Shown here: positions 1 through 64,000 of the stretch, one piece after another
How positions within the stretch are numbered: the first letter of the stretch is position 1
Layout of the letters: every line of letters starts with the position of its first letter
DNA from: Arthrobacter sp. AFG20
GTDB lineage: Bacteria > Actinomycetota > Actinomycetes > Actinomycetales > Micrococcaceae
Reading direction: 5' to 3'
Length of the DNA stretch: 64,000 nt
NCBI RefSeq assembly: GCF_002892795.1
Contig: NZ_PJMC01000002.1
Coordinates: forward strand, 248,001-312,000
Program-made: the position numbers and the translations under genes
Notes under the pieces: generated by a model
What the model saw: the letters and a program-made list of their open reading frames with translations, nothing else
Told to the model about the DNA's origin: nothing
The model's database searches: none

Positions 1-2089
1 CTGTTTCCACAACAACTTGGAACCAATCAAAGTAGGAATCCACACGCTCGTCTGCGGGTGGCGTAACAAAGCTGTGCCCAAGCATGAATTCGGGCCCCAG
101 CGTCGAGTCGTTCTCGATAGAGGCATTCAAAGCCTCGAAACGATCCCGAACCGCTTCGAGTTGAGCAATGTCGACGTCGTGCTTGCTGCTCATCCAATCA
201 ATCCAATGTTGGTTGAGGGACGGAGAGAGCGGAATAAACCCGAACCGGCGGCGGAACGCCAAATCCATAATGGCCAGAGAACGGTCGGCCAGGTTCATGG
301 TGCCGATTATGTACAGGTTACTGGGAACGTGAACCGTATCGTCAGAATCGCGCGTATATGCGAGATGAAGGGCTTCCCGTGGTGACCGCTTGCCTGCCTC
401 GATGAGCGTCAGTAGTTCGCCGAAAACTTGGACGGGGTTTCCTCGGTTAATCTCTTCCACGAGAACTACATGTGGCACGTCTGGTGCCGCGTTCGCACGG
501 TCGACCATTTCCAGGAAGGGTCCATCGACGAGTCTCAGTTTGCCGTCAGATCCGGGCCGCCATCCGCGTACAAAGTCTTCGTATGACATGTTCGGGTGGA
601 ATTGAACCGCACGGATGGCTGATTTGAGGTCGTTGCTGCCAATCAGCGCGTAGGCGAGGCGTCTAGCGAGCCAAGTCTTTCCTGTACCCGGAGGACCTTG
701 GAGGATAATGTTCTTCTTCGACCGCCAGCGGTTGATGATGTCGTTGAGCTCGGAATGAGGGACGAAGCAGCCGTCGGCGACAATATCCGCAATCGAGTAC
801 GGCTTTAACGAAAATGCCGGGGCAAGTTCAGTCGTTGTCTCATCAGCGTTGTCCGTTGGCTCGATGGGTGCGGCGGGATCAAGGAACGCATTCCAAGAGA
901 GCTCCGGAAAAGAATGCACGGGATACTCAGGATCATCGAACTTGGAAATCAAAGTGTCGAGAATGCTCAAGTACTGGCTGCCGTTGGCCTGGAACAGGTT
1001 GCCGTCCAGCATGAGGACTGTTTTCAAATAGCTCCGAGACTGCCCGTCGAGCGGCAGAAAGTTCCAAGGGCGGGCCCAGAAGAGGCCCATGCTGAGTTTC
1101 CCGCCTACGCCATGGATGCGCCTTGCCGGGTCATAGGCTTTCGCGAACCTCATTCTCGAAACATCCTCGTTTGAGTCGGCAAGAGCCAGTGCCGCTTCGA
1201 AGACATCCCACAGAGCATCAATGTCGCCTTCGCTCCGTTCGGGTTTGTAAGAGAAGAACCATGAGTTCTGATTGTTCAGCAGCGGAATCGATTGAAAACC
1301 CGTTGGCGCCGGCGTCGTCACGCCGAGGACCTTGGCCCAGTCAGCGGCCAAAGCAGTGCGCTTCGCGTTAGTGATGCCGCGGTTAAAGGTGCCGAAGATA
1401 GTGAACGGACAGATGTCGTCCAATGGCAGGTACTCACCGTTCTCGTCCTTATCGGTTAGATACCCGAGAACGTCGTGGCTTGCCTGGAGGTCATTCAGAG
1501 CTGATAAAAGCTCATCGCGTCGATCCCTATATGAAAGAAGTGCTGTAGCCAGTTCCTCATAAAAGGTTGTCCAAGCAAAGTTCTCTTGGGGCGCCGGGTC
1601 CTCGTCACCGAATCGTTTGGCCCACGCCGCGACATTGCGGAATCTGTCGATGTCCTGCTGCTCGCCGTCGAAAGCAAACTGAATTAGGGCGTCAGGCATC
1701 CAGTCGCCGGGGAGCACCTTCCAAATAGTCGCCCGTCCGGTGTAAAAGTACCACTCTCGAGGCTCCCGAACAGGGTTCCAGTCAACGTCGACCCTTCGGC
1801 CATCTCCGTGGTTCCGAGTGATCCGTCCCGTCGCCTTGATGACCATGGTCGAAACCATGTGTCCCCGGGTATCGAAGGGGACGCCGTGCTTTCGTACGTA
1901 GCTCGATTTGATCGCAATTCGATCACCGGGCCGCATGGATTTCACGGTCTCCAGGTGACGGTCCTCGAACCCATTCTCCCAGATACCTTCGGTGAAGAAT
2001 CTTTGGGTTTGGTCCTGGGGTTCCTTATCCGCGTAAAAGGCCCCGACGAACCAGTATTGCGTCGGGAGGACGACCTCTTCTGATGACAT
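1..2089 (-). CDS. McrB-like GTPase subunit of a modification-dependent restriction system (3' end outside window)
   Basis: The reading frame is open from an ATG at 2087-2089 (AGGAG ten bases upstream) to the window edge, about 696 codons, so the C-terminus is missing. An N-terminal domain of about 120 residues (aromatic start YWFVGAFYADK) precedes an AAA+ module. Walker A GPPGTGKT lies near residue 465. The McrB-type Walker B, VLVEEINRGN, lies near 540, and the sensor region GTMNLADRS with a following RRRFGF lies near 595. McrB proteins hydrolyse GTP and drive the McrC nuclease on modified DNA. A mcrC gene would be expected just left of the window, but that is not visible. The NERD-helicase gene lies 89 bp upstream on the same strand, so the two may be co-transcribed. 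The family call is firm; the substrate recognised is unknown. Confidence 0.85.
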   Translation of the reverse strand, partial: MSSEEVVLPTQYWFVGAFYADKEPQDQTQRFFTEGIWENGFEDRHLETVKSMRPGDRIAIKSSYVRKHGVPFDTRGHMVSTMVIKATGRITRNHGDGRRVDVDWNPVREPREWYFYTGRATIWKVLPGDWMPDALIQFAFDGEQQDIDRFRNVAAWAKRFGDEDPAPQENFAWTTFYEELATALLSYRDRRDELLSALNDLQASHDVLGYLTDKDENGEYLPLDDICPFTIFGTFNRGITNAKRTALAADWAKVLGVTTPAPTGFQSIPLLNNQNSWFFSYKPERSEGDIDALWDVFEAALALADSNEDVSRMRFAKAYDPARRIHGVGGKLSMGLFWARPWNFLPLDGQSRSYLKTVLMLDGNLFQANGSQYLSILDTLISKFDDPEYPVHSFPELSWNAFLDPAAPIEPTDNADETTTELAPAFSLKPYSIADIVADGCFVPHSELNDIINRWRSKKNIILQGPPGTGKTWLARRLAYALIGSNDLKSAIRAVQFHPNMSYEDFVRGWRPGSDGKLRLVDGPFLEMVDRANAAPDVPHVVLVEEINRGNPVQVFGELLTLIEAGKRSPREALHLAYTRDSDDTVHVPSNLYIIGTMNLADRSLAIMDLAFRRRFGFIPLSPSLNQHWIDWMSSKHDVDIAQLEAVRDRFEALNASIENDSTLGPEFMLGHSFVTPPADERVDSYFDWFQVVVET

Positions 2090-2178
2090 ATCCGCTGAAC
2101 TCCTGTGGTCACATATGCCCCAAACCGAGGCCAAGGATTATTAGATCACCGCCCACGGACCTTGTGGGCCACTCGTGT

Positions 2179-3867
2179 TCAAGTCGATGGCACCCACGCC
2201 TCCGCCTTCGACAGCGCCAACTTCAGCTCCCGGCCGCCGGCTTCTTCCAGCAGTGCGCTCTCGCCGACCACTACCAACAAACTCCGCGCCCGGGACAGGC
2301 CGACGTACAGCTGCTCCGCCGCGCGTTCCGGGTCCTTGAAGCCATTGACGCACAGCACCACAACAGAGCGCTCCAGCCCCTTGAATCCCAGCACGTGGCC
2401 GTAGAACACATCGTTGTTTGCATGGAAGTCGAGCCAGTATTCGGCGATGGAGCCGTTGTCGAAGCGCTCCTGGTGCACGGGATGCCTCGACTTGGTGGTC
2501 AGGAGGGCGATCTGGCTGTTGGCCCAGCCCTCGTCCATCAGCGCGTCGATGCAGCCGTCGGCGGCACCGAGGGCGTCATCGGTAAGGCATTCGACCCTCC
2601 GGACGGGCAGGCCGGTCCCGCCGCGGGGCGTGAAATGCTCGCCGGCGAACGACTTGAACGTCTCGGCGATCTTCCGGGTGTTGCGCAGATTCTCATCGAT
2701 GTGAATGGGAACAAAGGTGGCCGTCGGGCCTGAGGTGAGGTCCGCCGTCGTGCCGCCCCACCTCTTGTAGACGTCCTGGCGGTCATCCATGAAGGCGTAG
2801 ACTTCACTGTTCCCGGGGTCTGTGGTGCAGGCGAGCAGGGCTTCCCACCACAGTGGGGCAAAGTCCTGGGCCTCATCGATGACGACGGCGTCCAGCCGCT
2901 CGTGCGGCCCAAGCCCGGCTCCCAGCTCCTTGAGCATGCGCGGCATCTCGACGTCGAAGTAGTCCTGTCCGGAACCGTCCTCCACGCCCAGCCCGCGGAC
3001 GTATTCGTGAAATTCGCCGGTGAAGACGGGCTGGTTCTGCCGCCAGCCGGATACCTGCCGCTGGAGGTACTGGCCGAGGCCCTTGTTGTAGCAGAAAAGT
3101 CCCACGCGTTTGCCCTGCCGGCAGAGCAGCCTGGACTTTTCCAGGGCGAGCCAGGTCTTGCCGCTGCCCGCACCGCCAGTGAACCGCACGCGCCTGAGCG
3201 ACCGGGTGGCCTGCAACAGCACGGCCTGCCGCTCCGTAAGGTGGTCCTGCGCGTCCTCGGCTTCCTGCGGATCCGGCAGCCCGTCGGAGTCCTTGTTCAG
3301 GTCCCCGCTGAGGTGCCGGCAGATACGCTCCACGAAGGCGGGCGCCAGCGCGCAGGCGCCGCCGCCTTCGTTTTCGATGGCATGCCGTATCAGGTCCGCC
3401 GGTGACTTCATGTCGGTTTGGTCCAGGATCAGCGAACGGGGGCATCCGGCCATCTCCCAGTCCCTCGGGACGTCCGTGTAGGGAAGGCTCACGAGGTATG
3501 CGAAGCGGCTGCTGAGCTTGGAACCGAGCCGGCCTTCGAGCCAGGTCTTGAACGCATGCTGCGAATTCTGGGACTGCGCTACCGGGCTCTGGATCTTGTG
3601 CCTGCCGACCCTATCGGACTGGTACCACTGCCCATTTTCGACGCCGACCTTTCCGCCCTTGACTTCGATGGCGGCCACGCCGACGCCGGGCCACAGCACC
3701 AGCAGGTCGATCTCGTGCTCAGCCCGCCCATCCCGGACCTGGACGGAATGGGCCAGGACACAGTCGTCCGGCAGGCTTCTCCGGAGAGCTTCCCACGCAA
3801 CCCGTTCGGCCGATTGGCCGTCACCGAACTCCGGCTTCTCCGGAATGCATCTCACCGCTGCCCCCAT
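2179..3867 (-). CDS. NERD-domain nuclease fused to UvrD/Rep-type helicase
   Basis: 562 residues. The N-terminal NERD nuclease-related domain (about 15-130) shows an E-x-D...ExK pattern: the acidic pair in AEHEID (D54), then AAIEVKGG with E68 and K70. A superfamily 1 helicase follows: Walker A GGAGSGKTW at 231-239, Walker B VVIDEAQDF in the middle, GFKGLE and the motif VI-like QLYVGLSRAR near the C-terminus. NERD-helicases are common in phage-defence islands and mobile elements, where they are thought to process nucleic acid. The specific role here is not known. It lies upstream of the McrB-like gene on the same strand with 89 bp between them. The ATG at 3865-3867 has no strong ribosome site, and an in-frame GTG five codons further in is an alternative start. 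Confidence 0.85.
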   Translation of the reverse strand: MGAAVRCIPEKPEFGDGQSAERVAWEALRRSLPDDCVLAHSVQVRDGRAEHEIDLLVLWPGVGVAAIEVKGGKVGVENGQWYQSDRVGRHKIQSPVAQSQNSQHAFKTWLEGRLGSKLSSRFAYLVSLPYTDVPRDWEMAGCPRSLILDQTDMKSPADLIRHAIENEGGGACALAPAFVERICRHLSGDLNKDSDGLPDPQEAEDAQDHLTERQAVLLQATRSLRRVRFTGGAGSGKTWLALEKSRLLCRQGKRVGLFCYNKGLGQYLQRQVSGWRQNQPVFTGEFHEYVRGLGVEDGSGQDYFDVEMPRMLKELGAGLGPHERLDAVVIDEAQDFAPLWWEALLACTTDPGNSEVYAFMDDRQDVYKRWGGTTADLTSGPTATFVPIHIDENLRNTRKIAETFKSFAGEHFTPRGGTGLPVRRVECLTDDALGAADGCIDALMDEGWANSQIALLTTKSRHPVHQERFDNGSIAEYWLDFHANNDVFYGHVLGFKGLERSVVVLCVNGFKDPERAAEQLYVGLSRARSLLVVVGESALLEEAGGRELKLALSKAEAWVPST

Positions 3868-3899
3868 GCCCTATGGCGGCTACCGCGCCGCGGAATATT

Positions 3900-4260
3900 T
3901 TGATCATCTTATGGTGCAGATCACTCATTGGCGGACAACAAGCGTGAACGGTGCGTACATGCTTCAGCTTTGCTGAGGAACTCCATGAACAGAGGGTTCG
4001 GCCGCGCCCCAGGCAGGACCCGGCGCAGGTCTTCCAGGGGTCGCAGTGGGCTGGCCGGCAATCAACGCCTCCACGGTGTCGGCCGAGCGCCAGGCTCCAG
4101 ACCCGAGACCGCAATCAGTCTGATGTACCGGTGACGATCAGACGGCCACCAGTTCCTCAACGGCTCCCCCTCGTTGCCCAGGACTGTTGTGATCCTGGGC
4201 TTGCCGGTCGTGGCGCCCCGATCACGCGCGGCTTCAAAGGCGGAAGGGGCACCTCGAGTA
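3900..4260 (-). pseudogene. degenerate coding fragment, unidentified
   Basis: No intact gene lies between 3868 and 4332. On the minus strand, stretches that read like real protein occur in successive frames: a segment ending RYIRLIAVSGLEPG, then TVEALIAGQP, then PLEDLRRVLPGARPNPLFM and a stop near 3928. Joining them needs two frameshifts. I do not recognise the family. The likeliest reading is a decayed gene, but chance open frames in GC-rich DNA cannot be excluded. The right-hand end (4261-4332) is the leader of the next gene. Confidence 0.25.
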
Positions 4261-4332
4261 GACCCGAAGCGGTGCGGTGCCTCGCCGTGGTAAGTTGCAA
4301 GCCGTATCGGCGTTTGTTCAATTGGGGGGAAA

Positions 4333-5622
4333 ATGCTCAGAAATGGTCTTTTTGACGGGTTTGAAGCCTACCGTGTGCCAGCCGAGAGAGACCTTCGTGA
4401 GGCACTCAAGAATGGCATCGTAGCCGTTGACACCAACGTTCTCTTGAATCTTTATCGCTACGCTGAAACTACCGTCGAAGACCTTCTGCGTGTACTAGGT
4501 ACAACCGACGACAGGCTTTTTGTGCCTCACCAAGTTGTTCGAGAATTTTGGCGCAACAGGCAGGGCGTATTGGGAAATCCGACTAGTGCCATCAAGGACA
4601 CCCAATCTGCATTGACTAAGAATCACACATCAACAGCTGATGCGATAAGACGCTGGGCGAAAAACGTCGCTGCCGATCCGGCCGTCAGAAACGAAATACT
4701 GAGTCTCGTCGACCAGTTCTTTGTCGACATCAAGGACCGGATTGGTGACGGCAAGCCGACTCGAGTAAGTGTTGCGACACCGACAGACGATGATCGACTT
4801 CTCGTACGAATCGCCGAACTTCTCGAGGGCCGTGTTGGCACCCCTCTCACTCCCGATGACTGGGAAAAATGCGTTGCTGAAGGTGAACGCCGGGTCGAGA
4901 AGATGGTTCCCCCAGGGTACATGGACGTAGACAAACTCGAATCGGACCTTCCTGAAGGCGCATCAGGCGACTACCTAGTGTGGTTTGAACTTCTACGTGA
5001 AGGGGAGGCTCAGAAAAAGCCATTGATTTTGGTTACGTCCGATACCAAAGAGGACTGGTGGAATCAGCCAAATGGCTCTCGGCCTCTCGGACCACGAAGG
5101 GAGCTAGTGGAGGAATACTCGGCTGCCAGTGGCCATCAAGTGTTTCTCCTTGAACCAGCTGACCTTCTTAGCCTCTCAGACTCACTCGGTATTGATACCC
5201 GAAGCGAATCTGTGCAGGACATCGAACGAGTCAAGAATGAGCCCACAGAAGCGACCCCGTGGACGCCTGAGTCCGTCCATGCCGTCCTTGACGAGCTCGA
5301 AAGACAAGGACACGTTCAAGCCTTCGTCATCCGCGAGGCCGCGGATCACGGCGGGAAAATCACCCGCGAGCGTGTTTACGAAATAGATGGGCGCAGCGAC
5401 GAACAGATGCTTAGAGGTTTTACGCGGCCGGTTCGGCGTGTTACTAATGAGCTCCAAGCTTTGGGGCTGGTCCCAGAGGGGGTTGCCTCATTGCTGCGAG
5501 CCGTCTACGAAACAGGTGTGAAGTCTTCACATTTCGGGATACCCGCTGAAGTTGTGGAGATCTTGGAGTCCCGCGTAACCCCCACTGACGGCCTGTCACC
5601 GATGAAGGACACTAATACGTAA
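4333..5622 (+). CDS. PIN-like domain protein (PIN_8/DUF4935 type)
   Basis: 429 residues. The N-terminal PIN-like fold shows VAVDTNVLLNLYRY (D33) and a second acid in VVREFW (E71). A later acidic site is in ILVTSDTKEDWW, near residue 235. These fit the metal-binding acids of PIN-type ribonucleases. The C-terminal third (about 310-429) is a separate region, possibly helical and nucleic-acid binding, that I do not recognise. Proteins with this PIN_8 domain are frequent in defence and mobile islands, but their target is mostly unknown. The start is well supported: a purine-rich GGGGGGAAA directly precedes the ATG. It stands alone, and its 3' end overlaps a possible small minus-strand gene. Confidence 0.75.
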   Translation: MLRNGLFDGFEAYRVPAERDLREALKNGIVAVDTNVLLNLYRYAETTVEDLLRVLGTTDDRLFVPHQVVREFWRNRQGVLGNPTSAIKDTQSALTKNHTSTADAIRRWAKNVAADPAVRNEILSLVDQFFVDIKDRIGDGKPTRVSVATPTDDDRLLVRIAELLEGRVGTPLTPDDWEKCVAEGERRVEKMVPPGYMDVDKLESDLPEGASGDYLVWFELLREGEAQKKPLILVTSDTKEDWWNQPNGSRPLGPRRELVEEYSAASGHQVFLLEPADLLSLSDSLGIDTRSESVQDIERVKNEPTEATPWTPESVHAVLDELERQGHVQAFVIREAADHGGKITRERVYEIDGRSDEQMLRGFTRPVRRVTNELQALGLVPEGVASLLRAVYETGVKSSHFGIPAEVVEILESRVTPTDGLSPMKDTNT

Positions 5623-5854
5623 AAGCGCGATCGCGTCATTCCCCGGGGCCAATTTCTCCCGAACTTCTGCGGTTACCCTAAAAGGTCCGTCAAACTGATC
5701 GCCCAGGTACGGAGACCCTGTGAGTGTTCCTTTCTGCAATTTGAGACGAGCAGTGGTGCCCGCGACTTCAATGAACCGAGGTCGACCGAGGCTGTGCAGG
5801 GTCCCAAGGTGTGGGCACTTTCTGGGGACATCGAAGGACCTTGGACGTACTCAT
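5596..5854 (-). pseudogene. possible small gene with one frameshift, unknown
   Basis: The 362 bp between the PIN gene and the helicase hold a protein-like minus-strand frame: RPRFIEVAGTTARLKLQKG continuing through FDGPFRVTAEVREKLAPGN to a stop at 5596-5598. That frame has no ATG. An ATG at 5852-5854 starts a short frame (MSTSKVLRCPQK) that would join it if one A were removed from the run near 5806. The product would be about 85 residues, beginning with a Cys-Pro motif. It overlaps the end of the PIN gene by 27 bp. I do not recognise it, and it may be chance. Confidence 0.3.
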
Positions 5855-5984
5855 GGCGGCCAGTGAACCATCGATGCTCAAGTCCCGGAGGTTACTGCGT
5901 GATAACACTCTGCTTTTGTCCAGTAACTCCCGTTCAACACGAAGCCGGCTGGCCTTTCTTGCCTGGACAAAATAACCTGGCGCA

Positions 5985-8900
5985 ATGGCTAGGTTCATTG
6001 GGGGAGAGTCCGCGGAGAAGCTGCGCGAGGGCTTGTACGAACTTCTCAGCACGGAAGCTCTCGGCAATTTGCTACACGACGAACAACATTTGCAGCCAAT
6101 CTTCGCAGAGATAGCCGAACACGACGCCCCCGACATGCTCTCCCGCCACGTCGCCAATGCCGTCCGCGACGCTCTCACCGCAGCCAAACCGGCAGATAGA
6201 GTCGGTCTAGCTAACCGCCTCCTGCAGGAACTGAAGACCACTAACCGCATCAGTCCAGGTCCCACCCAACTCCACGCTCTCCACCGCCCTGACACGCTAA
6301 AGCGCAGGCAGCTTCGCCGGCCCACCACTAAGCTGTCCGACTCCGCCCTCCTCACCAACAGCAAGGATGACCCCAACCTTGCCGCCGAACTCCGCACCGA
6401 GATCGAGTCAGCCGACACCGTCGACCTCCTCTGTGCCTTCATCCGCTGGACCGGCCTTCGGCTTCTCGAACCCGCCCTCGAGCAGCTAAGGGATCGCGGC
6501 GTCAGGCTGCGAGTCATCACCACAACATATATGGGAGCAACGGAGCGCCGGGCCATTGACCACCTGGTACAGCGCTACGGCGCCGAGGTGAAGATCAGCT
6601 ACGAGATACATTCAACGCGTCTCCACGCCAAGGCCTGGCTGTTCCGACGCAACTCCGGCTTCCACACGGCTTACGTCGGCAGCTCCAACCTCAGCAGCGC
6701 TGCGCTCCTCGACGGCCTTGAGTGGAACGTCCGCCTCAGCTCGGTAGCCACACCGGACCTGCTAAAGAAGTTCGAGGTCACCTTCGACAGCTACTGGGAA
6801 CAGCGCGCATTCCACAGTTACGACCCCCAACGGGACGCGGGCAAGCTGGACGCCGCCCTTGCCCGTAACGGCGGCAAACTCACCGGGCCTCCGGACGCTG
6901 CAACAGGTTTGGAAGTCGAGCCCTTCCTCCACCAGGTCGAGATGCTCGAGGATCTCGAAGCAGAGCGGGACAAGGGATACCACCGCAATCTGCTCGTGGC
7001 CGCCACGGGTACCGGTAAGACAGTCATCGCTGCCCTGGACTACAAACGCCTCTGCGAAGCGGCCGGCCGAGAGCTGAACCTGCTCTTCGTGGCACACCGC
7101 CAGGAGATTCTCAAGCAGTCCCTACGGACCTATCGCGACGTGCTGCAGAAGGGTTCCTTTGGCGAGCTGTTCGTCGGTGAGCACAAGCCAAAGGACTGGA
7201 GACACGTCTTCGCAAGCGTTCAGTCCCTTGCTGCACTGGGAATGGACAAGATCAGGCCGGACGACTTTGACGTCGTCGTGATCGACGAGTTCCACCACGC
7301 CGAAGCGCCTACCTACCGGAGGCTCATAGACCACCTCAAGCCCAAGGAACTCCTCGGCCTGACGGCAACACCGGAACGCGGCGACGGGGTGGACGTCGCC
7401 AAGCAGTTTTTCGAGGGTCGGCGGGCCAGCGAACTCCGGTTGTGGGACGCGCTCGACGCCGATCTGCTGGTCCCGTTTCACTACTTCGGAGTCTCGGACG
7501 ACGTTGACCTCAGCCGCTTGGAGTGGAAGCGCGGCAGCTACGACATCGGCCAGCTCGATGCCCTCTACACCGGCAACGAGGCCCGTGCCGGCAAGGTGAT
7601 TCGCGATCTCCGGGACAAGGTCACCAGCACGAGTGATATGAGGGCTATCGGCTTCTGCGTCTCCGTGCAGCACGCCGCCTATATGGCCGAGGTCTTCAAC
7701 CGGGCCGGTATATCCTCAGTTGCGGTTTCGGGGCAGACCGACGACGCCGAACGCGCCCTCGCGCTGCAACGGCTGCGGTCCCGCGAAATCAACTGCATCT
7801 TCGCCGTCGACCTGTTCAATGAGGGCCTGGATTTGCCCGAGGTAGACACCATACTGCTGCTCCGGCCCACGCAAAGCGCCACGATTTTCCTCCAACAGCT
7901 GGGCCGGGGGCTTCGTCGCGCCGGAGACAAGGCCGTGCTCACGGTGCTGGACTTCATTGGACAGCAGCGCCGTGAGTTCCGTTTCGACCTCAGGTTTCGC
8001 GCCCTAACCGGCTACGGCCGCAAGGAGCTGGAGAAGGCCATTGAGGACGAATTTCCCTTCCTACCGTCTGGCTCGCAGATCGTGCTTGACCGGGTGGCGC
8101 AGGATGTGGTGCTCGAGAACATTAAGGCGCAGCTCAGGTTCAACAGGGCTCAGCTGGTGCGGGACATTGCCTCGTACGGGGAAACAGAGCTAGAAGCTTA
8201 CCTGGAGAAGTCCGGCAGCGAGCTGAAGTCCATCTATCGTTCCACGAAGGACTCCTGGACCGGTTACCTCCGCCAGGCCGGGCTGATCGAGGGATATTCA
8301 CCGCTCGAAACAGTCCTCAGCGGAAAAATCTACGCTCTTTCGGACGACGCCGAGAAAAAGCTGCTTGCGCGCATGGTGCGGCTGATTCACGTAGACGACC
8401 CAGAGCGCGCGGAGGCGTACTCCATGCTTGTTAGCCCAGGTGCGCCCAGTTATGCGCAGCTTGGCCCGCGAGAGCAAACCTTCGCCCGCATGCTCTTTTA
8501 CACGCTGTGGGATGACGGCGGCGGTTTTCAGGCCTACGACGCCGGCCTGGACCATCTGCGCGGATACCCGTTTGTTTGCAGCGAAATCCGCCAGCTGGTG
8601 AAGCTGGGAGTGGCAGCATCCAAGCATACCGGCAAGAGCCTGGGCGCAGGCTTGCAGCACATCCCGCTGCTCACCCACGCGACGTACCGGCGGGAAGAGG
8701 TACTGGCAGCCCTTCAGTACGGTTCCCTGGAGCTGGGCAAGAATGTGCAGCACCGGGAGGGTGTGGCCTGGTGCCCGGCAACGGCTACAGATGCGTTCTT
8801 TGTGACCCTCAGCAAGGACGATAGGAACCATTCCGCCACGACGATGTACAAGGACTACGCCATCAGCCCCGAGCTGTTCCACTGGGAGTCGCAGAACGCA

Positions 8901-9140
8901 ACCTCGCCCAGCAGCCCGACAGGTAAGCGGTACTTGGACAGGCTGAAGCACGAGTCGCACATCCTGCTTTTCACCCGGGACACCGCCGAGGACGAGACCG
9001 GCTTAACGGTTCCCTACACCTCCCTGGGCCAAATGGATTATGTCCAGCACTCGGGGGAGAAGCCGATTGCTATCACCTGGAAGCTGCACCGGCCGATGCC
9101 GGGGGACGTGTTCGCGTCCGCGGCTGCGGTGGCTCAATGA
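5985..9140 (+). CDS. PLD-nuclease / SF2 helicase / DUF3427 defence-type protein
   Basis: 1051 residues in three parts. A phospholipase-D-type nuclease domain (about 130-270) carries HAKAWLF (H214, K216) and the downstream GSSNLS. A superfamily 2 helicase (about 315-690) has Walker A ATGTGKT near 340-346, the DEAH-like box DEFH at 434-437, GLTATPER and the motif VI QQLGRGLRRAG. A long C-terminal region (about 700-1051) matches the DUF3427 architecture, ending in a domain with LGQMDYVQHSGEKPI. This architecture is known from defence islands, where it is presumed to cut or unwind foreign DNA. It stands alone with no partner gene beside it. The ribosome site before the ATG is weak, so the start could be slightly different. 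Confidence 0.88.
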   Translation: MARFIGGESAEKLREGLYELLSTEALGNLLHDEQHLQPIFAEIAEHDAPDMLSRHVANAVRDALTAAKPADRVGLANRLLQELKTTNRISPGPTQLHALHRPDTLKRRQLRRPTTKLSDSALLTNSKDDPNLAAELRTEIESADTVDLLCAFIRWTGLRLLEPALEQLRDRGVRLRVITTTYMGATERRAIDHLVQRYGAEVKISYEIHSTRLHAKAWLFRRNSGFHTAYVGSSNLSSAALLDGLEWNVRLSSVATPDLLKKFEVTFDSYWEQRAFHSYDPQRDAGKLDAALARNGGKLTGPPDAATGLEVEPFLHQVEMLEDLEAERDKGYHRNLLVAATGTGKTVIAALDYKRLCEAAGRELNLLFVAHRQEILKQSLRTYRDVLQKGSFGELFVGEHKPKDWRHVFASVQSLAALGMDKIRPDDFDVVVIDEFHHAEAPTYRRLIDHLKPKELLGLTATPERGDGVDVAKQFFEGRRASELRLWDALDADLLVPFHYFGVSDDVDLSRLEWKRGSYDIGQLDALYTGNEARAGKVIRDLRDKVTSTSDMRAIGFCVSVQHAAYMAEVFNRAGISSVAVSGQTDDAERALALQRLRSREINCIFAVDLFNEGLDLPEVDTILLLRPTQSATIFLQQLGRGLRRAGDKAVLTVLDFIGQQRREFRFDLRFRALTGYGRKELEKAIEDEFPFLPSGSQIVLDRVAQDVVLENIKAQLRFNRAQLVRDIASYGETELEAYLEKSGSELKSIYRSTKDSWTGYLRQAGLIEGYSPLETVLSGKIYALSDDAEKKLLARMVRLIHVDDPERAEAYSMLVSPGAPSYAQLGPREQTFARMLFYTLWDDGGGFQAYDAGLDHLRGYPFVCSEIRQLVKLGVAASKHTGKSLGAGLQHIPLLTHATYRREEVLAALQYGSLELGKNVQHREGVAWCPATATDAFFVTLSKDDRNHSATTMYKDYAISPELFHWESQNATSPSSPTGKRYLDRLKHESHILLFTRDTAEDETGLTVPYTSLGQMDYVQHSGEKPIAITWKLHRPMPGDVFASAAAVAQ

Positions 9141-9266
9141 AGGCTGCAGGAGAGGGAATCTGAAGCGGCACTCCAGCTCTGGTCGCCGGTCAGACCGCGG
9201 TTCCAGGATTTGTGCGAGGCCGGACGCCGAAAATGAGACGTGGGCATGCTTCTTGACAGGACCCGG

Positions 9267-9868
9267 TCAGTCGTTCGGATGGGCAGCAAGATATCTCCGA
9301 AGAATCAGGACGGCTTCGTGGATATGGTTAAGCTTTAGTTGTTCGTGCGGTCCGTCGTAGTCCAAGGGGTCCATCAATCGCCACTTCTCCGACTCAGAAA
9401 AGAGGTGGAAATAGTGGTGGGCAGACTTGCGAGCCTCCCGGGTGCGGTCCCTGTAGTTACCCTCGATTGTGTCAGGGCGCTGGAAGATTAAGTGATTCTC
9501 CCAGTCGGAAGACACCTCTTCGAGTACCCGAAGATACTCTCGCAGGGTTCGGTTTCGACACGTGTCAGCGATGGTCGAAAACAGTACCGGGGAGGATTTG
9601 CGGGGAATCGGGGCGGAACGTCTTGCTCGCTGGTGTAGGCGAGGACTCTCTCCTGAGTCAGATCCTCCGGCCCACGCAGCGCATCGGGATCACTCGGCTT
9701 AAAGGTGTGGCGGATGACGTGTATGTTCTCCAGGGGGACCGCTGGATCACAGTCCGAACCTATGCCGCTAAGCACATGACCCAGGGTAAGGGACGCGCGG
9801 GAATCCAGCTCTGCAGAGACCATGGTCTCCGCAGGCACGTAGAGGGCAGAGGCTCGCAGATCAGACAC
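9267..9868 (-). pseudogene. unknown ~200-residue protein broken by one frameshift
   Basis: Two overlapping minus-strand frames read as one protein. The N-terminal part (from ATG 9868) runs through DPDALRGPEDLTQERVL. The C-terminal part contains RNRTLREYLRVLEEVSSDW and NHIHEAVLILRRYLAAHPND and stops at 9267. Adding one G to the run near 9590 on the minus strand joins them as PANPPRVLFSTIADTC. I do not recognise the family, and no catalytic motif is obvious. It may be a decayed island gene or carry a sequencing error. The two frames also exist as separate ORFs of 126 and 82 codons. Confidence 0.5.
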
Positions 9869-10242
9869 TGGAACACCTTATGCCACTGACTCATGCCTTC
9901 TAGTAAGGGTTACGTCAGCGATAGAACAGTGCCCCTCACCGGTCCGTTCTAGCGTTGCGATCACGTCAGCTGTTTCAGGGTTGCCATTGCAGATGCTGCC
10001 GTACGAGGGAGCTGACCACGCGTGGCTATTTTGTATCAGGCCATGACCAGAAGGTCGTCCACGAACGCAGGCCGTGAGGGCCGAGAGCGAGGATGCTGGC
10101 AGCGAGGCGAGGCGGCCAGATGTGCGGTGGTAAACGGCTAAACTACGCAGGGTGCTCTGGAGTCGTGTTGCGCTCGGAGCGCTATGCCTGTCGAACACCG
10201 TGGCACGAAGCACATATTCAACGCAACATAAATAGGACGGCC
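9869..10242 (+). promoter_or_regulatory. leader region of the EcoRI-type cassette, no clear gene
   Basis: These 374 bp hold no convincing coding frame. A minus-strand frame across them has random-looking composition, and the plus-strand frame that runs into the endonuclease gene (from 10093) lacks homology to the family. The segment presumably holds the promoter for the restriction gene. AT content rises towards its right end (CATATTCAACGCAACATAAA just before the start), marking the left border of the low-GC cassette near 10205. I cannot assign -35/-10 boxes with confidence. Confidence 0.3.
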
Positions 10243-11082
10243 ATGGCAAACAAGAATCAGTCAAGTAGACTGACAGATCAGCACATCTTATCTAAGGGTG
10301 TTATAGGAATCTTTGGCGAATATGCAAAGAATCACGATCTCAATGTGTCTGAAGTTTCTCAGCTGCTTGTTAAGCAGTTGAAAGTGGAGTACCCGATGTT
10401 GCAATTCCGATATCGGGTAAGTGTAACAAAATCTGAAATCAATGCCGCGTTGCAGAAAATCGACGCCATGCTAGGCCAAACCCTTTTTGTACCAAACTCC
10501 AGCATCAGACCTGACGGTGGGCTGATTGAGGTCAAGGATGACCATGGTGCATGGCGGATTGTTGTTGTCTCAGAAGCAAAGCATCAAGGTAAGGATATTG
10601 AAAACATTCGTGCCGGTAAGCTGGTTGGTACGAAAAGTAATCAAGACCTTATGGCTGCTGGAAATGCCATTGAGCGATCACATAAAAATATTTCTGAAAT
10701 CGCCAATCTAATGCTCTCCGAGTCGCATTTTCCCTATGTGCTCTTCCTTGCAGGATCAAATTTTCTCACCGAATCGGTAACCGTAACACGTCCTGATGGA
10801 CGGAACGTTGTTTTGCAATACAATTCAGGGATGCTCAATAGATTAGATAGGTTGACATCTGCGAACTATGGAATGCCAATCAACACAAATCTGTGTGAGA
10901 ACAAGCTTGTGACATACCAAGAGAAGGCGATCTCGCTTCAGGCTGCATCCATCTATTCTCAAGGAGATGGCGAGGCGTGGGATAGCATCGAGATGATGAG
11001 CATCATGTTAGATGTAGCAAAAACATCCCTCAAGGTGCTTGCGAGTGATCTATTTACTCAGATGACGGAAAAGGGTATCTAA
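10243..11082 (+). CDS. ecoRIR: type II restriction endonuclease, EcoRI family (predicted GAATTC)
   Basis: 279 residues, against 277 for E. coli EcoRI, with recognisable similarity along the whole length. The catalytic P-D...E-x-K is at the same numbering as in EcoRI: P90, D91, E111 and K113 (SSIRPDGG, SEAKHQGKD). The base-contacting loop MAAGNAIERSHKN is at 137-149, and ESHFPYVLFL and NYGMPIN are kept, so GAATTC is the predicted site. The start at 10243 (MANKNQSSRLTDQH) aligns with the EcoRI N-terminus; an upstream in-frame start at 10093 would add 50 residues without homology. Base composition is visibly more AT-rich than the neighbours, which suggests transfer. The methyltransferase follows after 2 bp. 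No control (C) gene is present. Confidence 0.96.
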   Translation: MANKNQSSRLTDQHILSKGVIGIFGEYAKNHDLNVSEVSQLLVKQLKVEYPMLQFRYRVSVTKSEINAALQKIDAMLGQTLFVPNSSIRPDGGLIEVKDDHGAWRIVVVSEAKHQGKDIENIRAGKLVGTKSNQDLMAAGNAIERSHKNISEIANLMLSESHFPYVLFLAGSNFLTESVTVTRPDGRNVVLQYNSGMLNRLDRLTSANYGMPINTNLCENKLVTYQEKAISLQAASIYSQGDGEAWDSIEMMSIMLDVAKTSLKVLASDLFTQMTEKGI

Positions 11083-11084
11083 TT

Positions 11085-12101
11085 GTGGCGCGCGTAGTTC
11101 AGCATTCATTGCTACACAAAGCTAAGAAGAGCAAGAACGATGAGTTTTATACGCAACGGGTGGACATTGAGAAAGAGTTACAGCACTATACCTCTCAATT
11201 TATCGACAAAGTCGTTTACTGCAATTGCGATGATCCTACTATTAGTAACTTCTTTGCATACTTTTATGAGAACTTTGAGAGACTCGGTCTCAAAAAGTTA
11301 ATAGCAACTGGGTACGCTAACGATGAACGAGGGTCTGGCAGTTTTTTTGAGTACACGGGTAAACCTGCAGAGAGAATTCGTTTTGAAGCGAACGACATTC
11401 ACAGTCTTGAGGGGGATGGCGACTTTCGTGGCCCGGAAAGTATAGAACTCCTCATGGAAGCAGACATCGTCGTCACCAACCCTCCTTTCTCCTTGTTCCG
11501 AGAATTTATTGCTCAGATGGTTGAGTTTGACAAACAGTTCCTGGTAATTGGAAACGTCAACGCAATCACCTATAAAGAAGTCTTCAACCTCGTCCAAGCC
11601 GAAAAAGCATGGCTGGGCGTCCATCTCGGAAGGGGAATTTCCGGGTTCATCGTTCCAGAGAATTATGAGCTGTATGGGACCGAGGCGCGAATTGATAGCA
11701 ATGGCAACCGAATCGTGTCGCCGAATAATTGTTTGTGGCTAACGAACCTAGACTACCAGAAAAGGCATAATGAATTAGAGCTCACCAAATCGTATCACGG
11801 AAATGAAGCAGCATACCCTCGATATGATAATTTCGACGGAATTAATGTCAACAAGACAAAGGACATCCCCGCCGATTACACCGGATATATGGGTGTTCCG
11901 ATCACTTTTCTTCACAAGCATAACCCTGATCAGTTTGAAATAATCAAATTCAGAAAGGGCGACGATGGGAAAGATTTATCGGTAGGTGGTAAGTGTCCGT
12001 TCTTCAGAATTATCATCAGAAAAAAGAGTGAAAACCCGGACCCGAAAAAGGCGACGGTAGAACTTCTTGAATCGCAAGGCTGGCAGACCAGGTTGTGGTA
12101 A
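11085..12101 (+). CDS. ecoRIM: adenine-N6 DNA methyltransferase, M.EcoRI family
   Basis: 338 residues from a GTG two bases after the endonuclease stop. It protects the cognate site by methylating adenine. The NPPF catalytic motif is at 132-135. Long stretches resemble M.EcoRI: LLHKAKKSKNDEFYTQ near the N-terminus, DKVVYCNCDDP at 41-51, the GVHLGRGISGFIVPE region, YGTEARIDSNGNRI and GVPITFLHKHNP. The last ~20 residues, after FFRIIIRKKSE, extend beyond the E. coli enzyme. The 2-bp spacing implies transcription with the nuclease; a promoter inside the nuclease gene, as known in E. coli, cannot be judged here. AT-rich like its partner. Confidence 0.96.
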   Translation: MARVVQHSLLHKAKKSKNDEFYTQRVDIEKELQHYTSQFIDKVVYCNCDDPTISNFFAYFYENFERLGLKKLIATGYANDERGSGSFFEYTGKPAERIRFEANDIHSLEGDGDFRGPESIELLMEADIVVTNPPFSLFREFIAQMVEFDKQFLVIGNVNAITYKEVFNLVQAEKAWLGVHLGRGISGFIVPENYELYGTEARIDSNGNRIVSPNNCLWLTNLDYQKRHNELELTKSYHGNEAAYPRYDNFDGINVNKTKDIPADYTGYMGVPITFLHKHNPDQFEIIKFRKGDDGKDLSVGGKCPFFRIIIRKKSENPDPKKATVELLESQGWQTRLW

Positions 12102-12480
12102 GAGCTCCTCGCGTTGGAACCCACCTGAACAATAACGACTTGACTTGGCCCTCGGCAATCTTGGTGAGTGAGGAGACTGAGGTCGTCACAGGGTAATTGG
12201 AGGCAATGCTTCCTCAGGAAGCGTTGCCGGTTCAGGACTCTATGCAATGCCGAGCAATCGATCTACCCGCTTGCCCTTTGTGAGATTGACAAGTGGGCCC
12301 AGTGCCGGCGGCCTGAACAGTGATGACGGGAATCTCGTGAGGCTGAAGCGGGCGGCCGGGGACAGGGCGAATGTCGAGCGAAGTAATGCGGTCTTCTTCG
12401 TGTTTTCTGTCAGATCTGCGCTGCTTTCGCTGTATCCGCGGAGCCAGTCAATTGACCTGGTGAGGAGGCCGTCGAGACAG
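12102..12480. other. intergenic stretch after the EcoRI-type cassette, no gene seen
   Basis: About 380 bp without a convincing coding frame on either strand. Frames of 97-98 codons exist on both strands at 12240-12540 but read as low-information sequence and shadow each other. The only clear structure is the hairpin at 12202-12228. GC content returns to host level here, so the right edge of the low-GC cassette lies close to 12100. Confidence 0.4.
12202..12228. terminator. strong hairpin downstream of the methyltransferase
   Basis: GGCAATGCTTCC and GGAAGCGTTGCC pair as a 12-bp stem with one G-T wobble around a TCA loop. It lies 100 bp after the methyltransferase stop. No U-run follows, so an intrinsic terminator is only a possibility. 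It could also belong to an insertion boundary. Confidence 0.4.
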
Positions 12481-13123
12481 GAGGCACTGACAAAGTGGAC
12501 CCCTACCGCCACCACGCATTCGTGGTGCAGCTGCATCTGAACCGCATCGATTAGATCGAGGCGACCCTTGCGGCCCTCGACAGCCGCATCGACATGGTGA
12601 TGGAACCTTTTTCTTTAGCCCGGGAGCTGCTGATGACCGTCCCTGGGATTTCGAAGAATGTCGCTAACGTCATCATCGCCGAAGCCGGCGTGGACATGAA
12701 CGTCTTTGACACTGCGGGCCATCTGGCCTCGTGGGCGGGAGTATGTCCGAGCCAAAACGAGTCGCTGGACGGATCAAGTCCACCCAAACCCGACCCGGCG
12801 ACCACTACCTCAAAGCCGCACTGGGAATCGCGACCCTGGCCGTGTCCCGATCAAAAATGACCTACCTCGCCGTGAAAAAATACCGTCGCATTCAGTCCCA
12901 TGCCGGCGCCCTGCGTGCTGTAGTCGCACTCCAATACACGCTGCTCGTCATTGTCTGGAACATGCTCCACGACGGAGTCGCCTACGACGAACTCGGCATC
13001 GCTCATTACGCCAAAACGAACCCCGAACGCGCCAGGAAACGCCTCCAACGCCGAATGGTCGTGCTCGGATTCGAGCCCAACCTCATCCCGCTTTCCGCAG
13101 GGAGCTCACCTTCGTTTTCTTAG
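12480..13123 (+). pseudogene. remnant of an IS110-family transposase (C-terminal part)
   Basis: The C-terminal half of an IS110-type transposase, decayed. It begins abruptly around DKVDPYRHHAF, has an in-frame TAG at about 12552 and then reads LLMTVPGISKNVANVI and GHLASWAGVCPSQNES. It shifts frame near 12760 into RIKSTQTRPGDHYLKAALG, and ends with LLVIVWNMLHDGVAYDELG and a stop at 13123. The N-terminal DEDD catalytic half is absent. It differs in sequence from the second IS110 element immediately to its right, so this is a separate older insertion. It is non-functional. Confidence 0.8.
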
Positions 13124-13367
13124 TAGCCTTTATGCCCCTTGTGGGGCGCCCGTTCCGGGCTGAAAATGCCCGTGTGGTCGCCTGCCAACGCCGTGTTTCT
13201 ATGGTTCGTTGAGGCCGTCTAGTAGCCGGGCGCAGGGGGTCACGCTGTGGGCCCTTCACTGTTTCTGTTGCATAGGACGAGGACTAGATTCTGTTCTCCC
13301 TGGTGATTCCCTCGGGCGGCCGCGCATGTAGTCAGCGGTGCGTTTTGGTGAGGAGATGACGTGAAGC
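13124..13367 (+). ncRNA. left-end region of IS110 element, possible bridge RNA gene
   Basis: The 244 bp between the older remnant and the IS110 transposase start hold no coding frame. In IS110-group elements the bridge RNA, which pairs with target and donor DNA, is encoded in the left end upstream of the transposase. That makes this the place to look. Short self-complementary runs are visible (for example GCCCCTTGTGGGGC near 13134), but I cannot define loops or boundaries by eye. Position is the main argument. Confidence 0.3.
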
Positions 13368-14636
13368 ATGCTGGCCGAATCCCAGGATGAGGAAGAAATT
13401 ATCGCCAGGGTCGCGGCACTGGACATCGGCAAGGCCGAACTCGTGTGCTGCGTGCGGCTCCCCGCGGAGGGGAACCGGAAGAAACGGTTGCAGGAGGTGT
13501 CCACGCATTCGACCATGACCCGTTCGTTGGGGGACCTCGCGAACCGTCTGGTCGATCTGGGCATTGAGCGGGTGGTGATGGAGGCGACCAGTGATTACTG
13601 GAAGCCGGTGTTTTACCTCCTGGAGGCCCATGGGCTGGAGCCGTGGCTGGTCAACGCCCGCGACGTCAGGCATCTGCCCGGGAGACCGAAGACGGATGTG
13701 CTCGATTCCGTATGGTTGTGCAAGGTCGCCGAACGTCAGATGCTCCGTCCCAGCTTCGTCCCGCCGGCCCCCGTCCGCCGGGTGCGGGATTTGACCCGCT
13801 ACCGGATTGATCTGGTCGGGACACGGACAGCAGAGAAGAACCGGGTCGAAAAGCTCTTGGAGGATGCCTGCATCAAGCTTTCTGTTGTCGCCTCCGACAT
13901 CTTCGGGGTCTCCGGACGGGAGATGATGGCGGCACTGGTAGCCGGCGAACATGACCCCAAAGTGCTCGCCCAGCTGGCACGGTCGGTGATGCGGAACAAG
14001 ATCACCCAACTCGAGGAAGCCTTCACAGGCCGTTTTGATGATCATCACAGATTCCTGCTGGCACGGATGCTGGCAAGGATCGACGGGATCGACGTCGATA
14101 TCGCCGCGGTTGATGAACAGATCGAGGCGCAACTGGCCCCTTTCGCGTCGGCGGCGGAACGCCTGGATGAGATCCCGGGCATCGGCCCCGTCGCCGCCGC
14201 CATCGTCATCGCCGAAATCGGGGTCGACATGTCACGGTTCCTGGCCGCGGGGCATCTGTGTTCCTGGGCAAAGTTCTCCCCGGGCATCAGCTCCTCAGCG
14301 GGTAAGACCAAGGGCAACGGCTCGAGCGGGCACGGCAACCGGTATCTCGCCCGGGTCCTGGGCGAGGCTGCCGTCATCGTTGGAAGGACCCAGACTTTCC
14401 TAGGCGAACGCTAGCGGCGGCTGGCCAGGCGGAGGGGAAAAGCACGGGCCATCGTCGCCGTCGGGCGTTCCATCCTCGTCATCATCTGGCACCTCCTGCA
14501 GGATCCCGAAGCCCGGTTCCATGACCTCGGAGCCGACTACTACCAACGGCGCACCAACCCCAACGCCAGGAAACGCACTCACATCCGCCAACTCGAAGCC
14601 CTCGGCTACACCGTCACACTAACCCCCGCCGCGTAA
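13368..14636 (+). pseudogene. IS110-family transposase interrupted by an amber codon
   Basis: The frame opens at 13368 with the DEDD domain: ALDIGKAEL, then VVMEATSDYW and GRPKTDVLD. It carries the C-terminal Transposase_20 part DEIPGIGPVAAAIVIAEIG and CSWAKFSPGISSSAGKTKG. It stops at a TAG at 14412-14414 after 348 codons. The same frame continues without interruption as RRLARRRGKARAIVAVGRS, through LVIIWHLLQDPEARFHDLG, to a TAA at 14634-14636. A full-length protein would be 422 residues, normal for the family. The TAG sits where homologues usually have an aromatic residue (ERYRRLARR). The protein is probably inactive unless the stop is read through. Confidence 0.85.
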
Positions 14637-14744
14637 CCCCCAATACCCTGTTCTACCGGGGGCCTTCCCACGCCTCCCGCATACCCCTGCGCACCGAAGA
14701 ACGCACCTCACCTCATTTTCGGACTAGACACATCGGAGGCAGTC

Positions 14745-15340
14745 ATGTCGAAACTTATTGACTATGCACGGGATTCGACGCGGCAGCAGTCCACGGACCG
14801 GCAGCGGGCGGGTCTACTCGCCGCCGGCGTTCGACGTGATGACCTCTACGTCGACCAAGGTGTCTCCGGAGCGCGTGCGTCGCGACCACAATTCGATCAA
14901 GCATTCGACGCACTCATGGAGGGTGACACCCTCGTCATCACGACTTTGGATCGGCTCGGGCGATCCAGTCAAAACATGCTTGCCTTCTCCGACGAGCTCC
15001 GCAGCAGCGGCGCCGGCCTGCGCGGCCTGAACTTAGGCGGGGCGACGTCGACACAGCAACCCCGGTGGGCTCTATGTTGTTCACGATCATGGCCGCCCTT
15101 GCGCAGGTGGAACACGAGATCAAGCGCGAACGCGTCACCGACTCCATCAACAAGCGGCGAGAGGCTGGCCTGGGCCTTGGAGGTCGGCCCCGCCGGGTCA
15201 CTGACAGCCAGATTCAGAATGCTGTCCGGCTGGTTAAAAGTGGAGAGCCGGCGGCCCAGGTTGCTAGGGACCTGGGAATGTCCCGGGCGACCTTCTACAG
15301 ACGATCACGAGTCCTTACTGACCAACAGGGAGCCGTTTAG
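14745..15340 (+). pseudogene. serine recombinase/resolvase (Pin/Tn3 type), frameshifted
   Basis: The N-terminal catalytic domain begins MSKLIDYARDSTRQQSTDRQ; the usual GYARVS motif reads DYARDS, though the catalytic Ser is present. It continues through VDQGVSGARASRPQFD and LVITTLDRLGRSSQNM. At the G-run 15041-15045 the frame is lost. The rest continues in another frame: MLFTIMAALAQVEHEIKRER, then the HTH part GEPAAQVARDLGMSRATFYR, with a stop at 15340. Adding one G restores the join (GGGDVDTATPVGSM). Such resolvases ride on transposons and plasmids. Inactive as read. Confidence 0.85.
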
Positions 15341-15436
15341 CACCGCACGCCCGGCGACCAAATGGTGCGTTGTGCATCTTGCACCGCACAGTGAACGAAA
15401 ATCTCTCACCGTGGTGAACGGCTTGAGCCCACATCC

Positions 15437-15580
15437 TTAGAGTTTGCTCTCCCAGCGGGAACCTAATCGCCTCTGTTCTTCCCTGGCCGCAGCCAGAATG
15501 TTCTCGATGGGCCAACCCTCAAGCTTCCTTACCCGCGCGAGCATCCTATCCACGCGGACATCTCCTGAACTCATTGTCAT
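15437..15580 (-). CDS. small unknown protein
   Basis: 47 residues starting MTMSSGDVRVDRMLARVRK and containing EGWPIENILAAAREEQRRLG. The ATG at 15578-15580 is preceded by AGAAGGAAT, a good ribosome site; a start 15 codons upstream lacks one. Hydrophilic and probably helical. Family not recognised. Confidence 0.5.
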   Translation of the reverse strand: MTMSSGDVRVDRMLARVRKLEGWPIENILAAAREEQRRLGSRWESKL

Positions 15581-16175
15581 ATTCCTTCTACTAACGACCA
15601 CTGGACAGGGTGACGATACGTCCAATCCTCACTGCCGTGGGGTACAGAGGCCGTGGCGACTATGGCAGTGTGATTCAGGATCGGTGTGACGGTTTGAACC
15701 AGGACCGCCCATGACTCGCGGGGCAGTAGGGACGGTTATTCGTGGCCCCACCTTCAACGTTGGAGAGTTGCGCCGTCTTGCCTGCGCGTGGTTAGCACTT
15801 GCCGCGTCTCCAATGGCTCCTTGCCCTTTTGATTGCGGCCTCGCTTCTCCTGGGCACGGTCTCTGCCTACCTCGGACTGAAAGAAGAGGGGGCGTTCATA
15901 TGCTGTCCCGGTCCTAGGAACCGGAACACCCGAACGTTGTGGAATGCCGTGCCGCTCAACCGGCTTGAGCCGGTAATGGCAATGTGAGAGGTATCCGGAG
16001 GCCTTGGCGAAACTCAGGGAAGCTTGGCGCGACCTGGAAGCAGCAGTCAGGGGCTGGACACGGAATGGAACAGACTGGAAGAAGGACCAAACACCGATAG
16101 AGCGATGGCTGGTCCGGCTCGGAAATACGGCCGGCAGGACAATCCTGCGGGGTGAGCAGCGGAGCGCTTCAATCT
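15581..16175. other. stretch of nearly 600 bp with no secure gene
   Basis: Only doubtful short frames occur. A TTG-start frame at 15799-15987 begins with a hydrophobic signal-like segment (LQWLLALLIAASLLLGT) and may be the start of a small membrane protein. A TTG-start frame at 16004-16210 (AKLREAWRDLEAAVRGW) is helix-like but overlaps the 3' end of the CoiA-like gene. Neither has a normally spaced ribosome site. They may be debris of decayed genes. Confidence 0.3.
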
Positions 16176-17741
16176 CTACCGCCAGCCGGCGCCCCTTACG
16201 CCAGAATTGAGGCAGCCCCCGTCTGCATGGATGCCTTCGTTATCGTCTTCGAACATTCCTCCGCAGTCGGTGCATTGGAAACGGAACCCGTTGGGGCTTG
16301 CGAGGTATCGCGGGTTGTCCCTAATCGCGTGCATGCGCGCTGCGCGTGCGTCCTTAGCGGCCTGTCGCTCTGCGATCTCTTCCGCGTTACGGGCTTCCGA
16401 TATCCAGAATGGTTTAGGTTTCGGGCCAATAAAGCCCGGGTCCGCCTCTTGGTATGTCCGCTGATGGTGCGCAGCAGGAGACTTTTTCCTGCCCGCGCGT
16501 AGCTGCTCTGCCTGCTTGCGGCGAAGCACCTCCCAAGGAGGGAGCGTCCGGCCCGAACGGCTGGGAGTGCCTGCCGCTATGAGTGACCATTTGGTGTGCG
16601 GAAGCGCCGCCACCCACCGGCCTTGGATGACTTCCTTGCATTCTGGGCAAGAGAACCCTTGTCGTTTTTGGGTGCCCTGGAGGGGAACTATCTTTGCCTC
16701 CGCCAGACCACTGTTATGCGCCTCCAGCCACGCGGTCACATGTACGCGTACGTGTTGGAAATTCTCTGGCCCTGGCCTGTAGGGGCGGATGTTGATTCGG
16801 GCCGGCGGTTCAACCAGCCGCCAAATGAGCATTGGATGACCAAAGCCAACGCAATGGACAACGCTCGCCCAGATGTTCATTCCGGCAGCGACGGCAGGGG
16901 TTTCATAGATATCGGGCGCTTCGGCCCGCTCCAAGAACAACGCATCCCGCTCCGCGTTCTTGCGGACGGCCTCTTCGTCGGCTGCCCGTTTAGCTTCTAA
17001 AGCAGCGGCCGCCTGCAATTGCGCAGCCGCTGCATTCTTCGATCGTTTGGCTTCCTCCTGAGTGAGTTTTTCTTCCTGCTGTTTTGGTGTGCCAGGTGCC
17101 CAGCGGAACGACGGGTGCAGAATCTGGTCCACGACTAGACCGACGCGCTCCACATTCCGCACGACGGGTTGATATTTCACCGCTTGCATGAGCACCGCCG
17201 GGTCTTCGGGCAGGTCGCTACGCTTACCGAAACCTGTCACGATCATCGGTAGCTTCACACGAAACCAGTCCAGGCCTCCGGGGACAATCCACACCGGTGC
17301 GATGCCGTCGTCCAGGTAGCGCTGTGATCGGAGGACGTACTCTTCTTCGCTCTGCGCCGACAGTTGCACCTCGAACGCGAGTTTCCGGCCGCTCGTGTGG
17401 AAGGCCATTACATCGGCAATCCAGGCCCGGTCGGGACGTGCATGCTCGACTTCAGCGCGCCAACCGGGGGTCGGGTTAATCCGGTCTTTTAGCGCGCGCT
17501 TCATCACCAGGTGCTGCTCTGATTCAGACTTGTGGTTCACGGGGCATTCGACGTCGGGATAGTGCTTGAAGAACTGACGTCCTCGGCGTGTGACCCTGCT
17601 TGCCCGTAGTCCGCACTCCTGCAAAGCAAGGGTTTCGTACAGCGGATGATGTACCAAGGCCCGCCAAGGATCATGGGCCATCTCCGTGGCGTCTATCCGC
17701 TCACCCTTCAAGTACGCAACCAGCTGCACAAAAGCCCCCAT
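16176..17741 (-). CDS. CoiA-like nuclease-domain protein
   Basis: About 521 residues. The central part (about 70-160) shows the CoiA-type restriction-like nuclease signature: SESEQHLVMKRAL, RPDRAWIADVMAFH and the hallmark KLAFEVQLSAQSEEEY followed by VWIVPG. An alanine- and charge-rich coiled-coil segment (around 230-275) follows. The C-terminal half has two CxxC pairs (CPECKE, CTDCGG), suggesting zinc ribbons. In Firmicutes CoiA acts in competence; in actinobacteria similar proteins are often in islands with unknown roles. I chose the ATG at 17739-17741 because GGAG sits six bases upstream, and the longer frame (to 17873) would overlap the divergent gene. Confidence 0.75.
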   Translation of the reverse strand: MGAFVQLVAYLKGERIDATEMAHDPWRALVHHPLYETLALQECGLRASRVTRRGRQFFKHYPDVECPVNHKSESEQHLVMKRALKDRINPTPGWRAEVEHARPDRAWIADVMAFHTSGRKLAFEVQLSAQSEEEYVLRSQRYLDDGIAPVWIVPGGLDWFRVKLPMIVTGFGKRSDLPEDPAVLMQAVKYQPVVRNVERVGLVVDQILHPSFRWAPGTPKQQEEKLTQEEAKRSKNAAAAQLQAAAALEAKRAADEEAVRKNAERDALFLERAEAPDIYETPAVAAGMNIWASVVHCVGFGHPMLIWRLVEPPARINIRPYRPGPENFQHVRVHVTAWLEAHNSGLAEAKIVPLQGTQKRQGFSCPECKEVIQGRWVAALPHTKWSLIAAGTPSRSGRTLPPWEVLRRKQAEQLRAGRKKSPAAHHQRTYQEADPGFIGPKPKPFWISEARNAEEIAERQAAKDARAARMHAIRDNPRYLASPNGFRFQCTDCGGMFEDDNEGIHADGGCLNSGVRGAGWR

Positions 17742-17841
17742 TTTTAGCTCCGCATTTTGCTTGGCCGTAAATATACTGCGCGGAAGGGCGAAAACCGGGA
17801 CCCGTGTACGTGGCGGATCCTGGGGCAGATATGATCCGGGC

Positions 17842-18504
17842 ATGACTGAATTGGAACTGCTCGTGAAGGCCATCGCTGCAGATCTCGGCGATCCTTCCGA
17901 ATGGCGCCCACCTGTGGAGTTTCGGGACTCTCTTGCCCTTTGCGCCCTGAACTCGGCCTACTCCCTGCGGGCCAGCTCAGCCGCAGCGACGAAAGCACTT
18001 GCCCGGTACCGTGCGCTTCGACCAACGGCAGACACAGACAATGGCCTAGACCTGATGGAGGCCATGGATAGCGCAGGCGGCCCTGCAGATTTTGCCCGTG
18101 AGATCCTGGGCAACGAAAGCAAGCTCCCCGGTACAAACCGTTTGCGACCTGAGGGCATTTACGAGGGGCTGTCCCGGCTCGCAGCCCTGGACACCGCAGT
18201 AACGAGCACCGAGCACCTCCGAACCGCCGCGGCCAAGGGAAGTACCTCCGCAAAGGCGGCATGGATTTCAGTCAAAGGCTTCGGCCCGCTTGCCTGGTCA
18301 TACCTGATCATGAATGCAGGAGTCAGCACAGAAACAAAACCGGACGTAATGGTGCAACGCTACCTTGTACGAGTTCTTGGCGATGAAGAAAGACTTACTC
18401 CCGCACGAACGCGGCAGATCCTCCAGCTGGCGGCCGCTAAGCTCACGGTTGAGCCCCGGGACTTCGACCGAGCAATATGGCTGCACGAGAGCCCGTCGAA
18501 GTAG
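17842..18504 (+). CDS. helix-hairpin-helix (DNA-glycosylase-like) protein
   Basis: 220 residues. The C-terminal half contains a helix-hairpin-helix pattern, VKGFGPLAWSYLIMNAGV followed by KPDVMVQRYL, as in HhH-GPD-type DNA repair proteins. A catalytic lysine or FeS cysteines are not evident, so it may only bind DNA. It is divergent from the CoiA-like gene with 100 bp between the two starts, which suggests a shared promoter region. The start is the ATG at 17842; a longer frame from 17686 would run through the divergent gene. Confidence 0.65.
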   Translation: MTELELLVKAIAADLGDPSEWRPPVEFRDSLALCALNSAYSLRASSAAATKALARYRALRPTADTDNGLDLMEAMDSAGGPADFAREILGNESKLPGTNRLRPEGIYEGLSRLAALDTAVTSTEHLRTAAAKGSTSAKAAWISVKGFGPLAWSYLIMNAGVSTETKPDVMVQRYLVRVLGDEERLTPARTRQILQLAAAKLTVEPRDFDRAIWLHESPSK

Positions 18505-18585
18505 TGAGTACAGCGCCGTAGCGCTTGGCGGCGCCCGCCGACGTCATAGCACCCGAAGCCCTCGGTGGCTCACTAAAGTGATTAC

Positions 18586-18774
18586 ATGCTCACCGCAGAC
18601 GACATCGAGGCCGGCACGACTGCCAAGGGCGGTTATAGCCGTGAACAGTTGGCTGCGTGGGGCGTGCCATGGCCGCCACCAAAAGGCTGGAAGGAAGCTC
18701 TGCTGAGCAACGAGAACCCCAACGGGGCGAGCGCCGCTACAACCTTGAAGGAGAAATGTGGGTTTTTTCACTAG
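18586..18774 (+). CDS. small conserved unknown protein
   Basis: 62 residues: MLTADDIEAGTTAKGGYSRE followed by WGVPWPPPKGWK. The Pro-rich WGVPWPPPKGW stretch resembles short proteins I associate with actinobacteria and their phages; function unknown. Its 3' end overlaps the next gene by 17 bp, suggesting translational coupling. Confidence 0.6.
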   Translation: MLTADDIEAGTTAKGGYSREQLAAWGVPWPPPKGWKEALLSNENPNGASAATTLKEKCGFFH

Positions 18775-18991
18775 CTTATTTGGCGGATCCGCCGTCAGCA
18801 GCGATGGAGATGCAGGAGACGAGGAGACGACCCTGACGTGTGATTCGTGTGGTGGCGACGTTGACGAGAACGATATGCAGGAGGGCCAGTGCGAAGAGTG
18901 CTATAACGACTACTCTGGCCCCACGTACTGCTGCGGCGCCATTTACGAAGAGGGGGAGGACACTTGCATGAGCTGTGGCGAACCTCTGTAG
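18758..18991 (+). CDS. small acidic zinc-ribbon protein
   Basis: 77 residues from a GTG at 18758 preceded by GAAGGAGAAAT. Eight cysteines form CxxC pairs (CDSCGG, CEEC, a CC, CMSCGEPL), pointing to two zinc ribbons in a very acidic protein. Possibly a nucleic-acid or protein adaptor. The overlap with the preceding small gene implies one transcript. Confidence 0.6.
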   Translation: MGFFTSLFGGSAVSSDGDAGDEETTLTCDSCGGDVDENDMQEGQCEECYNDYSGPTYCCGAIYEEGEDTCMSCGEPL

Positions 18992-19056
18992 CTGTCCAAA
19001 CGGCTTGACCTCCGCTCCCCAAGGCCACGTGTCGAATCTTCCCAACCGGGAATCTT

Positions 19057-19878
19057 TCACCCCTGAGGCAGATCTGCGAAGTATCCAGCGTGGTGTTCCA
19101 AGATGCCCTGTAGGGCCGGAGCGAAATGTGCCTCCAAGCCGGTCACACGCGAATATCCATAGGCGGCCCCAATGAGCGCCAGAATTGACACCGCCGCGCA
19201 GTCGGCAGCCGGTCGGGACCGGGCTACCGAGAGCAGGGCCATATAGTTGCTGCCCGGTTTCTTATCGATGTAAGGCTCGGCGGAGTCGATCGATGGGTGG
19301 CTGGCTGCAGTGTAGGCGAGCCATGCGAGATACATGCTCTTGAGCCGGTCCTTTATCTCCTCTGGACTCTTGTCTATCGCATGTTTCAGGTGGGTGAAGT
19401 CATTCAGACCTTTGAATGCATCGGTAGGAGCATCCGCGTACTGCTGCAACTGGTCAGCGATAGCCCGCTCGAATCGCCAACCGTCATGCTGGGCCGCGAG
19501 CATCCTATTGCTGGTGTGCTTCTTGGCCAGCATGGCGACCTCGACAAACTTCCCTCCTCCTGCGTCCGCCCAGACAAGGCGCATCGCGTGTTCGAGGGCA
19601 GAGCGAAGGAGGGGTGCGCATTCGCTGCCGTAGCCACTCTTCTCAAGTTTGATCGCAGCCTCGCCGTTGCGTAGCGTGCGCTGGAGCCAGCCCCAGGCCA
19701 GCCCAGGTGCGGCTGCCCGGCGCTGCTCCACGTCGCACTCATTGTCGATCCACAGCGGTTGCGGCTTGGGCGCCTGGTTGACCATGCGTGCCAGGTTGCG
19801 ATAGATCGCGTACCCGGGATCCTTCTCGGTGGGGATGGTTCTGTCAGTGCGCTTATGGGAGTTATTTCTAGTGCTCAT
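19057..19878 (-). CDS. unknown protein, DUF5677-like
   Basis: 273 residues, no signal peptide. It contains APLLRSALEHAMRLVWAD and a helical C-terminal half (VSILALIGAAYGYSRVTGLE). The pattern of a helical protein with an LxxxLEHxxRL segment resembles DUF5677-type proteins, whose role is unknown. That similarity is by eye and weak. It sits among small unknown genes. Confidence 0.5.
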   Translation of the reverse strand: MSTRNNSHKRTDRTIPTEKDPGYAIYRNLARMVNQAPKPQPLWIDNECDVEQRRAAAPGLAWGWLQRTLRNGEAAIKLEKSGYGSECAPLLRSALEHAMRLVWADAGGGKFVEVAMLAKKHTSNRMLAAQHDGWRFERAIADQLQQYADAPTDAFKGLNDFTHLKHAIDKSPEEIKDRLKSMYLAWLAYTAASHPSIDSAEPYIDKKPGSNYMALLSVARSRPAADCAAVSILALIGAAYGYSRVTGLEAHFAPALQGILEHHAGYFADLPQG

Positions 19879-19984
19879 GCCGACACCCTTTCAAGGAACC
19901 CAAGCCGGATGTGGGACGACGTCCGAGTCGCGCCTGCGGCGGAACATTCGGGCGGAAGTATTTCTGGCGCGTTCTCCCAGGTCC

Positions 19985-20128
19985 TCAGACGGTGCGGATC
20001 GCGATCGCTTTGGCGCCCACAGGAATCATTGCTTTGGCGACCGCTTTTGCCTCCTCGTATGTCTCGCCTTCCGCGTCGACATAGTTGAGCTGGCCATCGT
20101 CGGCTCCTACGGTCAGGATCACTTTCAC
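19985..20128 (-). CDS. small unknown protein (47 residues)
   Basis: A GTG at 20126-20128 begins VKVILTVGADDGQLNYVDAE, followed by TYEEAKAVAKAMIPVGAKA and ending IAIRTV. The pattern of strand-strand-helix-strand with good amphipathicity and host-like codon use supports a real gene. A GGA lies upstream of the start. Family not recognised. Confidence 0.5.
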   Translation of the reverse strand: MKVILTVGADDGQLNYVDAEGETYEEAKAVAKAMIPVGAKAIAIRTV

Positions 20129-20276
20129 CCATATATCCTATGGGAGGAGGCTCTGCGCTAACTGTCCTGGCATCTGCCCGTGAAGCTGACAAGACCGCGG
20201 CCTTGATCCTCACACTTCTACGATCATCACAGCCATGAGGCGGAGGTACAGCGATTGGGTGGTTAGGGCAAGAGGA

Positions 20277-20690
20277 CTAGTTGTCATCATTGCCGGAGGC
20301 GGCCTCGCGTGCAGCCTTCCGATCGCGGCGAACCAGAACCGCATACCGTATGCCGATTTGTGCGCCGATCGCGGCCGCCGTGATCCCATAGACCAGAAGT
20401 TGAGCTTGCATCGATTTCTGATCCAGAAGCCGCATGCCGCCATCGATGCCGCCGCCACCGGACGCCTTCGAGCCGCCGGCAACCGCAGCCATTGTGGCGT
20501 GCTCCGCTGCGACACCTCGGAGCAAAGGGATGGGTGTGCCAGTGCTGGCGTTCTTCATGGCCGCACCGTCAAGTATCGACTGTCGGACCGCAGATCCAGC
20601 CCTGGCACCCGCGATGCCGCTTGGGATCGCAACCTCGATGCCGGAGTCGATAAGTACGTCACTGATTGCGATAAGGAGCCGCGGGTCCAT
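20277..20690 (-). CDS. unknown protein with C-terminal membrane segment
   Basis: 137 residues. The N-terminal half is small-residue-rich (SDVLIDSGIEVAIPSG), the middle is Gly-rich (GGSKASGGGGIDGG), and one hydrophobic span, AQLLVYGITAAAIGAQIGI, is followed by a basic tail RYAVLVRRDRKAAR, giving an N-out/C-in prediction. No family recognised. The overlapping plus-strand frame has arbitrary composition and is rejected. Confidence 0.5.
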   Translation of the reverse strand: MDPRLLIAISDVLIDSGIEVAIPSGIAGARAGSAVRQSILDGAAMKNASTGTPIPLLRGVAAEHATMAAVAGGSKASGGGGIDGGMRLLDQKSMQAQLLVYGITAAAIGAQIGIRYAVLVRRDRKAAREAASGNDDN

Positions 20691-20906
20691 CGTTTTACCT
20701 TCACGTCAGCAGAACGCAGCCCGGGGTGCGCTGCTGCTCTATCCTAACGATGACGGGGTTGTGGGGCTTGAAATGAGTGGCAATTCGTTTTTTGGTTGCC
20801 AATATCCTTCGCGGTCTCCGTAACAGGCGAACACCCCCTTCACTCGCGCGGATTCTCGGTAATCCGGAGGATTCGTCCGGAACTGGGCAGAAGCAGGTGC
20901 TCGAGG
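20691..20906. other. short gap, nothing identified
   Basis: About 216 bp between two small minus-strand genes. No coding frame, repeat or clear promoter box was recognised on either strand. Confidence 0.4.
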
Positions 20907-21062
20907 CTAGGGACGCTCTGCTGCCAAAAAGGAGGCGAGCTCGGCGTCAGTTGGTTCTCGAAGTTCCACCGGAATTGTCGCCGGGGTTGGGCTGAGGTGA
21001 TCATTGATAGACGTTTGACCGTCCAATGGAGTGAGCGGCTGGTGTTCGGCATCTGTGTGCAT
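20907..21062 (-). CDS. small unknown acidic protein (51 residues)
   Basis: An ATG at 21060-21062 with AGGAAGG upstream begins MHTDAEHQPLTPLDGQTS and ends with REPTDAELASFLAAERP. A longer frame to 21245 has no better start. It lies 100 bp downstream of the HNH gene on the same strand and may share its transcript. Family unknown. Confidence 0.5.
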   Translation of the reverse strand: MHTDAEHQPLTPLDGQTSINDHLSPTPATIPVELREPTDAELASFLAAERP

Positions 21063-21163
21063 CACGGCCTTCCTGTTTGTTGCTCGTAATACCATAGCCG
21101 GGGTGGCGTAAGTTATGCCGCAGGCCGCGCGGACCCTGCGGTATGGCGCGTTCCCGCGCGCTG

Positions 21164-22409
21164 TCACTGTCTGTCGGCGGTGGAGTAGAGGTAGTCCCGG
21201 TGCCATGCAAAATATTGGCGAGACTCCTCGCCATGGGCCAGGCATTTCCGGTCGACGACGTGTTGAATTCGGTCCGCAACCTGCTCGGAACGGCGTTTGC
21301 CGGGTTCGATGATTCCCTGCTCGCTGACGACAACGTAGCCTAGTTCAAAGAGAGCATCGCAACCCAATAGACATGCGAGCATGGCAACATTTCGCGCATC
21401 CATGCGTTCGTTCTCTGAACAAGCCCAACGGGGCTTGATGTGCGCCGCGACGAACAATTCGTCCGGAAGGGACAGCCCGCAGAGCGAGCAGGTATTTCCC
21501 CTGTACAGAAGCTGCTGGCCTCGTAAGAATCGCTGCTCGGCCCGTACCGACGCGATGGTTAGTCTGTCGCTTACACTGCCGCTATACCCGTCCAACCGCT
21601 CCGCATGTTCCTCGTTTTCGCTCACTGCGTCGGTCGTTTGCATGCCTGCCATACGCAACAGCTGTAGGGCGTGGCCACTATCCAAGGGAAAGAAATAGCC
21701 ATTCCTCAGAGTCCCGCTCGACGTCACCGGACCTTGGCCACCGTCGAGCACGCCCAGGGCCTGGCTCCGTGGAATCCGTATCTTCTGCACCGTTTCGGTG
21801 AGCACGAGGGTGCCCTTCGTGTCGTCAGCACATCGTCATAACCGCGGGAGGATAGGCACGCTGCGGCTTGGTTGCTACCCGACTCAGACCCCGGATCTCC
21901 GGGCTGTCATAGTGAAATACGAGGTCGCCGGGAAGGACGCTGTCCAGCGTACGCCAATGGTCAACCTGCTGGCCGCGGCGGTCCTTTAGAGGCGCCCAGA
22001 GTGTCCCGTCGTCGTACACGGGCTCAAAGTTCGTAGATTGGTTGGCCCACCAGAACTTCGTGCTAGGACTGATGGCGATCCTAACGGGACTGGCTTTGTC
22101 TTGGGCTATTTCACCGAGGGTATCCACCAAGTCGTAGCCCAGCCCATCGAGTATGGTGCGTGTTTGTTCTCCGCCACGAAGCCGGGGAGGTCCGTCTTTG
22201 CCGCAGGCAAATTGCAGTTGGAATGCCATGGCTAGCAGCGGCTTGCTGGCAATCTGCTGTCCTTGATCGATCACCACGTACCGGTGAGACTCCTCGAACC
22301 TCGTTCGGCCGATGAACTCTTGACTCCCAAGCTGGTGCCACAGCTGAATGGCCATCTCGATGCTTCTCGGCTCCAAGTCCGCCCAGGATCTCTTCATGGA
22401 TTCATTCAT
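21164..22409 (-). pseudogene. type IV-like restriction enzyme: ScoMcrA-type head, EVE-like reader, HNH nuclease; frameshifted
   Basis: The gene starts near the ATG at 22407-22409 (MNESMKRSW). The head region (LEPRSIEMAIQLWHQLGSQE, RYVVIDQGQQIASK, GGEQTRTILDGLGY) resembles the ScoMcrA N-terminal head. An EVE/PUA-like module follows (FWWANQSTNFEP, LWAPLKDRRG, VLPGDLVFHY). The HNH part has CSLCGLSLPDELFVAAHIKP and a downstream N...LF. After RAYPP the frame is lost at about 21840. Adding one G at each of two nearby places gives PPAGYDDVADDTKGTLVLTE and joins the HNH frame (21164-21805). ScoMcrA-type enzymes cut modified (methylated or phosphorothioate) DNA. The head assignment is by eye. As read, no full-length protein can be made. 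Confidence 0.7.
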
Positions 22410-22919
22410 ACCGGAGCATTGCTGAGACGCTATGCGATTCGATTGATCAGCCGCCCCCTGTCCCCGAAGGCCAGGCCTAGAACGCACGCTCAAATCTCGC
22501 CGCACCGCAAAAACGAGTTCCCTTTTCGTAGCCTTCGCCCGTTCCCGCAGAGGATACCGTTCCCCGGCATCGGGGCCAACGCCACGAGCTGCTTGCCCCA
22601 TCTCCCACGACTCATCGGTCAAACGAGCACTGAGCTGCGTTACGTCATCTGGACTGACCACCGACAATCGCCCGTGCTTCGACACCAGATCGAACACCAT
22701 GTATTTTACAGATATGTCATCAACTTTTGGGAGTCCTGTCTCCAGGTACAGCGCGTCAAATGCCCCGAGGAACTCGGAGTAGGCCGTCTGCTTCTGATTC
22801 CTCAGCCATTGCTGATGCTCCGTTTTTCTGCCCAGCCACGACCCGTACCAGCTTCCTAGCAAAGCCAGTCCACCCGTTAGGAAAGGAACACCGAGGAGTA
22901 GCCATTGCTCGAAGGTCAT
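22410..22919 (-). CDS. small membrane-anchored unknown protein, reading through into the HNH enzyme frame
   Basis: From the ATG at 22917-22919: MTFEQWLLLGVPFLTGGLAL, one N-terminal membrane span, then a charged helical region (RKTEHQQWLRNQKQTAYSEF, LSARLTDESW). Proteins of this type are usually 150-180 residues and stand alone. Here no stop separates it from the HNH enzyme frame, so a 364-codon ORF (21825-22919) joins two unrelated modules. The probable explanation is a lost stop or an indel around 22440-22500. Function unknown. Confidence 0.5.
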
Positions 22920-23120
22920 GTTTCAAAGTACAAGAGAAATTTCGGGAAACGATGGCGCCCACACGTAGGGCAACTTCCACGGATAACAGCTCATCTGGCC
23001 TTGGCATGGTGATTGCGTCTCAACGCACGCACGGATCCTTGCGGTTGGGATGACCCAATTGAGGCATTGGTTCATCCGCTTCCCCATGCATTCCGGCCTA
23101 CCAGTATGAAATATTGAGGC

Positions 23121-23627
23121 ATGGGAAAGAGAACGGCGTACTTGCTCGTCTTGGACGAGCGTGAAGCAATCCTCTGGGTGCTCCTGAATGAGCAGATGGC
23201 GTTTCCAGCCACACCGCGACGAGAGGTCTCCGCACTGAGACCGGGGGACGAACTCTTCCTACTGACGACGCGGGGCGCCTATCACAGTCCCAATCGGGAC
23301 CGAACCAGAGTCATCGGCACAGCAAGTGTGCAGAGCGAGGTTAGCCAGCTGGACCCGCAAGTGGAGATTGCGGGTCGTACGTTCGCGAGCGGTTGTCGGA
23401 TCAAGCTTCAAACACTGGCGCCCTGCCGGACCGGCCCGGATATAGGACTGCTGGCTCCGCAGATCCACGCGCTGCGCGGACAAAAGAATTGGGGTCAGTT
23501 GCTCCGTAGGGCCCTCGTCCCTATCGATGATTCAGACGTCATGCTCTTCAGCCGCGAGCTGCAAGACCACATTCGTCCGTTGGACGAGTCTCTTTTGACC
23601 TACAGCAGCAGTATCAAAACGCCATGA
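23121..23627 (+). CDS. EVE/PUA-like domain protein
   Basis: 168 residues starting MGKRTAYLLVLDEREAILWV, with RPGDELFLLTTRGAYH and VIGTASVQSEVSQLDPQ, the strand pattern of EVE/PUA-like folds. These folds bind modified bases or RNA and commonly lie in restriction islands. It lies divergently from the membrane-protein/HNH genes, beside the adenine methyltransferase. A role in sensing modified DNA is plausible but inferred. The ATG at 23121 follows TTGAGGC. Confidence 0.55.
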   Translation: MGKRTAYLLVLDEREAILWVLLNEQMAFPATPRREVSALRPGDELFLLTTRGAYHSPNRDRTRVIGTASVQSEVSQLDPQVEIAGRTFASGCRIKLQTLAPCRTGPDIGLLAPQIHALRGQKNWGQLLRRALVPIDDSDVMLFSRELQDHIRPLDESLLTYSSSIKTP

Positions 23628-23749
23628 TCAGTCGATCGTGATTAGCAGCGAACCAACACCTCTGTTTGAGATGAGGGACATGCAGGATTGCGGCCTTCCA
23701 AGCCCGGGCGGTCCGGCGCGTCAGATACTTTCCACCGTCTCACGACAGA

Positions 23750-25375
23750 TCAAGCCGTCCGTAGCTGCCCTGCATTACTTGCTGCCCCTCGTCCTCGTCC
23801 GAGCCGGCGTGCCCGAAGACGATCACCTGCGGCGCGCACTAGGGAGATCTCCGCTTCTGTAAACCCGACAGTCTCAACCATTAGTCGCATGTCAACCATC
23901 GAGATGGCGTTATTGATCTTGCCGGCCCTCAGCAGCTTGTCGACATCGTTCACTAAGGCGTCATCCACGATGCTGGGGTCGGGAACGGGAAGAGAAACGG
24001 CTTCTGTGGGTTCAACCTCTAGCAGCCCCCCTCCGTAGCTACGCCCCGTGACCTCAGACATGGCAAGAGTCGCTGAGTTGAGCGCGGCAACTGCGAGCTT
24101 TCGCATATCCACGCCGGGCTGGACGAAGACCCTATGCACGGTGTCTGTACTCGTGGCGTTGGCATCGTTGCTTATCAGACGTAGATATGTCGACACCTGC
24201 CTCAGCATGAATCCGGCGGGCTGGGAAACGGAGGGAACAGACCACCAAGAAGATCGGATGCGACACTTGTAGCCCTCATGCACGCCGTCGAGTTCCCCAA
24301 GCCTGAGATAGCGCTCGAGCGCAGGGTCCTGTTCGACGTCGTGGTCGGCTGCAAGCACGAGAAGGCGAGTCTTAGACCCCGTCATCGCCTGGAATGCCAT
24401 GTCGTTCCCGGTAAGGCCAACGCCAGTGAACTGAGCAGACCGCGAAAGAAGATTAACCGTGTGCTCTTCGATCTCGCGTTCCTTAGCTTCCGCCTCAGTC
24501 ATGCAGAAGAACGAGTTGCGACCGGTGACTACCCCGACATTGATCTTCGCAAAGGTGCCGAGGCGGGCGAGCCGGCTGTCCTGTCGCAGGTCCCTCAGTG
24601 CCGAGATCTGAAGGCTCGTGAGGAAATACTTGGTCCACTTCTCGGTCTCGTGCAACGGTGCGCGCGTCCTCGCGCCGTCGAGCGTCACTTCGTCAAGATG
24701 AGCGCCGTTCTGCACTTCGACCGTACGGATGGCAGCAGGTCCGGGCCCCTTGACCGCGAGGAGAAGGACCACTTCCTGGAGGATTCCGGGGAATAGGAGC
24801 TCCTTGAAGGCGACCACTGTGATTTCGCTACAGCTGTCTACCAGGTATGCGCGGAGCTGCGCCGCGTAGCCGACTTGAAGGAGTTCGGCGGGGATAACAA
24901 GTCCTACTCGTCCACCTTCACGGACGGCGACCAGTGAGGCGACGACGAAGGGAAGCCAGGCGTTTGTCAGGCGAGTGGGTGCTAGACCTTGGCCACGCAT
25001 CAGGTCGAACGCGGGCTCGCGGTAGCGCTCTTCCCATGACCCGAACCGAATGTAAGGAGGGTTCCCGGCGACACCATCGTATTGACCATGGCGGTCAGGA
25101 GTGAACCAGGTGAAGAAGTCACCATCTTCTACCGGCGCACCCGTTCGTGCGCGGGCGGCTTCGGCTTCTTCCGGGAACAATTCGATACCGGTGGCGTCAC
25201 CGCGGGGCGCAAGGAACTGCAAAATCGAGCCGTCACCGCATGAAGGTTCGAGGAGCCTTGGGCCGGCGTCTGCGACCCAGTCCGCCACGAATCGAGCAAT
25301 GGGTTCAGGGGTGTAGTAGCCACCGCGTAGTTTCTCATCGGAAGGGGCAGCTTTGGCGGCGAAGACAGTGGACAT
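23750..25375 (-). CDS. N6-adenine DNA methyltransferase (TaqI/Eco57I class)
   Basis: 541 residues. The SAM-binding motif is LLEPSCGDGSIL near residue 41-52, and the catalytic NPPY (AGNPPYIRFG) is near 105. A target-recognition region and a second conserved block (SYGGGLLEVEPTEAVSLPVP) follow towards the C-terminus. The arrangement is that of gamma-class adenine methyltransferases of type II systems. It is divergent from the type IIG gene with a 74-bp gap, so it is most likely a companion methyltransferase for the opposite strand of an asymmetric site. Start ATG at 25373-25375. Confidence 0.85.
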   Translation of the reverse strand: MSTVFAAKAAPSDEKLRGGYYTPEPIARFVADWVADAGPRLLEPSCGDGSILQFLAPRGDATGIELFPEEAEAARARTGAPVEDGDFFTWFTPDRHGQYDGVAGNPPYIRFGSWEERYREPAFDLMRGQGLAPTRLTNAWLPFVVASLVAVREGGRVGLVIPAELLQVGYAAQLRAYLVDSCSEITVVAFKELLFPGILQEVVLLLAVKGPGPAAIRTVEVQNGAHLDEVTLDGARTRAPLHETEKWTKYFLTSLQISALRDLRQDSRLARLGTFAKINVGVVTGRNSFFCMTEAEAKEREIEEHTVNLLSRSAQFTGVGLTGNDMAFQAMTGSKTRLLVLAADHDVEQDPALERYLRLGELDGVHEGYKCRIRSSWWSVPSVSQPAGFMLRQVSTYLRLISNDANATSTDTVHRVFVQPGVDMRKLAVAALNSATLAMSEVTGRSYGGGLLEVEPTEAVSLPVPDPSIVDDALVNDVDKLLRAGKINNAISMVDMRLMVETVGFTEAEISLVRAAGDRLRARRLGRGRGAASNAGQLRTA

Positions 25376-25449
25376 CCCTCAATTTTGCCTTGTTATGGCC
25401 CTGCGTGTGACATCCGCTCCCTGCGTGGCGAGCCCGTACCCTACTTAGT
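25376..25449. promoter_or_regulatory. divergent promoter region between methyltransferase and type IIG gene
   Basis: Only 74 bp separate the two starts, so both promoters and any operator must lie here or inside the 5' ends. The stretch TTGCCTTGTTATGGCC is present, but no convincing -35/-10 pair or palindrome was identified. Confidence 0.4.
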
Positions 25450-28416
25450 ATGGTTTTTACACGAGTTTCCAAGCCTGAGGGGCTTGCGTTGGTGAGGGAG
25501 CTCGTGGAGCGCTACCGACACCTCGCCCCAGAGCTTACAAGGCCCGGCTCTTCCTACACTGAGACAGATGCTCGCGTCGGCTACATCGACCCACTGCTCC
25601 GGGCCCTAGGGTGGGATGTCTCAAACGACGGCGGTTTGCCCCAGCGGGCCGCTGAAGTTGTGATGGAACGCACAGGAGCCGATGCGGAGGGCGGTCTCGG
25701 CCGACCGGACTATCGGCTCCGTCTCGACGGCAATGATACGATGCCGGTCGAGGCCAAGAAGCCGTCCGTGCACATCTCCACTGATGCTTCCTCAGCCAGG
25801 CAGGCGCGTTCCTACGGCTGGTCACTGTCGCTTCCCGCCGCCATGCTTACGAACTTCGATGAACTGGTTCTATTCGACACCAGAATCGAACCTCAGGAGG
25901 TGGACAGCGCAGATATCGCCGTAATACCTGGCGGACGATTTACTTTTGAGGAATACGTCACGCGGTTCGATGACCTCTGGCGGCTGGCTTCCTACGAGTC
26001 GCTCACCGAAGAAGGATTAGAAGGTGTCTACGACTACAAACGTCCACCACGCGGCGAGTCGCCGTTCGATGTACGTTTCCTGGGCGAGTTCAGGAAGTGG
26101 CGGCAGACGCTCGCGCAAGCCATCGCCGACGGAGAGCCTGACTGGGGTGCCGCTGAGATTGGTCGCCGAACGCAGAGCGTCCTGAACGCGTTGCTATTCC
26201 TTCGCGTCTGCGAAGACCGGGACATCGGGCGCTACCAGGACCTTCTCGAGTCGGCAACGTCCAGCCGGATCGTCGCGTCTTTCCGGGAGGCGGACCGAGC
26301 GTTCAACGCTGGGCTGTTCACCGTGCTTAACGAAACCAGAGTGAGCGAAACTGCAATCGCAGACGTCGTGAAGGAGATGTACTGGCCGCGGACCCAGTTC
26401 GCCTTCGGCATCCTGGATCCCACCATCCTTGCCGGCGTTTACGAGCAGTACTTGGCGGAAAGAGTCGTACTCGGCGACCTTAGGAGGGTACGACTTGAAC
26501 TGAAGCCGGAACTCGCTCATGCCGGCGGCGTTGTTGCAACACCGGATTACATAGTTCGTGAGATCGGAGAGAAAACCCTCGATCCGCTGCTCGCCCAGGG
26601 CGTCCCTGTAAATCTGACAATTCTTGATCCCGCGGTGGGAAGCGGCGTCTTCCTCCTCGACGCTTTTGAACGGGTCTTGGCGGCGTCTGAATCCTCGGGG
26701 GCAACCCGCTCCTTGGCTGAACGAGGAGATCTTGTCCGTAACCACCTTTTCGGGATCGATATCGATGCGGCTGCCGTAGAGGTCGCGAAGCTCAGTCTTT
26801 TGCTCGCAGTGTTGGGCAACGAGCGCGTTGATATGGTGGTCGCACGTAGCGTGCTGCCCGATATCGGCAAAAACATAGTCGCGGGCAATAGTGTCGTGCG
26901 GGAGGATTTTGACGCGCTGGTTCCCAGCGCAGCGCGCGTCCCGCATCGTCGGGCTCAGGCGAGTCCTCTCAACCTGCGGGCAGCGATGGGAGAACGCTAC
27001 CCACGTCATGGTTTTGATGCTGTCATTGGCAATCCTCCCTACGTCCGAATTCAGGAGTTGGCCAGGCACCTCCCGGACCAGCTGGAATACATGCAACATC
27101 CCGGTTCCGGATACGAGGCGCCTAAGGCGAACAATTTCGATCTTTACCTCGTATTCATCGAGAGGGCACTGAGCTTACTTTCGTCGAACGGCCGATTAGG
27201 AATGATTGTGCCGAATCGGTTCACCAGTCACCTCTCCGGCAGCGGGGTTCGACTCAAACTCGGGACACATCTTGAGTACATGGTGCATTTCGGCGAGCAG
27301 CAGGTCTTTCCGCGTCGAACCACGTATACAGCGATCATCATCGCCGGGGCCAAGTCAGATGACCCGGTGACCGTCGACATGGTGAGTGATCTTGAGCATT
27401 GGCGGGAAAATAGAGTCGCGACCAGGATCGAGATCGAACGCGGTGACTTGGGGGCCGGAACCTGGCCGTTCGCGACAGCGGATCAGACCAAGCTATTTGA
27501 ACAGCTCGAAGCGTACAGGGTCGCCAAGCTCGGCGACCCCGGATGGGTGCACATCTTCGTGGGAGTCCAGACGAGTGCCGATGACTGGTACTTCATCAGC
27601 CCGCTGACGGGCTTTGACGGGGATGTCGTGGAGTTCATCGATAAGACCGGCGTTCCTACATCGATCGAACGGGCCCTCGTCCGTCCGGCAGTCAAAGACC
27701 AGACGATCGAATTTATCGACGGCCAACCTACCCCTGACCGGTTCGCCATCTTCCCATACGACATCAACGACGAGACGGGCCGCGCCCAACTCATATCAGC
27801 CGATGACATGCGGACCTACTACCCGCTAGCCCATGCATACTTCCAACGGCACAGGATGAAACTGCAGCAGCAGCGCAACGTAACCCCGAATCCAGGTGAT
27901 GCATTCTGGGCCTACGGCAGGTCGCAGTCGTTGAGCCAATTGAGGGGCCCAAAACTCATCGCACGGGTGATGTCATTGATTCCCAGGTATGCACTCGACG
28001 AAGCTGATTTCGTTGCCCCTGGCGGTGGCGACGGCGGTCCCTATGGTTTCCTCCGTCCCAGGCCTGACTGCCCGTACTCCATCGACGTCATCCAGGCCAT
28101 AGTCTCGCACCCGGTAGTCGATTTGATGGTCGCCGTGAAGGGCAAGAAGTTCCGGGGCTCATACGCTGTCCACCGCAAAGAATTTCTCAAAGAGATTCCT
28201 GTGCCTGAACTGACTGAACAGCAACAGACTTATATCGAAACGCGTGCCGCAGAGCTCCGCGGTCTCGCGACCCAACTGCGGAGCGAGCACGACAGCGCGA
28301 TTGTTAGAAGCATGACCGAACGTCGCGCATTGCTGGCGTGCGAAATCGAGACCGTCCTTTCGAACGCCTACCACCTGGATAGCGACCTCATTGCGCGCGT
28401 TCTCGGAGCTGGGTGA
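25450..28416 (+). CDS. type IIG restriction-modification enzyme (Eco57I-like)
   Basis: 988 residues. The N-terminal nuclease domain has a PD-ExK arrangement: GRPDYRL (D87) and MPVEAKKP (E101, K103). A helical linker follows. The methyltransferase has the SAM motif ILDPAVGSGVFLLD near 410 and NPPYVRIQE near 530. The C-terminal target-recognition region contains LRGPKLIARVMS and ends in a helical segment after REFLKEIPVPELTEQQQ-like sequence. Single-chain enzymes of this type cut away from an asymmetric site and methylate one strand. The site cannot be predicted. It appears intact, with a good start at 25450. Confidence 0.88.
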   Translation: MVFTRVSKPEGLALVRELVERYRHLAPELTRPGSSYTETDARVGYIDPLLRALGWDVSNDGGLPQRAAEVVMERTGADAEGGLGRPDYRLRLDGNDTMPVEAKKPSVHISTDASSARQARSYGWSLSLPAAMLTNFDELVLFDTRIEPQEVDSADIAVIPGGRFTFEEYVTRFDDLWRLASYESLTEEGLEGVYDYKRPPRGESPFDVRFLGEFRKWRQTLAQAIADGEPDWGAAEIGRRTQSVLNALLFLRVCEDRDIGRYQDLLESATSSRIVASFREADRAFNAGLFTVLNETRVSETAIADVVKEMYWPRTQFAFGILDPTILAGVYEQYLAERVVLGDLRRVRLELKPELAHAGGVVATPDYIVREIGEKTLDPLLAQGVPVNLTILDPAVGSGVFLLDAFERVLAASESSGATRSLAERGDLVRNHLFGIDIDAAAVEVAKLSLLLAVLGNERVDMVVARSVLPDIGKNIVAGNSVVREDFDALVPSAARVPHRRAQASPLNLRAAMGERYPRHGFDAVIGNPPYVRIQELARHLPDQLEYMQHPGSGYEAPKANNFDLYLVFIERALSLLSSNGRLGMIVPNRFTSHLSGSGVRLKLGTHLEYMVHFGEQQVFPRRTTYTAIIIAGAKSDDPVTVDMVSDLEHWRENRVATRIEIERGDLGAGTWPFATADQTKLFEQLEAYRVAKLGDPGWVHIFVGVQTSADDWYFISPLTGFDGDVVEFIDKTGVPTSIERALVRPAVKDQTIEFIDGQPTPDRFAIFPYDINDETGRAQLISADDMRTYYPLAHAYFQRHRMKLQQQRNVTPNPGDAFWAYGRSQSLSQLRGPKLIARVMSLIPRYALDEADFVAPGGGDGGPYGFLRPRPDCPYSIDVIQAIVSHPVVDLMVAVKGKKFRGSYAVHRKEFLKEIPVPELTEQQQTYIETRAAELRGLATQLRSEHDSAIVRSMTERRALLACEIETVLSNAYHLDSDLIARVLGAG

Positions 28417-28488
28417 TCTTGGTTCCGAATCCGCGACGAGGGACTGTTGCACTTATCTAGCGCTTCTGTAGTGACGCGTAAACAATGT

Positions 28489-29020
28489 CTACCCCTGTGA
28501 CCAGGACTGGGGGATGGTCATCAGGACGATGCCGCGGGAGCCGTAGTGGCTGTAGATGTTGGGCAGCTCGCGCCACCGGCAGACGTTGGCTGCCTCGTCG
28601 AGGACGCCGATCATGGGCGTTTGGAGGCGCCCGCCGCAGGAGTGGACGGCAAGTTCTTAGGCCGCTTCAACGGTCGCCACGGTCAGGGCGGTCACCAGAG
28701 GACCGGCGGTTCCCTTGCCTTCCTTCGAGAGGCTGTACAGCGTCCCCTCGGATCGGACGAAAGCAGCCGGGTCGAACTGCGGCCGGTTATCTGCCGGGCC
28801 CTGCGGGGTGACCCAGCGGGAGACCTGGCGGTTGGTGAGGCAGGAGAGGCCATCTGCAGGGCCGTTCCGTAGATGCCGCCGCGCTGTTTGTCGTGGAGGT
28901 TGACTTCGCCCTGAACCGCGTTGCCGGTCTGAACGAAGCCGTGGTCCATCAGGATCGGCAGGGCGGCGTCGTCGCTTGGGTCGGCCAACCAGGTGTGCAC
29001 CTGTCTGATGGGAAGGTCGT
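28489..29020 (-). pseudogene. remnant of a conjugative coupling protein (TraG/VirD4 type)
   Basis: The internal part of an actinobacterial type IV coupling ATPase survives in pieces: IRQVHTWLADPSDDAALPIL, VNLHDKQRGGIYGTALQMA, LTNRQVSRWVTPQG, FDPAAFVRSEGTLYSLSKEG, then the Walker B region MIGVLDEAANVCRWRELPN and YSHYGSRGIVLMT. It has a 2-base frameshift after ALQMA, an in-frame TAA after ATVEAA, and truncation at both ends (stop at 28489-28491 right after SWSQG). The Walker A half is absent. It is evidence that a conjugative element once stood here. Confidence 0.8.
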
Positions 29021-29043
29021 GTCCACAACTGTGGACACGACCT
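29014..29043. repeat. perfect 30-bp palindrome
   Basis: Arms AGGTCGTGTCCACA and TGTGGACACGACCT match over 14 bp around a central AC. It lies exactly where the coupling-protein similarity ends, so it may mark a recombination or excision junction, or act as a terminator. No U-run follows. Confidence 0.7.
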
Positions 29044-29250
29044 GAGTTCCGCGCGCCGAACGGGGTGGCTGGCCGCCGAGGATTTCAGGGGCTCAGCAGC
29101 GGTGGAGCGGAGTCCGGGGGAGTAGGGCCATGGCGGCGGGGGGCGGTCCTCCCGGGCGGAAATTGCCGGATATCCGGCGGTTCCGGCCAGGAGGCATTCA
29201 TCACGGACAAACCGGAGCGTTTGCACCGACCACTTGTCGGTGTGGGTGGG
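29044..29250. other. short GC-rich gap, no gene seen
   Basis: About 200 bp of GC- and G-rich sequence between the palindrome and the helicase-associated-domain gene. Frames on both strands are low-complexity and were not accepted. Confidence 0.4.
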
Positions 29251-29922
29251 TCAGTCGCTGTTGCCGCTGCCGTTCCTGGGTTTGCGGCCGCGTTGCCGTC
29301 CCGCACGCCAGCCCGGCAGCAGTTTATCCAGGGCCTGTGCTTTGGCCGGGTGGAGGTCGCCGCGGTGGGCCTTTTGGCGCTGTGAGTGAAGCCAGAGGCC
29401 GAGGTCGTGTTCTTCCCCGGAGGGAACTGTTTTGTGGCGGGGCCAGTCGTGCCCGGCCGCCCGGTACCGGACAAGGGCAGCGAACCGGTCCTGCCACCGG
29501 ACTTCGTCGGCCACCGGCCGGGGCGGCCGTTGCCAGTCGGGAAGCACTGCCAGTCCGTCCCGGTAGGCAGGCGCGAGTGTCCCGGCAGTGGCGTCGTGAC
29601 GGCGCCGCTCCAGCCACGCCGCCAAGCTCCGCTCGTCGGTGGCAGGGGAGGTGCGCGAGGGGTAGCGGCCGGTTTCCTGGACCATGGCCACGAGCTGGCG
29701 CATCCGCGCGACCCCTTGCACGCTGACACGTGCCCGCGTGCTGGCGGCGTTCTCGTGGGCGGTCTGCAGCCCCGGATCCGCGGCCCGTGCCATGGCCAGG
29801 TGGTAGCCGACGGTCGAGGGCGGTGCCCGGGTGAGCGCGGCGATCCGGGAGCGGGTCAAGCCGCCCCGGTACATTAGCACCCACTCCGCGTTCGGAGCCG
29901 CCATATGCCGCCTGGTGGTCAC
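29251..29922 (-). CDS. helicase-associated-domain protein
   Basis: About 223 residues from a GTG at 29920-29922 (TTRRHMAAPNAEWVLMYRGG). An N-terminal helix-turn-helix-like part (RIAALTRAPPSTVGYHLAM) is followed by two repeats of the helicase-associated (HA) module: SLAAWLERRRHDATAGTLAP ending in LPDWQ, and DLGLWLHSQRQKAHRGDLHP ending in LLPGW. Stand-alone HA proteins are frequent in Arthrobacter and relatives and probably bind nucleic acid; their role is unknown. A longer frame to 30105 has implausible N-terminal composition. A truncated paralogue lies upstream. Confidence 0.75.
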   Translation of the reverse strand: MTTRRHMAAPNAEWVLMYRGGLTRSRIAALTRAPPSTVGYHLAMARAADPGLQTAHENAASTRARVSVQGVARMRQLVAMVQETGRYPSRTSPATDERSLAAWLERRRHDATAGTLAPAYRDGLAVLPDWQRPPRPVADEVRWQDRFAALVRYRAAGHDWPRHKTVPSGEEHDLGLWLHSQRQKAHRGDLHPAKAQALDKLLPGWRAGRQRGRKPRNGSGNSD

Positions 29923-30149
29923 GGCACCATCCTGCCACCCAGCCGGCCCGGGACGTCCCCTGGGAACGGCCGCGTCCACCAACTCGCGGCGCAAGCCGAG
30001 TGTGCGGGGGGCAGTTCCGCCGGGGCCGGCTGCATGGCGGAGCAGCCGGCCCCGGTGCTTGGGCCTACAACGTGTCCAAGACTGCGGCCCCTGGGGATAA
30101 GACAACTCTGCGCTGCAGGCCTTAGCCTTGAGAGTTCATTGACCGTTTT

Positions 30150-30464
30150 CTGAGAGTTACCGTGCTCGCGGGGCTCGGCTTGCACCCACTCGGGCGCCCA
30201 CTCCGCTTCGCTCCTCGGCGGACTGTTGGGTCCAGGGCGCGCCATCTGCCTCGTGACTCTTGAGGGCTTCCTAACCACTGCGGCGTCATGCTCAGCCTGC
30301 AGGCCGGGATCAATCCTCCGTGCCACGCCGAAGTGGTAGCCGACGGTGGCCGATGCCGCTTCGACAAGCTCCGCTTTCTGACGTCTGTCCGGGCCATGAC
30401 CATACAGACGATACATCAGTGCCCACTCGGCGTTCCGTGCCTTGCCCCGAAGTTTGGTGGTCAC
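30150..30464 (-). pseudogene. truncated paralogue of the helicase-associated-domain protein
   Basis: From the GTG at 30462-30464 the frame reads TTKLRGKARNAEWALMYRL, then ATVGYHFGVARRIDPGLQAE, matching the N-terminus of the neighbouring HA gene. After about residue 75 (RQMARPGPNSPP) the similarity decays, and no HA repeats follow, although the frame runs on into the next gene. It is a duplicated and decayed copy. The segment between SKxKAELVEAA-like residues and the start also looks shifted (YGHGPDRRQK). Confidence 0.55.
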
Positions 30465-30539
30465 GCCACTATCCTGCCACGAGCTATCGCGGTGAGTTCG
30501 GAATTCGTAGTCCGCGACAATGCAGGGCGTGTGCGAACC

Positions 30540-31385
30540 CTACTTCTCTACGTAATGTGTCAGCGGGGCTAGGGCCGCTTGCGACGAAGGATCACCCACC
30601 GCATCCGCCCCCACGGCATTGGCGACAACCAGGGAACGCTCATGGGAAAGCCCAGAACGAAGCGCCAGGACCAGCGCCGCGCAGAACGCGTCGCCTGCCC
30701 CGATCGTGTTCGCCACCGTCACTGCAGCAGCCGGCGCCTCGGCCACCTTCCGGCCGTGCTCGAACATCGCCGAGCCGTCCTTCCCGTAGGTCACCGCGAC
30801 AAGCTTCGCATCGGCCAGCGCCGGGATCAGTTCGTACTCGGTCTCGTTGACGATCACCAGGTCGCACCGCTCCAACAGCTCGGCCGGCAGGTCCATGGCC
30901 GGGGCGGCGTTCAGGACGAAGAACCCGGAGGAACGTCGGGCTGCCTCCAGCACCACCGGCAGCCCGACCTCGAGCTGGCACAGCACCGTCTCGTCCGGCG
31001 CAAACGAAACGCCCTCCAGCGAAAACCCTTCATTAGCCCCCGGGCACACCACGATCTGGTTCTCGCCGTCGCGGTCCACCACGATCAGCGCGGTACCCGT
31101 CACGTCGCCGTCGACGACGGCTACATCCGCCGTGTCGACGCCAGCGGCGGAAAGAGACTCGAGCATCAGACGGCCCTGGGCGTCGTCGCCCACCGCACCG
31201 ATCATGCGGGCGCTCCCGCAGAGCCGCGCGGCGGCCACGGCCTGGTTGGCGCCCTTGCCGCCGGGCTGCTGCTGCAGCACTCCGCCGCCGATGGTCTCCC
31301 CGGCCGTGGGCAGCCGGTCTGTGGTGGCGATGATGTCCAGGTTGATGCTGCCGACGACGGTGACGGCAGGAAGCTGAGTGCTCAT
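30540..31385 (-). CDS. rbsK: ribokinase
   Basis: 281 residues of the PfkB family: N-terminal VVGSINLDIIATTDRLPTAG, GGKGANQAVAAARL, and the C-terminal ATP/anion-hole motif TIGAGDAFCAALV with the catalytic Asp. It phosphorylates ribose at O5, using ATP. It is slightly shorter than typical (about 300). It is divergent from a transporter and a nucleoside hydrolase, matching the uridine utilisation unit known from Corynebacterium glutamicum (rbsK1-uriT-uriH), so its substrate is probably ribose released from nucleosides. ATG at 31383-31385. Confidence 0.88.
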   Translation of the reverse strand: MSTQLPAVTVVGSINLDIIATTDRLPTAGETIGGGVLQQQPGGKGANQAVAAARLCGSARMIGAVGDDAQGRLMLESLSAAGVDTADVAVVDGDVTGTALIVVDRDGENQIVVCPGANEGFSLEGVSFAPDETVLCQLEVGLPVVLEAARRSSGFFVLNAAPAMDLPAELLERCDLVIVNETEYELIPALADAKLVAVTYGKDGSAMFEHGRKVAEAPAAAVTVANTIGAGDAFCAALVLALRSGLSHERSLVVANAVGADAVGDPSSQAALAPLTHYVEK

Positions 31386-31440
31386 AAGGAAGTCCTATCA
31401 GGTCGAGCCAGGGGCGGCTGAATTAGGAAATAGTGTACGG

Positions 31441-31480
31441 CATGGTTGTACTTGTTCGTCATACATGGTTGTATAACAAC
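31441..31480. promoter_or_regulatory. operator region between rbsK and the nucleoside transporter
   Basis: Two direct copies of CATGGTTGTA (31441-31450 and 31464-31473) lie 23 bp apart. The second runs into GTTGTATAACAAC (31468-31480), an inverted repeat with 5-bp arms. The position between divergent genes and the symmetry suggest a repressor site for both. No regulator gene is adjacent, so the factor is unknown. Confidence 0.55.
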
Positions 31481-31515
31481 TGATTTCCCATCCGCAGGAC
31501 CACCTGCAGAGAACA

Positions 31516-32961
31516 ATGGAGTTTGATGTGAACAACACCCCAGCCAGCGCCACCACCTCGTCGCCCACCGCCGTCGAAAGCGAAACCGATGTGAACAGAC
31601 TTGCCGGCCGTCCCGCCGCCCTGCTCATTTCCACCCTGCTGCTCGGCGTGCTGTCCTTCCAGCTCAACGCCAGCATGGTCACCCCGGCGCTGCCGAAGAT
31701 CGCGGCCAGCTTCGGCCAATCCGCTGACGCCGCCGCCCCCGTGCAGTCCATGTTCTTCCTCGCCGGGGCCATCGCGGGCCCGGTGATCGGCAGGTGGAGC
31801 GATTTCATCGGCCGCCGGGCCGCCCTCCTGCTGGTGCTGGCCATCATGGGCGCCGGCACCATCCTTTGCATTGCGGCCCCCACGCTGCCGCTGCTGATCG
31901 CCGGCCGGTTCCTGCAGGGCGTGTCCAGCGCCGTCTTCGCGCTGTCCTACATCGTGCTCAGCGAAAACCTGCAGCCGCGCGTCTTCGGCACCTCCGTGGG
32001 CATCATCGCCGCCATCAACGGCGGCATCGGGGGAGTGGACGGCTACGTCGGCGGCCTGATGTCCGAGACGCTCGGCTTCCGGTCCATCTTCGCCGTCGTC
32101 CTGGTGCTCACCGCCGTCGCCGCCGGCTGCATCCTCAAGACCGTCCCCAAGGGGCGGCCGCAGCACGTCCGCGGCGCCATGGACTGGTGGGGTGCGGGCT
32201 CGCTCTCAGTGTTCCTGGTGTTCATCACCTACTTCGTCTCCGGCGGATCGGCCGCAGGCTGGACCGCGCCCGGCACGTTGGCCCTGCTCGCCGGCACCAT
32301 TGTGTCCTTCGCCGCCTTCTGGATGATCGAGAAACGGCGCAGCCACCCGCTCATCGCCGTCCACCACCTCCGCTCCCGCCAGGTCTGGCCCGTCATCGCC
32401 ACCACCGTCCTGACCCTCGCCGGCATCTTCGCCGTCATGAACTTCACCGTGGTGCTGCTTAGCCAGGACGCCCGCTCCGGCTTCGGGCTCAGCCCGTCCC
32501 TCTCCGCCCTGCTGTTCCTCACCCCGGCCGCGCTCATCGGCGTCTTCGCCGCCCCGCTGGCCGGCTGGCTCGCCGGCCGCCGCGGCTGGATCAAGACCCT
32601 CCGCACCGGCACCGCCCTGAGCCTGGCCTGCGCCGTGGCGGCCGCCTTGTTTGCCGGCAACCAAGTGGCGGTGATGATCGCCGTCGCGTCCCTCGGCACC
32701 TTCTACAACGGCCTGTTCCTCACCGCCATCAACGGACTCTCCGTCCTGCTCTCGCCCAAGGAAGCACCCGCTTCCCTGCCAAGCATCAACGGCGCCTCCT
32801 TCGGCATCGGGGCGAGCCTCGGCGTCGTAATTGTTGCCCCGTTCGCCGCCCAGGCGACCTCAGCCGGCTACGCCACCGCCCTCTGGATCTCGGTGGGCAT
32901 CACCACCGCCGCGTTCATCGTCAGCCTCTTCGTCGCCGCCCCCAAGGGCGAATCCCTCTAA
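31516..32961 (+). CDS. uriT: MFS transporter, probably for uridine/nucleosides
   Basis: 481 residues with at least 12, probably 14, membrane spans. The first loop carries the MFS motif GRWSDFIGRRAALLL. It imports solute by proton motive force. The uridine assignment rests on context: it is divergent from ribokinase and 33 bp upstream of a nucleoside hydrolase, the order found in the C. glutamicum uridine operon. Two starts are possible: ATG 31516, or GTG 31528, which has GGAG six bases upstream and is the better ribosome site. Confidence 0.75.
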   Translation: MEFDVNNTPASATTSSPTAVESETDVNRLAGRPAALLISTLLLGVLSFQLNASMVTPALPKIAASFGQSADAAAPVQSMFFLAGAIAGPVIGRWSDFIGRRAALLLVLAIMGAGTILCIAAPTLPLLIAGRFLQGVSSAVFALSYIVLSENLQPRVFGTSVGIIAAINGGIGGVDGYVGGLMSETLGFRSIFAVVLVLTAVAAGCILKTVPKGRPQHVRGAMDWWGAGSLSVFLVFITYFVSGGSAAGWTAPGTLALLAGTIVSFAAFWMIEKRRSHPLIAVHHLRSRQVWPVIATTVLTLAGIFAVMNFTVVLLSQDARSGFGLSPSLSALLFLTPAALIGVFAAPLAGWLAGRRGWIKTLRTGTALSLACAVAAALFAGNQVAVMIAVASLGTFYNGLFLTAINGLSVLLSPKEAPASLPSINGASFGIGASLGVVIVAPFAAQATSAGYATALWISVGITTAAFIVSLFVAAPKGESL

Positions 32962-32994
32962 ACCTTTCCCCTGACTGAAAGAAGGACCACTCCC

Positions 32995-34002
32995 ATGACC
33001 AGCCACCCGTTCTACCTCGACTGCGACACCGGCATCGACGACGCCCTCGCCCTGGCCTACCTCCTCGCCTCCCCGCAGGCGGACGTGCAGGGGATCGGCG
33101 CCGTCAGCGGCAACGTCAGTGCCGCCGTCGGCGCCCGCAACACCCTGGACCTGCTCGAGCTCGCCGGGCACGCGCACATCCCCGTCGCCCTCGGCGCGCA
33201 CGACCCGCTTCTTGGATCCTTCGGCGGGGGAGCGCCGTGGGTGCACGGCTCCAACGGCATCGGCGAGGTTGAGCTTACGACGGCGGCTGCCGAACTTGCG
33301 TCCGAAAGCGCACCGGAGATGCTGGTGCGGCTCGCGCACGAGCACCCCGGCACCCTGCGGGTCCTGGCCATTGGCCCGCTCACCAACGTCGCCGAGGCGC
33401 TGCGGCTGGAGCCTTCCCTGCCGGAGTTGGTCGCAGAGATCACCATCATGGGCGGCGCGGCTCTGGCCCCGGGGAACCTCACCCCCGTGGCGGAGGCGAA
33501 CATCGCCAACGACCCTGAGGCCGCCGCCCTGGTGCTGTCCGCCGGCTGGAACGTGACTCTGGTGCCGCTGGACGTGACCATGACCAACGTGCTGGAGGAG
33601 AACCACCGGCAGGAACTGCTGGCCTCGTCCGGTCCCGTGCCGCGGGCGCTGGGGGAGATGCTGGGCTACTACTTCCGGTTCTACGAGGGCATCTTCGGGC
33701 GGGCCTGCTCCGCCATGCACGACCCCCTCGCGGCGGCGCTCGCGGTTGGCTCTGTTACCGCCGCGGTTGCGCCGGTGGTGCACGTCGACGTTGACACCAC
33801 GTCCGGTCCGGGCCGGGGGCAGACCGTTTGCGACCTCCGCGGGCTGTACATGGACTACCCAGAGCAGCCCGGTGCCCGCTGCCGCGTGGTGCTGTCGCTT
33901 GAAGGCGACTTCGCGCCGCATCTGGTGGAGACGCTGCTGGCATTCTATGGAAGTACGACGGCGGCACTCCAGTCCGCGGACCAGGTGCCAGCGGTCGCCT
34001 GA
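32995..34002 (+). CDS. uriH: nucleoside hydrolase (inosine/uridine-preferring)
   Basis: 335 residues. The N-terminal DCDTGIDDALALAY is the calcium-binding aspartate signature of the IUNH family. ITIMGGAALAPGNLTPVAEA and the C-terminal histidine region (CSAMHDPLAAAL) complete the active site. It splits the N-glycosidic bond to free base and ribose, which ribokinase then phosphorylates. AAGAAGGACC precedes the ATG. It shares the transcript with the transporter. Substrate preference (uridine) is inferred from the operon. Confidence 0.88.
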   Translation: MTSHPFYLDCDTGIDDALALAYLLASPQADVQGIGAVSGNVSAAVGARNTLDLLELAGHAHIPVALGAHDPLLGSFGGGAPWVHGSNGIGEVELTTAAAELASESAPEMLVRLAHEHPGTLRVLAIGPLTNVAEALRLEPSLPELVAEITIMGGAALAPGNLTPVAEANIANDPEAAALVLSAGWNVTLVPLDVTMTNVLEENHRQELLASSGPVPRALGEMLGYYFRFYEGIFGRACSAMHDPLAAALAVGSVTAAVAPVVHVDVDTTSGPGRGQTVCDLRGLYMDYPEQPGARCRVVLSLEGDFAPHLVETLLAFYGSTTAALQSADQVPAVA

Positions 34003-34017
34003 CCACGTCCCTCGCCC

Positions 34018-34082
34018 GGAGTTTTTGTACAGATAACCCGCGTCTGGCTCGGTCCAAGCCGTGATACCTGTACAAAAACTCC
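34018..34082. repeat. inverted-repeat element, copy A
   Basis: Arms GGAGTTTTTGTACAG (34018-34032) and CTGTACAAAAACTCC (34068-34082) are perfect 15-bp complements around a 35-base middle that contains an inner GGCT...AGCC stem. A second copy with the same arm design, a middle of the same length and a shared CAAGCC-GATA motif is at 42790-42858. It lies 16 bp after the nucleoside hydrolase, so it can also act as a terminator. The repeated design suggests a dispersed element. Confidence 0.75.
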
Positions 34083-34161
34083 AGGGCGGGGCCGTGGGGT
34101 GAAGACTGGCGGGACTACATCGCGGCGTTCAGGTGGAGGGCCGGACAGGTCGGGCAGTTTC

Positions 34162-34212
34162 CCTATGACCTATAGGAAAACTATTGACAATAGGCGAGAT
34201 GGTCGTAGGCTT
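34162..34212 (+). promoter_or_regulatory. promoter and likely autoregulatory operator of the TetR gene
   Basis: CCTATGACCTATAGG (34162-34176, 5-bp arms) is followed by CTATTGACAATAG (34181-34193), which is itself an inverted repeat and contains TTGACA. A TAGGCT lies about 17 bp further as a possible -10 box. Overlap of palindromes with the -35 box fits TetR-type autorepression. Confidence 0.5.
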
Positions 34213-34241
34213 AACCCATAACACTTTCAAAGAGAGGTCTT

Positions 34242-34856
34242 GTGGAGGCTAAGGCTAAACCGCAGGACCCGCGCCCGGGCCGCCATGCTGCCCGACGCGG
34301 CGAAATCATCCAGGCGGCTTGGGCTGAGGCTGAGGCCCAGGGTTTGTCCGCCATATCGCTGACTCAGGTCGCCCGCAGGGTAGGGCTGCGCCAGCCGTCC
34401 CTCTATTCCTACTTCCCTTCCAAGAACGCACTGATCGACGCAATGTTCGCCGAAGCCGCTGGTGCACTGCTCAACACGGTCGATCATGTGCCTTACCCGG
34501 AATCACCCCGGGACGGCGCAAGGATGCTCGCACGAACCGTATTGGAGTTTGGGGTCTCCCACCCGATTCAAAGCCAGCTCATCTTTCAACGCACCATTCC
34601 GGGCTTCGAGCCGTCCGCGGAAGCGTATGCGCCAGCTTTGAAGATGCAGGAGAAATACTCCCTGAAACTCATCGAGGCCGGGCTCACGGCTCCGTCGGAC
34701 GTCGACATCTTCACCGCTCTCGTGGCCGGATTGTCCAACCAGCAACTGGCGAATGAACCAGGTGGCTCCCGCTGGGTCTCACAGCTGGACACTGTTCTTG
34801 ACATGTTTTTCGAATATCTGGACAGGCGGAACCGGACCAGGTCTGAGCCGCCGTAA
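34242..34856 (+). CDS. TetR-family transcriptional regulator
   Basis: 204 residues from a GTG. The N-terminal helix-turn-helix SLTQVARRVGLRQPSLYSYF is typical, as is the following F/SKNALIDAMF. The C-terminal ligand domain is variable. It probably regulates itself and the isomerase-fold gene that starts 18 bp after its stop. The ligand is unknown. Confidence 0.85.
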   Translation: MEAKAKPQDPRPGRHAARRGEIIQAAWAEAEAQGLSAISLTQVARRVGLRQPSLYSYFPSKNALIDAMFAEAAGALLNTVDHVPYPESPRDGARMLARTVLEFGVSHPIQSQLIFQRTIPGFEPSAEAYAPALKMQEKYSLKLIEAGLTAPSDVDIFTALVAGLSNQQLANEPGGSRWVSQLDTVLDMFFEYLDRRNRTRSEPP

Positions 34857-34874
34857 GCGAAGGCAGGGATCGCC

Positions 34875-35657
34875 ATGCCGGCGGACATCGTTCCTACAGA
34901 CGTCGCAGCGGTCGTCCGGATCGCACACGGCGAAGCCATGCAAATCACTGCAGAGGAAAATCGGCGATTTCTTGTCCTCTTGCAGCAACTCAGCTCCGCA
35001 GACTGGCAGAAGGCCACCGACTGCACCCGCTGGACAGTGCGGGATGTCGCTGTCCATGTCATTGCCTCCGCGGAGGCACAGTCCTCGTCCGTGGAGTTCT
35101 TGCGCCAGGTCTGGCAGGGACGGAAGCTCACCGCACAAATTGGCGGCCGGCACTGGGTCGACGGGGTCAACGAGGCCCAGCTTCAGAACCGGAGAGACCT
35201 GACTGCCGCCGGCATTCCGTCACGCTGGGGGTCCGCTTCCAGCGCGGCGCTCAGGGCCCGCCAACGGATACCAGCCGCAGTCCGGGGCCTTCGGCTCCTG
35301 CCTCTGGGTGAGATGGACGGGGTCGACTTCGGATGGCAGCCGCTGGGGTACCTCTTCGACATTGGGTTCACCCGGGACGTATGGATGCACCGTATTGACA
35401 TCTGCCGGGCGACCGGCCGAGACCTGGGCCCGACCCATGACCACGACGGCCGGATCGTCGAAGACATCGTCGCCGAATGGGCGACCCGCCACACGGAACC
35501 GTTCACCTTGAAGCTGACCGGTCCGGCAGGTGGCATGTTCACCCGCGCGGGGAGCCCGGGGAGCGACCGTTTGGAGATCGACGCCATCGAAAGTTGCCGC
35601 CTCCTCGCTGGCAGGGGAACGCCCCACGGCGTGCTCCGGCACCCTTTGCCACTCTGA
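34875..35657 (+). CDS. maleylpyruvate isomerase-fold (DinB-like, mycothiol-type) protein
   Basis: 260 residues. The MDMPI N-terminal domain shows DCTRWTVRDVAVHVIAS with the metal-site His, then GFTRDVWMHRIDICRATGRD carrying two more metal-ligand positions (W-M-H-R-x-D). These enzymes use mycothiol in isomerase or detoxification reactions in actinobacteria; many have unknown substrates. It is co-transcribed with the TetR gene, which suggests an inducible detoxification function. The C-terminal SCP-like part is short. Confidence 0.7.
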   Translation: MPADIVPTDVAAVVRIAHGEAMQITAEENRRFLVLLQQLSSADWQKATDCTRWTVRDVAVHVIASAEAQSSSVEFLRQVWQGRKLTAQIGGRHWVDGVNEAQLQNRRDLTAAGIPSRWGSASSAALRARQRIPAAVRGLRLLPLGEMDGVDFGWQPLGYLFDIGFTRDVWMHRIDICRATGRDLGPTHDHDGRIVEDIVAEWATRHTEPFTLKLTGPAGGMFTRAGSPGSDRLEIDAIESCRLLAGRGTPHGVLRHPLPL

Positions 35658-35693
35658 GGCAGCCAACCGCACTTGAACCATGTCCGATGCCAC

Positions 35694-35729
35694 GGCACCG
35701 GCACCGGCACCGGCACTGGCACTGGCACC
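35694..35729 (+). repeat. hexanucleotide tandem repeat (GGCACC/T), six units
   Basis: Six consecutive units, GGCACC three times, GGCACT twice and GGCACC once, between the isomerase-fold gene and the secreted protein. Unit number could vary by slippage and alter the spacing upstream of the next gene. Confidence 0.85.
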
Positions 35730-35782
35730 GCTCCATCCACTGCGCCCAGAATTCCGGGCGCCCCCATCCAAGGAAAGTCACC

Positions 35783-36019
35783 ATGAAATCAGTTATCAGC
35801 CTTGCAATGGTCCTCTCTGCCGTCAGCTTTGCTGGCACTACGCCCGGGTCCGTCCAGGCGACGGAGGTTTCATCCAACGGCGGGGTCGTCGCCCTTCAGG
35901 GCGCCTATATCAACGAAACCGGCCACGCGGCGGGCGTCGGAGAATCCATTACAGGAGGAGGGAAAAAATGGGGACTCATCAACGACTCTCCTTCCTCGGA
36001 AGGAAGAAAGTGGACGTAG
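35783..36019 (+). CDS. small secreted unknown protein
   Basis: 78 residues with a Sec signal peptide: MKSVISLAMVLSAVSFAGT, then a likely cleavage after SVQA (VQA-TE). The mature part (about 50 residues) is Gly- and Ser-rich (GVGESITGGGKKWG). AAGGAAAG precedes the ATG. The frame ends early, and another frame (WIIAHSGTGNWGATAHQ up to 36175) looks protein-like, so the true product may be longer and frameshifted. It could be a bacteriocin-type peptide, but no family is recognised. Confidence 0.55.
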   Translation: MKSVISLAMVLSAVSFAGTTPGSVQATEVSSNGGVVALQGAYINETGHAAGVGESITGGGKKWGLINDSPSSEGRKWT

Positions 36020-36180
36020 GCACCCTGTAGTGGATCATCGCCCACTCCGGGACAGGCAACTGGGGGGCGACAGCACATCAGGAACTAGCCGGTTGCTCCT
36101 GGCCCCGCCTAGCCATGCATCAGAGAAACCGTAACCACGGCGTCGCAGACATTACGATCTACGAAAGCTGGTAAAGGGGA

Positions 36181-36682
36181 ATGAAGCAGACAGAAGCCCG
36201 TCAAAGACTGTCCGACCGCATTGAAGAACAAGAGGCGACAATCAGCGCCTACTTGCGCCGCGAACGGCCACGCCGAAACAGGCTCACAAACATCAGTGTC
36301 TGGGGCAGCGTCCTCGCCGCCATCCTGACAGCCGGGCCGGCGTTTGGCGGGACAAGATTCACATCAGCTCTACAAGGCGTCTTCTCCCTGCAGGAGTCAT
36401 CAGCAGTGTGGCAGATGCTCTGCCTCTCAGCGGTTCTCCTGTCGGGCGTCGCTGCATTGACGACAAACCTTGCGGCCTCTCACTCGGTTGCAGCCAAGGT
36501 CAGCGCCGCAGAAACATGCAATGCACAGCTGGGCGCACTGCAGGTGGCGCTGGACCTTGGTTACCTCGACCCGGAGGACGCAGTAAAGCTATTTCCGGCA
36601 GTATGTCGCCCAGGTCCCGTTCATTGACAATACGCCCCCGGGTGACCGTCGAACTGTCAATAGGACGATGAAGCCGCAGTAG
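36181..36682 (+). pseudogene. small two-span membrane protein with a 3' frameshift
   Basis: From the ATG the frame has a charged N-terminal helix (RLSDRIEEQEATISAYLRRE), membrane spans around VWGSVLAAILTAGPAFGG and MLCLSAVLLSGVAALTTNL, then a helical tail. The ORF stops at 36627 after a run of odd residues (PAVCRPGPVH). Removing one T from the TTT at 36592-36594 gives LFRQYVAQVPFIDNTPPGD and a stop at 36680-36682, which reads much better. Either a real +1 frameshift or a sequencing error. Function unknown. Confidence 0.5.
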
Positions 36683-36696
36683 ATCCATTTTCCGCC

Positions 36697-36855
36697 CTAT
36701 CCAGCCAGTGCAGCTTCGAGCAAACATAGCCATGAAAAAACTTGTCATAGCCAGCTGCGCTACCGCACAACTACCGGGTTCAACAGGCTCAACCACCGGG
36801 GCGAAGCCGCTCGAGGGCCCAGTCCCAGTTGATCAGCTCCTGATCGAGGCGGACT
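36697..36855 (+). pseudogene. orphan 5' fragment of a subtilisin-like protease gene
   Basis: The segment from CTATCCAGCCAGTGCAG (36697-36713) through MKKLVIASCATA (ATG 36732) is a near copy of the leader and signal-peptide start of the second subtilase (44189-44260). After about 12 codons the similarity ends, and the frame runs 41 codons into the JetD remnant on the other strand. It indicates a third, mostly deleted protease copy 6-8 kb from the intact pair. Confidence 0.65.
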
Positions 36856-37198
36856 GATGGGCCGTATCTGCTGTTGATAAGCGACTCGTAGAGGGCAGCT
36901 TCCTCCGGAGTTAGCCTGGTCAGCGCGGCCGTCGACGGCGATGGTCCTTTCCCCAGGCATTGCTGTGCGCGAGCAGCGTCTCCTCGTCCATCAGCATGCT
37001 GGCCACGTGTGGATGAACGGCGCGGAGCTGGTCCAAGATCCGGAACCCGTGGGTGTCGATGTCCCTCTCCGCCGTGCCAGTGTCCTTGTAGGTCAGCGTC
37101 TTGTCCCGAGCGCCGCGGCGGTGAGCTATTCGACGGCGGCCAGCGCCCCGCCGTCGTCCGTCAGTGGAATCTCCGCGAGAATGCTTTCGCGCCTGCAC
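36789..37198 (-). pseudogene. jetD: C-terminal remnant of Wadjet subunit JetD (DUF3322/DUF2220)
   Basis: The minus strand reads RDIDTHGFRILDQLRAVHPH and SMLMDEETLLAHSNAWGK, then after one missing G (near 36950) ALTRLTPEEAALYESLINSR and YGPSVRLDQELINWDWALER, stop at 36789-36791. This is the toprim-like C-terminal part of JetD, the topoisomerase VI-like nuclease subunit of the plasmid-restricting Wadjet system. The N-terminal half and jetABC are absent. It abuts the orphan protease leader, marking a deletion or recombination junction. Confidence 0.75.
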
Positions 37199-37282
37199 GG
37201 CACCGGGGCCTACTATTCATGTATGCGAACTAGCCCGCTCTGAGCCTAACGACGGCGGGCTGCATCAATCTCGGGAGCAGAC

Positions 37283-38098
37283 ATGAACGAAGACCGGACC
37301 AACCCGACAGTGAAGTCGGCGGACCGGGCCCTGGCTGTGGTGGAATTCGTGGCGGGGAAAGGGTCGGCCAGTTTCACTGAGATCCTCGAGGGCCTCCGTT
37401 TGCCACGGTCCAGCGCACATGGACTGCTGAACACCCTGTGCTCGGCCGGTTGGCTGGACCACAATACAGCCAACCGTCAGTATTCGCTGGGACTCAGGGC
37501 CTGGCAGGTTGGCCAGCTGTACACCGGACACCAGACCCTGGCTAACGTCGCGAAGCCAGTCATGGACCGGCTTTCCAGTTCTTTGGGGGAGACGGTTCAA
37601 CTGGCGCTCCTTGATGGGGTGGAGAACGTGTACATCGCCATCAGCCAGGCCTCCAGCGGCATGCGGCTAGGGTCCTCGGTAGGAATGCGCCTTCTGGCAC
37701 ACGCCACCGGAATCGGCAAGGCGCTGCTAAGCATGCTCGAACCCGAGGACGCACAGCAGCGGCTCAGTTCCGTGGCGCTGCCGAGGCTGACGGCCAAGAC
37801 CGTCACGGACGTCAAAGCCTTGGCGGAACTGGTCGCCGACGCGAAAGCCAATGGATTCGCCTTGGATGATGAGGAATATCTCGAAGGCTGCCGGTGCGTG
37901 GCCGTTCCGCTGACCAGCGAGGCCGGCGGAGGAATGAACGCTGCACTTTCGGTGACGATGCCGACCCTACGGACGGACGAGGAGTGGCCGGGAAGCATCC
38001 TGCGGCCGCTGGCAGGAGCAGCGCAGGAAATCCGCGCTCTCCTGGGGGTCCGTGAGCCGGGGATTGCATTGCCGGCCGCACCGGTGAAGGCGTCTTAA
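37283..38098 (+). CDS. IclR-family regulator of the rhamnonate operon
   Basis: 271 residues: N-terminal winged helix (SADRALAVVEFVAGKGSASF, LPRSSAHGLLNTLCSAGWLD) and the C-terminal effector domain ending around EEYLEGCRCVAVPL. IclR proteins bind small organic acids. It lies 131 bp upstream of a sugar-acid operon in the same direction, so control of that operon is likely. The palindromes at 38177-38211 are candidate sites. Confidence 0.85.
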   Translation: MNEDRTNPTVKSADRALAVVEFVAGKGSASFTEILEGLRLPRSSAHGLLNTLCSAGWLDHNTANRQYSLGLRAWQVGQLYTGHQTLANVAKPVMDRLSSSLGETVQLALLDGVENVYIAISQASSGMRLGSSVGMRLLAHATGIGKALLSMLEPEDAQQRLSSVALPRLTAKTVTDVKALAELVADAKANGFALDDEEYLEGCRCVAVPLTSEAGGGMNAALSVTMPTLRTDEEWPGSILRPLAGAAQEIRALLGVREPGIALPAAPVKAS

Positions 38099-38176
38099 AC
38101 CGGTTCTAGAGCCCTGCCTCAGAGAGGCCATCAAGTAACTGTTGCTGCCTAGGGTGACCTGTGCCATACTCATCCT

Positions 38177-38211
38177 GTTCACATTCTTGAACTCCAATTC
38201 ATGCTCATGAA
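38177..38211 (+). promoter_or_regulatory. candidate IclR operators before the sugar-acid operon
   Basis: GTTCACATTCTTGAAC (38177-38192; GTTCA/TGAAC arms) is followed by TTCATGCTCATGAA (38198-38211; 6-bp perfect arms). They lie 18 bp before the transporter start, near the expected promoter. Confidence 0.5.
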
Positions 38212-38228
38212 CTCAATGAGGAGTTACT

Positions 38229-39563
38229 TTGTCTCAACAGGCTCCCACCAGCGAAACGCTGGCCCCGATCATTCGACGAGTTACCCGGCGGCTGATTCCG
38301 GTCCTGCTGCTGATGTACATCCTGGCGTTCCTTGACCGCTCCAACCTCGGGTTTGCCAAGGCGGCCTATCAGGCCGACACGGGCCTGTCGGACGCGGCGT
38401 ACGCGCTGGGCGCCGGCATCTTCTTCCTCGGCTACGCTGCCCTCGAGGTCCCCAGCAACATTTTGATGCGCCGGCTCGGCGCCAAGATCTGGTTGGCGCG
38501 GATCATGATCAGCTGGGGCATCGTCTCGGCGCTCATGATGTTTGCGCAGAATGAATGGTCCTTCTACCTCCTCCGGGTCCTGCTCGGCATCACGGAGGCA
38601 GGCTTCTTCCCCGGCGTGATCCTGTACCTGACCTACTGGATCCCCACCCAGTTCCGCGGCCGCGTCAACGGCCTCTTCTACTTCGGCGCGCCCCTCGCCT
38701 TCATCTTCGGCGGACCGCTCTCGGGCCTGCTTCTGGACCTCGACGGCCTGGGCGGCCTCCAGGGCTGGCAGCTGATGTTCGTCGCCACGGGCGCCCTCAC
38801 AGTCGCCGTCGGCATCTGGGCGTTCTCCTACCTGGACAACGGCCCCGCCGATGCCAAGTGGCTGAACGAGAGCGATCGGTCAACACTGATTGCAGCCCTG
38901 AACGCGGAGGAGCAGGGCAAGTCGGACCACTCTCCAAAGGGCGCCCTGCGGGCCCTGACCAACCCGAAGGTCCTGTACTTCTGCGTCATCTACTTCACCA
39001 TCCAGATGAGCGTCTACGGCGTGACCTTCTACCTGCCCACCCAGATCGCCGCGCTGGTAGGCAGCAAGGTGGGACTCGGCGTCGGTCTGATGACTGCGGT
39101 GCCCTGGGGCATTGCCATGATCGCCACGTTCCTGCTCAGCCGCCTGGCCGACCGGACCGGACGCCGCCGCCTCGTGGCGGCTGCCTCCCTCACGGCCGCC
39201 GCCGTCGGCATTTTCGGCTCCGCGCTTACCGACAACCCACTGATGGGGCTGGCGGCGCTGTCCCTGGGCGCTGCCGGGTTCATCAGCGTGCAGCCGGTGT
39301 TCTGGACGCTGCCGACGGCGATGCTGGTTGGAGCTGCCGCTGCAGGCGGCATCGCACTGATCAACTCCATCGGAAGCCTGGGCGGCTTCGTCGCCCCCAT
39401 CGCGAAAACCTGGGCCGAATCCTCCTTCGGCCCGAAGGCAGGACTCTTCCTGCTCGCCTTCACGGCACTGCTCGGTGCCGTCCTGCTCTACAACAGCCAC
39501 CGGATCAGCAAGGTCGTTGACACCGCGCCGCTTAGGCAGCCCACCGAAGAGAAAGTGCACTGA
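38229..39563 (+). CDS. MFS transporter, anion:cation symporter (sugar-acid uptake)
   Basis: 444 residues, 12 predicted spans. MYILAFLDRSNLGFAKAAYQ at the N-terminus is the hallmark of the ACS family (glucarate, galactonate and similar transporters), supported by YWIPTQFRGRVNGLFYFGAP. The start is a TTG at 38229 with GAGGAG just upstream. It is the first gene of the operon and overlaps the next by one base. By context it imports L-rhamnonate or a related aldonate. Confidence 0.82.
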   Translation: MSQQAPTSETLAPIIRRVTRRLIPVLLLMYILAFLDRSNLGFAKAAYQADTGLSDAAYALGAGIFFLGYAALEVPSNILMRRLGAKIWLARIMISWGIVSALMMFAQNEWSFYLLRVLLGITEAGFFPGVILYLTYWIPTQFRGRVNGLFYFGAPLAFIFGGPLSGLLLDLDGLGGLQGWQLMFVATGALTVAVGIWAFSYLDNGPADAKWLNESDRSTLIAALNAEEQGKSDHSPKGALRALTNPKVLYFCVIYFTIQMSVYGVTFYLPTQIAALVGSKVGLGVGLMTAVPWGIAMIATFLLSRLADRTGRRRLVAAASLTAAAVGIFGSALTDNPLMGLAALSLGAAGFISVQPVFWTLPTAMLVGAAAAGGIALINSIGSLGGFVAPIAKTWAESSFGPKAGLFLLAFTALLGAVLLYNSHRISKVVDTAPLRQPTEEKVH

Positions 39564-40606
39564 TGAAGGCCCTTGAACTGAAAGACTTCCACCAGCTGGT
39601 GGTCGTGGACCGGGATGAACCGATGGTTGGCCCTGGCGATGTCCTGATCGACGTCGTCGCCACCGGCATCTGCGGATCGGACATTCACGGTTACACGGGC
39701 GAGAACGGGCGGCGCGTCCCGGGACAGGTCATGGGGCACGAAACGGTGGGACGCATCGCGGCCCTCGGCGCCGGGGCGGATGCCTACGGCCTGGCCGTTG
39801 GCCAGCCGGTCACCTTCAACCCACTGATCAGTTGCAACGCCTGTGAAGCGTGCGACGCCGGCCAGCAGCAGCACTGCCCCGAACGAACCGTGATCGGCGT
39901 GAATCCGTCCATCGTGTCGGCCTTCGCCGAGCAGGTCGCGGTGCCCGCGCCGAACGTCGTGGCGCTGTCCGCCGAAACCCCGATCGTCTATGGCGCGTTG
40001 ATCGAGCCCCTGGCCGTTGCGTTCCACGCCGTCCGACGGGCCCAGATCAGCGCTGGACAAAAGGTGCTGGTGATCGGGGGCGGGCCCATCGGCCAGTCCG
40101 TCGTCCTCGCTGCGATTCAGGAAGGGGCGGGGCAGGTCCTCGTCTCGGAGATGGACCCGGCCCGGCGGGCTTTGTGCCAGCGCCTGGGCGCGACAGCCCT
40201 CGACCCTGCTGCCGGGCCGCTCGACGAGCAGGTCCGGGCCGCCTTCGGAACTTTGGCCGATACCACCGTGGATGCCGTCGGCATCAGGCCCACGATCGCA
40301 GGTGCCCTGGAGGCCACCAAGTTCGGCGGCGTCGTTTCGCTGGTGGGCATGGGCTCGCCCGAACTGGCCTTCAACGCCTACCGCGTCTCCACGGAGGAAC
40401 GGGAGATCGTGGGCAGCTTTTGCTACAACAACCAGGACTTCCGTGACGCCGCGGCCTGGGTGGACCAGGGATCGCCCGTCCTGGCCGAACTCATCAGCCG
40501 TGAAGTGTCCATGGACGACGCCGACGCTGCCTTTGCCGGGCTCGCCTCGGCCGACGGCACCGCCGGCAAAGTCCTCGTCCGCCTCGACTCAGCAAGGAAC
40601 AATTAG
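39563..40606 (+). CDS. zinc-dependent medium-chain dehydrogenase
   Basis: 347 residues. The catalytic zinc ligands are in [12 protein letters not shown] (Cys) and MGHETVGR (His-Glu). The structural zinc site is partly present ([15 protein letters not shown]). The nucleotide-binding GGGPIGQS is near residue 172. It resembles polyol/galactonate-type oxidoreductases. In the L-rhamnonate route an NAD-dependent enzyme oxidises 2-keto-3-deoxy-L-rhamnonate at C4; this gene's position between transporter and dehydratase makes it a candidate, although that step is usually done by a short-chain dehydrogenase. Confidence 0.8.
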
Positions 40607-41787
40607 TGAGCATCGAAAACCGCATCCGCCACGTCCGCGCCTACACCCTTCGCGGCGGCGGCGCCGACTACCACGACCAGGACGCCGGGCACTGGATCGA
40701 CGACCACATCGCCACTCCCATGTCCGTCTACCCGGAATACCGCCAGTCCCGCCAGAGCTTCGGGCTTAATGTCCTCGGCACGCTCGTCGTCGAGATCGAG
40801 GCCGACGACGGCACGGTCGGTTTCGCCGTCACTACGGCTGGGGAGCTGGGTGCCTTTATCGTCGAGAAGCACCTCGCGCGTTTTGTCGAGGGCGCCCGGG
40901 TGACCGACATTGAAAAGATCTGGGACCAGATGTACCGCTCCACGCTCTTCTACGGCCGCAAGGGCGTGGTGCTCAACGCCATCAGTGCCGTGGACCTGGC
41001 GCTGTACGACCTGCTGGGAAAGATCCGCCAGGAACCCGTTTACGCTCTCCTTGGCGGGCCGGTCCGGGACGAACTGACCATGTATGCCACCGGCGCGCGC
41101 CCGGACATCGCCAAGAAGCTGGGGTTCATCGGCGGCAAAATGCCCCTGCACCACGGGCCGGCCGAGGGCGAGGAGGGCCTCCGCAAGAACCTGGAAATGA
41201 TCCGGGACATGCGGGAGAAGGTGGGCGACGACTTCTGGCTGATGCTCGACTGCTGGATGTCACTTGATCTTGACTACGCCACCCGGCTGGCGCACGGCGC
41301 GGCGGAGTACGGCCTGAAGTGGATCGAGGAAGCTCTTCCCCCGGATGACTACTGGGGCTACGCGAAGCTCAAGAAGCAGGTTCCGCCCAAGATGCTGGTG
41401 ACTACAGGCGAACACGAAGCCACGCGCTGGGGCTTCAAACTGCTCCTGGACATGGACTGCGCCGACATCATCCAGCCCGACGTCGGCTGGTGCGGCGGCA
41501 TCACCGAACTCACCAAGATCTCGGCGATGGCCGACGCCAACGGCGCGCTGGTCATTCCCCACGGATCGTCCGTGTACTCGTACCATTTCGTGGTCACGCG
41601 GACCAACAGCCCCTTCGCCGAGTTCCTGATGATGCATCCGACTGCTGAGGAGATCGTCCCCATGTTCTCGCCGATGCTTCTCGGTGAGCCCGTCCCGGTC
41701 AACGGCAAACTCAAGGTCCCTGAAACCCCGGGCTTCGGCGTCGAGCTGAACCCGGAGCTGGAAAAACTGCGACCGTACACGCACTGA
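40606..41787 (+). CDS. rhmD: L-rhamnonate dehydratase
   Basis: 393 residues of the enolase superfamily (mandelate racemase subgroup), similar to L-rhamnonate dehydratases over its whole length: [74 protein letters not shown] and [10 protein letters not shown]. Metal ligands fall in MLDCWMS, EEALPP and TTGEHEA. It converts L-rhamnonate to 2-keto-3-deoxy-L-rhamnonate. The GTG start overlaps the preceding stop by one base. Confidence 0.92.
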
Positions 41788-41815
41788 CCATCCTCTACAA
41801 GCAAGGAAACGAATA

Positions 41816-42673
41816 ATGGAACTCATGCGCTTGGGCGAACCCGGGCAGGAACTGCCGGTCGCCAGGGAAGGCGGGAAATACTTCGATCTGCGGTCCCTGA
41901 CCGCTGATATCGACGGCGGCTTTCTCGCCAACGACGGCATCGCCAGGGTCCGCGATGCACTCACGGCGGGCCTACCGGAACTTGAAGGCGCGGCATCACT
42001 GCGCATCGGAGCACCAGTCGCTCGGCCGGGGGCGGTTCTTTGCATTGGCCAGAACTACGCCGCCCATGCTGCAGAATCCGGTGACGCCCCGCCGTCGGTC
42101 CCGATTCTCTTCTTCAAGCACCCCAACACCGTGGTTGGTGCCTTTGACCACGTGGTGATTCCGCCCGGAGCCGTGAAAGTGGACTGGGAGGTGGAACTGG
42201 CCGTTGTAATAGGCAAACGCGCCTCGTACCTCGAGTCTCCCGAGGAAGCACTGGACTATGTTGCCGGGTACGCGGTCAGCAACGATGTATCCGAGCGGGC
42301 GTTCCAGGTGGAACACTCTGGTGGGCAGTGGTCCAAGGGCAAGTGCTGCGCCACGTTCAACCCGCTGGGTCCGGCGCTGGTCCCCGCCGCGGAAGTAGGG
42401 GATCCGCAGCAGTTGCGGCTGCGGTCCGCCGTGAACGGGGAAACGAGGCAGGACTCGAACACCTCGGACATGATCTTCTCGGTGGCCCACATCATCTGGC
42501 ATCTTTCCCAGTACCTGGTCCTGGAACCCGGTGACATCATCAACACCGGGACGCCTCAGGGTGTGGCGCTTTCCGGCAAGTTCCCGTACTTGCGGGAAGG
42601 TGACCGCATGGAGATCAGCATCGAGAAGCTGGGCCGCCAGGAGCAGAAACTGGTCAGTTACACGAAGCAGTAA
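41816..42673 (+). CDS. fumarylacetoacetate hydrolase-family protein (2,4-diketo-3-deoxy-L-rhamnonate hydrolase candidate)
   Basis: 285 residues. Core motifs: CIGQNYAAHAAE, ILFFKHPNTVVGAFDHV, the metal-binding WEVELAVVIGKRA, and DIINTGTPQGVAL. In the non-phosphorylative rhamnose/fucose route an FAH hydrolase splits the 2,4-diketo acid to pyruvate and lactate. The operon position 28 bp after rhmD supports this. The exact substrate is inferred. Confidence 0.85.
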   Translation: MELMRLGEPGQELPVAREGGKYFDLRSLTADIDGGFLANDGIARVRDALTAGLPELEGAASLRIGAPVARPGAVLCIGQNYAAHAAESGDAPPSVPILFFKHPNTVVGAFDHVVIPPGAVKVDWEVELAVVIGKRASYLESPEEALDYVAGYAVSNDVSERAFQVEHSGGQWSKGKCCATFNPLGPALVPAAEVGDPQQLRLRSAVNGETRQDSNTSDMIFSVAHIIWHLSQYLVLEPGDIINTGTPQGVALSGKFPYLREGDRMEISIEKLGRQEQKLVSYTKQ

Positions 42674-42789
42674 CTGCAGCCTGGGTGCCGCCCGCGTCAC
42701 GGCCTGCCACGTTGGGTGAGGGCAATGCGCAAGGTGGTGCCGCCGTCGTCCGTTTTCAGGGTGCGGCGGCGCCTAAATTCAGCCCAACC

Positions 42790-42858
42790 CCCGAGTTTTT
42801 GTCCAGTTGTCGTCCTCTTGGCACGATTCAAGCCACGATATCTGGACAAAAACTCGGG
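42790..42858. repeat. inverted-repeat element, copy B
   Basis: Arms CCCGAGTTTTTGTCCAG (42790-42806) and CTGGACAAAAACTCGGG (42842-42858) are perfect 17-bp complements. The 35-base middle includes an inner CTTGG...TCAAG stem. It matches copy A at 34018-34082 in arm design, middle length and the CAAGCC-GATA motif next to the right arm. It lies 116 bp after the hydrolase and 54 bp before the first subtilase. Confidence 0.75.
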
Positions 42859-42912
42859 GTAATCTTCGGGCAGACACTAGGTGGGCGGGCCAGGTTGAAG
42901 CAAGATAACCAA

Positions 42913-44178
<1,266 letters not shown>

Positions 44179-44224
44179 CGGGCAGACACTATCCAGCCAG
44201 TGCAGGTTCCGGCAAGATAACCAA

Positions 44225-45466
44225 ATGAAAAAACTTCTTATAGCCAGCTGCGCAGCGGCAGTCATGGCGTTTGGTGCGATTAATTCGGCCGCAATAAGTA
44301 ATGCCGCGACCGATTCCTCACAGGTCGCGGGACAAATCATCGTCAAATTCCGCGACGAGGGCGCGGCAGCGGGTGTACTGCGCCAGAACGGCCTCAGCGA
44401 GGGCACTGGCATCGGGAGCACCGGCGCTCACCTTGTCAAAGTACCGGCCGGTAAGAAACGCCAACTCATCGAAGGGCTGAGCCGCAACCCTGCCGTGGAG
44501 TACGCCGAGCCGGATGAACTGGTTACTGCCACGACCGCTGACCAGTACTTCCCCCGGCAGTACGCCCTGCAAAACAATGGCCAGTCATTCACCAACACCG
44601 CCAACACGCTGACCGTAGCCGCGGGCAAAGCGGACGCTGATGTGGACGCCGTCGAAGCATGGAACGTCACGACAGGCAGCGGCATCAGGGTTGCTGTACT
44701 CGATTCGGGTGTCGCAACCGACAACCCCGACATCAACCCGAAGGTTGTACTACGGGCCAACTTCAGCAGTGCGACAACCAGCGAAGACAACTACGGCCAC
44801 GGCACCCATGTGGCCGGCATTGTGGCCGCCACCTCCAACAACACAGTAGGTGTCGCCGGGGTGTGCCCGGGCTGCACGATCCTGGCGGGCAAGGTGCTGA
44901 ATGACAGCGGGGTTGGATCAAGCTCGGGCCTTGCGAAGGGCATCGACTGGGCCGTCAGCAATGGCGCGAAGGTCATCAATATGAGCATAGGAGTGCAGGC
45001 GTCGCGCACTCTCGAAACTGCCGTCAATAAAGCGTGGAGCAAGGGTGTGGTGCTCGTGGCCGCAGCAGGCAACGGTGCTAACCAGACCAAGATCTACCCT
45101 GGCGCATACCCCAACGTCATTGCCGTCGCCGCCACCGACAACAATGACGCCAAAGCATCGTTCTCAACCTACGGAGCCAGCTGGGTGGACATCGCAGCGC
45201 CCGGAGTTAACGTCTACTCGACGTTCCCGAACCACCCGTTCGTCCTCGGAACGCAGAACGGGCGCTCTTTCGGTTACGACGTCGGCAACGGCACTTCCAT
45301 GTCCTCGCCCATCGTCGCTGCGACCGCCGCGCTTGCCTGGGCCTCGCACCCTGGCGCCACCAACACTTCTATCCGTGCAGTTGTCGAATCAACCGCAGAC
45401 CCGATTTCCGGCACGGGCACCTACTGGGCGCATGGCCGCGTGAACGCAGACAAAGCCGTCCGTTAG
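44225..45466 (+). CDS. secreted subtilisin-like serine protease 2
   Basis: 413 residues, a close paralogue of the preceding protease: signal peptide MKKLLIASCAAAVMAFGAIN, the same propeptide (GQIIVKFRDEGAAAGVLRQN) and triad D160, H192 and S358. GVCPGC is kept. Its leader GGCAGACACT...CAAGATAACCAAATG matches that of protease 1, so the pair arose by tandem duplication. It lacks the short C-terminal extension (CKAVAGVCDQP) of protease 1. Confidence 0.9.
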   Translation: MKKLLIASCAAAVMAFGAINSAAISNAATDSSQVAGQIIVKFRDEGAAAGVLRQNGLSEGTGIGSTGAHLVKVPAGKKRQLIEGLSRNPAVEYAEPDELVTATTADQYFPRQYALQNNGQSFTNTANTLTVAAGKADADVDAVEAWNVTTGSGIRVAVLDSGVATDNPDINPKVVLRANFSSATTSEDNYGHGTHVAGIVAATSNNTVGVAGVCPGCTILAGKVLNDSGVGSSSGLAKGIDWAVSNGAKVINMSIGVQASRTLETAVNKAWSKGVVLVAAAGNGANQTKIYPGAYPNVIAVAATDNNDAKASFSTYGASWVDIAAPGVNVYSTFPNHPFVLGTQNGRSFGYDVGNGTSMSSPIVAATAALAWASHPGATNTSIRAVVESTADPISGTGTYWAHGRVNADKAVR

Positions 45467-45481
45467 CCGGAGCCCTAGCTA

Positions 45482-45514
45482 AAAGACTCCGCCCACTCAG
45501 CTGGCGGCGTCTTT
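45482..45514. terminator. bidirectional intrinsic terminator
   Basis: AAAGACTCCGCC and GGCGGCGTCTTT form a 12-bp stem (one mismatch) with a 9-base loop, between the convergent protease and GntR genes. The A-rich and T-rich flanks suit both directions. Confidence 0.75.
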
Positions 45515-45517
45515 GCG

Positions 45518-46300
45518 TTAAGACTGGAGTGACTGCATCACCGAGAGGTGGCCTGCCCTGTCCGCGATGAGGCACTTGGCCAGGTAGAAGGGCCGGTTGG
45601 CGTGCCGCACGTACTGGGTCAGCACGAGGACCGGATCCGACGCGCGCAGGTCCAGCAGCTTGGTGCGGCTCGGGCCGACCTGGCTCAGGCTGATCTGGCA
45701 CTCGCCCGGCCCCAGCCCCCGACCCGCCGCCGTGTTGAGCGCCGTGAGCAAGGTGATGCCGCCGTCGTCCTTTATGTCCAACGGCGCGGCGGTGCCGCCG
45801 GCGAAGCTGACGGGGAGGGCGGAGATGTTCTCCTGGAGGTGCGCGATGGGCTCGCCGTCGCGGATGAGGACGGATTCCCAGAGCCAGCAGTTGCTGCCGG
45901 GTTCGATGCCGACGCCGGGGGCCACGAACTCGGAGGCCGGCTGCTTCTCGACCTGGATGCGCTTGATCTCGACCTGGTGCCCGGGGCCGCCGAGGACCTC
46001 CTCGAAGGGGCGGATGCGTTCGATGCCGATGCGGGGGAGGGTGTCGGAGACGAACCGGCCGACGCCGCGGCGGGCGCGGATGAGGCCGTCCTCCTCGAGC
46101 AGCATCAGGGCCTCACGGACCACGGTGCGGCTGACCTTCATGTCGGTGCCGAGGTCGGTTTCGGTGGGGAGCATGGAGCCGGGCGTAAGCAGGTTGTTGC
46201 GGATTGCTTCGGCGATCCGTGAGTAGACGGCGACCCGGAGCGGCGAGCCGGGCTGGGCCTCCACCGGCTGGGACAGGAACCGGACGGCGTCCTCGTGCAC
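45518..46300 (-). CDS. GntR-family regulator, HutC/UTRA type
   Basis: 260 residues from a GTG at 46298-46300. Winged helix: RVAVYSRIAEAIRNNLLTPG, LPTETDLGTDMKVSRTVVRE and LEEDGLIRARRGVGRFV. The C-terminal UTRA ligand domain contains CWLWESVLIRDGEPIAHLQE and LTQYVRHANRPFYLAKCLI. Such proteins sense sugars, amino acids or nucleosides. No target operon is adjacent; a link to the rbsK/uriT operator is possible but not shown. Confidence 0.82.
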   Translation of the reverse strand: MHEDAVRFLSQPVEAQPGSPLRVAVYSRIAEAIRNNLLTPGSMLPTETDLGTDMKVSRTVVREALMLLEEDGLIRARRGVGRFVSDTLPRIGIERIRPFEEVLGGPGHQVEIKRIQVEKQPASEFVAPGVGIEPGSNCWLWESVLIRDGEPIAHLQENISALPVSFAGGTAAPLDIKDDGGITLLTALNTAAGRGLGPGECQISLSQVGPSRTKLLDLRASDPVLVLTQYVRHANRPFYLAKCLIADRAGHLSVMQSLQS

Positions 46301-46377
46301 TTTATGCCTCGCTTGCTCTTGTTTGGGAATTCCAGCGTAGCAAGTCCTACATGTTTGTTGGACAAGGTAGTTGCAGA

Positions 46378-46881
46378 ATGGTGGAAACCTTGTTCAGTGC
46401 AACATTCAGTGGCCCGAACACTTCAGCGTGGGACCTCTTCATGGCCTGCGGCTTCGTCGGCCTGTTCCTGCGCTTCAGGACTGGAGCGGAGCCCTCTCTG
46501 GGACTCACTGCCACAGTCTCCATAGTGATCGGGTTTGCGCTGATGATGGCCGGCAACGTGGCCGAATTCAGGTTCTCCAGCCATCTGCCCTACGAGGCGG
46601 ATAACGCCCGTATTTGGGCGTGGTTAATATTCCTGCTCGGGTTCCTGTCAGTGCTCGTGCGAACCCTGCTCCTTGGAGTGTGGACTCGGCCCCACGAGCT
46701 CCTTCCCCGGTGGGCCGGATGGATGTTCCTACGGGCACTTCCGGCCACATTTTTGGCTGCCGCCGCATCGCTGTATCCCGTTCCGCCGTGTCTGGCGACA
46801 CTCGCCGCCGTAATACCGGCTGTTCGGCAGGGGCCCATGCCGCACGATGTATCTGACCCCACCATCGCCGGGCTACCATGA
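46378..46881 (+). CDS. small membrane protein, unknown
   Basis: 167 residues from ATG 46378 (MVETLFSATFSGPNTSAWDL), with about four membrane spans: LFMACGFVGLFLRF, VSIVIGFALMMAGNVAEF, WAWLIFLLGFLSVLVRTLLL and LRALPATFLAAAASLYP. It overlaps the next frame by four bases (ATGA). Function unknown. Confidence 0.55.
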   Translation: MVETLFSATFSGPNTSAWDLFMACGFVGLFLRFRTGAEPSLGLTATVSIVIGFALMMAGNVAEFRFSSHLPYEADNARIWAWLIFLLGFLSVLVRTLLLGVWTRPHELLPRWAGWMFLRALPATFLAAAASLYPVPPCLATLAAVIPAVRQGPMPHDVSDPTIAGLP

Positions 46882-47627
46882 CTGCGTTCATCGTGCTGGG
46901 CTCCGCGCTGCTCCTGCTTGCAGGTACCGTTCTCATCGTTCTGTGGGGCGGCGCCCCGGTTCGGCCGCCAAGGCACGACGATGATCCAGACCCGTCCTCG
47001 GACGGGAGCGAGGGACAGAACAAGGCGCTGCAACGGTACCTTTGGTGGGCCAACCTCGCGTGTTTCGCTGCCGCCGTCCCTGCGCTGCTCATTGCCTGGC
47101 CCGGTGGCCGACTGGTCATGCGCGTGCTGGCCATGCCTCACCCGCCTCTGCCCAAGGCCAGACGACAGAAGCTCAGGCGACTATTGGTCTTCCCAGCCTG
47201 CACGGGACGGTGGGATTGCTGCTATTCGGTGGGCTGCCGGCCGGCTTCATAGCATCCCTCATTTTTCTGCTTATCCACCGCTGGCCTCCGTCAGGCAGGC
47301 TAGGCGGGCCGCTGGCAGGTCCTCGCCGTGCTGGTGGGTGCCCTCGCAGCAGCAACGGGTGGCTGGTGCAGCCAGCGACTGCCGTTGCAGACCCGCCAGA
47401 CTGCGAAGGCGCACTTCCCGCTCCTGACAAGCCTGGTATTTCCGCCGGCAGCAATCCTGATCGCCGTCGGTGCACTGCTGGTGATCTTCTGGTCGGCCGT
47501 CGTGCCGAGCCCGCATAGCTGGTCTTCAAGGAGATACAAGTGGGCCGGTAGAGCCCTCCTTGGGCTGGCCGTGCTCGCAGCCCTGCCAGCGTTCATTGGA
47601 TCCATATACTTCATAGCTTCGGGGTGA
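46878..47627 (+). pseudogene. membrane protein gene with at least two frameshifts
   Basis: Pieces of one multi-span protein lie in three frames. The N-terminus is MTAFIVLGSALLLLAGTVLI with YLWWANLACFAAAVPALLIA. A second frame from about 47140 reads IGLPSLHGTVGLLLFGGLPA and SLIFLLIHRWPPSGRLGG. A third from about 47325 reads VLVGALAAATGGW, LLTSLVFPPAAILIAVGALL and RALLGLAVLAALPAFIGSIY, stop at 47627. One missing base near 47145 and one extra base near 47320 explain it. Probably a decayed unknown membrane protein. Confidence 0.6.
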
Positions 47628-47807
47628 ACAGGGACCAGTCGCTACCCCTGGACGCCTAGCCTTGCCGGACCCGACCACTGCTTCCCCATGACGAGCGCCC
47701 GCCTTACGATTGAGGTGCTGGGGCGACGGCGCCGTGGCAGGTCTGGCCGGACGTGGTGCCGCAGGCGGCCAAGCATCTGTGAACTCGTCCCGAGCGGATG
47801 GCCCGCA

Positions 47808-48983
47808 ATGAGCACGAAGAATCACGTCTGGAGGCGAGCGGCCTTCGCCGTCGTCCTCGCTGTCTCCGGATGTACCTACACCACAGACGACACCACACCG
47901 TCACCAACCGCGCCGGATCCCCTCGGTCCTTTGGAGCGGCAGGTCCAGCTATTCATGGATCAAGGCGCGGTGGCCGCCGTCGTAGAAATCCGGTGGCCCG
48001 GTGGTGAGTGGTCCAAGGCCTACGGGGTGGGCGATCTGGAGTCCATGACCCCGGCGCAGCCGACGGACAGGGTGAAGATCGCCAGCGTCACCAAAACGAT
48101 GACGGCCGTGGCTGTGCTCAAGCTCGTGGACGATCGCCTCATCGGCCTCGACGACCCGGTCAATGAGGTCATTCCCGGTTTCAAGGCCGCGCTAAAGCCT
48201 CCGGGTCCGATCACTGTGAGGCAGCTGCTCAGCCACACTTCAGGGATGCCCGAGGTCAACGGTGCCCTGCCACGCGATGTTGACTTCCGTCCCCTTCTTT
48301 CCCGGACGCTGACCATGGAGCGGGGCGTTAAGTTAGCAGGGACCCTCTCCTGGGCCGCGTCCAGCGTCGGGTCCTTCACGTACTCGAACACGAATTACCT
48401 CGCTCTCGGCCTGCTGATCCAGACACTGCGGCACAAGCCCTTCGTCCAGGTCATGCGTGAGGAGGTCTTTGACCCGCTCGGGCTGAAGAACACCAGCATG
48501 GACCGTCTCGACCCGCACGAGACCGGGCTTTTGCACGGCTACGTTACCCTCCGCGGTGAGCGCATCGACACCACAGACAACATCTTCTCTGTCGGCTCTC
48601 CGGCATCGGGGGCCGTGTCGACAGTGGCGGACATGAACCACTTCATGGCGGGCCTCTTCCAGGGACGGGCTCTCTCTGCGGCGTCGCTGCGGGAGATGAA
48701 GACCAGTCCGGGCTTCGCCCCGTACGGGCTGGGTCTGTGGGAGCACGCGGACGGATGCTCGATCGAGTCACGACACGAGGGCGTGGGCTCCTTCTGGGAC
48801 TACCAGACGGTAGCAGTCAGCAGCGGCGATGGGCGCTACCAGGCCGCGATGACCGTCACCACGCCACCGATGCCCACCGAGTTTGAGGACGAATCCAGCC
48901 AGAGCAAGCGTGAGCTCCTGAACGGCCAGATCGAATCCACCCTCAACGAGACCCTGGACAGGCTCTGCGTGCCCGCCGGCTGA
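47808..48983 (+). CDS. beta-lactamase-family serine hydrolase, lipoprotein
   Basis: 391 residues. Lipobox LAVSGC with C22 (start ATG 47808; the longer frame from 47688 has an Arg-rich, non-signal N-terminus). Class C-type motifs: SVTK (S93, K96) and YSN (Y192, N194), with HTSGMPEV between. The third motif region (HEGVG, in place of KTG) is H-x-G. These enzymes are D-alanyl-D-alanine carboxypeptidase or esterase relatives, anchored outside the cell. Substrate not predictable. Confidence 0.82.
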   Translation: MSTKNHVWRRAAFAVVLAVSGCTYTTDDTTPSPTAPDPLGPLERQVQLFMDQGAVAAVVEIRWPGGEWSKAYGVGDLESMTPAQPTDRVKIASVTKTMTAVAVLKLVDDRLIGLDDPVNEVIPGFKAALKPPGPITVRQLLSHTSGMPEVNGALPRDVDFRPLLSRTLTMERGVKLAGTLSWAASSVGSFTYSNTNYLALGLLIQTLRHKPFVQVMREEVFDPLGLKNTSMDRLDPHETGLLHGYVTLRGERIDTTDNIFSVGSPASGAVSTVADMNHFMAGLFQGRALSAASLREMKTSPGFAPYGLGLWEHADGCSIESRHEGVGSFWDYQTVAVSSGDGRYQAAMTVTTPPMPTEFEDESSQSKRELLNGQIESTLNETLDRLCVPAG

Positions 48984-49104
48984 GCCCAACCCCGGAGATC
49001 GTACTTCGGGAAGATCAACAAACAGACGCTGAAAGAAGACGGGTTCGCCGGATTCCGGTCGTAGCAAGGTTGGCGGGCCCCGGGGTCCCTGGCAAACCTG
49101 TTGC

Positions 49105-49851
49105 TCAGGCCCCAAGCCCGCGGGCGAGTTCGGTGATGCTTGACGCCGCGAGGTCCCAGTTGCTCTCCGGTGCCAGGTCTGCAGCTTGGCCGGGACCGTG
49201 CTCGGTGGGGCGTGCGATGAACGCCGTGGCCAGACCCACCTCCCGGGCAGCATGCAGATCGTTGTTGTGGGCGGCGGCGAGCATCACTTCGCCGGGCCGG
49301 AGATCCAGGACTTCCGCTGTTCGCAGGTAAGCCTGGGGCAGCGGCTTATAGGTGCGGGTCAGGTCCGAGCCGATGATCACATCCCACGGCAGGCCCGCAC
49401 TCCTGGCCATATTTAGTAGCAAGGAGGTATTGCCGTTGGAGAGGGGGCCCACGATGTATCGGCGGCGGATGGCGGCCAGGCCCTCGACGCTGTCCGGCCA
49501 TGGGGGCAGGCGGTGCCAGGACTTGTTCAGCTCCTCCAGGGTCCGTGGGTCAAGCCGGTCCGGATTGAAGCCGTGGCGGCGGAGAACTCGGTCCAGATTC
49601 TCGCGGTGGAGTGTATCCAGGGTGGCGAATTCACGGGATCCGGAGCGGATGGCCTCCACCGCCGGCTGGTAGAGGGCGCGCCAGTCATCGGCGAACGCCT
49701 CGGCGTCGAGGTCCTGCCCGCGTGCCGCCGCGAAGGCGGCCGCCTGCCGGGCAATGCCTGTGCGCCAGTCCACCACCGTGCCGAACGTGTCGAAGAGGAC
49801 GGCGCCTACCTGGCACCCGGTTGATGGTGAGCGGTACGGCTGGAACGCCAT
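49105..49851 (-). CDS. haloacid dehalogenase type II
   Basis: 248 residues of the HAD superfamily. The nucleophile motif is AVLFDTFGTVVDWR, with the threonine/serine motif in VGPLSNGNTS and the lysine in RTYKPLPQAY; the final acidic motif is MLAAAHNNDLHAA, as in L-2-haloacid dehalogenases, where the usual second Asp is Asn. It hydrolyses 2-haloalkanoic acids, or possibly other substrates. Monocistronic. Confidence 0.85.
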   Translation of the reverse strand: MAFQPYRSPSTGCQVGAVLFDTFGTVVDWRTGIARQAAAFAAARGQDLDAEAFADDWRALYQPAVEAIRSGSREFATLDTLHRENLDRVLRRHGFNPDRLDPRTLEELNKSWHRLPPWPDSVEGLAAIRRRYIVGPLSNGNTSLLLNMARSAGLPWDVIIGSDLTRTYKPLPQAYLRTAEVLDLRPGEVMLAAAHNNDLHAAREVGLATAFIARPTEHGPGQAADLAPESNWDLAASSITELARGLGA

Positions 49852-49907
49852 GTCCTGTCTCCTTCCCTGGTTTCTCTGACCGTTAGTCTGTCAGCAAGCC
49901 GCCAAAA

Positions 49908-49948
49908 GAAAGGGAATGGGATGGCGACGGGCCATCCCATTCCCTTTC
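49908..49948 (-). terminator. strong intrinsic terminator of the dicarboxylate transporter operon
   Basis: GAAAGGGAATGGGATGGC and GCCATCCCATTCCCTTTC form a perfect 18-bp stem with a 5-base loop. On the minus strand it is followed by TTTTGG. It lies 27 bp after the transporter stop. Confidence 0.88.
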
Positions 49949-49974
49949 GATATGTGCGGGTTGTTATGTGCGGA

Positions 49975-51366
49975 TCAGCCGAGGCCGAGCTGGACAAACA
50001 GGAACCACACGAGGAGCGGCACCACGCCGATCATCGCGATGGCCCACAGCAGCAGCGCCCGGAAGAACATCCGCTCGTCCTTGGGCTGCGCGCTCGCCAT
50101 CAGCAGGGCACCGCTGGTGGACATCGGGCTCACGTCAACCACCGAAGAGCTGATGGCGATGGCCGTCACTACGCCGATGGGGGTGAGCAGCGGATCCATG
50201 GCGATCGGTGCGACCACCGGGCTGATGACGCCCAGGGTGCCGGTGGTGGAAGCGAAGGCCGAGACGATGGCCACCACATAGCTCGTGATGAGGGCGGCAA
50301 TGGAGCTGTTGCCCAGACCCGCGATGCCTTCCTGCAGTTCCTTCAGCGCACCCATCTCTTCCAGCATGCCCACATAAGTGACGATGCCGGTCACCAGGAT
50401 GATCGCGGACCACGGCATGCTTTCCACTGCCGGCTTCTGCACGCTGGAATCCAGGACGATCAGCACCGCGGCGATGACGAGCGACGCAACTCCCACGTCC
50501 ATGCCCAGGACGGTGGTGAGCACCAGCAGGGAGGCGATGCCCACCAAGGTGAGGATCCGCATGGGCGTGGCGGCTACCTTCTCGGGGCCAGTCCTGGTGG
50601 CGGTTCCGGTAGCCGCAGAAGTGTGTGCCGGGGCGGTGAGTACAGCCGTTCCGGAGCCGGACCGGCCTGACGCGTCGCTTCCGGCGGAAGCGCCAGCGCC
50701 GCCGTCGTGCTTTACACCGCCGGCCTCACTGGCCTGCTGCCCTGCGTCCCCCTTGGCCGCGCGGCGCTTCATAATGGCCTGTACCAGAACGTAGGCGATC
50801 ACGGCCAGGATGGCATTGAAGACGAAGCAGTAAGCGTAGAGCTTGAAGGAACCGTCAGCGGCTCCGGCACCATCCAGCATCTTGTTGGCCAGCACGCCGA
50901 AGGGGTTGACCGGGGAGAATGCGCCGGCATTCGCGCCTTGGACGATGACCAGGCCCATGGCCAGGGTGCTGATGCCGAACCGCATGCCCAGCGCCAGCCC
51001 CACAGGGGCCACGATCGCGATGGCGGCCGGGGTGAAGGCGCCGGCCGAAGCCAGGGCGGCCGTCAGCAGGAACATCAGGATGGGGACCAGAATTTTCCGG
51101 TCGCCGGCGAGCCGTTCAGCCCAGTAGGCCAGCAGGTCAATGGTGCCGTTGATCCGCACAATGGCGAAGAGCAAGGTGGCGCCGACCAGGATGAAGAACA
51201 GTCCGGCGGGGAACTGGCCGATGACGTCCTTGATGGACATGCCGGCCAAGAGGGTTCCGACGCCGAACGCGGCGACGGTGGCCAGCAGGCCGGCGTTGAT
51301 CTTGGTGAAGGATCCGATGGCGAAGGCCGCCACCAGGACCAGGAACGCGATGATTGACAGGGGCAT
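49975..51366 (-). CDS. dicarboxylate transporter, MatC/SLC13-like
   Basis: 463 residues with two hydrophobic halves joined by a charged, Gly/Ala/Ser-rich loop (about residues 200-265, GGVKHDGGAGASAGSD). The N-terminal MatC-like domain has TALASAGAFTPAAIAIVAP and GANAGAFSPVNPFGVLANK. The C-terminal half has STTGTLGVISPVVAPIAMD and SSSVVDVSPMSTSGALLMAS. These proteins carry C4-dicarboxylates. It starts 12 bp downstream of the maleate isomerase stop, so maleate or a close relative is the likely solute. Confidence 0.8.
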   Translation of the reverse strand: MPLSIIAFLVLVAAFAIGSFTKINAGLLATVAAFGVGTLLAGMSIKDVIGQFPAGLFFILVGATLLFAIVRINGTIDLLAYWAERLAGDRKILVPILMFLLTAALASAGAFTPAAIAIVAPVGLALGMRFGISTLAMGLVIVQGANAGAFSPVNPFGVLANKMLDGAGAADGSFKLYAYCFVFNAILAVIAYVLVQAIMKRRAAKGDAGQQASEAGGVKHDGGAGASAGSDASGRSGSGTAVLTAPAHTSAATGTATRTGPEKVAATPMRILTLVGIASLLVLTTVLGMDVGVASLVIAAVLIVLDSSVQKPAVESMPWSAIILVTGIVTYVGMLEEMGALKELQEGIAGLGNSSIAALITSYVVAIVSAFASTTGTLGVISPVVAPIAMDPLLTPIGVVTAIAISSSVVDVSPMSTSGALLMASAQPKDERMFFRALLLWAIAMIGVVPLLVWFLFVQLGLG

Positions 51367-51378
51367 GGTGCCGGCCGC

Positions 51379-52197
51379 CTAGCGGTTCGCGGGGGAGAGG
51401 ATACCGGCGCCGGACAGCAGGCTGCCCGCGCCGGTGATGGCGGGCTGGTGACCGAGTGCCTTAAGGATCTCGTAGGTGGTGGCCGTGGCCGCCGTGATCA
51501 CCGGCAGGCCGAGTTCGTCCTCCACTGCCTGGACCGCAGCCAGTGACGGCATCTGGACACAGGCGGAAAGCACGACGGCGTCCGCGCCTTCGCGCTGCAG
51601 GCTGCGGGCAAGCGCGGGCAGGTTCTGCGGGTCAAGGCAGCCGACCTCGAGGTTGTCGGCCACTTCGAGGCTGATGGCGTCCAGCACCGTGATGCCGGAT
51701 CCTTCGATGTAGTCCACCACCATCTTGGTGAGCGGCTTCATGTAGGGGGTGATCATGGCGACCTTGAGCGCGCCGATTTCCTGCAGGGTGCGGACCAGGG
51801 CACCGGCGCTGCTGGTGACCGGGGCAGGGTGCCCGTTGCCGGCGGCGGCTTCTGCGATGACTTTCTCCGAACCGACATGGGCTTCGGAACCCTGAGCCAT
51901 GACGGCAACCAGACACGCGTAGGCGATCACGTCCACGTCGGCGTCGGACACTGCCTCGGCGCAGCCAGCCGCCTTGCCCACCATGGCCAGCAGCTCTTCC
52001 CGGGTGACTTTCTTCATGCCGGCGCGGGCGGAGTGGAACGTGTATTTGTGGCCGGTGGCCTCGGCCTGGCGGCGGAACAGCTCCGGCAGTTCCGTCTCCA
52101 TGGTGGTGTTGGAGCTGGGGACGATCAGTCCCACTCGGGAGGAGCCCGGGCGCTTGGGTTCCGGAGCGGTTTCGCAAGTGGTTTCGGGGATGCTCAT
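51379..52197 (-). CDS. maiA: maleate cis-trans isomerase
   Basis: 272 residues of the Asp/Glu racemase superfamily. The first catalytic Cys region is VIAYACLVAVMAQGSE and the second is VVLSACVQMPSL; VGLIVPSSNTTMETELP opens the fold. The family isomerises maleate to fumarate via a Cys-succinyl intermediate; arylmalonate decarboxylases are close relatives and cannot be excluded. GGAGAAACC precedes the ATG at 52195-52197. It forms an operon with the dicarboxylate transporter. Confidence 0.8.
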   Translation of the reverse strand: MSIPETTCETAPEPKRPGSSRVGLIVPSSNTTMETELPELFRRQAEATGHKYTFHSARAGMKKVTREELLAMVGKAAGCAEAVSDADVDVIAYACLVAVMAQGSEAHVGSEKVIAEAAAGNGHPAPVTSSAGALVRTLQEIGALKVAMITPYMKPLTKMVVDYIEGSGITVLDAISLEVADNLEVGCLDPQNLPALARSLQREGADAVVLSACVQMPSLAAVQAVEDELGLPVITAATATTYEILKALGHQPAITGAGSLLSGAGILSPANR

Positions 52198-52237
52198 GGT
52201 TTCTCCACGTCTTTGTGCTGCGGCTTGATTGGGGAAA

Positions 52238-52270
52238 CCCACCTGGTGGGTTGTGTTCCCATGATGTGGG
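52238..52270. promoter_or_regulatory. divergent control region of the maleate operon and IclR gene
   Basis: CCCACCTGGTGGG (52238-52250; 6-bp arms) and CCCATGATGTGGG (52258-52270; 4-bp arms) are spaced two helical turns apart (20 bp centre to centre) between divergent starts. They are good candidates for IclR binding. Confidence 0.55.
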
Positions 52271-52372
52271 TCAGTCGAATAAAATGTCAAACAGGTCACG
52301 TTCCTGTGGCCTGCTTCCAGCTGACTAAGCTGGAGGCTGCCCGAGGAAAAGTAGCGAAGGGATATCGAAGCG

Positions 52373-53158
52373 GTGGCGACGGAACCGGGAGCGGGAGGCC
52401 CGCCTCTGCTGGTCCTGCACAAGGTGGCGGAGATCCTCGACTGTTTTTCGGTCCAGGATCCGGAGCCGACACTGCAGCAGATCATCCGGAAGACGGGCCT
52501 GCCGTCCAGCACCTGCCAGCGGCTGGTGCAGAACATGCTGCGGGAGGGCTTCCTGGACCGCGACGGCGACCGGTACCGGATCGGGATCGGGCTGGTCCGC
52601 TGGGCTACCCCGGGGACATTCGGGCTGGACGTGGTCCGGCTGGTAAAGCCGATTCTGCAGCAGCTGCGCGATGAGACTGGCGAAACGGCATGCCTGTACG
52701 TCCGGGATGGGGCCTTCCGGACCATCGTTGCCGTGGCCGAGACGCGCCACGTGGTGATGCGGCCTTTTATGGTGGGCATGGTTATGCCGCTGCACGCCGG
52801 AGCGCCGGGCAAGATTTTCCTGGCGTTCGATCCGGAGGCATGGGGTGCCCTGGACGAGCACGGCCTCGACCGCTTTACGTCGGACACGCCGGCCTCGGTG
52901 GAGATGCTCCGGCAGCAGGCGGCGGTGGCGAAGGAGCAGGGGTTCTACGCGGCCTTCGGGGAACGGAACGAAGACGTGGGGTCCATCAGTGCACCCGTGT
53001 TCGACCACGCCGGGCGGCTGGCCTGTGCCATAGGCTTGGGATTCCCGACCCAGCGGATCGGGCCCGCCGATGCGGAACGGCTAGGGCCGGTGGTAGCCCG
53101 CGCGGGCCTGGAAGCAAGTTTTGCGTTGGGGTATGCCGGCAGCCCATCCGAGGGTTAA
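52373..53158 (+). CDS. IclR-family regulator of the maleate operon
   Basis: 261 residues from a GTG. Winged helix: LHKVAEILDCFSVQDPEPTL and RKTGLPSSTCQRLVQNMLRE. Effector domain: MPLHAGAPGKIFLAFDPEA and ISAPVFDHAGRLACAIGLG. It is divergent from the isomerase/transporter operon and probably responds to the transported acid. Confidence 0.85.
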   Translation: MATEPGAGGPPLLVLHKVAEILDCFSVQDPEPTLQQIIRKTGLPSSTCQRLVQNMLREGFLDRDGDRYRIGIGLVRWATPGTFGLDVVRLVKPILQQLRDETGETACLYVRDGAFRTIVAVAETRHVVMRPFMVGMVMPLHAGAPGKIFLAFDPEAWGALDEHGLDRFTSDTPASVEMLRQQAAVAKEQGFYAAFGERNEDVGSISAPVFDHAGRLACAIGLGFPTQRIGPADAERLGPVVARAGLEASFALGYAGSPSEG

Positions 53159-53178
53159 GCCTGCCCGGCCGGGCTTCC

Positions 53179-55356
53179 TCACAGAGGCGGAACTGGGCGA
53201 TGCTGATCGCCTGCGAGGTTCGCCTTTTCCGCGAGGTCAGACGCCCAGGGACGGACTCCGTGGTGGAACAGCATGCCTTCGGGCAGTCCCTGAACGTTCG
53301 CGACGGAACCGGAAATGTCGATGGTGATCCGGCTGTCGGCCATGGGGGCGTTGGTGATGTGCAGGTCGCCGTAGGATTCGGGGAGAACGGGATCCATCCA
53401 GAGGCCGCCTCGGGCGACGTCGGCGTAGTAGCCCATCAGGCTCTTCACGAGCTGGATCGGCGTGGTGGCGGCCCACGCCTGCGGCGAGCATGCCGTGGGG
53501 TAGGGGACGGGTTCGTCGAAGTGCTCCCGGCTGAAGCCGCAGAACAATTCCGGCAAGCGTCCTTCCGAGTACTCGGCCGCTTCAAACAGGGCTGTGGAGA
53601 TCCGTTGCGCCTGCTCTACGAGGCCGTAGCGCAGGAGACCTGACGCGATGATCGCATTGTCGTGGGGCCAGACCGATCCGTTGTGGTAGCTCGCGGGGTT
53701 GTAGGCGCCCATGTTGCTGGCCAGGGTTCGCACGCCCCAGCCGCTGAACATCTCGGGGGACATGAGCCGCTCCGCCACCAGCGGAGCCTTATCGGCATCG
53801 ATGATCCCAAACAGCAGGCATTGCCCCATGTTGGAAGTGCAAGCGTCCACCGGCCGCTTGTGGCCGTCCAGTGCGACGGCGTAGTAGCCGCGGTCCGGCA
53901 GCCAGAACTGTTCGTTGAACTGCCTCTTCAACTGTGCCCCGAGGTTCCGGTACCTGGCCGCAAGAGCCATGTCGCCGGCGTCGTAAGCTATCCAGGACCG
54001 CGCCATGTAGGCGCTGTAAACGTAGGCCTGCACCTCGCAGAGCGCGATCGGGGGTTCGGCCAGGGTGCCGTCCGCGAAGTTGATGCCGTCCCACGAGTCC
54101 TTCCAGCCCTGGTTGATCAAACCGGTGTCGTTGAGGCGTTCGTACTCGACGAAGCCGTCGCCGTCCTTGTCGCCGTAGTCGCGGATCCAGTCCAGGGCCC
54201 GGTCCACGTGCGGCAGCAGTTCCGAGGTGGTTTCTGCGGCGAATCCCCAGCGGCTGACTTCCCCGAACAGGGCCACGAACAGCGGCGTGGCGTCGACGCT
54301 GCCGTAGTAGGCGGACTTGCCACCCAGGGCCAGGCCGCTGGAGACATCGAGCCTGACCTCGTGCAGGATCTTCCCCGGTTCCTCCTCGCTCATCACATCC
54401 ACGACCGTGCCCTGGCGGTCGGCCAGCGTTTGGATGGTGCCGAAGGCCAGGGACGGATCCACCGGCAACGCCATCAGCGAGGCCCACAGGGAGTCCCGGC
54501 CGAACAGCGCCATGAACCAGGGCGCGCCGGCGGCCACCACGATCCGGTCCGGGTGGTCCGGGTCCTCGATGCGAAGTGCGCCCAGATCGTCATAGCTGCG
54601 GCGGAGCGTCCGCTCGATGGAGCGGTTGCCCATGCGCAGCATCGGAATCTTTGACACCCACTCCTGCCGGCGGAGGTCGCGCGGAGACAGCCCACCCTCG
54701 TCCGAACGAACAAAGGGCGCCGCCGGACCGGACATGTCTGCTGTGGGCACCACGCTGACGGTGGCGCTCCATTCTCCATGCGGCGGGACACGGGCGTGAT
54801 ACGTCAGGGCCTCCGGTGTGGCTTCTGCGCCGGCGCCTGACACGACGACGCCCTTCCGGATGTCCTGCCAGACGGCCCGGATGGTCAGCGCGTCACCGTC
54901 CGCCTGGCGGGACTCGTCCCAGCGCCGCTGAACGCGCGCCTCCTTCACCTCGAAGAGGTCAGCGAAGTCAGCGTCGACCCTGAGGGAGACCACGCAGTCG
55001 GCCGGTGCCGTCGCGTAGTTCCTGACGGTGATCTGCTCCAGGATTCCGGTGCCCACCTCGCGGAGGCGTTCGACAATCAGCGGGCTGTCCGCGTGCCCGT
55101 CCGGGCGGGGGACGCGGCCGGCGAACAGGGCCCTAAACGGTTCCTTGGTCTTGGCAGCGAGGGACTCCAAGGGGGCTCCGTTGACGGTCAGATGCCACCG
55201 GGACAGGATCCGGGTGTCCTCAAAGAAAACCCCATGGGGATACTCCGGGCTGATGTCGCCGTTCGCCCCGGAGATGCAGAATGATGAGCCCTCCACCAGG
55301 GTGACCGCGCCTGGCCCCGGCGAACCTGCAGCAGTGTCAGCATTCCATCCAGCCAT
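53179..55356 (-). CDS. glycogen debranching-like amylo-alpha-1,6-glucosidase
   Basis: 725 residues. The N-terminal beta domain (SFCISGANGDISPEYPHGVF, FFEDTRILSRWHLTVNG) is the GDE_N type; a six-hairpin glycosidase domain follows (GAPWFMALFGRDSLWASLMA, KDSWDGINFADGTLAEPPIA, SYHNGSVWPHDNAIIASGLL). Acidic residues in FGRDSLW and WKDSWDG are likely near the active site. It acts on alpha-glucan branches or trehalose-like glucosides in the cytoplasm. Monocistronic; convergent with the IclR gene. Confidence 0.85.
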   Translation of the reverse strand: MAGWNADTAAGSPGPGAVTLVEGSSFCISGANGDISPEYPHGVFFEDTRILSRWHLTVNGAPLESLAAKTKEPFRALFAGRVPRPDGHADSPLIVERLREVGTGILEQITVRNYATAPADCVVSLRVDADFADLFEVKEARVQRRWDESRQADGDALTIRAVWQDIRKGVVVSGAGAEATPEALTYHARVPPHGEWSATVSVVPTADMSGPAAPFVRSDEGGLSPRDLRRQEWVSKIPMLRMGNRSIERTLRRSYDDLGALRIEDPDHPDRIVVAAGAPWFMALFGRDSLWASLMALPVDPSLAFGTIQTLADRQGTVVDVMSEEEPGKILHEVRLDVSSGLALGGKSAYYGSVDATPLFVALFGEVSRWGFAAETTSELLPHVDRALDWIRDYGDKDGDGFVEYERLNDTGLINQGWKDSWDGINFADGTLAEPPIALCEVQAYVYSAYMARSWIAYDAGDMALAARYRNLGAQLKRQFNEQFWLPDRGYYAVALDGHKRPVDACTSNMGQCLLFGIIDADKAPLVAERLMSPEMFSGWGVRTLASNMGAYNPASYHNGSVWPHDNAIIASGLLRYGLVEQAQRISTALFEAAEYSEGRLPELFCGFSREHFDEPVPYPTACSPQAWAATTPIQLVKSLMGYYADVARGGLWMDPVLPESYGDLHITNAPMADSRITIDISGSVANVQGLPEGMLFHHGVRPWASDLAEKANLAGDQHRPVPPL

Positions 55357-55443
55357 CCCTGCTCCTTCAAAGGACCGACGTCAACGGCCCAGCGCCGCAC
55401 AGCGCCGGGCCGATCCTCCGGCGATCGCCTGCTCAAACCGACG

Positions 55444-55800
55444 CTACGCCTGCGCGCCGGCTGACACCAGTGGCGCAATCCGGGCGGCCGCCATGCTGGT
55501 GTCCAGGTGGACGTGTTCCATCCGGGTTGAGGCAAGCTCCCGGCACTTCAGTTTCCTCGACGACGAGTTTGAGCGCCGCTGAGGTGTCTAAGTAGATGAT
55601 CAACGGTCGCCGCGCAGGTCGGACAGCATTTCTGCGGTACCTGCGTCGGACGTGACGCTGCGCAGGACTTGGAAATCGACAGGACCTGAGGCGGGGCGGA
55701 CATTCCCGGATAGCAACAGCCGTTCGAAGGGCGAGGCCGAAGGAGGAATCAAGGTAGCCGGCGGCGGCGGTTTCGAGGGGCTCAACCAGCCCACGGCTCA
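55444..55800 (-). pseudogene. VapBC-like toxin-antitoxin remnant
   Basis: The antitoxin tail (FERLLLSGNVRPASGPVDFQ, DLRGDR, stop at 55600-55602) overlaps a TTG start at 55601-55603 of IIYLDTSAALKLVVEET, the conserved N-terminus of PIN-domain toxins with the first catalytic Asp. After about 20 codons toxin similarity ends, and the frame shifts to a stop at 55444-55446. The antitoxin N-terminus is also lost. Both parts are too short to work. Confidence 0.55.
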
Positions 55801-55812
55801 ACCTAGCGGCGC

Positions 55813-57213
55813 TCACACCCCGTAGAAGCCCTTGCGCACCTCGGCATAGCGTTCCCGGACGCCGAAGCCCCAGTCTCCTTCGGGTTCGTAGGCGGCTTCG
55901 ATGCTTCGTTTCCAGTCGGGAAGTTCTCCCGTGGCTGCCCATGCGGCCTGTTTGGCTGCGCCGAGGGCCACGTACTCCCTGGTTGTCGGAATCTCGACCG
56001 GCAGGTTGAAAATGGTTGCTGCTGCCTGGCGCAGCGCCTGCGATTTGGAGCCTCCGCCAATCAGGAGAACTTTGTCCGGGGCGCCACCGGATTGCCTCAG
56101 GACGTCGATGCCGTCAGCCAGTGAGTTCAGCACGCCCAGCACGGAGGCGCGGGCGAGGTTCTCCGCGCTCATGTTGCTCCTGGTGAGACCGGCCAGGTTG
56201 CCTGTTGCGTGGGGAAGATTGGGGCTGCGCTCGCCGTCCAGGTAAGGAAGGAATGTCAGACCGCCGGCATCGCTGCCGGCGCCCTGTGCCAGGGAATCCA
56301 GTGTTGCAAGGTCGACGCCGAGCATGGTGGCGGTCGCTGCCATGACGCGGGCAGAGTTGAGCATGGCCAGCAGCGGCAAATGTCCGCCGGCGGCGTCCGC
56401 GAATCCGGCGATAGCACCGGTATGATCCGGCATCGCGGAAGGTGTGGTGGTGAAGACGGTTCCGGAGGTGCCGATGGAGACGACCACCTCGCCCGGGCGC
56501 AGACCGAGCCCCAATGCGGCTGCGGTATTGTCCCCGGCGCCGGCGGCGAGGACAGCGCCGTCAATGCCCCAGCCGTTTTGCACGGTGCCGGCCTGCTCGT
56601 GCGACGCCACCACGCGCGGCGGGCGCGGGACCCGTCCGAAGAAGCGTTCCAGCAGGTCTGTCCGGTAGCTGTTGGTGACGGGGGAGAAGTAGCCGGTGCC
56701 GGAGGCGTCGCTCCGGTCCGTGATGAACTCCCCGCCCATGGCACCGTTGAGCCAGTCGTGGGGGAGGACCACCTGGTCGACGCGGCTCGCGGCATCCGGT
56801 TCGTTCTGCGCCAGCCACGCCAGCTTAGAGATGGTGAACGAAGCGACCGGGACAAGGTTGACGGCGTCCACCCACTTTTCGGGCCCCAGTTCATCCCGCA
56901 GCCTCGCCGCGTCCGGCGCGCTGCGGGTGTCGTTCCACAGCAGTGCGTCGTGCACGGGCGTCCCGGAACTGTCGAGGGCCACCATCCCGTGCTGCTGGGC
57001 GGCGATGCCGGCAGCGGAGACGGACCCGCCCAGCCGGTCAGCGCCGGCGGAATGCCATGCTTCCCGCAGCGCGGAGGTCCACACGGACGGGTCCACGGCG
57101 GTGAGATCAGGGTGGGCCGCCGCACCAGACGTCATCACGTCACCGGTTTCGGCGTCCACGGCAAGGACCTTGCAGGACTGGGTGGAGGAATCCACCCCGA
57201 CAACAATGCTCAT
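55813..57213 (-). CDS. xylB: xylulokinase
   Basis: 466 residues of the FGGY kinase family: VVGVDSSTQSCKVLAVDAET, AAQQHGMVALD, LLWNDTRS, the phosphate loop VVSIGTSGTVF, and the ATP-binding VLLIGGGSKSQALRQAAA. It phosphorylates D-xylulose, the product of xylitol or arabitol oxidation. Its ATG overlaps the SorC stop by one base, so the two are co-expressed and face the polyol transporter. Confidence 0.9.
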   Translation of the reverse strand: MSIVVGVDSSTQSCKVLAVDAETGDVMTSGAAAHPDLTAVDPSVWTSALREAWHSAGADRLGGSVSAAGIAAQQHGMVALDSSGTPVHDALLWNDTRSAPDAARLRDELGPEKWVDAVNLVPVASFTISKLAWLAQNEPDAASRVDQVVLPHDWLNGAMGGEFITDRSDASGTGYFSPVTNSYRTDLLERFFGRVPRPPRVVASHEQAGTVQNGWGIDGAVLAAGAGDNTAAALGLGLRPGEVVVSIGTSGTVFTTTPSAMPDHTGAIAGFADAAGGHLPLLAMLNSARVMAATATMLGVDLATLDSLAQGAGSDAGGLTFLPYLDGERSPNLPHATGNLAGLTRSNMSAENLARASVLGVLNSLADGIDVLRQSGGAPDKVLLIGGGSKSQALRQAAATIFNLPVEIPTTREYVALGAAKQAAWAATGELPDWKRSIEAAYEPEGDWGFGVRERYAEVRKGFYGV

Positions 57214-58160
57214 TAACTCTTCTCCTCGTCGACCAGGTCAGTCAGGGCTTGGGCCAGCGGTGTATCAATGATCAGCGTGGTGACAAAGCCGGCCTTGGCC
57301 ACGGCCAGCACGGCTTCGGCCCGTGCTTCCCCCTGGGCCACGGCAATCACCTTCGGGGTCCGCTGCAGCTGCTTGATGGTGACGGCGATGATCTGTTCGT
57401 CCAGCCCCGATTCCACCGCAACGCCTGTAGCGTTTAGGAGGCGGCCCGAGCATTCCCCGACGGCGCCGGCCTCCACTGCCGCCTGCCTCACCTCGGCGTC
57501 GGCCCTGTCCCAGACGGTGGACGTGCCCGGCTTCCAGGCACCGATTGCCACGATGGCCAGGTCGAGTGAATCCGCCTTTGCCAGAGCCTCGGCGATCTCT
57601 GGCTGGCGGCGCAAGCCGGCCGCCGTCGTCGGATCCTCCACCACCAGAGGTGCCCACAGCGGCCAAGTGAGCCCCCCACTCACATGTCCCAGCCGCTGGA
57701 TCAGCTCCAGGGGGTTGCTCTCGCCTTCGGTGGGAAGGGCGCCGGCAAGCTGGACAATGTCGCACCGGGGAAGTTCCCGGACCAGCCGCGAGGCCACGTC
57801 CAGGGTGCGGGACCAGGAGATGCCGATGGTCCCGCCGGCGGGTGCCTGCCGGGAGATTTCGACGGCGGCCGCCTTGGCCAGGATGGCGCGCGCCTGGATC
57901 ACGTCCCCGGTGGTCTCGGCGACGATTACCTCCCTGATCCCCAGTGCGGACTCGATGCGCCGGATATCAGCAGCGGAAACGCGGGAGGGGAAATGCACCT
58001 TGATTTCCAGGATGCCCTTCTCGCGGGCCTCTGCGAGCAGGCGGGCAACCTGGAACCGCGAAATTTCATAGCTGGCGCCGATCTCCACCTTGGAGCGGTT
58101 TTCCAGGTAGTACTCGCTGCTAACGCGCGCCAGAAGTTCTTCATGGGAATGCTCCGTCAT
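57213..58160 (-). CDS. SorC/DeoR-type sugar-binding transcriptional regulator
   Basis: 315 residues. N-terminal helix-turn-helix SKVEIGASYEISRFQVARLL, then the large sugar-phosphate-binding SorC domain (GGTIGISWSRTLDVASRLV, CDIVQLAGALPTEGESNP). I prefer the ATG at 58158-58160 because AGAGGTG precedes it; an upstream ATG at 58187 has no ribosome site. It most likely controls both arms of the polyol locus through the paired operators at 58202-58270. Confidence 0.88.
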   Translation of the reverse strand: MTEHSHEELLARVSSEYYLENRSKVEIGASYEISRFQVARLLAEAREKGILEIKVHFPSRVSAADIRRIESALGIREVIVAETTGDVIQARAILAKAAAVEISRQAPAGGTIGISWSRTLDVASRLVRELPRCDIVQLAGALPTEGESNPLELIQRLGHVSGGLTWPLWAPLVVEDPTTAAGLRRQPEIAEALAKADSLDLAIVAIGAWKPGTSTVWDRADAEVRQAAVEAGAVGECSGRLLNATGVAVESGLDEQIIAVTIKQLQRTPKVIAVAQGEARAEAVLAVAKAGFVTTLIIDTPLAQALTDLVDEEKS

Positions 58161-58201
58161 TCTGGTCACCTCTCGCGGATCGATCATTTGAGTATTGCCT
58201 C

Positions 58202-58270
58202 TTGCTCAAATGAGTATATATGACTAGAGTCACATGGCAGATGAGCAATTGGTTTTGCTCATATGAGCAA
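58202..58270. promoter_or_regulatory. paired SorC operators in the divergent polyol promoter
   Basis: TTGCTCATATGAGCAA (58255-58270) is a perfect 16-bp palindrome. TTGCTCAAATGAGTAT (58202-58217) is an imperfect copy of it. Their centres are 53 bp apart, about five helical turns, which allows looping. A further half-site GATGAGCAA (58240-58248) lies between. Confidence 0.75.
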
Positions 58271-58368
58271 TCCCAACTGAGAGCCGGCAGGGACCGAGTG
58301 GCCCTTTCATCCGGTCCCCGACTTCAGCCCGGACTCGTGTCCCGACTTTTGAGCACAAAGGAGTTCTT

Positions 58369-59715
58369 ATGCGTCCCAGCATGCGCGCAGCCTCGATGGC
58401 TGCCGGTGCCCTGTGCATCGCACTTTCCGCCTCAGGCTGCGCCGGCGCCGGCGGAGGAAATTCCGCAGGCGACCCGAACAGCATCAGTGTCCTGATGGTC
58501 AACAACCCGCAGATGGAGGATCTGCAGCGGCTCACCGCAGATAACTTCACCAAGGAAACCGGCATCAAGGTCAACTACACCGTGCTGCCGGAGAACGACG
58601 TCCGGGCGAAGATCAGCCAGGAGTTCTCCAGCCAGGCCGGCCAGTACGACGTCGCCTCCCTGTCGAACTACGAGATCCCCTTCTTCGCCGCCAACAAGTG
58701 GCTGGCACCCCTGGACAGCGTGGCCAAGGATCCCAACTTCAACCAGACGGACATCCTGCCGGCCTACACCGCGTCACTCACCGGCACGGACGGCAAGCTG
58801 TACGGTGAACCGTTCTACGGTGAGTCCTCGTTCCTGATGTACCGCAAGGACATTCTGGAGGCCAAAGGCCTGGCGATGCCGGAGAAGCCGACCTGGGACC
58901 AGGTCGCCGACATAGCGGGGAAGGTCGACGGCGCAGCCCCGGGCATGAAGGGCATCTGCCTGCGCGGCCAGCCCGGCTGGGGCCAGGTCTTCGCGCCGTT
59001 GACCACCGTGATCAATACCTTTGGCGGCACCTGGTACGACGAGGACTGGAACGCGAAGGTCAACGCCCCTGAATTCACCGCAGCCACCGAGTTCTACACC
59101 AAGCTGGTCCGCGAGCACGGCGAGGCCGGCGCCGCGCAGGCCGGGTTCACCGAGTGCCTGAACAACATGAGCCAGGGCAAAGTGGCCATGTGGTACGACG
59201 CCACCTCCGCAGCTGGGGCCCTGGAAGCCGAGGCCTCGCCGGTGAAGGGCAAGATCGGCTACGCCCAGGCCCCGGTGAAGAACACGAAGTCTTCCGGCTG
59301 GCTGTGGACCTGGTCCTGGGCCATGCAGGCGGCCTCGAAGAAGCAGGATGCCGCCGGGAAGTTCATCGCCTGGGCCAGCTCGAAGGACTACGAGGAACTG
59401 GTGGCCTCCAAGCTGGGCTGGGCGAAGGTTCCCTCCGGCAAGCGCATCTCCACCTACGAGAACGCCGAGTTCCAGCAGGCTGCGCCGTTCTTCAAGGCTG
59501 AACGGTTCGCGATCGAGAACGCCGACCCGAAGAATCCCGGCGCCCAGGCGCGCCCCGCCGTCGGCATACAGTTCGTCGGCATTCCCGAGTTCGCCGCCCT
59601 GGGCACCAGCGTCTCCCAAGGCGTCAGTTCCGCCATCGCGGGCCAGGGGACCGTGGCCGACGCGCTGGCCAAGGGCCAGGAAGCCGCCCAAAAAATCGGC
59701 AACAAGTACAAGTGA
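58369..59715 (+). CDS. smoE: polyol ABC transporter substrate-binding lipoprotein (SmoE-like)
   Basis: 448 residues. Lipoprotein signal ALCIALSASGC. The mature protein is an extracellular solute-binding family 1 type: LMVNNPQMEDLQRLTADNFT, YGEPFYGESSFLMYRKDILE, GQPGWGQVFAPLTTVINTFG. It resembles sorbitol/mannitol-binding proteins. First gene of the polyol operon. Confidence 0.88.
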   Translation: MRPSMRAASMAAGALCIALSASGCAGAGGGNSAGDPNSISVLMVNNPQMEDLQRLTADNFTKETGIKVNYTVLPENDVRAKISQEFSSQAGQYDVASLSNYEIPFFAANKWLAPLDSVAKDPNFNQTDILPAYTASLTGTDGKLYGEPFYGESSFLMYRKDILEAKGLAMPEKPTWDQVADIAGKVDGAAPGMKGICLRGQPGWGQVFAPLTTVINTFGGTWYDEDWNAKVNAPEFTAATEFYTKLVREHGEAGAAQAGFTECLNNMSQGKVAMWYDATSAAGALEAEASPVKGKIGYAQAPVKNTKSSGWLWTWSWAMQAASKKQDAAGKFIAWASSKDYEELVASKLGWAKVPSGKRISTYENAEFQQAAPFFKAERFAIENADPKNPGAQARPAVGIQFVGIPEFAALGTSVSQGVSSAIAGQGTVADALAKGQEAAQKIGNKYK

Positions 59716-59741
59716 CCTCAACCGAACCGCAGGAGAACATC

Positions 59742-60710
59742 ATGACTACCGCAACGGCGCGCATCTCCCGCCCGGGACACCATGCAGCCACACCTTCACG
59801 GAACACCCGGTCGCGGGAACGCGCCCTGGCCTGGGCGCGGCGTGCACCGCTGCTTCCGGCCCTGATCTTCCTCATCATCGTCACCCAGCTTCCGTTCGTG
59901 GTGACGCTGATCATCTCGTTCCTGAACTGGAACAGCCTGAGCCCCGACAAGACCGCCTTCGCCGGCCTGGAGAACTACGTCACGGTCCTCACCGACCCGG
60001 ACCTGCGCCAGGCCATCTTCACCACCATCCTCCTGACCGTCTCGGTGGTCCTGTTCAGCCTGCTTATTGGCCTGGGCCTGGCCCTGCTGCTGGACAAGAA
60101 ATTCATCGGCCGCGGACTGGCGCGGACCCTGCTGATCGCACCGTTCCTGGTGGTCCCCGTGGCCGCGGCCCTGATCTGGAAGCATGCCCTGCTCAACCCC
60201 ACGTACGGGCTGATCAACGGCGTCCTCACCTGGGCCTGGTCACTGTTCGGCAGCACCGCAGCGCCCCAGCTGGACCTCCTCTCCCAGGCACCCCTGATGG
60301 CCGTCATCGTGTCATTGGTCTGGCAGTGGACCCCCTTCATGATGCTCATCCTGCTCGCCGGCCTGCAGTCCCGGCCGATGGACACCGTGGAAGCCGCGCA
60401 GATGGACGGCGCCACGCCATGGGGCATCTTCCGGCACCTGACCCTGCCGCACCTGCGCCAGTACATCGAACTCGGCGGACTGCTCGGTGCGATCTACATC
60501 GTGCAGAACTTCGACTCCGTCTTCACCCTCACCGCAGGGGGACTGGGCACCGCCAACCTGCCCTACGCCATCTATCAGACGTTCTACTTCGCCAACGAAT
60601 ACGGCCTGGCCTCCGCCGCCGGTGTCGTGGTGGTCATCGGCACCATCATCGTGGCGACCTTCGCCCTGCGCACCGTTTTCTCGCTCTTCAAGAAGGAAGC
60701 AGCCCGATGA
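59742..60710 (+). CDS. smoF: polyol ABC transporter permease 1 (SmoF-like)
   Basis: 322 residues, six spans, MalF type: LPALIFLIIVTQLPFVVTLI at the first span and the EAA loop EAAQMDGATPWGIFRHLTLP, which contacts the ATPase. ATG 59742 has CAGGAGAAC upstream; a longer GTG frame from 59712 overlaps smoE and is less likely. Stop overlaps the next start (ATGA). Confidence 0.88.
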   Translation: MTTATARISRPGHHAATPSRNTRSRERALAWARRAPLLPALIFLIIVTQLPFVVTLIISFLNWNSLSPDKTAFAGLENYVTVLTDPDLRQAIFTTILLTVSVVLFSLLIGLGLALLLDKKFIGRGLARTLLIAPFLVVPVAAALIWKHALLNPTYGLINGVLTWAWSLFGSTAAPQLDLLSQAPLMAVIVSLVWQWTPFMMLILLAGLQSRPMDTVEAAQMDGATPWGIFRHLTLPHLRQYIELGGLLGAIYIVQNFDSVFTLTAGGLGTANLPYAIYQTFYFANEYGLASAAGVVVVIGTIIVATFALRTVFSLFKKEAAR

Positions 60711-61636
60711 GCACCCTCACCGCACCCCAAAGCACACCCTCCGGCCCGACGGCCCTGAACACCGGCGCCCCCCGCCACGGCTTCGGAAAGTTCAGGGCCA
60801 AGTCCCGGATGGACCCCACCCGGAACAACACCGCGGCCGGCATCGGCGCCTGGCTGCTGGCTCTGCTCTTCGCCACACCGGTTCTGTGGATGATCCTGAC
60901 CTCCTTCCACTCCGAAACCGACGCCGCCACCAACCCGCCCTCCATCGCGGCCAACCTCACGCTGGATGCCTACAGGGAGTTCTTCGGCGCGAGCTCCGGG
61001 GTCAGCCCGTGGCCGCCAATGATCAACTCCGCCACGGCCTCGATCCTCTCCACCATCCTGGTCCTCGCGCTGGCCATTCCGGCCGCCTACGCGCTGTCCA
61101 TCCGGCCGGTGAAGAAGTGGACGGACGTGATGTTCTTCTTCCTCTCCACCAAGATGATGCCCGTGGTGGCCGCGATCCTGCCGCTCTACCTCTTCGCCAG
61201 AACCGTCGGCGCGCTGGACAACATCTGGTTCCTGATCCTGATGTACACGTCCATGAACCTGCCCATCGCGGTCTGGATGATGCGCTCCTTCCTCGCCGAG
61301 GTGCCGGAGGAAATGCTCGAAGCCGCCCAGATCGACGGCGCGGGCCTCCTGCTGATCCTGCGCAAGATCATCGCCCCCGTCGCGATGCCCGGTATTGCCG
61401 CCACGGCCCTGATCTGCTTCATCTTCAGCTGGAACGAACTCCTGCTGGCCCGCGTCCTCACCGGCGTCGTCGCCGGCACGGCCCCGGTCTTCCTGACCGG
61501 CTTCGTCTCGGGCCAGGGCCTCTTCCTCGCCAAGGTCTGCGCGGCCGCCGTCGTGATCTCCCTGCCCGTGCTGTTCGCCGGCTTCGCCGCCCAGGACAAA
61601 CTCGTCCAGGGCCTCTCGCTCGGCGCCGTGAAGTAA
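60707..61636 (+). CDS. smoG: polyol ABC transporter permease 2 (SmoG-like)
   Basis: 309 residues, six spans, MalG type: LLALLFATPVLWMILTSFHS and the EAA loop LEAAQIDGAGLLLILRKIIA with the following FSWNELLLARVLTG. Start ATG overlaps the smoF stop by three bases, indicating translational coupling. No ATPase gene follows in this window. Confidence 0.88.
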   Translation: MSTLTAPQSTPSGPTALNTGAPRHGFGKFRAKSRMDPTRNNTAAGIGAWLLALLFATPVLWMILTSFHSETDAATNPPSIAANLTLDAYREFFGASSGVSPWPPMINSATASILSTILVLALAIPAAYALSIRPVKKWTDVMFFFLSTKMMPVVAAILPLYLFARTVGALDNIWFLILMYTSMNLPIAVWMMRSFLAEVPEEMLEAAQIDGAGLLLILRKIIAPVAMPGIAATALICFIFSWNELLLARVLTGVVAGTAPVFLTGFVSGQGLFLAKVCAAAVVISLPVLFAGFAAQDKLVQGLSLGAVK

Positions 61637-61670
61637 CCGGCCAACCCATCAATTCCCGAGGAATACTTCG

Positions 61671-62729
61671 ATGACTACATCAACCGCACAGTCTCCCGCC
61701 CCCGGCAACGAACTGCCCGCCACCATGCGCGCCTCCGTCCTGAAAAGCCAGGGCGACATGGCAATGGAAACCCTGCCCGTCCCGCACCTCGAGCCCGACC
61801 AGGTCTTGGTGCAGGTCGCCGCCGTCGGCGTCTGCGGCAGCGACGTGCACTACTACGAGCACGGCCGGATCGGCGACTACGTGGTGGACCATCCGCTGAT
61901 CCTCGGCCACGAACTCTCAGGCCGGATCGCCGCCGTCGGAACCGCCGTTGACCCTGACCGCATCGGCCAGCGGGTCGCCGTCGAACCCCAGCGCCCCTGC
62001 CGCACCTGCAAACAGTGCAAGGCAGGCCGCTACAACCTCTGCCCCGACATCGAGTTCTACGCCACCCCTCCGATCGACGGCGCCTTCGCCGAATACGTGA
62101 CCATCCAGGCCGACTTCGCCTACGACATCCCGGACACCGTCAGCGACGAGGCCGCCGCCCTCATCGAACCGCTGTCCGTGGGGCTGTGGGCCTGCGAACG
62201 GGCCGGAATCCGCCCCGGCAGCCGCGTGCTGATCGCCGGCGCCGGACCAATCGGCCTCATCGCGGCGCAGGCTGCCCGCGCCTATGGTGCCACCGAGATC
62301 TACATTTCCGACATCGCCGACGACCGCCTGGCCTTCGCGCTCGAGCACGGCGCCACCCATGCGCTGAATGCCAGGACCGACAGCGTTGAAGGGCTCGACG
62401 TCGACGCCTTCATTGACGCCTCCGGCGCGCCCCAAGCGGTCCGTTCCGGCATTAAGGCCGTGGGCCCCGCCGGCAGGGTGATCCTGGTAGGGCTCGGGGC
62501 GGACGACGTCGAACTCCCCGTCTCGTACATCCAGAACCGGGAGATCTGGCTCTCCGGCGTCTTCCGCTACACCAACACTTGGCCCCTGGCGATCCAGTTG
62601 ATCGCGGACGGCAAAGTGGACCTGGACATCCTGGTCACCGGCAAATTCACCCTCGCCGAATCCGAAGAAGCACTCAAAGCCGGCAAGCAGCCCGGCCAGC
62701 TCAAAGCCGTCGTCTACCCCGGCCGCTGA
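61671..62729 (+). CDS. sorbitol/xylitol-type zinc alcohol dehydrogenase
   Basis: 352 residues. Catalytic zinc ligands: GVCGSDVHYYEHGRIG and ILGHELSG; EPQRPCRTCKQCKAGRYNLC holds the structural zinc cysteines; nucleotide fold GAGPIGLIAAQAAR. It is similar to L-iditol 2-dehydrogenases and xylitol dehydrogenases, which oxidise polyols to ketoses using NAD. Part of the polyol operon; xylitol to xylulose fits the divergent xylulokinase. Confidence 0.88.
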   Translation: MTTSTAQSPAPGNELPATMRASVLKSQGDMAMETLPVPHLEPDQVLVQVAAVGVCGSDVHYYEHGRIGDYVVDHPLILGHELSGRIAAVGTAVDPDRIGQRVAVEPQRPCRTCKQCKAGRYNLCPDIEFYATPPIDGAFAEYVTIQADFAYDIPDTVSDEAAALIEPLSVGLWACERAGIRPGSRVLIAGAGPIGLIAAQAARAYGATEIYISDIADDRLAFALEHGATHALNARTDSVEGLDVDAFIDASGAPQAVRSGIKAVGPAGRVILVGLGADDVELPVSYIQNREIWLSGVFRYTNTWPLAIQLIADGKVDLDILVTGKFTLAESEEALKAGKQPGQLKAVVYPGR

Positions 62730-62755
62730 CAGCCGGCCCGGAAAGGAAACACCAT

Positions 62756-64000
62756 ATGCTCACAGATGCAGCACTCACGGAACTCACTGTCGGCCTGGCC
62801 AAACCGTCCTATGACCGGTCAGCCCTGACAGCTGGGATCGTCCACTTCGGCGTCGGCGGCTTCCACCGCGCCCATCAGGCCATGTACCTGGACCAGCTGA
62901 TGAACGCCGGCCTGGCACATGACTGGGCCATCTGCGGAGTGGGCGTCCTGCCCGGCGATGCCCGGATGAAGCAGGTCATGGACCAGCAGGACTGCCTGTA
63001 CACGCTGGTGGTGAAGAACCCCGACGGCACCCGCGAAGGCCGGGTCATCGGCTCCATCATCGAGTACCTCTTCGCCCCTGACGATCCTGAGACCGTCATT
63101 GAAAAAATGGCGTCCGACGCCGTCCGGATCGTTTCGCTGACCGTCACGGAGGGCGGCTACAACTTCCATCACGTCACCGGAGACTTCGACGCCGGGAACC
63201 CCGACGTGGTCCACGACCTCCAGCCGGGTGCCGCGCCGCGCACAACCTTCGGGCTCATCACCGAAGCCCTGCGCCGCCGTCGTGAACGGGGACTGGCACC
63301 TTTCACCGTGATGTCCTGCGACAACATCCAGGGCAACGGTGATGTGGCCCGGAAGATGTTCACGGCCTTTGCTTCGCTTAAGGACCCGGCACTTGGCGCC
63401 TGGGTCGCCGAGAACGTGCCCTTCCCCAACAGCATGGTGGACCGGATCACCCCCGTCACCACCGACGACGACCGGCAGTCAATCGCCCGGGAATTCGGTG
63501 TGGAGGACGGTTGGCCGGTGGTCTGCGAACCCTTCGAACAGTGGGTTCTGGAAGACCACTTCAGCCTGGGCCGCCCGCCCTTCGAAAAGGCCGGCGTGCA
63601 GCTGGTGGAGGACGTGGAGCCCTACGAACTGATGAAGCTGCGGCTCCTCAACGCCAGCCACCAGGGCATGTGCTACTTCGGCTACCTCGCCGGCTACCGC
63701 TACGCGCACGAGGTGGCGCAGGACCGGCTGTTCGCCCGGTTCCTGCTGGACTACATGGACAAGGAAGCAACCCCGACCCTGCAGCCGGTACCCGGCATCG
63801 ACCTCGACGCCTACAAGCGCACGCTGATCGAACGCTTTTCCAACGAATACGTCCGCGACACCCTTGCCCGGCTCTGCGCCGAGAGCTCCGACCGGATCCC
63901 GAAGTGGCTCCTGCCCGTGGTCCGCATCAACCTCGAAAACGGGGGAGAGATCAAGCGGTCGGCTGCCATCGTGGCGAGCTGGGCACGGTATGCCGAAGGA
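62756..64000 (+). CDS. mtlK: mannitol 2-dehydrogenase family protein (3' end outside window)
   Basis: 415 codons are visible, about 80-85 percent of the usual length. N-terminal Rossmann motif IVHFGVGGFHRAHQAMYLDQ. The polyol-specific long-chain signature is visible: VMSCDNIQGNGDVARKMF, FPNSMVDRITPVTT, and the catalytic-helix region KLRLLNASHQGMCYFGYLAG with a conserved Lys and Asn, then ERFSNEYVRDTLARLC. It oxidises D-mannitol to fructose or D-arabitol to xylulose with NAD. AAAGGAAAC precedes the ATG. Confidence 0.9.
   Translation, partial: MLTDAALTELTVGLAKPSYDRSALTAGIVHFGVGGFHRAHQAMYLDQLMNAGLAHDWAICGVGVLPGDARMKQVMDQQDCLYTLVVKNPDGTREGRVIGSIIEYLFAPDDPETVIEKMASDAVRIVSLTVTEGGYNFHHVTGDFDAGNPDVVHDLQPGAAPRTTFGLITEALRRRRERGLAPFTVMSCDNIQGNGDVARKMFTAFASLKDPALGAWVAENVPFPNSMVDRITPVTTDDDRQSIAREFGVEDGWPVVCEPFEQWVLEDHFSLGRPPFEKAGVQLVEDVEPYELMKLRLLNASHQGMCYFGYLAGYRYAHEVAQDRLFARFLLDYMDKEATPTLQPVPGIDLDAYKRTLIERFSNEYVRDTLARLCAESSDRIPKWLLPVVRINLENGGEIKRSAAIVASWARYAEG

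Follow-up and report, generated by a model that had tools for sequence, protein, structure and literature searches.

Introduction

EcoRI is a dimeric nuclease that works with Mg2+, and the methyltransferase of the RsrI system is unrelated to that of EcoRI. According to the available part of PMC3874152, the E. coli EcoRI system is an operon in which the nuclease gene (R) precedes the methyltransferase gene (M), under reverse promoters within R; the accessible text of PMC4081073 gives GAm6ATTC as the product of M.EcoRI. A 2018 study (PMC5896346, available sections) puts the number of putative EcoRI-like proteins in REBASE at 526, describes a Firmicute branch and reports A/AATTC star activity at low salt for LraI, the enzyme of Lactococcus raffinolactis. 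No title on EcoRI-like systems in Arthrobacter or Rhodococcus stood among the literature matches listed. The accessible main text of a paper on restriction-modification (R-M) systems of Arthrobacter plasmids (PMC6305408) contains 'EcoRI' zero times, and that of an Arthrobacter methylome paper (PMC5356067) contains 'GAATTC' zero times. It is quite possible that REBASE already holds an entry for the locus described below or for another actinobacterial EcoRI-like system.

Here we analyse a 64,000-nucleotide stretch of the genome of Arthrobacter sp. AFG20 (the window). It very probably carries an orthodox EcoRI-type cassette (Type II) with both genes intact, predicted G/AATTC cutting and GAm6ATTC methylation, laterally acquired from what is presumably an actinobacterial or Gram-positive plasmid pool, not a proteobacterium, and lodged in variable DNA among defence genes.

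An intact EcoRI-family cassette

The cassette consists of two genes:

10243..11082, + strand: EcoRI-type Type II restriction endonuclease, 279 aa (PF02963, PDB EcoRI, PADLOC, residue register)
11085..12101, + strand: M.EcoRI-type adenine-N6 DNA methyltransferase, 338 aa (PF13651, PADLOC MTase_II, NPPF)

The nuclease frame runs from ATG 10243 to TAA 11082; its longest ORF opens at 10093, with homology only from ATG 10243 on. The protein aligns gap-free with the sequence of the EcoRI crystal structure (PDB) over residues 2–277 (E 4e-128), and it covers the entire Pfam EcoRI profile (PF02963, positions 1–257 of 257; 450 bits, E 1.8e-135, cut-off 22) and matches PADLOC REase_II at 454 bits. Judged by these matches, it is a member of the EcoRI family, with a likeness far beyond chance.

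Within an 87-row alignment, P90, D91 and K113 are present in every row and E111 in 86, and the window nuclease carries all four in register, together with Q115 at EcoRI numbering. We take D91, E111 and K113 to be the PD-(D/E)xK catalytic residues of EcoRI, and M137–N149 with R200/R203 to be its recognition residues. Residues 137–149 of the window nuclease read MAAGNAIERSHKN, in register with EcoRI, and the E. coli plasmid copy has the identical loop and both arginines. Across the 87 rows most of these positions show little or no variation; A138 differs in 11.

The methyltransferase frame extends from GTG 11085 to TAA 12101 and matches EcoRI_methylase (PF13651) at 408 bits (E 5.8e-122, cut-off 26.4) over profile positions 2–305 of 345, as well as PADLOC MTase_II at 471 bits. 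It contains the NPPF motif and shares long stretches with the E. coli plasmid enzyme. A search of NCBIfam profiles returned no family for either protein. Only 2 nt separate the nuclease stop from the methyltransferase GTG, both frames being intact and side by side; intergenic gaps across 74 cassettes measured range from -1 to 45 nt. An RsrI-type cassette would have a methyltransferase outside the M.EcoRI family, whereas that of the window falls within it (PF13651). As far as families and frames tell, the two genes form an orthodox Type II R-M cassette, intact and of the EcoRI type. An earlier, sequence-only reading had placed a complete EcoRI-type cassette at 10243–12101 in an actinobacterium, with P90, D91, E111, K113 and the recognition loop at EcoRI numbers and with NPPF and long identical stretches in the methyltransferase; the coordinates prove exact, and the family matches, the alignment and the E. 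coli plasmid enzyme bear out the rest.

Predicted specificity and activity

By homology, the nuclease would act as a homodimer with Mg2+ and cut at G/AATTC, while the methyltransferase would modify the second adenine to give GAm6ATTC. The host's 988 GAATTC sites (4.9-Mb genome in 49 contigs) would then be protected and incoming unmethylated DNA cut. GAATTC specificity, proposed earlier, stands as a prediction with the recognition residues kept. We infer activity, specificity and expression, as well as the time and route of arrival.

GAATTC avoidance was not found in the host genome, taking Kr 0.78 as the limit, as in the available part of PMC4687349: Kr is 0.92 on 506 kb without overlaps (observed/expected 1.06) and 0.88 on 400 kb, and stretches of genus relatives without a detected nuclease give 0.93, 1.11 and 1.06. 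In the same part of that study, roughly half of 1774 cases show avoidance, recently acquired systems doing so less frequently. Lack of avoidance is weak evidence, because about half of those cases show none, many older systems included; it fits, weakly, either a recent arrival or a silent cassette.

It is unlikely, though worth weighing, that the cassette is inactive, its sequence intact but silent or non-cutting and retained for a while after arrival. Such a state would agree with the unavoided GAATTC sites and with the promoter scan, which found no promoter-like site upstream of the nuclease and a region no richer than its shuffles (3 promoters against 3.3 expected, 1 terminator against 2.1), other promoter types lying outside its coverage. 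One minus-strand site within M matches 11 of 12 positions. Against inactivity, neither frame is interrupted and every catalytic residue is retained, and missing avoidance is commoner in recently acquired systems, as the accessible text of PMC4687349 has it.

Composition and genomic surroundings

R and M are AT-rich outliers in their own genome, with GC of 0.439 and 0.445 and GC3 of 0.46 and 0.51, respectively. The comparison set was drawn from 506 kb of the genome (the entire 386-kb contig plus 40 kb from each of three further contigs) and comprised 257 other ORFs that do not overlap and reach 250 aa or more. Their mean GC is 0.653 and their minimum 0.539, and only one has a GC3 lower than those of R and M. 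This GC check upholds the earlier claim that both genes are AT-richer than their surroundings. The low GC is partly a family trait, cassettes ranging from 0.278 to 0.475 with a median of 0.323 (66 with enough flank, window included). The most GC-rich of 74 cassettes is a Rhodococcus plasmid copy (0.475), followed by that of the window (0.443), which suggests that the latter spent some time in high-GC hosts.

The surroundings contain the following features:

2182-3867: NERD-helicase gene, possible defence gene
4333-5619: PIN-domain gene, possible defence gene
5985..9140, + strand: PLD-nuclease/helicase/DUF3427 protein, Type IV methyl-directed restriction by PADLOC (1111 bits)
12505..13126, + strand: IS110-family transposase, 3' part, 5' end missing
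13122 to about 14706, + strand: second IS110-family element, apparently complete, ends approximate (NCBIfam IS110, 224 bits)
14745 to about 15340, + strand: serine resolvase/recombinase gene, broken frame (two overlapping frames; Pfam Resolvase)
23753-25375, - strand: Eco57I-type adenine methyltransferase
25450-28413, + strand: Eco57I-type adenine methyltransferase

To the left, the Type IV-like gene has long matches at 72–85% DNA identity in at least dozens of 150 genus genomes. Genome G008 matches the window up to 9136 and then, in the stretches compared, shows no match of at least 300 bases rightward, which puts the cassette in variable DNA just past this gene; by that comparison, the Type IV-like gene forms the left-hand boundary of this variable stretch. 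Among the matches listed from the 150 genus genomes, with at most two candidates scored per genome, no site empty of the cassette was found. A flank piece (9582–9907) recurs at six loci lacking the cassette, and at one of them, L173, it is followed after about 1 kb by 55 bases matching 15710–15764, too few for an empty-site call. No convincing repeats flank the cassette. The PIN-domain gene, at 0.539, has the lowest GC of the 257 other ORFs.

To the right, the cassette ends 0.4 kb from the truncated IS110, of which intact 419-aa copies occur in genus genomes G472 and G510 and a related piece on contig C31 of the window's own genome. The second IS110, with a 348-aa transposase at 13368–14414, separates this fragment from the resolvase; G472 has the two joined without it and is, by this alignment, an empty site for the second element. 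The resolvase is 84.6–85.3% identical at the DNA level to two Arthrobacter plasmid recombinase genes, and window DNA matches Paenarthrobacter and Arthrobacter plasmids at 81–91%. The right edge reads as a site of repeated insertion and recombination and does not reveal how the cassette arrived. Where the sequence-only reading saw IS110 and resolvase remnants, the truncated IS110 and the broken resolvase are confirmed, but one IS110 copy looks complete.

Farther right, a 565-aa protein with a CoiA-type nuclease-like domain is encoded at 16176–17873 (- strand). A second R-M-like cluster spans 21164–28416 and includes a weak HNH match (21164–21805, - strand), an unassigned 364-aa protein (21825–22919, - strand) and both Eco57I-type methyltransferases.

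Distribution and origin

A scan of one genome per species yielded 241 nuclease relatives, the best 80 of which were analysed. These 80 comprise 52 Bacteroidota, 8 Pseudomonadota, 4 Cyanobacteriota, 3 without a phylum and 13 across ten other phyla, and no actinobacterium appears in their titles. Proteobacteria, from which EcoRI relatives had been called best described, are therefore not the main holders in this set. An M homologue accompanies the nuclease at 77 of the 80 loci, in some cases truncated where the contig ends; two of the three loci lacking it lie at contig ends. Plasmid records gave 19 nuclease matches, including a single actinobacterial one, on Rhodococcus pyridinivorans plasmid NZ_CP066854.1, which is typed as conjugative and holds the sole other actinobacterial relative found.

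Samples of 198 genomes from the genus, 295 from the family, 394 from the class and 396 from the phylum each contain a single genome with the nuclease, the window's own; the samples overlap, and each draws part of its group. A search of 161 genomes from a different family in the same class, in which no control matched, did not find it. The cassette is very rare in the actinobacterial genomes sampled. Its lateral acquisition is well supported, because the nuclease is confined to the window's own genome within these samples and the cassette lies next to the truncated IS110. The lateral part of the earlier claim of recent lateral transfer thus stands, whereas recency is backed indirectly, by the single hit among 198 genus genomes, the lack of avoidance and the atypical GC. 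No full-length nuclease relative above 73% identity was seen, so the donor is unsampled and identity cannot date the arrival; two partial relatives reach 74 and 75%. A phage route was also considered and found no support: phage records gave one partial match and there were eight viral contigs, at 65–75% identity.

Phylogenies were built from 87 nuclease rows (7 of 94 shorter than 255 aa dropped) and 94 methyltransferase rows (8 of 102 shorter than 280 aa dropped), and careful trees from 49 selected rows each; neither of the careful trees had a converged bootstrap, and the Rhodococcus branch was long in both. The careful methyltransferase tree makes the window sister to the Rhodococcus plasmid M (100/99), and the pair adjoins Staphylococcus and Leuconostoc plasmid copies, though weakly (73/43); the corresponding values in the quick 94-row tree are 99 and 91. 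This pairing could be inflated by the length of the Rhodococcus branch or by GC-driven amino-acid bias common to both. For the nuclease, the careful tree unites the window, Rhodococcus, Staphylococcus and Leuconostoc plasmid copies in a starred set of four rows (98/92), within which window and Rhodococcus are weakly joined (66/10). The quick 87-row tree leaves the window, Rhodococcus and Gram-positive copies near the base, their order not separated. The enterobacterial copies, that of the E. coli plasmid among them, cluster apart from the window in a starred clade of their own. A proteobacterial donor is thus unlikely, and a Gram-positive or actinobacterial pool is the likely source.

Recent direct import of a proteobacterial cassette resembling that of the EcoRI plasmid, the origin that the earlier reading had implied, is very unlikely in this light. 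The foreign composition of the cassette would suit it, as would the nuclease's 71% identity to the copy on the E. coli plasmid, a value as high as those to most others. The separate enterobacterial clade, the pairing of the window M with that of Rhodococcus, the placement of the nuclease in the Gram-positive set and the GC of the E. coli copy (0.32–0.34, against 0.44 in the window) all argue against it.

We favour arrival by lateral transfer, probably via an actinobacterial or Gram-positive plasmid pool. An old actinobacterial clade had been named as the finding that would speak against recent transfer, and the trees go halfway towards it, with a pairing of two members, window and Rhodococcus, that is deep but sporadic. 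Such a pattern fits a lineage circulating on plasmids, and arrival in the window genome may still be recent. A bolder reading, somewhat less likely than not, takes the window and the Rhodococcus plasmid as two sightings of a distinct, deep-branching actinobacterial EcoRI lineage, partly ameliorated to high GC and with genes touching or nearly so, which would travel on actinobacterial plasmids and drop into defence clusters of larger replicons.

Comparison with known systems

The EcoRI system of E. coli plasmid pU90-3 (NZ_CP068038.1) shares with the window the R-then-M order, both families and the catalytic and recognition residues, at 71% (R) and 66% (M) identity. It differs in residing on a 5.6-kb mobilizable plasmid, whereas the window copy lies on a 386-kb contig of an actinobacterial host, in its lower GC (0.32–0.34 versus 0.44) and in its gene gap of 29 nt versus 2. 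The cassette of Rhodococcus pyridinivorans NZ_CP066854.1 is actinobacterial like that of the window, has the same R-M order with touching genes and the sister M (100/99), and is the only one of 74 that is more GC-rich. Identity to it is 68% (R) and 66% (M), and it is carried by a 134-kb plasmid typed as conjugative.

LraI, as described in the available part of PMC5896346, is likewise EcoRI-like and Gram-positive, but from a Firmicute. A relative with a target other than GAATTC is the least likely alternative of all: the nuclease departs from the E. coli plasmid copy at 29% of its residues, yet the recognition loop and R200/R203 are those of that copy and mostly invariant or nearly so in 87 rows, the M stretch past the NPPF region is by eye nearly that of the E. 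coli plasmid enzyme, and LraI is shown in that part of PMC5896346 to cut G/AATTC. GAATTC thus stays the predicted target of the window system.

A possible RsrI-type counterpart on Acinetobacter schindleri plasmid NZ_CP044480.1 (locus L110) pairs an EcoRI-family nuclease, 46% identical to that of the window, with a different methyltransferase upstream, which has no tblastn match to the window M. Actinobacterial PF13651 methyltransferases, found in 22 other genomes among 396 in the order, belong to the EcoRI_methylase family like the window M, but form a deep branch separate from it in the tree, and their middle stretch is unlike that of the window M (by eye, three sequences). None of 14 such loci had an EcoRI match within about 1.5 kb of flank. 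A GmrSD_N-HNH nuclease (PADLOC PDLC03418) adjoins the PF13651 gene in five of six loci (L181, L183, L184, L185 and L186, L182 being the one without), so that in actinobacteria this methylase family also occurs with an unrelated nuclease partner.

These comparisons place a textbook restriction system on a large actinobacterial contig as well. A practical prediction follows: shuttle plasmids without GAATTC, or premethylated by M.EcoRI, should enter the strain better. The general picture is unchanged, because many phyla are already known to have EcoRI-like systems. The cassette is a new, well-preserved member of the well-known, widely travelling EcoRI system and gives it a new host, rather than being a new kind of system.
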